Source: a virus
Strand: one strand, 5' to 3'
IMG/VR virus record: IMGVR_UViG_3300020281_000128
Coordinates: 1-24,037 of that record
Length of the DNA: 24,037 nucleotides
In this document: positions 1 to 24,037 of the stretch, piece by piece
Layout: every line of letters begins with the position of its first letter
Numbering within the stretch: position 1 is the first letter of the stretch
Notes under the pieces: generated by a model
Seen by the model: only the letters and a program-made list of their open reading frames with translations
The model's database searches: none
What the model was told of the DNA's origin: nothing
Program-made: the position numbers and the translations under genes

Positions 1-690
1 TACAGCACAATGAGCGCTTGCTAAATCTTTTTCTAAACTATTCTCACTTATCTCTACCTGTTTAATATTATACATTAGTTCAAACATTTCTGTTATACTT
101 GCCTTTGCTAATGGGTGGTTTCTAATAACTATCTTTCTTTTGGTAACTTTCATTAGGTGTTTTACCGTTGCCATTACCCATTGTTTTATATCTAAACCTA
201 ATAATGAGGCGTCTGAAGGATTTTGGCATAGTATTAATACGTTCTTTGATTTATGTTTCTCACGCCAAGGTTTTAAATTTAAATCTATTTGATTTTTTAA
301 AACTTGATATCTTTTATCATCTGCCTGCCATTTAAAGTCTGCAAGTTTAGGTAAGAAGTGGTCTAAACCAACTCTATAATGTGTATGTTCATCTGTAATT
401 TTTCTACCTAAAATTGGTGTCTCAAATACAATTAATTTTTTATCTGTTGTTAATGTATTGTGCGTTCTTTCAATTTCATTTTTTAATCTTTGACTTTTAT
501 TCTGTATCTTCCATAATTTACTTGTATGTTTCTTTGTAGAACCAAATACGATTGCGTTTTGACATTCTTTGTAATCATCTTTATCGTATAGTTCCCACTT
601 CTTACCTTTTTTCAGTAAGTTCTTTTGTAAATCCACCAAGATATTTCTTTGATACAGATTTACACAGGTGTTTAGAAACATTATGTTCAT
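1..690 (-). CDS. Glycosyltransferase-like protein, 3' end beyond window
   Basis: I read an open frame from an ATG at 690 down to base 1 with no stop (230 codons), so the C-terminus lies outside the window. The ATG overlaps the stop of the upstream methyltransferase gene (ATGA), which supports translational coupling and this start. The N-terminus reads MNIMFLNTCVNLYQRN. A central stretch, KKLIVFETPILGRK, is followed by YRVGLDHFLP, and a later block reads NVLILCQNPSD then KRKIVIRNHP. The order of these blocks matches the 295-residue protein encoded at 1377-2258 (YYYFDQPYI, then WYRI, then QHILVIPPS, then RPIRVRYK). I infer that the two are divergent paralogs with a GT-B-like fold, acting on a surface or nucleic-acid-linked sugar. 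The substrate is unknown and no catalytic residue can be assigned. Confidence 0.75.
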   Translation of the reverse strand, partial: MNIMFLNTCVNLYQRNILVDLQKNLLKKGKKWELYDKDDYKECQNAIVFGSTKKHTSKLWKIQNKSQRLKNEIERTHNTLTTDKKLIVFETPILGRKITDEHTHYRVGLDHFLPKLADFKWQADDKRYQVLKNQIDLNLKPWREKHKSKNVLILCQNPSDASLLGLDIKQWVMATVKHLMKVTKRKIVIRNHPLAKASITEMFELMYNIKQVEISENSLEKDLASAHCAV

Positions 691-1376
691 CTTAATATTA
701 CTGCCTCACTTAATATTTTATTTCTAGGTCTATTTAAATATAATTTATAACCTTTATCTTTAAACTCTTTTAATAAATCTTCGTATTGTTTTATACTGGT
801 CTCATTGTCTATAAGTTTTACCTCAAACTCTACAAGAAATGCCTTGAAGTCAATATTTAAATCTAAAACTTCTCTACAAAAATCATACCATACACCTTCA
901 ATATCTGCTTTAATTATATCTACTTTACCATTTACATCATCTAAACTTTTCTCTAAATTAATTGTATCTACTTCTATGTATTGTGGATTTTCACCAAATT
1001 GTGGTAATGGTAATAATGAATAACATTTTGTCAAGTCTTTTGAGTCATAATAAAATTTCATCTTACTATTTTCTTGCGAAAAGGTACTATTTGCATATGC
1101 CTTTTGATGAAAGGTCATCTTATCTTTATAATTAAAATTAGTTGCAAATAAATTTACACTATCTGGTGTAGGGTCATAACAATGTATATTTAAATTTTGA
1201 TTATCTACACACATAGCCTGTTCCCAACCTACATCACGGTGTACGCCATATGATAATACATTCTTACTTTCTTTTACTATTGATTCTGGTAACCAATAGT
1301 TTTTGTATTGTTTAAAAGATTGAGGTTGTAAGTAAGTACCCTCTATTTCTTTCATTCTGTTATATAAATCACTCAT
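687..1376 (-). CDS. FkbM-family SAM-dependent methyltransferase
   Basis: A 229-residue protein with the layout of FkbM (Methyltransf_21) O-methyltransferases. A glycine-containing SAM-binding stretch, LSYGVHRDVGWEQ, lies at about 41-53. The acidic motif CYDPTP is at 67-72, and the family hallmark VDIIKADIEG at 152-161 is followed by a C-terminal half ending in basic residues. In this family the enzyme transfers methyl from SAM to a sugar or similar hydroxyl. It sits between two glycosyltransferase-like genes, which suggests methylation of a glycan. The ATG at 1376 directly abuts the stop of the upstream gene, and its own stop overlaps the next start. The family assignment is firm; the substrate is not known. 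Confidence 0.85.
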   Translation of the reverse strand: MSDLYNRMKEIEGTYLQPQSFKQYKNYWLPESIVKESKNVLSYGVHRDVGWEQAMCVDNQNLNIHCYDPTPDSVNLFATNFNYKDKMTFHQKAYANSTFSQENSKMKFYYDSKDLTKCYSLLPLPQFGENPQYIEVDTINLEKSLDDVNGKVDIIKADIEGVWYDFCREVLDLNIDFKAFLVEFEVKLIDNETSIKQYEDLLKEFKDKGYKLYLNRPRNKILSEAVILR

Positions 1377-2258
1377 TTATTCTCCGTTGATATACTTATA
1401 GGCATAGTCTGTTGTAATCTCACTTAACATAAACTGATTGCCAATCAATGACCATAACCATACGTCTCTAAAATCAGGCATAATTGGTTGTTCTATTTTA
1501 TCTAGGTCGTTTAAACTATATGATACTTTACTTGCTGGACTATGTTCACTTGCAAAACTAGGCACACCTGCAATTACGGCTTCACAGGCAGCCATTGAGT
1601 GAAACGATACCATTGCGTGGCAGTTTATTAAATCTGCCTTTAAAGGTGTTGCGTTTCTTTTGCCGTGAATTTTATTTGTGTATTTGTATCTTACTCTAAT
1701 AGGTCTGTCTGTATATTTTTTTAATTCTGCTGTGATATTTTCAATCCAAGGTTCTACTTGCATATCATACCAGTTTGCTGTATGTATTGATGGTGGTATA
1801 ACTAATATATGTTGTCCTTCTTTTCGCCAATCTCTCAATTCTAATTCACTTAAAGTCTCTTTATTCTTACACATACCTTTGACATATTCAAATCTTTCTT
1901 TATGTCTTTCATTAATATCAATCATCTGTACATTATTTTTTATTATTCTATACCAAGGTTGACCAAAATCGGGGTGGTCTTGATACTCTGTATAAAATAT
2001 ATAAGGTTGGTCAAAATAGTAATAAGGTATATTATTATTTTCACAGGCAACTTGAAGTCTTTTTGTACCTCTAATTATACCTTGAAAACAAACCTCTGTA
2101 TCTGGTGGTAAATCTCCGTGCCAAGTTGGCCAATGCTGATTGTAAAACTCTGGTTCACCGGCGTTAACAACGAAATCAAAAAATTTACTTTCTTTGCCCT
2201 TTGCAAATGATTCTAAATATTTTCTAGTGCCTCGTTTTGTATTAAATAGATAAAGCAT
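1377..2258 (-). CDS. Glycosyltransferase-like (capsule/GT-B type) protein
   Basis: About 293 residues starting at MLYLFNTKRG. I chose the ATG at 2258 because AAGG lies six bases before it; the alternative two codons upstream is a TTG. Visible blocks are FQGIIRGTKRL, PYYYFDQPYIF, QHILVIPPSIHTANWY and RPIRVRYKYTNK, and near the C-terminus AMVSFHSMAACEAVIAGVPS. The last block resembles the donor-sugar binding region of GT-B enzymes and capsule polysaccharide proteins, where a Ser and an acidic residue precede a GVP turn. It overlaps the RuvC-like gene's 3' end by 17 bases and is followed by the FkbM methyltransferase. I infer glycan synthesis or modification. It could instead be a noncatalytic relative. 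Confidence 0.72.
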   Translation of the reverse strand: MLYLFNTKRGTRKYLESFAKGKESKFFDFVVNAGEPEFYNQHWPTWHGDLPPDTEVCFQGIIRGTKRLQVACENNNIPYYYFDQPYIFYTEYQDHPDFGQPWYRIIKNNVQMIDINERHKERFEYVKGMCKNKETLSELELRDWRKEGQHILVIPPSIHTANWYDMQVEPWIENITAELKKYTDRPIRVRYKYTNKIHGKRNATPLKADLINCHAMVSFHSMAACEAVIAGVPSFASEHSPASKVSYSLNDLDKIEQPIMPDFRDVWLWSLIGNQFMLSEITTDYAYKYINGE

Positions 2259-2802
2259 TACCAACCTTCATAATATAATAACTATCAACAATATCTGAAA
2301 CAGGATTACCTACTTTTTCCGTATCAAATATTTTCTTCAAGTCAATTTTAGTTTCATTCACAAACGCCTCATACATTTTATCTTTGTCTGCGTTACCTTT
2401 ACCTGTTGCGTGTTTCTTTACAACACTTGGTACTATTGTTTCGTAAGGGATATTTTCTTCTTGTAATCTGTATTTTAAAATACCACAATTCTCTGCTATT
2501 TGAAATAGACCTTGACCTTTAGAACCATAAGAATATCCTTCTATGTAAACTTTTGGATTATAAGTATCTTTAATTATGTCTAGTGCAAAATCTGATATTT
2601 GTTTAAATCTTTGAATAGGGTCAGTCCACTCTTTATGTGCATAACCAACAATAGTTTCATTCATCATACATTGCCACTTTTTCTTACTTGTCAAATAAAA
2701 AAACATTAAGTTGCCATTGTTTATACAAATGGCAGGACTGGTTAAACTATAATCAATTCCAATTATCGTGTTCGTATCTGCTTTCAACGTCATCTTCCTC
2801 AT
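2242..2802 (-). CDS. RuvC-like Holliday junction resolvase / RNase H-fold nuclease
   Basis: 186 residues with the acidic motifs of the RuvC superfamily: IIGIDYSLTSPA (Asp17) at the end of the first strand, VYIEGYSYGSKG (Glu88), and a C-terminal VSDIVDSYYI (Asp170 and Asp173). A Lys-rich stretch (GKGNADKDKMYEAF) lies between, as is usual in phage RuvC-like resolvases. The expected role is metal-dependent cleavage of branched DNA during replication, recombination or packaging, where T4 uses endonuclease VII. The start is ambiguous: ATG at 2802 or ATG at 2793. Both fall inside the 3' end of the small zinc-ribbon gene, with purine-rich GAAG/GAGG sequences upstream. It ends 17 bases inside the downstream glycosyltransferase-like gene, so translation is probably coupled. 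Confidence 0.85.
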   Translation of the reverse strand: MRKMTLKADTNTIIGIDYSLTSPAICINNGNLMFFYLTSKKKWQCMMNETIVGYAHKEWTDPIQRFKQISDFALDIIKDTYNPKVYIEGYSYGSKGQGLFQIAENCGILKYRLQEENIPYETIVPSVVKKHATGKGNADKDKMYEAFVNETKIDLKKIFDTEKVGNPVSDIVDSYYIMKVGNALSI

Positions 2803-2917
2803 CTTCTACTTCGTATCCACAAAAAGGACAAGTCAAAGGTTCTAAATCAAACTTATCTTCGTCCCATTCTATGGTATATTTAGTCTGACAATTTTGGCAG
2901 GTTTTTGGTGTCTTCAT
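2753..2917 (-). CDS. Small zinc-ribbon protein (54 aa)
   Basis: This short frame reads MKTPKTCQNCQTKYTIEW, a linker, then LTCPFCGYEVEDEED, ending ESRYEHDNWN. Two CxxC knuckles (Cys7/Cys10 and Cys31/Cys34) about 20 residues apart make a treble-clef or rubredoxin-like zinc ribbon followed by an acidic tail. Its ATG overlaps the nrdB stop (TAATG), and its last 50 bases overlap the RuvC-like gene in another frame, so it fits the compact operon exactly. Similar tiny zinc ribbons occur near nucleotide metabolism genes in marine T4-like phages (from memory). The function is unknown; protein or nucleic-acid binding is plausible. Confidence 0.82.
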   Translation of the reverse strand: MKTPKTCQNCQTKYTIEWDEDKFDLEPLTCPFCGYEVEDEEDDVESRYEHDNWN

Positions 2918-4020
2918 TATAGTTTGAATTTTTTAAATTGGTCTTTCTTAACATCTTGTTTAATGCCACCAATTACATAACTTTCTATTTCAGTTTCCTG
3001 TGGTGCGTTTTGAGTTGAACGGCTATTTAACCAATGTTCTACCCAAGGAAGTGGATTTGTTTTTTGTTCGTATTGAGGTGTTAGACCTATACCTTTCATT
3101 CGTCTGTTTGCCATATATTCTACAAACTGGTGTAATAGTTTTTCTGATAAACCTATCATACTGCCTTTTGAAAATAGATATGTTGCCCAACGTTTTTCCT
3201 CCTGTACTGCTTCATCATACATTTTATAAACTTCTTTTTCAGTATCTTTAATTACTTTGTTCATTACTTTATCATTTTCGTGGTCTCTATAATTATTAAT
3301 TATTCTTTGAGACATTGCTAAGTGTTGTGATTCATCACGAGCAATAAATGAAATAATTTTAGCAGAACCTTCTAATAGTTTTAATTCACCAAATGCAAAC
3401 GAACAAGCAAACGATACATAAAATCTTAAACCCTCTAGTATGTTTACGGTCACCAATGCTTTCCATAATTTCTTTTTAAGTTCGTATTCATCAACTGATT
3501 TTTTATCTAAATGCCATTTATATCCTGAGTTAATTAAATCATCATAAGTTTCAGTAATAGTCTTTGCTCTTTTTTGTATTTTCTCGTCACCAATAATAGT
3601 ATTAAATACATCACTTGGTTGTGAATATAAATTTTTAATAATGTATGTATAACTTCTACTATGAATAGTCTCTATGAAATCCCAGGTAACTATACAACCC
3701 TCAATCTCTGGTAAAGATACAAATGGTAGAAACGCAAGACACGGACCTCTGCCTTGTACAGAGTCTAACATAGTCTGATACTTTAGATTAGCGGTAAAGA
3801 TAAACTTTTGCTGTTCATTAAGTTCAGCATAATCGTTTCTATCTTTCTGCAAAGATACTTCTTCGGGTCTCCAAAAATAACCTAATTGTTGTTGGTTAAG
3901 TTTATCAAATATAGGATATTTCATATCACTATATTGTTGTACTTGTAAATCTTCACCAAAAAACATAGGTTGTTTTGTGAAATCTAAATTATTTTCTGTA
4001 TTAAATACACTTCTTGCCAT
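2917..4020 (-). CDS. nrdB: Ribonucleoside-diphosphate reductase, class Ia beta subunit
   Basis: 367 residues, the normal length for NrdB. The diiron and radical residues are all present and keep the E. coli spacing with a shift of +2 in the first half: Asp86 in MLDSVQGRGP, Glu117 and His120 in FIETIHSRSY, and the radical tyrosine Tyr124 in SRSYTYI. Glu196 (LEGLRFYVSF), Glu230 and His233 (ARDESQHLAM) complete the site. The protein generates and stores the tyrosyl radical that NrdA uses to make dNDPs for phage DNA synthesis. The start is the ATG at 4020, three bases after the stop of the upstream unknown gene. It shares a transcription unit with primase and nrdA. The enzyme looks complete and active. 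Confidence 0.97.
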   Translation of the reverse strand: MARSVFNTENNLDFTKQPMFFGEDLQVQQYSDMKYPIFDKLNQQQLGYFWRPEEVSLQKDRNDYAELNEQQKFIFTANLKYQTMLDSVQGRGPCLAFLPFVSLPEIEGCIVTWDFIETIHSRSYTYIIKNLYSQPSDVFNTIIGDEKIQKRAKTITETYDDLINSGYKWHLDKKSVDEYELKKKLWKALVTVNILEGLRFYVSFACSFAFGELKLLEGSAKIISFIARDESQHLAMSQRIINNYRDHENDKVMNKVIKDTEKEVYKMYDEAVQEEKRWATYLFSKGSMIGLSEKLLHQFVEYMANRRMKGIGLTPQYEQKTNPLPWVEHWLNSRSTQNAPQETEIESYVIGGIKQDVKKDQFKKFKL

Positions 4021-4022
4021 TT

Positions 4023-4667
4023 TTAGTCCTTACTTTCCTTTAAATCATAAAAAAAACTATCGTCATCACCTGCTGTCCACTTTTGTTCTCCTTCTACACT
4101 ATACTCCTTCGTGGACACTTTGAAGTCTGGAAACTTCAACTCGCTAGGAGTATAAGACTTATCATAAAAGATAACTCTATTGTTAGGTTGAGCGGCAAAA
4201 TGGCCGTTCTCTAACTTTAATATATTGAAAGACTTATGTTGACTTGGCACTTCGCTATAGGTCACATTTCTTTCTAAATTTGTTGAGTTAGCATTGTCTA
4301 TTGTAAACATATACCAACCTTTGTACCATTTTTTAGATGGTGACAAATACTTACATTGATTACCACTTAACATTACCTTTTCAATAATCGCAATATCATA
4401 ACTAAAACAATCCCATAACTGCAACTCTGTAAGAGGTACATCTTCTTTAATATCTTTTTTCCAAACAAAGGCACTTATTGGTAATTTATCATATAAAGCA
4501 CCGTACTCTGGTATGTACGTTTCAAAATATAATGCTCTGCCTTGTATAGACTTTGCCGATACCCAAATACCCTCAACTAACTCACCGTGACCTTTTTGGC
4601 CATCATAAAGGTATTCTTTCTTAACGTAAACGTCTATGTGTGGCGTATTAACACATAAGAAAGCCAT
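4023..4667 (-). CDS. Conserved protein of unknown function between nrdA and nrdB
   Basis: 214 residues starting MAFLCVNTPHIDVYVKKEYL. It is rich in aromatic residues (many Trp, Tyr and Phe), with alternating hydrophobic and polar segments that suggest a beta-rich soluble domain. There is no signal peptide or membrane segment, and I recognise no catalytic motif. A good Shine-Dalgarno (GGAG) lies ahead of the ATG at 4667, ten bases after the nrdA stop, and it ends three bases before nrdB. From memory, similar uncharacterised genes sit between nrdA and nrdB in other marine T4-like phages. The position suggests a role tied to reductase expression, assembly or regulation, but that is inference from context only. 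Confidence 0.85.
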   Translation of the reverse strand: MAFLCVNTPHIDVYVKKEYLYDGQKGHGELVEGIWVSAKSIQGRALYFETYIPEYGALYDKLPISAFVWKKDIKEDVPLTELQLWDCFSYDIAIIEKVMLSGNQCKYLSPSKKWYKGWYMFTIDNANSTNLERNVTYSEVPSQHKSFNILKLENGHFAAQPNNRVIFYDKSYTPSELKFPDFKVSTKEYSVEGEQKWTAGDDDSFFYDLKESKD

Positions 4668-4676
4668 ATTACTCCT

Positions 4677-6998
4677 TTAAATTGTACAACTATCGCAATT
4701 CTCTTCGTCTTGAGCTTGCAACGTTGCTGGTTCAGTTTCTTTTACTTCATCTTTCCATCCTAATGGATGTGATGGTTCATCTTCATCTTTCTTACTATCA
4801 TAGGTATTTTGATAATAAGAAGTCTTCCAACCTAATTTATAAGTTGTTAATAAGTCTTGAGCCATTACCGAAATAGGTACTTGACCCTCTTCAAAATGTT
4901 CAGGATTATATGACCAGTTACCACTAATGGCTTGGTCAAAATATTTTTGCATTACTGCAACGATATTTATATATCCTGTATTCCCTTTCATATCCCAAAG
5001 TAAAGTATAATTGTTCTTTAATCGCTGATAATCTGGTACAATTTGTTTCAGCGTCCCTTTTTTTGACTTCTTTACTGAAAGATAATCTCTAGGTGGTTCT
5101 ATGCCATTTGTCGCATTAGAAACCACACTAGAGGATTCTGACGGCATTTGGGCTGATAAGGTGCTATGTCTTAACCCATATTCTTTTATGTCTTTTCTCA
5201 ATTGTTCCCATTTCATAGATAGTTTACGATTTACAATCTCATCTACCTCTTTTTTATAGGTGTCAATAGGTAAGATACCGTCGGAATATTTTGTCTTATG
5301 AAAGTAATCACATTGACCTTTTTCTTTTGCAATATTATTACTTGCCTTTAATAGATAGTATTGAAATGCCTCTGTTAATTCATCTACTTCTTTCCACGCC
5401 TGTTTGTCTTCATAAGATAATTTTAATTTTGCTAGATAGTGTGCAAGACCAATATAACCTACACCTAAACTACGTCTTGCTTGTGTAGAAACTTCAGCAG
5501 CCTTAACAGGATATTTTTGATGGTCAATAATTTCATCTAAAGCTCTTACTGCTAAATCACAAAGACCTTCTAAATCTTCTAGGTAATTTAATTTCCCTAC
5601 ATTGATGGCAGATAAAATGCATAAAGCAATTTCACCTTGACCATCAATATGTTGAATAGGGTCTGTTGGTAAGGTAATTTCTTGACATAAGTTTGACATA
5701 TAAATTCTGTCTTTAAAACTAGAGTGTGTATTACAATGGTCAATATTCATTATGTAAATACGACCTGTCTCTGCTCTTTCTTTCAATATGTCAAAAAATA
5801 GTTCTTGAGCACCTACTTTGGTTTTTTTAACGCTGGTTTTTCTTTCAGCTTTAACGTATAGGTCATCAAATGCTTCTGTACCCCAAGCTTCGTACAATTC
5901 TGGTACTTCGTGAGGAGAAAATAAAGTAATATCTTCGTCATTAATAAATCTTTCATAAAATAATTTTGATAATTGTATAGAGTAATCTAATTTTCTAACT
6001 CTATTATCCTCTGTGCCTTTATTGTTTTTAAGAACAATAATATCCTCTATTTCTTGGTGCCAAATAGGGAAGTGAACCGTTGCGCTACCGCCTCGTACAC
6101 CGTTTTGAGTGCAACACTTAACCGTTGATTCAAACTTTTTGAGGAAAGGTATAACTCCTGTGTGTTGGACTTCACCGCCTCTAATTCTGGCGTTAATGCC
6201 TCTGATTCTCCCAGCGTTAATACCAATTCCAGCCCTTTGTGCAACGTAATTGCCAATAGCCATATCACTAGAGAAAATACTAGGTAAAGTGTCATCAACA
6301 TCAACCAAAACACAACTAGCATACTGCCTAATAGGTGTTCTAACACCGGCCATAACCGGGGTAGGTATGTTGATTTTAAATTTTGAAATTGCGTCATAAT
6401 ACTTTCTAACATAACTCATCCTTTTGTTTTTAGGGTACTTAGCAAATAATGTGGCAGATATAAGCATATACATAAATTGAGGTGTTTCAAACACCTGTCC
6501 TGTACTTCTATCTTGTACCAAATATTTGTCAATTACCTGTCTTAATCCTGCATAGGTAAAATCATAATCTCTTTCGTGTGTAATCCAGTTTTCCATTCTG
6601 TCAAAATCTTTTTTATCATACCAATTTAATATCTCTGAATCATATACGCCAATATCAACACCTTTTTTAACGTGTTCGTATATATGTGGATGGTCCCAAA
6701 GTTTTCTATAAATTTGTTTTCTTAATGAGAACAACAATAGTCTTGAAGCGACATATTGATAATTAGGATTTTCTAATGAAATTAAATCTGAAGCTGACTT
6801 GATTAATATTTTTTGAATTTCGTCTGTTGTAATACCATCATAAAATTGTAAACCACTATTCATTTCTACCTGTGATGATGAAACACCTGATATATCTTCA
6901 CAAGCATACTCTACCATTTCGTGTATCTTATCAATGTTAAGAGGTTCAAGTCCTCTACCATTTCTCTTCTTCACATTCAACACATTACTATCTACCAT
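4677..6998 (-). CDS. nrdA: Ribonucleoside-diphosphate reductase, class Ia alpha subunit
   Basis: 773 residues, about the standard length. An N-terminal ATP-cone (VKKRNGRGLEPLNIDKI) is present, so allosteric activity control may be retained. Catalytic features are Cys229 (YASCVLVDVDDTLPS), the active-site trio Asn436/Cys438/Glu440 in MSNLCQEITLPT, Cys460 in GEIALCILSA, the radical-transfer pair Tyr728/Tyr729 in SYYQNTYD, and the C-terminal thioredoxin/glutaredoxin-reducible pair Cys768/Cys771 in ENCDSCTI. It reduces ribonucleoside diphosphates using the NrdB radical. It begins nine bases after the primase stop with AGGAG upstream. No intron, intein or split is visible, unlike the interrupted nrd genes of some T4-like phages. 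Confidence 0.97.
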   Translation of the reverse strand: MVDSNVLNVKKRNGRGLEPLNIDKIHEMVEYACEDISGVSSSQVEMNSGLQFYDGITTDEIQKILIKSASDLISLENPNYQYVASRLLLFSLRKQIYRKLWDHPHIYEHVKKGVDIGVYDSEILNWYDKKDFDRMENWITHERDYDFTYAGLRQVIDKYLVQDRSTGQVFETPQFMYMLISATLFAKYPKNKRMSYVRKYYDAISKFKINIPTPVMAGVRTPIRQYASCVLVDVDDTLPSIFSSDMAIGNYVAQRAGIGINAGRIRGINARIRGGEVQHTGVIPFLKKFESTVKCCTQNGVRGGSATVHFPIWHQEIEDIIVLKNNKGTEDNRVRKLDYSIQLSKLFYERFINDEDITLFSPHEVPELYEAWGTEAFDDLYVKAERKTSVKKTKVGAQELFFDILKERAETGRIYIMNIDHCNTHSSFKDRIYMSNLCQEITLPTDPIQHIDGQGEIALCILSAINVGKLNYLEDLEGLCDLAVRALDEIIDHQKYPVKAAEVSTQARRSLGVGYIGLAHYLAKLKLSYEDKQAWKEVDELTEAFQYYLLKASNNIAKEKGQCDYFHKTKYSDGILPIDTYKKEVDEIVNRKLSMKWEQLRKDIKEYGLRHSTLSAQMPSESSSVVSNATNGIEPPRDYLSVKKSKKGTLKQIVPDYQRLKNNYTLLWDMKGNTGYINIVAVMQKYFDQAISGNWSYNPEHFEEGQVPISVMAQDLLTTYKLGWKTSYYQNTYDSKKDEDEPSHPLGWKDEVKETEPATLQAQDEENCDSCTI

Positions 6999-7007
6999 AA
7001 ATTTCTC

Positions 7008-8006
7008 CTAACATTTCTTATAATCGTTTAATTTGGTCAAGGCGCTTAACTTTGAATAAGTATTGGTACTTATAATATCAGCAACTTCACTTTTTGTCAA
7101 TCCTGAAATAATTAAATCGTTTACATCTTTTAGTTGTACATCTGCCGGCCATATTACTACGTTATAACCATCATCAATTACTTTACTCATTCTTTTTATA
7201 ATCTCTTTGTTTCTAGGTTCGTTATCAAATATATAAGTTACCTGTTCAGTTGGCACACGTAGCGTCAAATCAGCACCGCCAGCGGCCAAACAATTATCAA
7301 TAAACATACTATCAATAGGACCCTCAACAATATAAATGTGTTCTTGTAAATTTATATTATCAAGACCAAATACTTTTTGTTTATTTTCATCAAACTTAAT
7401 AGTCAAATATTTTGGTTGTTCATTACCAAAAGCACGACCTTGAAAAGCAAATGGTTTGCCATCTACACCATAGAAAGGTATTATTAATCTAGGGTGTTCA
7501 CCTTTTGTATGAGGAAAAGTATTTGGTTTTACCTCATTAACAAACTTCATAAACTTATCACATAGATATAGTTTACTTAAATACTCTTCAGGTATCTTTC
7601 TTTTTATTACAATTTGTTTCGCTGGGTGTTCATCATTTAGTTCACTAATCTTCTTTAGTTTACTAAAATAATCTATCTGTTCAAACTTTGTAGGTTTGAA
7701 ATCAAATTTAGGTTTTGGCGTGGAGGGCGCCGAGCCTTTATATCTTTCTAATAAGTATTGTTCATACTTTTTAGGGTCTAAAAATTTTAGAAAATTACCA
7801 AGACTTTGACCTTCGCCACAATTATGGCATTTAAAGAACATATCATTTTTTACTTGATATAGATATGCTCTTGCCTTGGTTTTACTCTTTTTAGAATCAC
7901 CACAATGAGGACACCTAAAATTAAAAAGGTAATCACCTTTCTTTTTAAACTGACCTAATCTGCTTGAGATTTCATTAATAAATTTTAAATCAATATATGA
8001 CGACAT
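7008..8006 (-). CDS. DNA primase, T4 gp61 type
   Basis: 332 residues. An N-terminal zinc-binding domain carries Cys32/Cys35 (RCPHCGDSKK) and Cys60/Cys63 (KCHNCGEGQ). It is followed by the RNA polymerase core and a Toprim domain with the glutamate motif IYIVEGPIDSMFID and the aspartate motif TYIFDNEPRN, then PADVQLKDVNDLI. It synthesises RNA primers for lagging-strand replication with the replicative helicase (gp41 in T4). It is the first gene after a sigma70-type promoter at 8017-8045, and nrdA follows within ten bases, so primase and the reductase are probably co-expressed early. The ATG at 8006 is the only reasonable start, and the predicted transcript would have almost no leader. Confidence 0.93.
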   Translation of the reverse strand: MSSYIDLKFINEISSRLGQFKKKGDYLFNFRCPHCGDSKKSKTKARAYLYQVKNDMFFKCHNCGEGQSLGNFLKFLDPKKYEQYLLERYKGSAPSTPKPKFDFKPTKFEQIDYFSKLKKISELNDEHPAKQIVIKRKIPEEYLSKLYLCDKFMKFVNEVKPNTFPHTKGEHPRLIIPFYGVDGKPFAFQGRAFGNEQPKYLTIKFDENKQKVFGLDNINLQEHIYIVEGPIDSMFIDNCLAAGGADLTLRVPTEQVTYIFDNEPRNKEIIKRMSKVIDDGYNVVIWPADVQLKDVNDLIISGLTKSEVADIISTNTYSKLSALTKLNDYKKC

Positions 8007-8016
8007 AGCAACTCAT

Positions 8017-8045
8017 AATATATATCAAAATCAGCAAGAAGTCAA
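8017..8045 (-). promoter_or_regulatory. Predicted host sigma70-type early promoter for primase/nrd operon
   Basis: On the minus strand a -35 box TTGACT (8040-8045) and a -10 box TATATT (8017-8022) are separated by exactly 17 bases in a very AT-rich spacer. It lies in the short gap between the tail-anchored protein gene ending at 8053 and the primase start at 8006. The predicted transcription start is only a few bases before the primase ATG, so the message may be leaderless or nearly so. The site marks the border between the exported/virion gene region and the replication/nucleotide module. Confidence 0.7.
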
Positions 8046-8052
8046 TGCTGGA

Positions 8053-8472
8053 TTATGACATCATCTGGACAATTTGCATAAAATTTCTTGACAATATCCA
8101 GCCAACTACAATAGAACCACCTAGTATTAACCACTTATATTTTTCTAGTGTACCAACTCTCCCGCCAATGTCAAGCTTGAGAGACTTGATTTCAATTAAA
8201 AGTCGTTTTTCTGTCTGTTGGATTTCTTTTTGTAGTTCTTTATAGACCGTGTCTATTTCTACTTGTCTTTCTCTTAATTTACCAAAGATTACCTCATCTG
8301 TTTGTTCTTGTCTGGTAATCTTCTCTTCGTGTACGGCCAACATCTGTTTGATAGATGTTGATACATCTGTCAACCTATCAATAGCTGTGTCTAGTCTACC
8401 GTGGATTGTTTGTACATTTTCCACGTCTTTCTTTAGGCCAGCTATATCAATCAATACGTCTTTGTCGGCCAT
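8053..8472 (-). CDS. Coiled-coil protein with C-terminal membrane anchor
   Basis: 139 residues. The first 110 are hydrophilic with heptad-like spacing (GRLDTAIDRLTDVSTSIKQM, then KELQKEIQQTEKRLLIEIK), predicting a long coiled coil. A single hydrophobic segment follows at about 112-130 (KWLILGGSIVVGWIL), and then a short tail. There is no N-terminal signal, so the coiled coil is probably cytoplasmic with the C-terminus in the inner membrane, though the opposite topology is possible. It is the last gene before the early promoter and closes the run of membrane and exported proteins. The stop of the preceding gene is nine bases upstream of its ATG. From memory, similar proteins occur in marine T4-like phages without known function. 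Confidence 0.8.
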   Translation of the reverse strand: MADKDVLIDIAGLKKDVENVQTIHGRLDTAIDRLTDVSTSIKQMLAVHEEKITRQEQTDEVIFGKLRERQVEIDTVYKELQKEIQQTEKRLLIEIKSLKLDIGGRVGTLEKYKWLILGGSIVVGWILSRNFMQIVQMMS

Positions 8473-8481
8473 TTTTTTCTC

Positions 8482-8826
8482 TTAATTTGCTAATGGATTT
8501 TGAGATTTAAGTTTTAGTTCTTGTATTTGTAATTTTAAAACTTCAACCTCTTTAGAGTTTATAGCAATTTGTTTTTCGTTTTTACTTATACCAGAAATAT
8601 CATTGTCTTTATTATCTTTTTCTAATAAAGAAATTCTTTCATTTGACTTTGCTATCTCTGCTGTATTTTTTGAGATACCTGATACGTCAATGCTAGAACC
8701 TTCTATCGCTGATAGTCTAGTGTTAAATTCTCCCCACGCATAAAAACCACCGCCAATGGTAGCAATCACACCTATAAGGGCTGCATATGTTGAAAGTTTA
8801 TCAACTATTCCGTTTTTCATTTTCAT
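8482..8826 (-). CDS. Membrane-anchored coiled-coil protein with internal repeat
   Basis: 114 residues. One transmembrane segment lies near the N-terminus (about 12-31, TYAALIGVIATIGGGFYAW), followed by a predicted coiled coil. The soluble part contains a repeat: VSGISKN at 48-54 and ISGISKN at 77-83, 29 residues apart, each followed by a similar stretch ending in leucines. The anchor followed by a coil suggests that the coil projects into the periplasm. GAGG lies shortly before the ATG. It sits between the large acidic exported protein and the tail-anchored coiled coil, so these neighbours may act together at the envelope. The function is unknown. Confidence 0.8.
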   Translation of the reverse strand: MKMKNGIVDKLSTYAALIGVIATIGGGFYAWGEFNTRLSAIEGSSIDVSGISKNTAEIAKSNERISLLEKDNKDNDISGISKNEKQIAINSKEVEVLKLQIQELKLKSQNPLAN

Positions 8827-8835
8827 TGTTCCTCT

Positions 8836-10605
8836 TTATTGTAATGATTTCAAGGCAGCTATTTCTGCCTGTAAAGTATTTATTCGTGTTGACACCCTAG
8901 CTAGAGCATTCATTTGAACAGCAATAGGGTCATTAGATATATAGGCGTTTAAACTAGCCTCTTTGTATATTTGTTGCTGTTCTAAAATATTTATTGTTTG
9001 TAAAAACTCTAGGTTACCATCAGGTATTGAACCACCATCTAACTTTTTACTCTTATACGCTGTTAAATCTGGTGCTAGTTCATTCATTCCTTTTGATAGA
9101 ATAAATGAGGTCGCAGCTAACTGCTGGTCAACTCTTTTTAATTTAGCAGTTATCTTTTCTATAATCTTTTCTACTTTTTTACCTATGCTGTCAATGTCGG
9201 TAGTGGCAATCTTCCTGTCCTTGACAGATACATCTGTCTCATTTTCCAGAGTTTCGCCAGCACTCGCCGTCTCCTCTTGTCCTTCTGTTTCCTTATCTTC
9301 AGCCAATTCTGATTCATTAGATACAACTTCGCTCTCTTGTCCTTCCGGTTCTGTTGTCTCTTCATTTGTATCCATAGTTTTCTCTGTCTTAACGGTTTCA
9401 TTTGTAGGCTTTTCAGTAATAGCATTTGGTTCCTCTTCCTTTAGTTCTTCTTTTTTTGTTTCTTTAAGTTCTTCAGTTGGGGTTTCTTCTATTATTTCCT
9501 CTTTTGGTGCCGTCATTGTAGATACATTAGTTTCCTCCTTTACCATACCCATAGGTTTTAACTCTTCTATTATCATATTAGTTGCCTCTTCAAAGAATTC
9601 TTCCTCTGTTAAGTTCTCTTCTATTAAGGCAGTTCCAAATTCTTCTATTAAGTTTTCTTCTTTTAATATACTTTTAAAATTAACTTCAAATAATGCTTTA
9701 AATTCTATCTCTTCTATTTTTAATTCTTGTATTTCTTCTATCTCTATTAATTGTGGTGCAAATTCAAACGTTTCTATTTCTGTTAATTCTGTTAAATTAA
9801 TTTCTTGTAATTCTTCAATTGCAGCTTCAATAGTTTCCTGTGATAATTCTAATTGTTCGTTTGCAAATTCTATTTCTTCCTCTGTTTCTTCAGAAATAGG
9901 TGAGTAATTTATATCTAATAATGTGGCAGTTAAACTTGCACCTAATAAATTAGGACCAATAGAGGCAGTAGAGTTTGTGTCACCACCATCTGTACCTTTC
10001 CACTCCCATTCATAGTTTCTACTACCTGGTAAAGTGTTTGTTACCGTGTCTGTATATGTGTGAGTATTACCATAATAACCAGCGTCATTGTTTCTGGTAA
10101 ATGTGGTTACGGCAAGAAGATTGCCATTAGAATCTGTAATCTTAATTGTATTTGTATAAGTATCTCTTTGACCACCACCTACACCTGATTGACCACACCT
10201 ATAACTTGATGAAGTCCATTCACAATTCTGTACCTCTGTTATTGCATTTAAGGTTACACCACCATCTAAACTATCCGTTGTAGTTGTAAATGAATTGCCT
10301 GATTGTGTTGTAGTTGAGATACCAACAAGTGAACCAGTATCAGAAATGATACCCTCACCTTTTGCTTCTAGTTCGTTTGCAAATGCTTGAATACCACTAT
10401 CAATAGTAAAACCTTGACCTGAACCTACTTTATCAGGTGTATATGAGTCTGTTGTATTTTGATAAGATGATTGACCTGCGCCTGCATTAGGTAACAGGTT
10501 GCCAGATGTAGCTGTTTCTGCTAGACTATTTACGCTTACTAAAGTTGTAAGGGTTAATATCGTCAGCGAAGCTATCAATCTTTTTGTATAATTTGTAAGG
10601 CACAT
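8836..10605 (-). CDS. Large exported acidic protein of unknown function
   Basis: 589 residues. A clear Sec-type signal peptide (basic KR, hydrophobic LIASLTILTLTTLVSV, then a SLA cleavage site near residue 29) opens the protein. Residues about 30-220 are rich in Thr, Ser, Gly and Asn, with one cysteine pair (NCEWTSSSYRC) that could form a disulphide in the periplasm. Residues about 225-470 are extremely acidic, with runs of Glu mixed with Ile and Leu, then Glu/Thr/Ser. The last ~120 residues look helical (TAKLKRVDQQLAATSFILSK, then NILEQQQIYKEASLNAYI). No good Shine-Dalgarno precedes the ATG at 10605, and a short overlapping frame (10526-10654) crosses this start, so translation may be coupled. 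No enzyme family is recognised. An envelope or cell-exit role is a guess from context. Confidence 0.82.
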   Translation of the reverse strand: MCLTNYTKRLIASLTILTLTTLVSVNSLAETATSGNLLPNAGAGQSSYQNTTDSYTPDKVGSGQGFTIDSGIQAFANELEAKGEGIISDTGSLVGISTTTQSGNSFTTTTDSLDGGVTLNAITEVQNCEWTSSSYRCGQSGVGGGQRDTYTNTIKITDSNGNLLAVTTFTRNNDAGYYGNTHTYTDTVTNTLPGSRNYEWEWKGTDGGDTNSTASIGPNLLGASLTATLLDINYSPISEETEEEIEFANEQLELSQETIEAAIEELQEINLTELTEIETFEFAPQLIEIEEIQELKIEEIEFKALFEVNFKSILKEENLIEEFGTALIEENLTEEEFFEEATNMIIEELKPMGMVKEETNVSTMTAPKEEIIEETPTEELKETKKEELKEEEPNAITEKPTNETVKTEKTMDTNEETTEPEGQESEVVSNESELAEDKETEGQEETASAGETLENETDVSVKDRKIATTDIDSIGKKVEKIIEKITAKLKRVDQQLAATSFILSKGMNELAPDLTAYKSKKLDGGSIPDGNLEFLQTINILEQQQIYKEASLNAYISNDPIAVQMNALARVSTRINTLQAEIAALKSLQ

Positions 10606-10654
10606 ATGTTAAAAGGGCAATCCAAATAATAAGGTTAAGGGTAATAGGATCCAT
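10526..10654 (-). CDS. Possible 42-aa small membrane protein overlapping exported gene
   Basis: A short frame starting at the ATG at 10654, ten bases after the stop of the upstream exported protein, reads MDPITLNLIIWIALLTYVPY then KLYKKIDSFADD and ends at TAG (10526-10528). It has one hydrophobic helix followed by a positively charged segment, the layout of a small single-pass membrane protein with its C-terminus inside. It fills the gap between the two exported genes and overlaps the signal-peptide coding region of the 589-residue protein by 80 bases in another frame. The ribosome site is weak (GAAG at long spacing). It could be a membrane effector such as a holin-like protein, or a leader that couples translation. 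I cannot exclude chance. Confidence 0.5.
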   Translation of the reverse strand: MDPITLNLIIWIALLTYVPYKLYKKIDSFADDINPYNFSKRK

Positions 10655-10664
10655 CGGTTATTTT

Positions 10665-11444
10665 TTACTTCGGTGGATTTTGTTTCATAAGGCTTTTTTT
10701 TTGAGCGTTCTCTTTCTCAACTGCCTCATCAACTTCATTCCACTCTTTACTTTCTTTCTCTTCTTCTAATTTTTTTAATTTTTCTTGTACTTTTTTTAGT
10801 TCTTCTAATCTAATTTTTTCTAGTTTCTTTGCTTCTTCTTTATTTGCTTTCTCAACTACTTTTAAATTCTTCACATACTGGTCATAATCTGGTCTTAACT
10901 TGTCGTATTTTTTCCATTGTTGAGTTGCAGCTTTACCAATTTTACCTTCAAACGGACAAGGTGTACCTGATTGTTCCATTGCAAAGAACACTCTAGGGTC
11001 TTGACATAAAATTGATACAGCAGCCACTTTCATACCAAGGTCATTTAAAACTTTTGATAACTTGATACGTTCACAATTCTCGTCTGTTGTATAAGTTCCA
11101 CCTGAAACACCTAAACCAAACGTTGATACACCAGCAGACATACCTACTACACATAAATCCTGGGACATTGCTGACATACTAGGTGCTGATGATTGAGAGG
11201 TAACTCTTGTATCACCAGAGTATGAGTTATTATTAGTTGTAGATGTGGTGTTAGAAGATGAACCACTTTGATATGTAGTGGTAGATTCTTGCGAATACCC
11301 ACCTGATATTGTAGTATTACTTCCTGATGTATTAGTTTGTGAGTTAGTCGTAGCCCCGCTAGAGGTAGTGTCAGCCCAAGCGACTTGTAGTGTTGTAAGT
11401 CCCATTACAAAGAATAATAAAAGACTAATTAATAGTCTATTCAT
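10665..11444 (-). CDS. Exported protein with S/T/N-rich linker and conserved cysteine domain
   Basis: 259 residues. A signal peptide (LLISLLLFFVMGLTTLQ, cleavage after VAWA at about 24) is followed by a low-complexity Ser/Thr/Asn/Gln/Gly stretch to about residue 85. A compact domain at about 95-175 has several cysteines (DLCVVGMSAG, ENCERIKLSK, SILCQDPRVFFAM, GTPCPFEGKIG), and then comes a highly charged Lys/Glu coiled coil to the end. I believe the cysteine domain recurs in other marine T4-like phages, but its function is not known to me. The first ORF after late promoter 11491-11498, it should be made late and exported to the periplasm. AAGGA lies about ten bases before the ATG. Confidence 0.85.
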   Translation of the reverse strand: MNRLLISLLLFFVMGLTTLQVAWADTTSSGATTNSQTNTSGSNTTISGGYSQESTTTYQSGSSSNTTSTTNNNSYSGDTRVTSQSSAPSMSAMSQDLCVVGMSAGVSTFGLGVSGGTYTTDENCERIKLSKVLNDLGMKVAAVSILCQDPRVFFAMEQSGTPCPFEGKIGKAATQQWKKYDKLRPDYDQYVKNLKVVEKANKEEAKKLEKIRLEELKKVQEKLKKLEEEKESKEWNEVDEAVEKENAQKKSLMKQNPPK

Positions 11445-11461
11445 TTATTCTTTATCCTTTT

Positions 11462-11488
11462 ATCAAGTGATTTATTTTTTCACTCAAT
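11462..11488 (-). promoter_or_regulatory. 5' leader hairpin after late promoter
   Basis: On the minus strand ATTGAGTGA and TCACTTGAT can form a nine-pair stem (two G-U pairs) around an A-rich nine-base loop. It starts two bases after TATAAATA, so it would sit at or near the very 5' end of the message for the exported S/T/N-rich protein. The AAAGGA ribosome site follows directly. It may protect the mRNA end or affect ribosome access. It is not a terminator, since no U-tract follows. Confidence 0.5.
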
Positions 11489-11490
11489 AG

Positions 11491-11498
11491 TATTTATA
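11491..11498 (-). promoter_or_regulatory. T4-type late promoter
   Basis: TATAAATA, the T4 late (-10-like) consensus recognised by gp55-bearing RNA polymerase, lies on the minus strand in the 59-base gap between genes, 47 bases upstream of the ATG at 11444. It reads TATAAATACTATTG, close to many T4 late promoters. It is followed at once by a leader hairpin. It would drive the S/T/N-rich exported protein and downstream exported and coiled-coil genes late in infection. Confidence 0.72.
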
Positions 11499-11503
11499 AT
11501 AGT

Positions 11504-11974
11504 TTATTCGTAAACTTTTTTTCTTTCGTAGGCCTGTTCGTGTCTGCCAAGTATTTCTAAAATTTCCCAACTTCCGTCATCTTTTATTCTTACTTTAGCG
11601 TCAACTTTGTCGCAAGTCATATTGTACACGCCATCTTTTTCTTTAGATTCTTTGTACTTTCTCTCTGCTTCTCTTTTATTTTTTAAGCAGTTCATTAAAT
11701 TTTCACTTGCTACGTGGTCTACTAATTTTCTTGTACCGTCTTCATCAACTTCAAAAATACATACTGCAAACACAACACCGTTTTCTGGTTCAGATGAAGA
11801 CTCAGCGTGTTCTTCTTTTAATATGGTTACGTGTTTATGTTTCTTTTCTATTGGGCAAACTTGATGACCGTCATCTCCACAACCTGTGCAATCTGCTAAC
11901 GCTTTAACTGCAAATAAAGATAAGAAAGTTAGTATTATAAAGTATGCGTAAACTATTTTAATTTCTTTATTCAT
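11504..11974 (-). CDS. Small exported cysteine-rich protein, paralog A
   Basis: 156 residues with a signal peptide (hydrophobic VYAYFIILTFLSLFAV, likely cleaved at ALA near 27). The mature N-terminus carries CTGCGDDGHQVC (Cys29, Cys32, Cys40) and a His/Lys cluster. A domain then follows with VVFAVCIF, ENLMNCLKNKREAER (Cys96) and NMTCDKVDAKV (Cys121). This domain aligns with the next upstream protein (11974-12309): both have GVV, EN[LI]xxCLKxKRxAxR and a later Cys followed by two residues and Val. Oxidised cysteine pairs in the periplasm are likely. The start overlaps the upstream stop (TAATG). The function is unknown; the CxxC could bind metal or be redox-active. Confidence 0.82.
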   Translation of the reverse strand: MNKEIKIVYAYFIILTFLSLFAVKALADCTGCGDDGHQVCPIEKKHKHVTILKEEHAESSSEPENGVVFAVCIFEVDEDGTRKLVDHVASENLMNCLKNKREAERKYKESKEKDGVYNMTCDKVDAKVRIKDDGSWEILEILGRHEQAYERKKVYE

Positions 11975-12309
11975 TAGTCAAGTACCTTTAATAATCTGAT
12001 ACCGTATTTTGATTGTTTATCTTCTTGTAATAAACCTTTTACAAGTTTACAAGAAAATATTACTCTCTCACCACCAACCTCTCTACTCGCTACCCTTTTG
12101 GATTTTAAGCATTGGCCAATGTTCTCTTTATATACCCACTCTATCATTTTACCGTTTAGGTGTAAAAGTAAAGCAACTACACCAGATTTTTCATACTTCT
12201 CACCGCCTGTATAAAGTTTCTGCGCTGAGACACTAGACATTAATAAACATAATATTAATGGTATCGCTATAATAAATGCTAATATGCTTGATTTATTGTC
12301 CGTTTCCAT
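11974..12309 (-). CDS. Small exported cysteine-pair protein, paralog B
   Basis: 111 residues with a signal peptide (ILAFIIAIPLILCLLMSS, likely cleavage after VSA at about 29). The mature part of about 80 residues holds SGVVALLLHL, then KENIGQCLKSKRVASR (Cys67) and VIFSCKLVKG (Cys87). It shares its core with the following protein (11504-11974) but lacks that protein's N-terminal CxxC extension. Two cysteines 20 residues apart suggest a disulphide-stabilised periplasmic fold. The ATG at 12309 lies inside the 3' end of the upstream coiled-coil gene, and its stop overlaps the next start. The function is not recognised. Confidence 0.82.
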   Translation of the reverse strand: METDNKSSILAFIIAIPLILCLLMSSVSAQKLYTGGEKYEKSGVVALLLHLNGKMIEWVYKENIGQCLKSKRVASREVGGERVIFSCKLVKGLLQEDKQSKYGIRLLKVLD

Positions 12310-12748
12310 TTTTAAATATTATCTCTCTGTTTGAATCCTTTAATTTTTCCACATCATCACGTAGGATTTTTACGTCTTCTTGTAAACGTTTGATGTTAAC
12401 GCCATTGTTCATCATTGACTCCATAGATTTCTGTATCTGTTCCACCTGTCCAGCAATGTGCTCAATTAACATAAATTGCTCCGAGTCGGCAGGTAAACTA
12501 CCCATTTCACCACGAGGCCATTTAATTCTAAATTCTGTATTTTTTTCCATATCAGCAGAAACCATTTCTACTGCCTGGTTTAAATCTTTTTCTAATAGTG
12601 TTGTGTTGGTTTCTAGTCGATTCAATCTCTCAATTATACCGAAATAACTCCACACTCCGACACCGACAGCTGCGATTATGGCAAGCATATTCCGTATCGG
12701 CATTGATACGGCAGTCGAGTCGCTTACATCCACTCTATCTTTACTCAT
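12293..12748 (-). CDS. Inner-membrane coiled-coil protein
   Basis: 151 residues. A short polar N-terminus is followed by one transmembrane helix at about 19-40 (IRNMLAIIAAVGVGVWSYFG), then heptad-like segments (ERLNRLETNTTLLEKDLNQA, then KRLQEDVKILRDDVEKLKDS) separated by a non-coil stretch with WPRGEMGSLPADSEQF. The expected topology is cytoplasmic N-terminus and periplasmic coiled coil. It starts inside the end of the Rz1-like lipoprotein gene (overlap of eight bases, ATGAGTAA), directly after the spanin pair, so a role at the envelope is likely. The Trp-Pro-Arg-Gly-Glu block is a useful search signature. The function is unknown. Confidence 0.82.
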   Translation of the reverse strand: MSKDRVDVSDSTAVSMPIRNMLAIIAAVGVGVWSYFGIIERLNRLETNTTLLEKDLNQAVEMVSADMEKNTEFRIKWPRGEMGSLPADSEQFMLIEHIAGQVEQIQKSMESMMNNGVNIKRLQEDVKILRDDVEKLKDSNREIIFKNGNGQ

Positions 12749-13121
12749 TATTATCCTCTTCGCTTTCGTAATATTGCTTATATTTATCTATCAGGTCATT
12801 TTGGACCTTTAACTGATTTCTAATTTTAGCAAAGTTTTTCGCTAGTAATTCAAAGTCTTTATCGGTGAGACCGAATAGCACAGGGTCAATACCATCTGCC
12901 TCTAGTTTCTTAAACACTTCTTCAGCATTTTCACTAGTTATAATATGCCAATATATCTCCTCCATTTGTAAAGGAGTTGGTTTTTCTAAATTCAAAGGTT
13001 GTCTTTTTACTTCTTGCTTAAATATCTCTAACTGCTTCACTCCAGCGCAACTAGTAAGGAGTATAGTTAGGGTTAGCAATACTAGGACATTCTGAATTGA
13101 TTTCAGACTTCTTTGTAGCAT
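12741..13121 (-). CDS. Rz1-like outer-membrane lipoprotein (putative o-spanin)
   Basis: 126 residues. A lipoprotein signal with basic N-terminus, hydrophobic VLVLLTLTI and lipobox LLTSC (Cys25, LTS|C) is followed by a soluble part with Pro-containing VKRQPLNLEKPTPLQ and a long helical region ending in acidic residues. Its ATG at 13121 lies inside the 3' end of the membrane-anchored coiled-coil gene at 13051-13521 in another frame, an overlap of 71 bases. A membrane-anchored coiled-coil gene overlapping a lipoprotein gene is the arrangement of Rz/Rz1 spanins, which fuse inner and outer membranes at lysis. It is longer than lambda Rz1. Assignment rests on lipobox plus overlap, not on residue similarity. 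Confidence 0.75.
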   Translation of the reverse strand: MLQRSLKSIQNVLVLLTLTILLTSCAGVKQLEIFKQEVKRQPLNLEKPTPLQMEEIYWHIITSENAEEVFKKLEADGIDPVLFGLTDKDFELLAKNFAKIRNQLKVQNDLIDKYKQYYESEEDNNE

Positions 13122-13521
13122 TTAATTCTTCCTCTGTTAGAGGCGACCCACTTGCAATTTCCATACATCTACCAGCGTTATCGCCACCTTTATTAATTAT
13201 TTTTTCCATTACTTTAGACCTTTCAATAGAGATTTTACCAATATCTCTTTTGCCTTTATTAAATCTCTTATCAAGGTCATTTAAATCTTTCTTTAATACC
13301 TCTACTAACTTATTCATTTGATTGTTAGCATTTAGTATTTCTTTAAAATCTTTTTGTTGATTTTCTATAAGTTGTTTTTGGTCTGATATAGCAGACTCTA
13401 ATTTAATTGCATTTGCTTTTAACGTTGCGTTATCAGCTCTTAATTTAAATACATAGGCGCCGGCGCCGGCAAGGCCGGCAACCATAACACCTATCATAAT
13501 CATTCTCATACTACCAAACAT
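13051..13521 (-). CDS. Rz-like inner-membrane coiled-coil protein (putative i-spanin)
   Basis: 156 residues. One N-terminal transmembrane helix at about 6-25 (RMIMIGVMVAGLAGAGAYVF) lacks a cleavage site. A periplasmic coiled coil follows to about 105, then a C-terminal part with two cysteines, Cys119 (AGRCMEIASGSPLTEEE) and Cys145 (NSECPSIANP). This layout, with paired cysteines after the coil, matches Rz-type i-spanins. The Rz1-like lipoprotein gene starts inside its 3' end. The predicted function is final disruption of the outer membrane together with that lipoprotein. No endolysin or clear holin is visible nearby. Confidence 0.77.
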   Translation of the reverse strand: MFGSMRMIMIGVMVAGLAGAGAYVFKLRADNATLKANAIKLESAISDQKQLIENQQKDFKEILNANNQMNKLVEVLKKDLNDLDKRFNKGKRDIGKISIERSKVMEKIINKGGDNAGRCMEIASGSPLTEEELNATKKSEINSECPSIANPNYTPY

Positions 13522-13522
13522 T

Positions 13523-13633
13523 TTATTTTTTCCAAAACTTTAGTTTCTTTGCCATAGCAGCTACGTCTTCAAACTTTTCATTGACGTACCAACCGGCAAT
13601 AAAACCTACAATAAATCCTATTGTTGTAAACAT
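13523..13633 (-). CDS. 36-aa single-pass membrane protein
   Basis: A tiny frame reading MFTTIGFIVGFIAGWYVNEK and ending KKLKFWKK. It has one hydrophobic helix with small-residue packing motifs (GxxxG-like GFIVGFIAG) and a basic amphipathic tail. It fills precisely the gap between the DUF1353-like gene (stop at 13635) and the Rz-like gene (start at 13521), and a good GGAG sits seven bases before its ATG. Coding is therefore likely despite its size. It lies directly upstream of the spanin pair, so a small membrane partner or holin-like role is possible. I recall similar short proteins in marine T4-like phages but no function. Confidence 0.75.
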   Translation of the reverse strand: MFTTIGFIVGFIAGWYVNEKFEDVAAMAKKLKFWKK

Positions 13634-13634
13634 A

Positions 13635-14219
13635 TTAGTCTCCTATTTTTACGTTTCTTTTTCTATGACCATTCCACGCAACAAAGCCACCTAATCTTAA
13701 TGACCAGTATGCTAGATAATTCATAAGGTAAAAACCGTTAACGTTGATGTTTATATCTCTAAAGATTTCGTCAGCTCTCTTTTGAGATATTTTGCCTAAC
13801 GTATCTCTTTTATTTTCTCTCAATAATGTTTCATACTTATAAGCATAGTCGTGAACAAGTCCACCTAATAGTAATACACCAACTGGTGAAAAAAATGTTC
13901 TTAAAAATTTTGGTATACTAGCACCATCAAATTTAAAACCAGCAGGTATTACATATTTGTTTCCGTTTAATACGTATGTAAAATCGTTTGTTAGTTCCCA
14001 ATTTCTAGTACCTAATAACCACATAACTATTGCTTTAAAAAAACCTTTGCCTTTTGTTTTAATAGGTAAAGGTTTTAAATCTGGCATTGATGTGTATGCA
14101 AAAGTATAACATTTTGGTTTCTTTCTATCAAATAAGTTGATAGCAAAACCTAATATTACAAATGCAATTAACAATGACCATTGCCAAAATTTCATTGCTA
14201 AACCAATTAATAGTTCCAT
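13635..14219 (-). CDS. DUF1353-like membrane protein
   Basis: 194 residues. A membrane helix lies near the N-terminus (about 13-30, WSLLIAFVILGFAINLF). The body has a beta-rich part (DFTYVLNGNKYVIPAG), the signature FKFDGASIPKFL (about 95-106) and VHDYAYKYE (about 122-130). The DGASIP and HDY motifs are typical of the DUF1353 family, found in many phages near lysis or tail genes and of unknown biochemistry; the Asp and His pattern suggests a metal or catalytic site. An arginine-rich C-terminus closes it. It begins one base after the preceding gene's stop and heads the run of membrane-associated genes. Confidence 0.82.
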   Translation of the reverse strand: MELLIGLAMKFWQWSLLIAFVILGFAINLFDRKKPKCYTFAYTSMPDLKPLPIKTKGKGFFKAIVMWLLGTRNWELTNDFTYVLNGNKYVIPAGFKFDGASIPKFLRTFFSPVGVLLLGGLVHDYAYKYETLLRENKRDTLGKISQKRADEIFRDININVNGFYLMNYLAYWSLRLGGFVAWNGHRKRNVKIGD

Positions 14220-14220
14220 A

Positions 14221-14730
14221 TTAATCCTTACTTTTTTTATTTGTATCTATATATGTCTGATAAACTTTATGTGCCTGACCAAGTTTCTTTTTCTTTTCAG
14301 GATCCTTTGCTCTTTCACTTGCAACTTTAGCTCTCTGCGACATTGCAATTGCAGCCTGCATTTTGTGAGCGTGTGTTTTACCAGAACCTTTTATTTTACT
14401 TACAGACTTTCTGGCAGTTTCGCCATCTGTAAATCCTAATCCGTGAATTGTTCCTTTAGGATTTTCATCTGTATATAAGTCAGAGTGTTTATCTGACCCA
14501 GCAGGTTGACCTTTTTTTCTCGGCACTCTTTTAGTATCATTGTTAAGACTACCCAAAGGTTTATAAGTGCCTATGCCTTTACCGCTTCTGTAATTGGCAT
14601 TTAAACCGACTGCTCTTTTTGACCTATGTTGAGAACCTTTAGGTGGTTTATCACCTAAACTAGCTATAGGTGCCATATGAGATATAGGACCTATACTGAT
14701 ACCTGCTAGATATTCTTTTAAAGTTTTCAT
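14221..14730 (-). CDS. Putative capsid-targeted basic virion protein
   Basis: 169 residues, strongly basic and without membrane segments. The N-terminus MKTLKEYLAG resembles the T4 capsid-targeting sequence MKTYQEFIAE found on T4 internal head proteins. A Gly/Lys/Arg/Pro-rich stretch follows. The C-terminal region reads DENPKGTIHGLGFTDGETA, KTHAHKMQAAIAMSQRAK, then a Lys-rich helix. The latter block recurs, to my knowledge, in head-associated proteins of marine T4-like phages. Its ATG overlaps the stop of the preceding gene (ATGA). I infer an internal head or DNA-associated protein delivered with the genome. No clear gp21-type cleavage site is seen, so the targeting inference is weaker here. 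Confidence 0.75.
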   Translation of the reverse strand: MKTLKEYLAGISIGPISHMAPIASLGDKPPKGSQHRSKRAVGLNANYRSGKGIGTYKPLGSLNNDTKRVPRKKGQPAGSDKHSDLYTDENPKGTIHGLGFTDGETARKSVSKIKGSGKTHAHKMQAAIAMSQRAKVASERAKDPEKKKKLGQAHKVYQTYIDTNKKSKD

Positions 14731-15101
14731 ACTTTTGATTTCTCTCTAATACTTTTTTTAACTTCAGGTTCTTCTATTTTTATTTCTTCTCTGATAACAC
14801 CTGAAAGTTTATCAATTTTTTCATCTAATTTATCTAAAGTATTTAGAACACCCTTTAAAACTACATTATTATTATCATTGTTTTCTTTTATTTTAGCACC
14901 AAACTTTTTCATAATTGTTCTTCTCATAAGTTCTTCAGTATCTTTTTCATTATCTTTTTTATATTTGTTATGAGATTTAGTTAATGGGTGTTTAGCATTA
15001 GGCGCCATATCTACACCGCCGTGTGCTACTGCGTTTGTTGGTGCGTCTTCATCAATCTTGTTGATGATTTCATCCATCATTTCTTTATAATGTTTGGGCA
15101 T
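14727..15101 (-). CDS. Putative virion protein with prohead-type N-terminus
   Basis: 124 residues, hydrophilic. The N-terminus MPKHYKEMMDEIINKIDE is a helix ending in IDE|DAPTNAVAHGG, which fits the T4 prohead protease (gp21) pattern [L/I]xE followed by cleavage. An APTN/APN sequence follows a similar site in the protein at 16379-16585. The middle is Lys/Asp/Asn-rich, and the C-terminal third has a predicted coiled coil (LDKLDEKIDKLSGVIREEIK). It overlaps the upstream gene by 17 bases and the downstream gene by four. It is likely a small head-associated protein or processed scaffold element; the exact role is unknown. Confidence 0.75.
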   Translation of the reverse strand: MPKHYKEMMDEIINKIDEDAPTNAVAHGGVDMAPNAKHPLTKSHNKYKKDNEKDTEELMRRTIMKKFGAKIKENNDNNNVVLKGVLNTLDKLDEKIDKLSGVIREEIKIEEPEVKKSIREKSKV

Positions 15102-15567
15102 ATTCTGTCTCCGATACTAGTTCGTCACCTCTTTCATAAACGTCAATACCAAAACAAGTCATATACGGCTCTTGTTCAATATTTAATTCAGGTATTTCTC
15201 CTTCTTCTTTCAATAGTTTATCATACAAATTATTTTCTTTTAAGTATGATATAACACCTGACTCTATTGCGTCTTTATAATTGACATAACTTTTGTCTTC
15301 TTTTATTAATAATGCTAATGCAACTGCAAAAGAACCTAGTTTACTACCAAGTCCGACTTTTTGTAATATACGTTTTAAATTAAACACAAATCTGTGAAGA
15401 AGAGTATAATGTTTCTTATCAGATTGTTTAATTACATTTCTATATTTAATTAACACCTTACCTTTTTCATCAATAATGCCTCTTTTAAATGCCTCTGTTT
15501 TGTTAAACGGAGTTATAAGCATTTTGATAACACGATAAGTTATTAAAAAATCAATACCTCTAGCCAT
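15085..15567 (-). CDS. Conserved marine T4-like phage structural-type protein (160 aa)
   Basis: 160 residues starting MARGIDFLITYRVIKMLITP. A conserved N-terminal part (FNKTEAFKRGIIDEKGKV), HYTLLHRFVFNLKRILQKVG, and a helical SFAVALALLIKED are the recognisable blocks. The C-terminal third is acidic (EGEIPELNIEQEP). From memory this type occurs in many T4-like cyanophages and pelagiphages among virion genes. Fold and role are unknown to me. No signal peptide or clear membrane span is present. It overlaps the upstream gene's stop by one base, so it is likely co-translated with the 120-residue partner. Confidence 0.82.
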   Translation of the reverse strand: MARGIDFLITYRVIKMLITPFNKTEAFKRGIIDEKGKVLIKYRNVIKQSDKKHYTLLHRFVFNLKRILQKVGLGSKLGSFAVALALLIKEDKSYVNYKDAIESGVISYLKENNLYDKLLKEEGEIPELNIEQEPYMTCFGIDVYERGDELVSETEYAQTL

Positions 15568-15929
15568 TATAGTTCCTTAAGCATTTGCGTAATTGTTTCA
15601 TCTTCATCCACATCTTTTAATTCGTGTGAGTAAAGATATCCTAGATAACCACAAACTGATTTTAGTATTGGCCAGTAAACTTTATCTATCTTAAATAATA
15701 ATAAAGTCATACAAGCGTCAGCACCAAAAACATTATTTAATAATATAATATGGTTTAAAATTAATCTTATTTTTATTTCACCAGTTGTCTCATACTTACG
15801 AAACAACCTTTTAAGATACTTAAACCTTTTAATATCATCATTAAACTCCTCTTGTTTTTCAAGAGTAGGGTTGTCGTAATTTTGTAAAGCATACAACAAC
15901 CAGTTCTTATTGGTTATCTGTTCAAACAT
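15567..15929 (-). CDS. Conserved marine T4-like phage protein (120 aa)
   Basis: 120 residues, mostly helical. Recognisable blocks are NWLLYALQNYDNPTLEKQEE, FNDDIKRFKYLKRLFRKYE, IKIRLILNHIILLNNVFGAD and KVYWPILKSVCGYLGY. I recall close relatives in marine T4-like phages next to the partner encoded at 15085-15567; the conserved pairing suggests that the two act together, probably in virion assembly. Its ATG directly follows the stop of the upstream gene, with no gap. No catalytic motif is seen. Confidence 0.82.
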   Translation of the reverse strand: MFEQITNKNWLLYALQNYDNPTLEKQEEFNDDIKRFKYLKRLFRKYETTGEIKIRLILNHIILLNNVFGADACMTLLLFKIDKVYWPILKSVCGYLGYLYSHELKDVDEDETITQMLKEL

Positions 15930-16367
15930 TTACACTAATTTAGCGTAAACTTTAGACATTCCCGTTTTTAATGTTTCGTACTCTACTTGAAGTTTTAAAC
16001 CACCTTCTTTTCTATGAGAAATACCATCATCATTAATATCGGAACCATCTGTGTCCTTGCCAAATCTTCCTCCGCCAAATTTTACTTCGGCTGTAAAGTT
16101 ACCTTTATCACCAGTAGTTTCTTGAACAGGTACAAAAAGACCTATCTTCATTAAGTTGTTTCTAATTTCTTCAACAGCTTGTTGAGCATTCATATACTCT
16201 TTCATTGCTGTGCCACCTAGAAACCCATTAACTCTTTTTAAAACTTCCGGGTCGTGAATGTTATGAACACCAATAGAACCATCTTCAAAAGAGGCAGCGT
16301 CAGGAGTTCCAACGTGACCACCGTCAAGTGTTTCTTTGATGTTAATATGTTGTTTAAAAGTTTTCAT
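15930..16367 (-). CDS. Putative capsid-targeted virion protein (145 aa)
   Basis: 145 residues. MKTFKQHINIKE matches the T4 capsid-targeting pattern closely (MKTYQEFIAE) and ends in IKE|T, a candidate gp21 cleavage site. The mature part has a Gly/Asp-rich region (DGGHVGTPDAASFEDGSIG), a helical block (DPEVLKRVNGFLGG, then NAQQAVEEIRNNLMKIGL), and a beta-like C-terminus with Gly repeats (VKFGGGRFGKD) ending in LKLQVEYETLKTG. I recall similar proteins in marine T4-like phage virion gene clusters. The inferred location is inside or on the head. Confidence 0.8.
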   Translation of the reverse strand: MKTFKQHINIKETLDGGHVGTPDAASFEDGSIGVHNIHDPEVLKRVNGFLGGTAMKEYMNAQQAVEEIRNNLMKIGLFVPVQETTGDKGNFTAEVKFGGGRFGKDTDGSDINDDGISHRKEGGLKLQVEYETLKTGMSKVYAKLV

Positions 16368-16378
16368 ATTACCTTTCC

Positions 16379-16585
16379 TTATTTGTATTTGTCTGATTTC
16401 TTTTTCGTTCCGTCTGAACGAGCAATCAAACCCTTTGCTTTAAGGTGTGCCTTATCTGTGAAACCTGCCTTACCTGCTTTATAACGTTTCATTGCGTCAG
16501 CAGTATTAGGAGCTTTCTCACCTAAAACATCTTCCTCAAAGTCTTTCAAATTCTCATCTTCTATAAAAGATTTAAATTTTTTCAT
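16379..16585 (-). CDS. Small basic putative head-associated protein (68 aa)
   Basis: 68 residues. The N-terminus MKKFKSFIEDENLKDFEEDV is a targeting-like acidic helix, with a possible processing site LGE|KAPNTAD at residue 23. The remaining 45 residues are Lys-rich (MKRYKAGKAGFTDKAHLKAK), ending in KKKSDKYK, and are suited to DNA binding inside a capsid. Its ATG at 16585 overlaps the stop of the coiled-coil gene (16582), giving ATGA. The function is inferred from composition and neighbours only. Confidence 0.75.
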   Translation of the reverse strand: MKKFKSFIEDENLKDFEEDVLGEKAPNTADAMKRYKAGKAGFTDKAHLKAKGLIARSDGTKKKSDKYK

Positions 16586-16803
16586 TTTTTCTTTTTATCG
16601 TCCTTCTTCATTAATTCTTTTTCACGTTCAGTTGCTTTAGTTATCATATTTGTAGCAAACATAATAGCACCATTCAAAGCATTTAAATTACTTTTCATAG
16701 CGCCTAAATCAACTTCTACTTTTTGAATATTTAATTTCATTTCATTGAAATCTTTTTGTAAAGAAGTTCTTTCAGTTTCTAATTCTTTAATTGATATAGA
16801 CAT
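16582..16803 (-). CDS. Small coiled-coil virion-type protein
   Basis: About 73 residues from MSISIKELETERTSLQKDFN. I chose the ATG at 16803 because GGAG lies six bases before it; a longer frame from 16857 would overlap the upstream gene and lacks such a site. Heptad-like residues run through the middle (KLNIQKVEVDLGAMKSNLNA), and the tail is Lys-rich (KKDDKKKK). It could be a chaperone or assembly factor for the fibre-like protein encoded just upstream, but nothing in the sequence proves this. Confidence 0.75.
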   Translation of the reverse strand: MSISIKELETERTSLQKDFNEMKLNIQKVEVDLGAMKSNLNALNGAIMFATNMITKATEREKELMKKDDKKKK

Positions 16804-16820
16804 TATATACTCCAATCTTA

Positions 16821-17279
16821 TTATGCTGTTGTTCCAGTATTTGCAAGAATAAACCAAGCACCACTTTTGAACATTAATGTAGCAGTTTTACCTTCGCCAG
16901 ATAAAACGACACTTGTATGTCCTCTTAAATTCGCTGGTGTTATTGTAGCTGCAAATGAACCAGATGATGATGTATTTAAAAACATTTTTACCTGACCATC
17001 AGCGCCGTTTGCTAATGTTATTGTTCCTGCTTGATTCGTTGCGTTGATTTCAGTAATTGCTGAAGTTAAGTCAGCGACTGATTGTGTTGAACCGTCAGTA
17101 GTAATTGATTGTGAAGATTGCTTTAATCCTAACCAAGTTGGTATATTATTAAAGATAGAGCTTGCACTTACTTTTTTATTGATTGGTGTTCCGCTTGGGT
17201 CATCCACTACGTGGAATAAATCAACGGAAGCTAATGCGTTACCTAAATCGGTAAGCTGTGTGATTTTCTTATCTGCCAT
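16821..17279 (-). CDS. Virion structural protein, fibre/decoration-like
   Basis: 152 residues starting [20 protein letters not shown] then [20 protein letters not shown]. This N-terminal block is common in tail-fibre-like or virion proteins of marine T4-like phages. The rest is Thr/Ser/Gly/Ala-rich with short beta repeats ([38 protein letters not shown]), typical of a beta-structured attachment or decoration domain. It has AGGAG at a good distance and its own T4-type late promoter at 17348-17355, so strong late expression is expected. A short GC-rich hairpin lies in its leader. Classification as a structural protein is likely; tail versus head location is unknown. Confidence 0.82.
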
Positions 17280-17295
17280 TTTTTTCTCCTATAAA

Positions 17296-17307
17296 CCCCT
17301 TATGGGG
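17296..17307 (-). promoter_or_regulatory. Short GC hairpin in the leader of the fibre-like gene
   Basis: The minus strand reads CCCC-ATAA-GGGG, an unusually GC-rich tetraloop hairpin in this AT-rich genome. It lies just before the AGGAG ribosome site of the gene starting at 17279 and after late promoter 17348-17355. It may stabilise the message or modulate translation. No U-tract follows, so it is not a standard terminator. Confidence 0.4.
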
Positions 17308-17347
17308 AATGCTATTTGTACCAGTTGATACAATCACTTTGTTAATA

Positions 17348-17355
17348 TATTTATA
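17348..17355 (-). promoter_or_regulatory. T4-type late promoter
   Basis: TATAAATA on the minus strand, 69 bases upstream of the ATG at 17279 and directly downstream of the terminator-like hairpin 17357-17379. It lies in the largest intergenic gap of the window (17280-17394). The expected product is a late transcript starting with the fibre-like gene and running into the small virion genes. A weak bulged hairpin (17323-17338) follows it. Confidence 0.7.
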
Positions 17356-17356
17356 A

Positions 17357-17379
17357 GGGCAGGAACATAGTCCCTGCCC
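17357..17379 (-). terminator. Terminator-like hairpin after the 96-aa structural gene
   Basis: The minus strand reads GGGCAGG-GACTATGTT-CCTGCCC, a seven-pair GC-rich stem (extendable by G-U and A-U pairs to a five-base loop), followed by TTATAAATATATT. It begins 15 bases past the stop codon of the gene at 17395-17685. The tail is only partly U-rich, and it merges with the next late promoter, so termination and re-initiation are placed back to back. Confidence 0.65.
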
Positions 17380-17394
17380 CTATGTTATTGATTA

Positions 17395-17685
17395 TTAAGC
17401 GTCAGCTGAATTAGTCAATGCGACCAATGTCTCAAACTGGACTCTTCCTGCTCTACCACCAGAACCAGTTGTTTTTAGGTTCCAGCCTGCGTGTGCAACA
17501 GCACCAGATTGTGTTTCTGTGTCTTTAAAATTAAAAAGACCCATAGTAACCCCTGATATGAAGTTGTCAGCAGTTGTATCACCGAATAAATCAGTTCTAT
17601 TTGCTGAGCTTGGTGTTTTTTTGATGTATGCTACAGCCCACAAAGGTGCGCTAGCAGCAGCGTCTGTATTACTCCAAGATGACAT
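17395..17685 (-). CDS. Abundant-type virion protein (96 aa), single-gene late unit
   Basis: 96 residues starting MSSWSNTDAAASAPLWAVAY. It is rich in Ala, Thr, Gly and Asn, with beta-type blocks (NFISGVTMGLFNF, GAVAHAGWNLKTTGSGGRAG) and ends RVQFETLVALTNSADA. I recall near relatives as virion proteins in marine T4-like phages. It has its own late promoter (17741-17748) and a terminator-like hairpin directly after it, and a strong ribosome site (AGGGAGAG). This arrangement suggests a highly expressed protein needed in many copies, such as a capsid decoration or tail-sheath-associated subunit. That role is inferred. Confidence 0.8.
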   Translation of the reverse strand: MSSWSNTDAAASAPLWAVAYIKKTPSSANRTDLFGDTTADNFISGVTMGLFNFKDTETQSGAVAHAGWNLKTTGSGGRAGRVQFETLVALTNSADA

Positions 17686-17713
17686 AGTATTCTCTCCCTT
17701 TAAGTTAAATTAT

Positions 17714-17739
17714 TGGTACTCAATTCTTAATATGTACCA
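17714..17739 (-). promoter_or_regulatory. 5' leader hairpin after late promoter
   Basis: TGGTAC (17734-17739) and GTACCA (17714-17719) form a perfect six-pair stem with a 14-base AT-rich loop on the minus strand. It begins one base after TATAAATA, so it would be at or near the 5' end of the transcript of the 96-residue structural gene. This repeats the arrangement at 11462-11498. Confidence 0.5.
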
Positions 17740-17740
17740 C

Positions 17741-17748
17741 TATTTATA
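17741..17748 (-). promoter_or_regulatory. T4-type late promoter
   Basis: TATAAATA on the minus strand between the HAD nucleotidase gene (stop at 17762) and the 96-residue structural gene (ATG at 17685), 55 bases from that ATG. It is noncoding, correctly oriented and followed by a hairpin. It separates the early-looking nucleotidase from the late structural unit. Confidence 0.72.
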
Positions 17749-17761
17749 AGAGATTACTATT

Positions 17762-18238
17762 TTATATTAGTTTTTTGAGAAGTCTGATAGTTCTTGAAGT
17801 ATCGCCATTATGAACAACACCTTGTCCACCTCTAGCTCTAAATTCATTGACGTTTTTAGGATAATCGTCTATCAGTATTGAGTTCTTATCTGCGTATTGT
17901 TGTTTTTGAACACGCTTAACAAGATTGATTCTATTTGAGGCAATGCCAAGATTTCTTGACGCCCAAGATTTTTTACCAGGTATACAATTCTTATCGTATA
18001 TATCTTCTACATACGCTGATAAAATTTCTGTATCGTAATTTTTTAAAAAGTTCCAGAGTTGTTTACCACCTGGATTCCAAGGTAATGTAGACCAAAAATC
18101 TTTCTTTGATTTAATTTGACCCCATTTTTCTGACTTACTGCCTTGAGCCCAAACATCTATCTTCTTGCCGGTTAGTTTCTCAGCACCTTTTACAAAGTCG
18201 CATAAGACACCATCCATATCACAATAGATTTTTTTCAT
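17762..18238 (-). CDS. HAD-superfamily 5'(3')-deoxyribonucleotidase-like phosphatase
   Basis: 158 residues. HAD motif I is YCDMDGVLCDF with the nucleophile Asp7 and acid/base Asp9. Motif II is near ILSAYV, a Lys-containing motif III is in LVKRVQKQQYAD, and motif IV is ILIDDYPKNVNEF with paired aspartates. A Trp-rich cap (FWSTLPWNPGGKQLWNF) is typical of the NT5C-like nucleotidase subfamily. It probably dephosphorylates nucleoside monophosphates during nucleotide recycling or pool control, complementing the reductase. It has its own sigma70-type promoter with extended -10 and an AAAGGA ribosome site, unlike its late-promoter neighbours. The substrate is not proven. Confidence 0.87.
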   Translation of the reverse strand: MKKIYCDMDGVLCDFVKGAEKLTGKKIDVWAQGSKSEKWGQIKSKKDFWSTLPWNPGGKQLWNFLKNYDTEILSAYVEDIYDKNCIPGKKSWASRNLGIASNRINLVKRVQKQQYADKNSILIDDYPKNVNEFRARGGQGVVHNGDTSRTIRLLKKLI

Positions 18239-18261
18239 AGTGTTTGTCCTTTCATACTAAT

Positions 18262-18289
18262 ACTATAACACATATCAAACAAAAGGCAA
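18262..18289 (-). promoter_or_regulatory. Predicted sigma70-type promoter with extended -10
   Basis: The minus strand holds TTGCCT (18284-18289), 16 bases, then TATAGT (18262-18267), with TG one base before the -10 (extended -10, TGTTATAGT). The predicted start is about 17 bases before the ATG at 18238, leaving room for AAAGGA. It occupies the 60-base gap after the 97-residue gene. Confidence 0.65.
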
Positions 18290-18298
18290 GCGCTTTTT

Positions 18299-18592
18299 TT
18301 ACTTATTATAGTTGATTTTTGGCTCAGTTTCAACAGGTGTTTTTTCTTTTCCTGTCATTGTCTCTTTAGACTTTGCTTTCATTTTCTCGTCTGATTCTGC
18401 TTTTGCTTTATATTCTTTATCTACTTTGTTAAAGAAATCTTTTTTTTCTTGGTCAGACATTGAAGCAATACCTTTGCCAGTTTTTTTAAGTTGTTTTTTA
18501 AAGAATTGTGAATAGGCGTTATCTTTTAAATGCTTAGATACTTCATTAATAGATGACTCTAAACTACCTTCTTTTGATTTAAAATATGACAT
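18299..18592 (-). CDS. Conserved hydrophilic protein (97 aa), head-associated type
   Basis: 97 residues starting MSYFKSKEGSLESSINEVSK. The middle (SQFFKKQLKKTGKGIASMSD, then QEKKDFFNKVDKEYKAK) is a helical block that I have seen repeated in marine T4-like phage virion proteins (FxxxLKK...KKxFFNxVDK). The C-terminus is Lys/Glu/Thr-rich and disordered. Its ATG overlaps the stop of the 1203-residue gene by one base, indicating co-expression. No catalytic motif. The role in the head or DNA packaging complex is inferred from the neighbours. Confidence 0.78.
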   Translation of the reverse strand: MSYFKSKEGSLESSINEVSKHLKDNAYSQFFKKQLKKTGKGIASMSDQEKKDFFNKVDKEYKAKAESDEKMKAKSKETMTGKEKTPVETEPKINYNK

Positions 18593-21500
18593 TATTTTCC
18601 CTTTACTTGTTTTGCTAAATCTTTATCAGCACCACCCCAAGTACCACTTGATTTGGTTACAAATGAATTAACACGAGCTAAAGCCCATTGTACTTGCGTT
18701 GCGCCTGGTCTATGACCGCCTCGCCAAGCTGCCATACCTCTATCATAAACTTTTTTCAATACACCATAAGGCATACCAGATTTTTCTGCCTTCTTTTTAA
18801 CAGCAGCAATACTCTCATATACAGCAGCCGCTGGGTGGTCTTTTTGTTCTTTTCTTGGTTTCATACCTTGTTTTTTTAACCTTTCTATATCAGCTTCGCT
18901 AGGAGCATTTTCTTTTTTAACAGGTGGATTATTTCTACCCATTTTGTCAATTGTAAAACCTTTCTTTCTCAACTCTTGAGCTTTCTTTTGTATATCTTGT
19001 AAAGTTTTACCACCTTCAAAACCTGCGTGTTTACCGTGTTTACTATAAGAAATCATAAAAGGGTCTATTGCTTCAGGCACACAATTTGGTACCTGTTTAT
19101 TACCTTTCTTTTTCATACCTACTTGTTTGTATCCTGTCCAACAAGCTTCGTCTATATCTTTTTCACTAACTTCTTCTTTAAAACTTCCCATTGGTCTAAA
19201 TGTGGTTACTTTATATCCCATTTTTCTAACTGCAAGTTTTGATTCTGAACCACTTGATACAAATGGTATATTTGCTTTTGCTAATTTTTTAAGGTCTGCC
19301 TCTTTAAACTTATCTAATATATTCATAAGTTGTCTTGCTCTAGCAGCATTAATTGTTTTACCTCTAAAAGGTTCGTATTCTCTTTTTAGAATAGCAATTT
19401 GTGATGATGATAAACCTTCTTGTAAATTTTCTTCTTTCTTTAAAATCTTATCTGCAATTTCGTGACCTTTTTTAATTGTTTTCTTTTGTAAAGGTGGTTC
19501 ATCATTCATTACTTTTTTAGCCTGCGCCATACCTATTGCGTAAGCGTCATCTTTTTTCATTTCATTTTTCATAGCTTTCTCTAAACTTTTTGCCTGTTTA
19601 TCGTGTGCCGATACAGACTTTTTAAGTTGTTTTATAATAGGTTTAATTGTTTTTTCATCATCTTTATTTAAGTCTTCTCTTCTATGTTTCTTTTCTTGTA
19701 ATATTCTACCTACGTAATCTAATCTACTTTCATTCTTTTCTGAATTGTCATTTAAACTTACTAGTGAAAGTCCAGATTGAATTTTGCTTATTAACTCTTG
19801 CATATCTTCTATTGAAGCCATTACTTGTTCTTTTTTATATTCCCATTCGTCACCGTCTCTTTCGCTAAAATAAGCAGCATATTGATTTAATTCTTCAAAA
19901 CGGTCTTTTAATTGGTCTCTACGTTTTTTATTTTTAATATTATCAAGTAAGCTTGAAAAATTATCGTTTTCTTCCGAGAATATATCTGAATACATTGTCA
20001 TACTTTCTATAACATCAGGTCTAAATGCTTTAGAACCAGAACCGGCACTTGAACCAGGACTTCCTTTAGTAGGATCCGATGCCGCCATATCTCTAAATTC
20101 AACACCCCATCTCCTTATATCATTGCCAAGTTCACCAAAAACTTTATTGCCTTGTTTTTCATAATCATAACCATCGCCTTCAATTTTGTCAAGTATCATA
20201 TCGGACATTTTATCAAATTCTTCAATATTTTTTTTAACTTTTAATGGTTTGTTTGTTAACTCTGCGACTTTATCTTGTATCTCCATCTGTATTTCATTTT
20301 TAGGAGTATCATCTTCAATTTGAGCCATAATACTTTCTAAATCTTCTGCAACTTCACTCTCACCACTTTCTCTAGCAAATTCAATAGCGTCTTCAATAGA
20401 GCTTGGGTCATTATAATCAAAAGAATTGTCTATCATATCTCCTATTTTCTTTTTAGGTTTTCTAGTATCAGGAGAGTTACCTTTTTTCTTAACTAATTTT
20501 TGTAAATCTTTTATTCCGTCAAAAGCCATTTCTAAACCAGCGGTAACGCTATCTGATTTTGTATAACTATCGTGGTCACCATTTTCGTCCCAACAATACT
20601 CAAATTCAAATGCAATATCTTCAAGTTTTCTCTGTATCTCTTCATCATTAACTTCACTTGCTACGTCCATTAATACGGAAGAAATTTGCTCTGTGCTTTG
20701 AATTGTGCTTAAAACTTCGTCTTTAAAACCTCTCATTGAGTTTTGCATACCTGAACCACGTACACCTTCAACTTCATTTGCTTTTGCCATATCAACCAAT
20801 GTTTTTCCTAATGGTAATAAATCATTTGCTAGTTGGTCTAAATTATTCGGACTATATTCTTGTTTGTTAAATAATTCCATTTGCTTATCAGCAATTTTCA
20901 TTTTTTCTATATCTTTTGCTGGTTTGCCACTATATTTTGCTATCATATCTCTAAATGCTGATTGTGCTTTGTTGGGTTCCATTTCTGCAACATAACTACC
21001 AACATCTTCAAGGTCATTCATAAATTCATCATCTAGTCCCATTTCTCTTGCTTTATCTATGATAGGGTCAAAAGAAAACTCATCATCAAAATCTATTTCA
21101 ATTGAATCGCCATCTTCATTTTCTAAATTACCTTTATCTAGGTCTCTTAAAAAGTTTCTTGCTTTAACTTTAACATCATCAGCTTCTTTTGGTTTACTCT
21201 TTTTACCCGCTTTAGGTTTTTTAGATTTAGGTTTATCAGACTTTGGTTCATCACCTTTACCTACTGCAACTAAACTATCGCCTTTAGATTTATGAGTTAC
21301 CTTACCATCTTTACCATAACGACCAAACTTCATATAGTCCAGACCCATTGCTTTTGCCTTATCGCCAGCAGCCGACTCTGTCATATCTTGCATATCTAAT
21401 TCATCTTCTTTAAGTTTAGGTTTATCAGCGCCTAGTTTAGCAATTTCATCTGAACGTTGTTTTTGCTCTTCTTCTTTTTTTTCTTTTTCCATCTTTTGCT

Positions 21501-22203
21501 TTAGATGTTTATAAGCAATACCAACTTGTAATAATGGTTCACCTGTTTGAGGGTTGACCATTTTATCTTGCGCTGTTCTAGCTCTTTGCGCTTGTTTCTG
21601 TGCGTCTGTTTGTGCTTTTTGTTTTACAGCAACCGTTTGCTCTCTACTTTTTTCTAATTCTTTTTTAAGTTTTTCTACTTCTTTTGCTGGTTCTTCCTCT
21701 TCTTTAACTTCAACAGGCACATCATTATCAGGTGCTACATCATCTTTTTTCTTATCCATTTTTTTAGCAGCTTCAGCCCATTGTTCAACGTTCTCTTTAA
21801 TTTTTTCTCTAGGTGGTTTTATATCTTGAGCGTCTTGAGCAGAATCACCATCTGATTCACCTAGTATTGCTTTTACGGTTTTTACTGAAAGTTTTAATTC
21901 TTTTGCAATCTCGGCCGCTGACGCACCTGCTTTTCTCATTGCGTCTATCTCTGACATTCTGCCTTCAGCAATATCTGATAATAGATTTATACCTGCGTCT
22001 TTGATGGCACCTTGAGTCACCGGATCCATATTCTTAATCATTTTAATTACGGCGGGGGTCACATCTTTTTTAGTTTTAAATTGCCATATTCTTTTGATGT
22101 TTTGAATCTGTCTTGGATTCATTTTTGGTTCTAGGTAACCAGCTTCGCTGATTTTTTGTACCTCTGCCATTGCTTCTGACATTGTTTTTCTATATCTACT
22201 CAT
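18592..22203 (-). CDS. Giant multidomain virion-type protein (1203 aa)
   Basis: 1203 residues, highly charged, without membrane spans. The N-terminal helix ends in KISE|AGYLEP (cleavage after Glu20), a perfect [L/I]xE|A site for a T4-type prohead protease. A helix-turn-helix-like segment lies at about 92-114 (GASAAEIAKELKLSVKTVKA), followed by a long Lys/Glu/Gln coiled coil and very acidic middle domains (about 330-800). The C-terminal part has compact modules: EYEPFRGKTINAARARQL, a Cys block CWTGYKQVGMKKKG...VPNCVP (about 1021-1041), a YSKHGKHAGFEGG segment, and RGMAAWRGGHRPGATQVQW near the end. I recognise the last modules as recurring in marine T4-like phages. An internal head or ejected protein is my inference; its size is unusual. 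Confidence 0.8.
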   Translation of the reverse strand: MSRYRKTMSEAMAEVQKISEAGYLEPKMNPRQIQNIKRIWQFKTKKDVTPAVIKMIKNMDPVTQGAIKDAGINLLSDIAEGRMSEIDAMRKAGASAAEIAKELKLSVKTVKAILGESDGDSAQDAQDIKPPREKIKENVEQWAEAAKKMDKKKDDVAPDNDVPVEVKEEEEPAKEVEKLKKELEKSREQTVAVKQKAQTDAQKQAQRARTAQDKMVNPQTGEPLLQVGIAYKHLKQKMEKEKKEEEQKQRSDEIAKLGADKPKLKEDELDMQDMTESAAGDKAKAMGLDYMKFGRYGKDGKVTHKSKGDSLVAVGKGDEPKSDKPKSKKPKAGKKSKPKEADDVKVKARNFLRDLDKGNLENEDGDSIEIDFDDEFSFDPIIDKAREMGLDDEFMNDLEDVGSYVAEMEPNKAQSAFRDMIAKYSGKPAKDIEKMKIADKQMELFNKQEYSPNNLDQLANDLLPLGKTLVDMAKANEVEGVRGSGMQNSMRGFKDEVLSTIQSTEQISSVLMDVASEVNDEEIQRKLEDIAFEFEYCWDENGDHDSYTKSDSVTAGLEMAFDGIKDLQKLVKKKGNSPDTRKPKKKIGDMIDNSFDYNDPSSIEDAIEFARESGESEVAEDLESIMAQIEDDTPKNEIQMEIQDKVAELTNKPLKVKKNIEEFDKMSDMILDKIEGDGYDYEKQGNKVFGELGNDIRRWGVEFRDMAASDPTKGSPGSSAGSGSKAFRPDVIESMTMYSDIFSEENDNFSSLLDNIKNKKRRDQLKDRFEELNQYAAYFSERDGDEWEYKKEQVMASIEDMQELISKIQSGLSLVSLNDNSEKNESRLDYVGRILQEKKHRREDLNKDDEKTIKPIIKQLKKSVSAHDKQAKSLEKAMKNEMKKDDAYAIGMAQAKKVMNDEPPLQKKTIKKGHEIADKILKKEENLQEGLSSSQIAILKREYEPFRGKTINAARARQLMNILDKFKEADLKKLAKANIPFVSSGSESKLAVRKMGYKVTTFRPMGSFKEEVSEKDIDEACWTGYKQVGMKKKGNKQVPNCVPEAIDPFMISYSKHGKHAGFEGGKTLQDIQKKAQELRKKGFTIDKMGRNNPPVKKENAPSEADIERLKKQGMKPRKEQKDHPAAAVYESIAAVKKKAEKSGMPYGVLKKVYDRGMAAWRGGHRPGATQVQWALARVNSFVTKSSGTWGGADKDLAKQVKGK

Positions 22204-22559
22204 TAGTTATCTACCTTTGCTCCCGCTCTCCATTGGTAACACGACCAATATCTTGCTTTAGTTTTTGGACCAGGATTATCGCAATTGTGCCTTGCTCTGA
22301 AAGATTTACGTCTTTCTGGATTGTCTCTTTTGATACTTAATCCTGTTGTGTCGCCAAACGATACTTTTTTGATTTTATCTCCGTCTCTTACATAGACGTA
22401 AAACTTCTTACTACCACCTCGTATTGGGTCATTAAGTTTGACCTTTTTACCTTGGTACATTGCCTCTTCAATGCCTTCTAATTCGTGTTCATAAATTACA
22501 TCTTCACAAGCCTTATCAATATTATCATATTGTTTAAATGTTCTAACTTTTTTAGTCAT
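22203..22559 (-). CDS. Conserved marine T4-like phage head-region protein (118 aa)
   Basis: 118 residues. The N-terminus contains RTFKQYDNI, similar to the capsid-targeting pattern, and a candidate processing site GIEE|AMYQGK near residue 32. The mature body reads KKFYVYVRDGDKIKKVSFGD, then a striking conserved block DNPERRKSFRARHNCDNPGP, then KARYWSCYQW. The Cys and His residues in the last part (HNC, WSC) could form a metal site or disulphide. I recall this block in many marine T4-like phages near head genes, sometimes labelled as a prohead or scaffold protein; the role is not established. Both ends overlap neighbouring genes (TAATG). Confidence 0.82.
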   Translation of the reverse strand: MTKKVRTFKQYDNIDKACEDVIYEHELEGIEEAMYQGKKVKLNDPIRGGSKKFYVYVRDGDKIKKVSFGDTTGLSIKRDNPERRKSFRARHNCDNPGPKTKARYWSCYQWRAGAKVDN

Positions 22560-24037
22560 TAAATTTTCTCTATCATTTTAGCAACCGCCTCTTTTAGCTT
22601 CGCTTCCCATTGGTCTTTGTATCGTTCCCTATATTTATTCATTGTGGACTCTGTAGCCGCCCACTCTTTTATATCTTTTTTACTAGGTTTTTCTCGCTCT
22701 CTATCCAAGAAACCTTTAACTCTTTTAACATTAGGGTTATCACCACTACCTGGTTTTGATGGTTTGTAAGTAGGGTTTTCAAAACCTGGATAATTTGGTT
22801 CGTTTGGTGTTATGGTTGACGTGTGTTTATAGTAGTCGTTACCAATGTCTGTACTTTCAACTTTGGTTTTGAGTGAGTTATATAACTCGCCAAACATCTT
22901 CTTAAATTTCTTCGTGTGCTTACTAGGTTTTGTTTTTGCTGTCTTATCTCCAGGTGCTGGTTCGTTGTCATTTTTGGTTGTATCTTTTGATTTAAAATGT
23001 TTATCTCTTTTACTCTTAACATCTTTTTTTAGTCCACTATAATATTTTTTAGGTTGCGTTCCTTTTTTATCTTTAATATCTTTATCTTGAGCGAGTCTAT
23101 CAGTATGTGCTTTTGACGCTTCTGATACTGCTTCAAATCCATAATCAACATCTAGGTTATATTCCCTCACGTCTACCTCTCTATCTGCCGATATAGGTAC
23201 ACAATCCCATATCCAAGCTTTGTGTAAATTATTATTATTATCTTCTAATACAATATAGTTAGTACCTTTTCTTTTTACGATACCTTGTATATCTTCTTTG
23301 ACAAAATCAACTTTGTCACCAATGTTAAATATCATTTCTCTAATATATAAATCTCTTATTTGTTGGTGTTCAAAGTCTTTAAATGGTACAACTTCTCTAG
23401 TCTCGCCTGTGTATTGAGCGGCTAGATTCATACCTTGTCTTACTTGTTTCATTATAGCATTTGCGTCAACACCTCTTGGTAGTCCTCTTCTAAAACTAGC
23501 AATGTCATTTGCTGAAGCAGCTGCTCTCATTTTGCTTGCTGACATACCTGATACATTATCAGCATCCGGGTCTCTTTCGCCAGCAGATACAATATTAATT
23601 TTATCAAAGTTATAATAACCGTGTCTTGATTTTACATCATTATACTTTTTAATTATTGTATCAAATTCTCTTACTCTATCGCTACCTACGACCATTACTA
23701 TGTCGCTATAGCCTTTTTTATATAACATTGTACAAATATCTAGTATCATATTTGTAGTATTAATTTCTATTTTTCTTGCGTGTCTAGGAAACATTCTTTT
23801 CATAATCGCTAATTTTTCTCTAGGCGATAATGGATTCTTTTTAGGGTCCTGACTTCTACTTAAATAAATTCTATAATCATCTGTATTAATACTTGCCACT
23901 TTATTAATTAATTTTTCGTGACCAGTTGTAGGTGGATTAAATCTACCAAAACTAAATGCAAGTGATTTACCTCTTGCCTCTTTTAAACTATTAATCTCTG
24001 CGTCTGTAACCACACCATCATCTAATATCTCTTTACA
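22559..24037 (-). CDS. Nucleotidyltransferase fused to KOW-like and virion-tail regions, 5' end beyond window
   Basis: The frame stays open past a GTG at 24011-24013 to the window edge (upstream residues CKEILDDG), so the true start is probably outside. The visible part has SLKE|ARGKSLAF, a candidate prohead-protease site, then the nucleotidyltransferase (NMNAT/cytidylyltransferase-type) signature FGRFNPPTTGHEKL, a VVGSDRVREF strand and the phosphate-binding SGMSASKMRAA. A KOW/SH3-like segment follows (NIGDKVDFVKEDIQGIVKRK, then NYIVLEDNNN). The C-terminal third is Lys-rich, with KPSKHTKKFKKMFGEL and a final helix. It would transfer a nucleotidyl group to a small phosphorylated substrate; NAD-related chemistry is possible. 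The fusion suggests delivery inside the virion. Confidence 0.85.
   Translation of the reverse strand, partial: CKEILDDGVVTDAEINSLKEARGKSLAFSFGRFNPPTTGHEKLINKVASINTDDYRIYLSRSQDPKKNPLSPREKLAIMKRMFPRHARKIEINTTNMILDICTMLYKKGYSDIVMVVGSDRVREFDTIIKKYNDVKSRHGYYNFDKINIVSAGERDPDADNVSGMSASKMRAAASANDIASFRRGLPRGVDANAIMKQVRQGMNLAAQYTGETREVVPFKDFEHQQIRDLYIREMIFNIGDKVDFVKEDIQGIVKRKGTNYIVLEDNNNNLHKAWIWDCVPISADREVDVREYNLDVDYGFEAVSEASKAHTDRLAQDKDIKDKKGTQPKKYYSGLKKDVKSKRDKHFKSKDTTKNDNEPAPGDKTAKTKPSKHTKKFKKMFGELYNSLKTKVESTDIGNDYYKHTSTITPNEPNYPGFENPTYKPSKPGSGDNPNVKRVKGFLDREREKPSKKDIKEWAATESTMNKYRERYKDQWEAKLKEAVAKMIEKI

Follow-up and report, generated by a model that had tools for sequence, protein, structure and literature searches.

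The three hairpins that accompany late promoters in this stretch of viral DNA are likely to be parts of three different cis-acting leader RNAs, each located behind a genuine T4-type late promoter. The calculations show conservation, covariation or pairing statistics; transcript starts, read-through transcription, binding of a protein and any influence on translation or decay are inferred. The stretch analyzed, hereafter the window, is an AT-rich virus record of 24,037 bases in which the minus strand carries nearly all genes. The original prediction had described a hairpin at each of the three sites and suggested that such a structure at the 5' end could protect late messages from decay. Hairpins are indeed present at all three sites, but they do not follow one shared rule, and structured leaders belong to individual genes and do not characterize late mRNAs as a whole. 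Site 2, which had been ranked as the weakest of the three, is the best of them by covariation and contains what is apparently an undescribed, strongly conserved leader RNA.

Late promoters in the window and its relatives

The window comes from a T4-like myophage, of which it covers a fragment, and has a relative in Pelagibacter phage Mosig, to whose primase its own primase is 77% identical. The annotation of Mosig, also a T4-like myophage, includes gp55-, gp33- and gp45-like proteins (annotated as late sigma factor, accessory protein of late transcription and sliding clamp), and T4-type late promoters are therefore expected in this lineage; the window fragment itself lacks these genes. An earlier prediction of pelagimyophage late promoters with a method developed for cyanophages was reported as unsuccessful (PMC7029224).

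The exact octamer TATAAATA is found four times in the window, always on the coding (minus) strand. Three copies are intergenic, at site 1 (11491-11498, minus strand), site 2 (17348-17355, minus strand) and site 3 (17741-17748, minus strand), while the fourth lies inside nrdA (4964-4971, minus strand) and is not expected to be a promoter. When any one of these intergenic regions is shuffled with its dinucleotides preserved, the octamer turns up by chance in only 4-5% of the shuffles. Across 395 related loci (4.5 Mb), we located 619 TATAAATA sites ahead of same-strand genes, representing 53 families. Once near-duplicates were removed, base 6 after the octamer was A in 60% and G in 20% of cases (a purine in 80%) and C in 2%. 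Since this preference fits the start position of T4 late transcripts, approximately one helical turn from the octamer (PMC2988020), base 6 was taken as +1, which places the expected starts at 11485, 17342 and 17735 for sites 1, 2 and 3, respectively. The claim of T4-type late promoters is thus supported by the position of TATAAATA upstream of late genes, by the gp55, gp33 and gp45 relatives in Mosig and by the purine at base 6. To our knowledge, no transcript 5' end has been mapped in any pelagimyophage, and the +1 positions used below are those that we infer from this pattern. These results reveal clear T4-type late promoters in the pelagimyophage clade, whose hosts are among the most abundant bacteria of the ocean.

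A conserved two-hairpin leader at site 2

The promoter of site 2 is followed by a conserved leader RNA of 68 nt (17280-17347, minus strand), which scores 83.8 bits with the covariance model built for it (R1). Hairpin H1 (17316-17333, minus strand) consists of the covarying arms 17333-17327 and 17322-17316, and hairpin H2 (17296-17307, minus strand), a CCCC/GGGG stem, stands just ahead of the ribosome site, where the Shine-Dalgarno sequence AGGAG (17286-17290, minus strand) is predicted to be open in the late RNA (0.88 unpaired). The bulged hairpin originally placed at 17323-17338 lies instead at 17316-17333, and the GC hairpin noted near the ribosome site corresponds to H2.

By folding energy alone, site 2 is unremarkable (p=0.07-0.13), and it is the comparison of 35 relatives, whose leaders align through conserved flanks and differ in their stem sequences, that reveals the structure. 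Double-sided changes affect six of the seven pairs of H1, with up to four pair types per position. Pairing is kept in 94.1% of the pair cells, compared with 68.2% in shuffles, and the 85 double-sided changes observed compare with 26.7 in shuffles, a count matched by none of 500. When the partner is slid by 1-3 bases the signal is destroyed (1-23 double changes in the slid controls), and RNAalifold recovers the same H1 unaided. The sequence and loop of H1 are free to vary. The joining sequences, that is, UGAU before H1 and then AGUAG, the U next to it and CC, hardly change among otherwise divergent leaders, with a conserved GUGAU preceding H1 and AGUAGCAUUCC coming after it. At the base of H1, the window has an A where nearly all relatives have G. 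The sequence around the base of this hairpin (GAU opposite AGUA) may resemble a bulged-G, or sarcin-ricin, module, in which the A of the window would occupy the bulged position.

With the covariance model, each contig gives a single match, which lies where expected, immediately before the same gene. The leader of the isolate HTVC008M (40.6 bits), whose H1 stem is unrelated, occurs once in that genome, and the leader is also single-copy in two large contigs. A motif-first scan of IMG/VR, in which flanking sequence alone was used and the protein was not, returned 43 model matches, corresponding to 32 distinct leaders after identical ones were collapsed. The codons for MADKK come directly after the leader in 31 of these 32, and the start was not resolved in the remaining one. 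Phage Melnitz possesses the site 2 gene with no clear leader motif. Some leaders have extended, long H2 stems (e.g., L550 and L570), and others (L128, L141 and L399) have additional strong hairpins upstream of the conserved leader, separating it from the promoter region, as exemplified by GAGGGTACTCAGTACCCTC in HTVC008M.

Like the cis-regulatory families of Rfam 15, the site 2 element is a short structured 5' leader; however, the window matches none of the curated covariance models at E<=1, the Rfam search of Mosig gave no match to these leaders, and we found no relevant description of a pelagiphage leader RNA in the literature. A leader RNA without an Rfam family has thus become searchable by covariance model.

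The gene behind the leader (16821-17279, minus strand) encodes a protein of 152 aa with a spike- or fibre-like beta domain. Because this predicted domain resembles the head domains of tailspikes as well as T4 gp9 and a capsid spike, the product is probably a virion surface protein. Downstream genes in the same direction include Rz-like spanins. On its other side, the promoter is abutted by an 11-bp GC stem (17356-17380, minus strand) without a full T run here, which we call only terminator-like because no intrinsic terminator was found by consensus in 16700-18700. In 98% of the members of the site 2 family, the 40 bases that precede the promoter fold with an MFE of at most -8, and in some relatives (L120, L104) a T run follows the stem.

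Regarding function, the stems would present the conserved GUGAU and AGUAGCAUUCC ahead of an open ribosome site. On this basis, the leader may serve its operon as an operator to which a protein binds or as an element that sets translation, a proposal to which we give slightly less than even weight. A more specific version, which we advance tentatively, is that it constitutes a new class of phage regulatory RNA, present in widespread marine T4-like phages, with two hairpins and a bulged-G-like (sarcin-ricin type) internal loop at the base of H1, through which a protein of the phage or the host would adjust the output of a late virion-and-lysis operon. Alternatively, the leader could be a mere structural spacer or stabilizer that keeps the ribosome site open and has no protein reader, as the 0.88 openness in the late RNA and the free variation of the H1 sequence and loop might suggest; we judge this rather unlikely, since the near invariance of UGAU, AGUAG, U and CC goes beyond what a spacer needs. 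Nor would a purely protective hairpin need conserved unpaired sequence.

Predicted alternative folding at site 3 and leader stems at site 1

The site 3 region (17686-17761) contains the inverted repeat TGGTAC...GTACCA (17714-17739, minus strand), with a folding energy of -7.5 kcal/mol (p=0.05). The repeat exists as described, but late mRNA is not expected to begin with it, since the expected start (17735) falls within its 5' arm. The original prediction had counted starts inside the stems as evidence against it, and here such a start is expected. RNA beginning at +1 would retain only the last two bases of the 5' arm, and folding from this point leaves nothing (-1.9, p=0.65), so the late mRNA would lack the repeat hairpin. 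The same pattern is seen across the family, in which the fold signal is present from the octamer and absent from +1 (-1.35 vs -1.41 in shuffles).

The repeat acquires a different meaning in RNA that reads through from upstream. The preceding gene (17762-18238, minus strand), a 5'-3' deoxyribonucleotidase-like gene of PHROG 2643, runs in the same direction, and no terminator was found between it and site 3; the upstream gene of site 3 promoters ends in LKKL at 92 of 124 sites. In the predicted fold of the read-through RNA, the anti-Shine-Dalgarno TCTCTT by the promoter (17748-17753, minus strand) pairs with 17695-17700, covering the region of the Shine-Dalgarno GGGAG (17694-17698, minus strand), and the inverted repeat forms the apical stem. 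Computed over 42 relatives, the openness of the ribosome site is 0.26 in read-through RNA; it rises to 0.38 on shuffling of the 5' part and to 0.55 for late RNA (p=1e-5), and in the window the values are 0.12 for read-through and 0.32 for late RNA. In none of the other families tested was the ribosome site significantly less open than in the shuffled control; it either did not differ from that control or was more open. Complementarity to the Shine-Dalgarno sequence is 7.3 adjoining the promoter, compared with 2.6 and 2.3 further upstream.

Among 18 aligned relatives, picked from those with the repeat or a close form of it, the two helices are paired in 81% and 89% of cells. Double changes occur at only two pairs, and the helix that contains the Shine-Dalgarno sequence cannot covary because that sequence is invariant. 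L022, L025, L046 and similar relatives have the promoter without the stem, and the 3' half of the repeat (GAGTAC) is a conserved sequence also in relatives that lack the repeat. The idea that structure and not sequence is kept holds for site 2 and, weakly, for site 1. The gene behind site 3 (17395-17685, minus strand) encodes 96 aa, for which structure prediction gave no usable fold (pLDDT 43.9).

These predictions suggest a mechanism in which read-through RNA from the nucleotidase gene would form a long stem hiding the ribosome site, with a 5' arm containing the anti-Shine-Dalgarno sequence, TATAAATA and GTGGTAC. Given T4 start spacing, late RNA would begin inside this arm, could not form the stem and would be translated. 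Together with the readings of sites 1 and 2, we regard it as probable that site 3 is a translation lock of the kind found at T4 e, soc and I-TevI.

At site 1 (region 11445-11503), the inverted repeat is present: a 10-bp stem after the octamer (11461-11489, minus strand) folds at -7.9 kcal/mol (p=0.004), and RNA starting at +1 (11485) still forms a 6-bp stem between 11485-11480 and 11470-11465 (p=0.019). Under T4 spacing, site 1 would be the only one of the three with a stem at the extreme 5' end. A second stem (11407-11455, minus strand) closes the start codon, which is predicted to be 0.15 unpaired. The pairing register of this second stem shifts between relatives, which makes column covariation unsuitable, and a swap test was used instead; a 5' noncoding arm matches the coding arm of its own sequence better than the coding arm of a relative (p=0.004). 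The start-codon stem occurs in relatives with different sequences. For the 5'-terminal stem few relatives are alignable and several have no stem, and at the corresponding position Mosig carries another stem, AATGTCAA/TTGACATT. This stem lies inside a long palindrome (Mosig 140300-140420, or L167:40300-40420) that encloses the late promoter of the site 1 homologue and has a smaller hairpin within it. The gene behind site 1 (10665-11444, minus strand) encodes 259 aa with an apparent signal peptide and belongs to PHROG 20531. Elsewhere in the window, 8836-10605 encodes a 589-aa protein without a PHROG or Pfam match, whose one partial phage match is in Mosig.

The short terminal stem of site 1 could slow 5'-end-dependent decay, and the second stem would lie over the start codon. 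Among the three sites, it is only here that 5' protection is plausible, and we regard it as possible.

Leader structure across late genes and comparison with known systems

A general hairpin behind late promoters is not supported by the survey. In 31 of the 53 late gene families the median leader is shorter than 38 nt, too short for a hairpin, and among 165 non-redundant long late leaders, folding surpasses that of shuffles (p<0.1) in 33-36%, compared with 25% of other intergenic stretches. The signal is strong in the site 2 and gp32 families, moderate in the site 1 family and absent in several others. Stems beginning within +1 to +3 exceed shuffles only in the site 1 family, hsp20 and gp32, where they reach p<=0.05 in 44%, 60% and 30% of leaders, respectively. 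T4 likewise gave no general excess that would make it a carrier of such a rule: 20 rows from T4 loci, in which two places occur twice, listed minus-strand sites are left out and two further places without a locus are missing, gave a folding value of -3.76, compared with -3.68 in shuffles.

Two of these families lie outside the window. The gp32 leaders (L167:7635-7706 and L319-L398) have a 4-bp stem that starts after two bases, keeps all its pairs despite 25 double changes and is followed by open sequence. In the hsp20 leaders (L402-L481, with the L402 start codon at 106; Mosig 8441-8367), a bulged stem that covaries starts at +1. They also carry UUGCU opposite the Shine-Dalgarno sequence, and the resulting UUGCU/AGGAGG stem, which covers the ribosome site, is reminiscent of ROSE-type thermometers; these leaders have no Rfam match.

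The explanation offered at the outset, namely that each of the late mRNAs starts with its hairpin and is protected by it against RppH and RNase E-type decay, is in keeping with the preference of RppH for single-stranded 5' ends and the stabilization of mRNA by 5' stems, as in papA (PMC3997798), as well as with the +1 to +3 stems of the site 1 family, hsp20 and gp32, the latter two covarying. As an account of all three hairpins it is nevertheless improbable, because the site 3 hairpin is lost if the RNA starts at +1, H1 of site 2 begins about ten bases in, and such stems are not in excess in the remaining families that have five or more long leaders.

Chance pairing in AT-rich intergenic DNA might be invoked for energies near p=0.05-0.13 at sites 2 and 3, and the TATAAATA inside nrdA is a warning that a non-promoter copy can also be followed by a hairpin: a perfect 5-bp hairpin (p=0.22; 4945-4971 together with the octamer), kept in Mosig with the coding sequence and probably due to chance, lies a few bases behind it. 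For the promoter sites we consider chance very unlikely, as it is refuted by covariation at site 2 and opposed by the conserved pairing at site 3. That the repeats act as DNA, as palindromic repressor or activator sites by the promoter, is the most improbable reading of all: the site 3 repeat does span the expected start, and an operator overlapping its late promoter allows I-TevI to repress itself (PMC2988022), but the stem sequences of the three sites are unrelated, and the up to four base-pair types per position in H1 could not be tracked by a sequence-reading DNA-binding protein.

The preferred reading of three distinct leader RNAs has precedents. The papA-type stabilizing stem-loops resemble the stems of site 1 and hsp20, which likewise start at the expected first transcribed base. 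In T4 e, soc, I-TevI, segB and mobE, a stem masks the ribosome site and its 5' arm contains the late promoter (PMC2988022, PMC3014915), and late RNA starts too far downstream to form that stem, as predicted for site 3. The site 3 stem differs from these hairpins in that it is predicted, precedes another gene in another phage lineage and is absent behind the promoter of some relatives. If correct, it would be evidence that the T4 arrangement of a late promoter inside a ribosome-hiding stem is common to distant marine phages. The autogenous operator of T4 gene 32 consists of a folded 5' element and, after it, unfolded sequence that includes the ribosome site (PMC535899), a layout that the marine-phage gp32 leader shares, with a covarying stem. 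Site 2 is similar to this operator in being a leader-encoded element dedicated to one gene, and unlike it in having two hairpins and preceding a putative virion gene without known nucleic-acid binding.

Follow-up and report, generated by a model that had tools for sequence, protein, structure and literature searches.

Background

The closest described counterparts of the leader sequences considered here are those of the T4 internal proteins IPI, IPII and IPIII, which have an aromatic or large residue at positions 4 and 7, a hydrophobic residue at position 8 and Glu at position 10, and are cut by the prohead protease gp21 at E|A; the N-terminus of IPIII, for example, is MKTYQEFIAE|A. According to PMC9026906, mutation mapping in T4 assigns positions 4 and 7 to targeting and positions 8 and 10 to processing, with gp21 cutting after L/I-X-E, and IPIII with Asp at position 10 is targeted but not processed. 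The internal proteins are small and have no known enzymatic activity. T4 Alt, a head-packaged ADP-ribosyltransferase, is a packaged, processed and injected enzyme, and polyvalent effector and MuF-fusion proteins combine several effectors as domains of a single packaged polypeptide (PMC9503650).

Among cyanophages, a core 'cytitidyltransferase' (T4-GC190 or PHROG 395; SSM1_190 in S-SM1, gp184 in syn9, and S-SCSM1_91, labelled 'NMNAT') is encoded between helicase and primase-nrdA as a single short enzyme, tagged at its N-terminus with a targeting sequence of the T4 type. Mass spectrometry of purified virions detected members of this family in S-SM1 (T4-GC190; PMC3037559), S-SZBM1 (S-SZBM1_140; PMC9146016), S-CREM2 (gp154; PMC10665884) and S-SCSM1 (S-SCSM1_91; PMC9602691). 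Here we describe a homologous domain, 40-41% identical over 270 residues and encoded at the same location, that forms part of a larger fusion.

Gene and architecture of the fused protein

The sequence analysed, which we call the window, is a 24,037-base IMG/VR record (IMGVR_UViG_3300020281_000128), in which a minus-strand frame (24037-22559) spans 492 codons and is truncated by the end of the sequence. It was compared with eighty metavirome relatives, the nearest of them 98% identical; homologues of the enzyme occur in 541 phage records, mostly cyanomyoviruses. In the 98% identical locus (L002) and in further loci the frame continues upstream for ~285 codons that encode a Pol-beta-type nucleotidyltransferase module, and the frame at 22559..24037 (-) is therefore the 3' part of a fused gene. 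GTG at 24013 was considered as the true start and ruled out, as relatives have the long in-frame coding module upstream. Since the frame extends in this way, SLKE|A (residues 17-21, just ahead of beta-strand 1 at residue 25) is to be read as a module junction: on comparison of sequences, the window protein is the C-terminal half of a fusion protein, with SLKE|A as an internal junction and no N-terminus. The first-pass annotation had placed a cleavage site directly before the enzyme, and the E|A site is indeed present, but at an internal junction of a ~740-1010 residue fusion and not as an N-terminal propeptide site.

The full fused protein of relatives has ~740-840 residues and comprises, in order, a leader, the Pol-beta-type nucleotidyltransferase, a linker, a HIGH-fold nucleotidyltransferase, a beta-barrel and a Lys-rich tail. 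The Pol-beta-type module carries the motif GSxLTxxYRxDADxD, matches MNT and ANT in fold comparison and has a weak Polbeta profile match. In nine complete relatives, of ~960-1010 residues, an extra PAP2 phosphatase module stands in front (Pfam E=2e-8).

In the window protein the beta-barrel lies at 23195..23320 (-; residues 242-281, from predicted secondary structure) and resembles the MscS beta-domain in fold comparison. This segment had been described as KOW-like, a label that we drop: no KOW family profile matches the window protein, and a small beta-barrel is predicted instead. The Lys-rich C-terminal region (22562..23182, -) has a sub-threshold DUF5824 match at residues 329-387, and tail residues 286-492 are 19% Lys with a net charge of +14. 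Such a tail had been taken to be of virion type, yet Lys-richness with a sub-threshold DUF5824 match is by itself no evidence of packaging.

The HIGH-fold domain and its substrate

The HIGH-fold (cytidylyltransferase-like) nucleotidyltransferase domain (23342..23965, -) is recognised by Pfam and PHROG profiles as well as by AlphaFold and Foldseek. CTP_transf_like (PF01467) matches residues 30-137 at E=5e-5 (23.9 bits against a cut-off of 21), and the PHROG cytidyltransferase families 395 and 3041 match, with E=7e-70 and 3e-66. In the (T/H)xGH catalytic motif, GRFNPPTTGH (23918..23947, -), residues G31, R32, N34, P35, P36, T37, G39 and H40 are invariant and F33 nearly so; in GMSASKMR (23525..23548, -), the counterpart of ISSTxxR, the same is true of G164, S166-K169 and R171, with M165 and M170 nearly invariant. 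Further residues invariant in 38 diverse homologues are F30, K67, G118, D120, R121, S151, A152 and G153. The AlphaFold model (pLDDT 84) has Foldseek matches to NadM and NadD with probability 1.00, NMN/NaMN adenylyltransferases matching best, and its Rossmann-like fold together with the (H/T)xxH and SxSxxR motifs places the domain in the HIGH superfamily. A search of the PDB with a profile of the family alignment returned matches to Max only, which were spurious, and fold comparison was used instead. The earlier impression of an intact-looking nucleotidyltransferase is thus borne out, FGRFNPPTTGH and GMSASKMR both being present and conserved across homologues; a partial test of whether the active site is misplaced did not show this, as the model folds like NMN/NaMN adenylyltransferases with both motifs conserved.

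The same conservation bears on whether a protein of this kind could be a catalytically idle component of the head-assembly core, for which there is precedent in that T4 internal proteins are partly structural (PMC9026906). With active-site residues invariant across lineages of only ~40% identity, and dN/dS of 0.10-0.25 for the window enzyme against twelve relatives, we regard an idle role as very improbable.

As to substrate, the modelled fold makes NMN/NaMN the single most likely candidate, a leading guess to which we would give somewhat less than an even chance. NMN adenylyltransferase equivalog cut-offs of NCBIfam are not reached by the window protein (TIGR01526, 19.8 bits against 341; other NMN families far below). 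NadV (PF04095) is absent from all six relatives searched, one of which is a 109-kb fragment, whereas phage NadM is reported in PMC9503650 to be always accompanied by NadV; this weakens a role in NAD salvage without excluding it. The enzyme may instead have RNA ends, phosphopantetheine or some other molecule linked to a nucleotide as its substrate, for instance if it helps to mend tRNA of host or phage that host defences have cleaved, and a substrate of this sort is a serious possibility, if short of probable. Besides the missing NadV, it would suit the top single-sequence PDB match, a phosphopantetheine adenylyltransferase aligned via PKKNPL (E=0.14, not significant), and the P-loop kinases and DUF6267 protein with KWDGAPA, like ligase motif I, that are encoded upstream. 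However, fold comparison favours NMN/NaMN adenylyltransferases, no RNA-repair enzyme was found by profile, and the ligase-like motif of the DUF6267 protein was recognised by eye only. The adenylate-kinase-like, zeta/AAA_33 kinase and DUF6267 neighbours in relatives fit either NMN or other substrates.

Targeting leaders in virion-detected homologues

All four virion-detected enzymes start with a T4-IP-like leader and E|A: MKKFSAFLNE|A (the leader of the S-SM1 enzyme), MRFRQFIIE|A, MKNFSSFLTE|A and MKSFLQFLKE|A. Leader and E|A recur in 151 of 216 standalone copies, and 64 of the 216 have MKTLKELL without a cleavage site, these copies being related sequences whose counts are not independent events. 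The latter are the HTVC008M-type subfamily (L082:7986-9776, L254-L322), which keeps the targeting-sequence start with no E|A. When the T4 rule for positions 4, 7, 8 and 10 was applied to S-CREM2, it picked 5 of 51 virion proteins against 1 of 166 others (P=0.003), in a test that took its positions from T4 but was designed after a glance at some S-CREM2 N-termini. The virion proteins picked were a SAM hydrolase, gp13, an APH-like kinase, gp136 and the cytidylyltransferase. In S-SZBM1 the rule was not enriched (0 of 28 virion proteins against 3 of 184 others; relaxed, 1 of 28), the tag of the enzyme there being one residue shorter.

In S-CREM2 the genes concerned, with that of a Cas9-like protein, lie at L088:3837-5081, 7704-10313, 10310-10546 and 10579-12846. 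The leaders of the SAM hydrolase, gp13 and the APH-like kinase read MKDFDSFLEE, MKDLHSFLTE and MKRFDAFLTE, and the Cas9-like virion protein has LRFASFMAE|A from residue 17, after a 16-residue extension. Judged by their N-termini, these leaders support true packaging of the four proteins.

It could be argued that the enzyme is an ordinary auxiliary metabolic enzyme, for NAD or CoA-type synthesis, that is made in the infected cell, carried over into virion preparations and only by coincidence leader-like. That abundant proteins may co-purify was raised by the authors of the S-SCSM1 (PMC9602691) and S-CREM2 (PMC10665884) papers themselves, and the enzyme was identified from few peptides (2-3). 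Such carry-over would nevertheless have had to recur in four independent phages, in every case with an enzyme bearing a targeting leader with E|A; proteins of the adjoining cassette are likewise detected in virions (the S-SCSM1 record annotates seven cassette genes between mazG and primase, 89-93, 95 and 97, as virion proteins), and the tag is enriched among detected S-CREM2 proteins. We therefore consider carry-over unlikely.

For window-type phages the comparison is less direct, and no virion proteomics was found for any of them. Most standalone homologues and some of the fused relatives show the 4/7/8/10 and E|A/S pattern, but the MKTFKESIID-type leaders of the nearest relatives of the window gene fit it only in part, the N-terminus of the window gene itself lying beyond the window. 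Peptidase_S77, the gp21-type prohead protease, is present in the 109-kb relative, HTVC008M, Melnitz and S-CREM2 and not in the window fragment. Strict-motif scans of the HTVC008M and 109-kb relative genomes gave a single match per genome, since most of the leaders in them are variants of shorter length. The suggestion from the sequence alone that the enzyme is packaged thus agrees with a family that is virion-associated in four cyanomyoviruses and has a T4-type targeting leader with E|A, but packaging of homologues had already been published.

Conserved Glu residues at module junctions

The LKE|A of the window (23975..23986, -; residues 18-21) is a predicted prohead-protease site between two nucleotidyltransferase modules. 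Its counterparts in relatives differ in sequence (LKEA, MHEA, IMEA, LPEA, LNEA, KTEA and ISEA before the HIGH-fold domain), and of 48 distinct linkers, 36-58 residues long, 47 have E|[AGQN] a short way ahead of strand 1. No other site of this type in the whole fused protein is so well conserved: spread over two columns of the alignment, it is present in 67 of 71 sequences, and the spacing of its Glu to the HIGH-fold domain equals that of the Melnitz N-terminus, MKKFSEIIE|ARGDTAVFTFGRF. The leaders of the first module, before IIDIPRR, similarly vary in length, with Glu and the following Ser or Ala kept in fused relatives (MKTFKE|S, MKQFKDYILE|S, MRFKDFINE|S, MKKFREVIE|S, MKTFLE|A, MFNLFKE|A), and PAP2-fused relatives retain this leader inside the protein, as IYPNINMKKTFKE|SIIDIPRR. 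Glu is missing from the strand-1 position in standalone subfamilies that have their tag elsewhere, and the HIGH fold therefore does not need Glu there.

The window protein taken singly is uninformative in this respect. It contains two [LI]xE[AGS] sites, the second being an LKE|A near the C-terminus (22586-22597, -) within the Lys-rich region, against 0.6 expected in shuffles (P=0.12, not above chance), so that any significance comes only from conservation across relatives. A packaged protein might accordingly keep the internal LKE|A as an uncut relic of gene fusion, the mature head protein being one multi-domain polypeptide: T4-type sites need little sequence and match by chance in many proteins, and the IHE|Q, INE|N and KTE|A junctions depart from the T4 L/I-X-E or from the usual small P1' residue. 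A relic would not be expected to persist as this Glu does across linkers of 36-58 residues, to be the best conserved such site in the whole protein, or to lie, as the junction does, in a low-confidence and probably flexible stretch of the model, and we hold it to be rather unlikely, though less so than carry-over.

Neighbouring cassette genes

The next cassette gene (22203..22559, -) encodes 118 residues that are 71% identical to HTVC008M gp131, which likewise lies 3' of the cytidyltransferase, and is followed by a gene for a 1203-residue protein (18592..22203, -) with DUF5824 at its C-terminus. The last 72 residues of the latter (18592-18813, -) align at 76% identity with the C-terminal end of gp130, the HTVC008M cytidyltransferase; by these alignments, the DUF5824 tail is a module that switches partners among cassette proteins.

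Two smaller cassette proteins have targeting-sequence-like starts: one at 16379..16585 (-) begins MKKFKSFIED on inspection of its N-terminus, and its counterpart (MKKFKSFIEDKNL) is the sole strict-motif match in the 109-kb relative (G001); the other (15930..16367, -), a homologue of HTVC008M gp139, begins MKTFKQHINIKE. A 5'-deoxyribonucleotidase-like protein (17762-18238, -) is without a leader in the window, whereas the HTVC008M (MKYSAFKAETLNLHLVQE) and Melnitz (MKSIVEVTSINE) homologues are extended at the N-terminus, each extension closing with Glu. In the 109-kb relative (L025:2555-5194) the fused gene has upstream of it genes for a DUF6267 protein with the leader MFSFKGFFTQE and the KWDGAPA motif, an adenylate-kinase-like protein starting MKFVERFLRE, and a zeta/AAA_33 kinase with MKSFNDIRYLQE|GLYDP, the HTVC008M counterpart of which reads MIPFILKE|GLYDP.

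Boxes of the T4 late-promoter-like form TATAAATA number 4 in the window against 4.5 by chance and give no support for late expression. Three of the four (11491-11498, 17348-17355 and 17741-17748, -) lie ~45-70 bases ahead of minus-strand starts.

Discussion

We consider it probable that in a marine T4-like phage of the pelagimyophage type the window fusion is packaged into the head as a multi-enzyme precursor and processed by a gp21-like prohead protease. An N-terminal targeting leader, such as MKTFKE|S, MKQFKDYILE|S, MKKFREVIE|S or MKTFLE|A of relatives, would draw the fusion into the prohead core, where a gp21-type protease would cut after the conserved Glu at each junction, including LKE|A of the window. 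Cleavage would free the Pol-beta-type and the HIGH-fold (NMN-adenylyltransferase-like) nucleotidyltransferases inside the head, and the freed enzymes would enter the host with the DNA at infection and may act before any phage gene expression. We infer that the phage of the window packages the protein, cuts it at the internal junction and ejects it, and we likewise infer its catalytic activity and its substrate.

Such a precursor would differ from each of its described counterparts. T4-GC190 is a short tagged enzyme, whereas the window encodes the C-terminal part of a Pol-beta-type (in some relatives also PAP2) fusion with a putative internal cleavage site; and where the T4 internal proteins are small, cargo of the window type is enzymatic and fused in series. 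The likeness to T4 Alt drawn in the first-pass annotation is apt as logic, given a virion-associated family with a T4-type leader, but goes no further than concept: there is no homology, no ADP-ribosyltransferase profile match and a different chemistry, and the window enzyme is no member of that family. Unlike polyvalent effector and MuF-fusion proteins, the window type, in which no MuF or portal fusion was found, has a CTS-like leader with conserved candidate cleavage sites between modules. With NadM, NadD and NadR it shares the fold and the (T/H)xGH and SxSxxR active-site layout, but not a Nudix or ribosylnicotinamide-kinase fusion nor NadV, and it has a beta-barrel and Lys-rich tail. The enzyme family, its presence in virions and the T4 tag were known before; the link between tag and enzyme and the conserved inter-module cut sites appear to be new, in that neither a capsid-targeting sequence for these enzymes nor conserved cleavage sites between fused enzyme modules are described in the parts of the open-licence literature consulted.

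It is tempting to speculate that a portable capsid-targeting tag loads a set of nucleotide-handling enzymes into marine T4-like heads, partly as protease-cut polyproteins, as a first-strike kit carried by phages whose hosts are abundant in the ocean. On this reading, which we offer tentatively, the kit might include the two nucleotidyltransferases, the PAP2 phosphatase, P-loop kinases and the DUF6267 protein, and in S-CREM2 the Cas9-like nuclease, SAM hydrolase and APH-like kinase. Cyanophage proteomes repeatedly report virion-borne enzymes, contamination being given as a caveat and no mechanism of sorting being offered. A T4-type leader with a matching cleavage site is a sequence rule, applicable to metagenomic phages as well, that helps to tell packaged cargo from carry-over, and it would let one predict the marine phage proteins that are active as soon as infection begins; the polyprotein-like arrangement would be an addition to head maturation.
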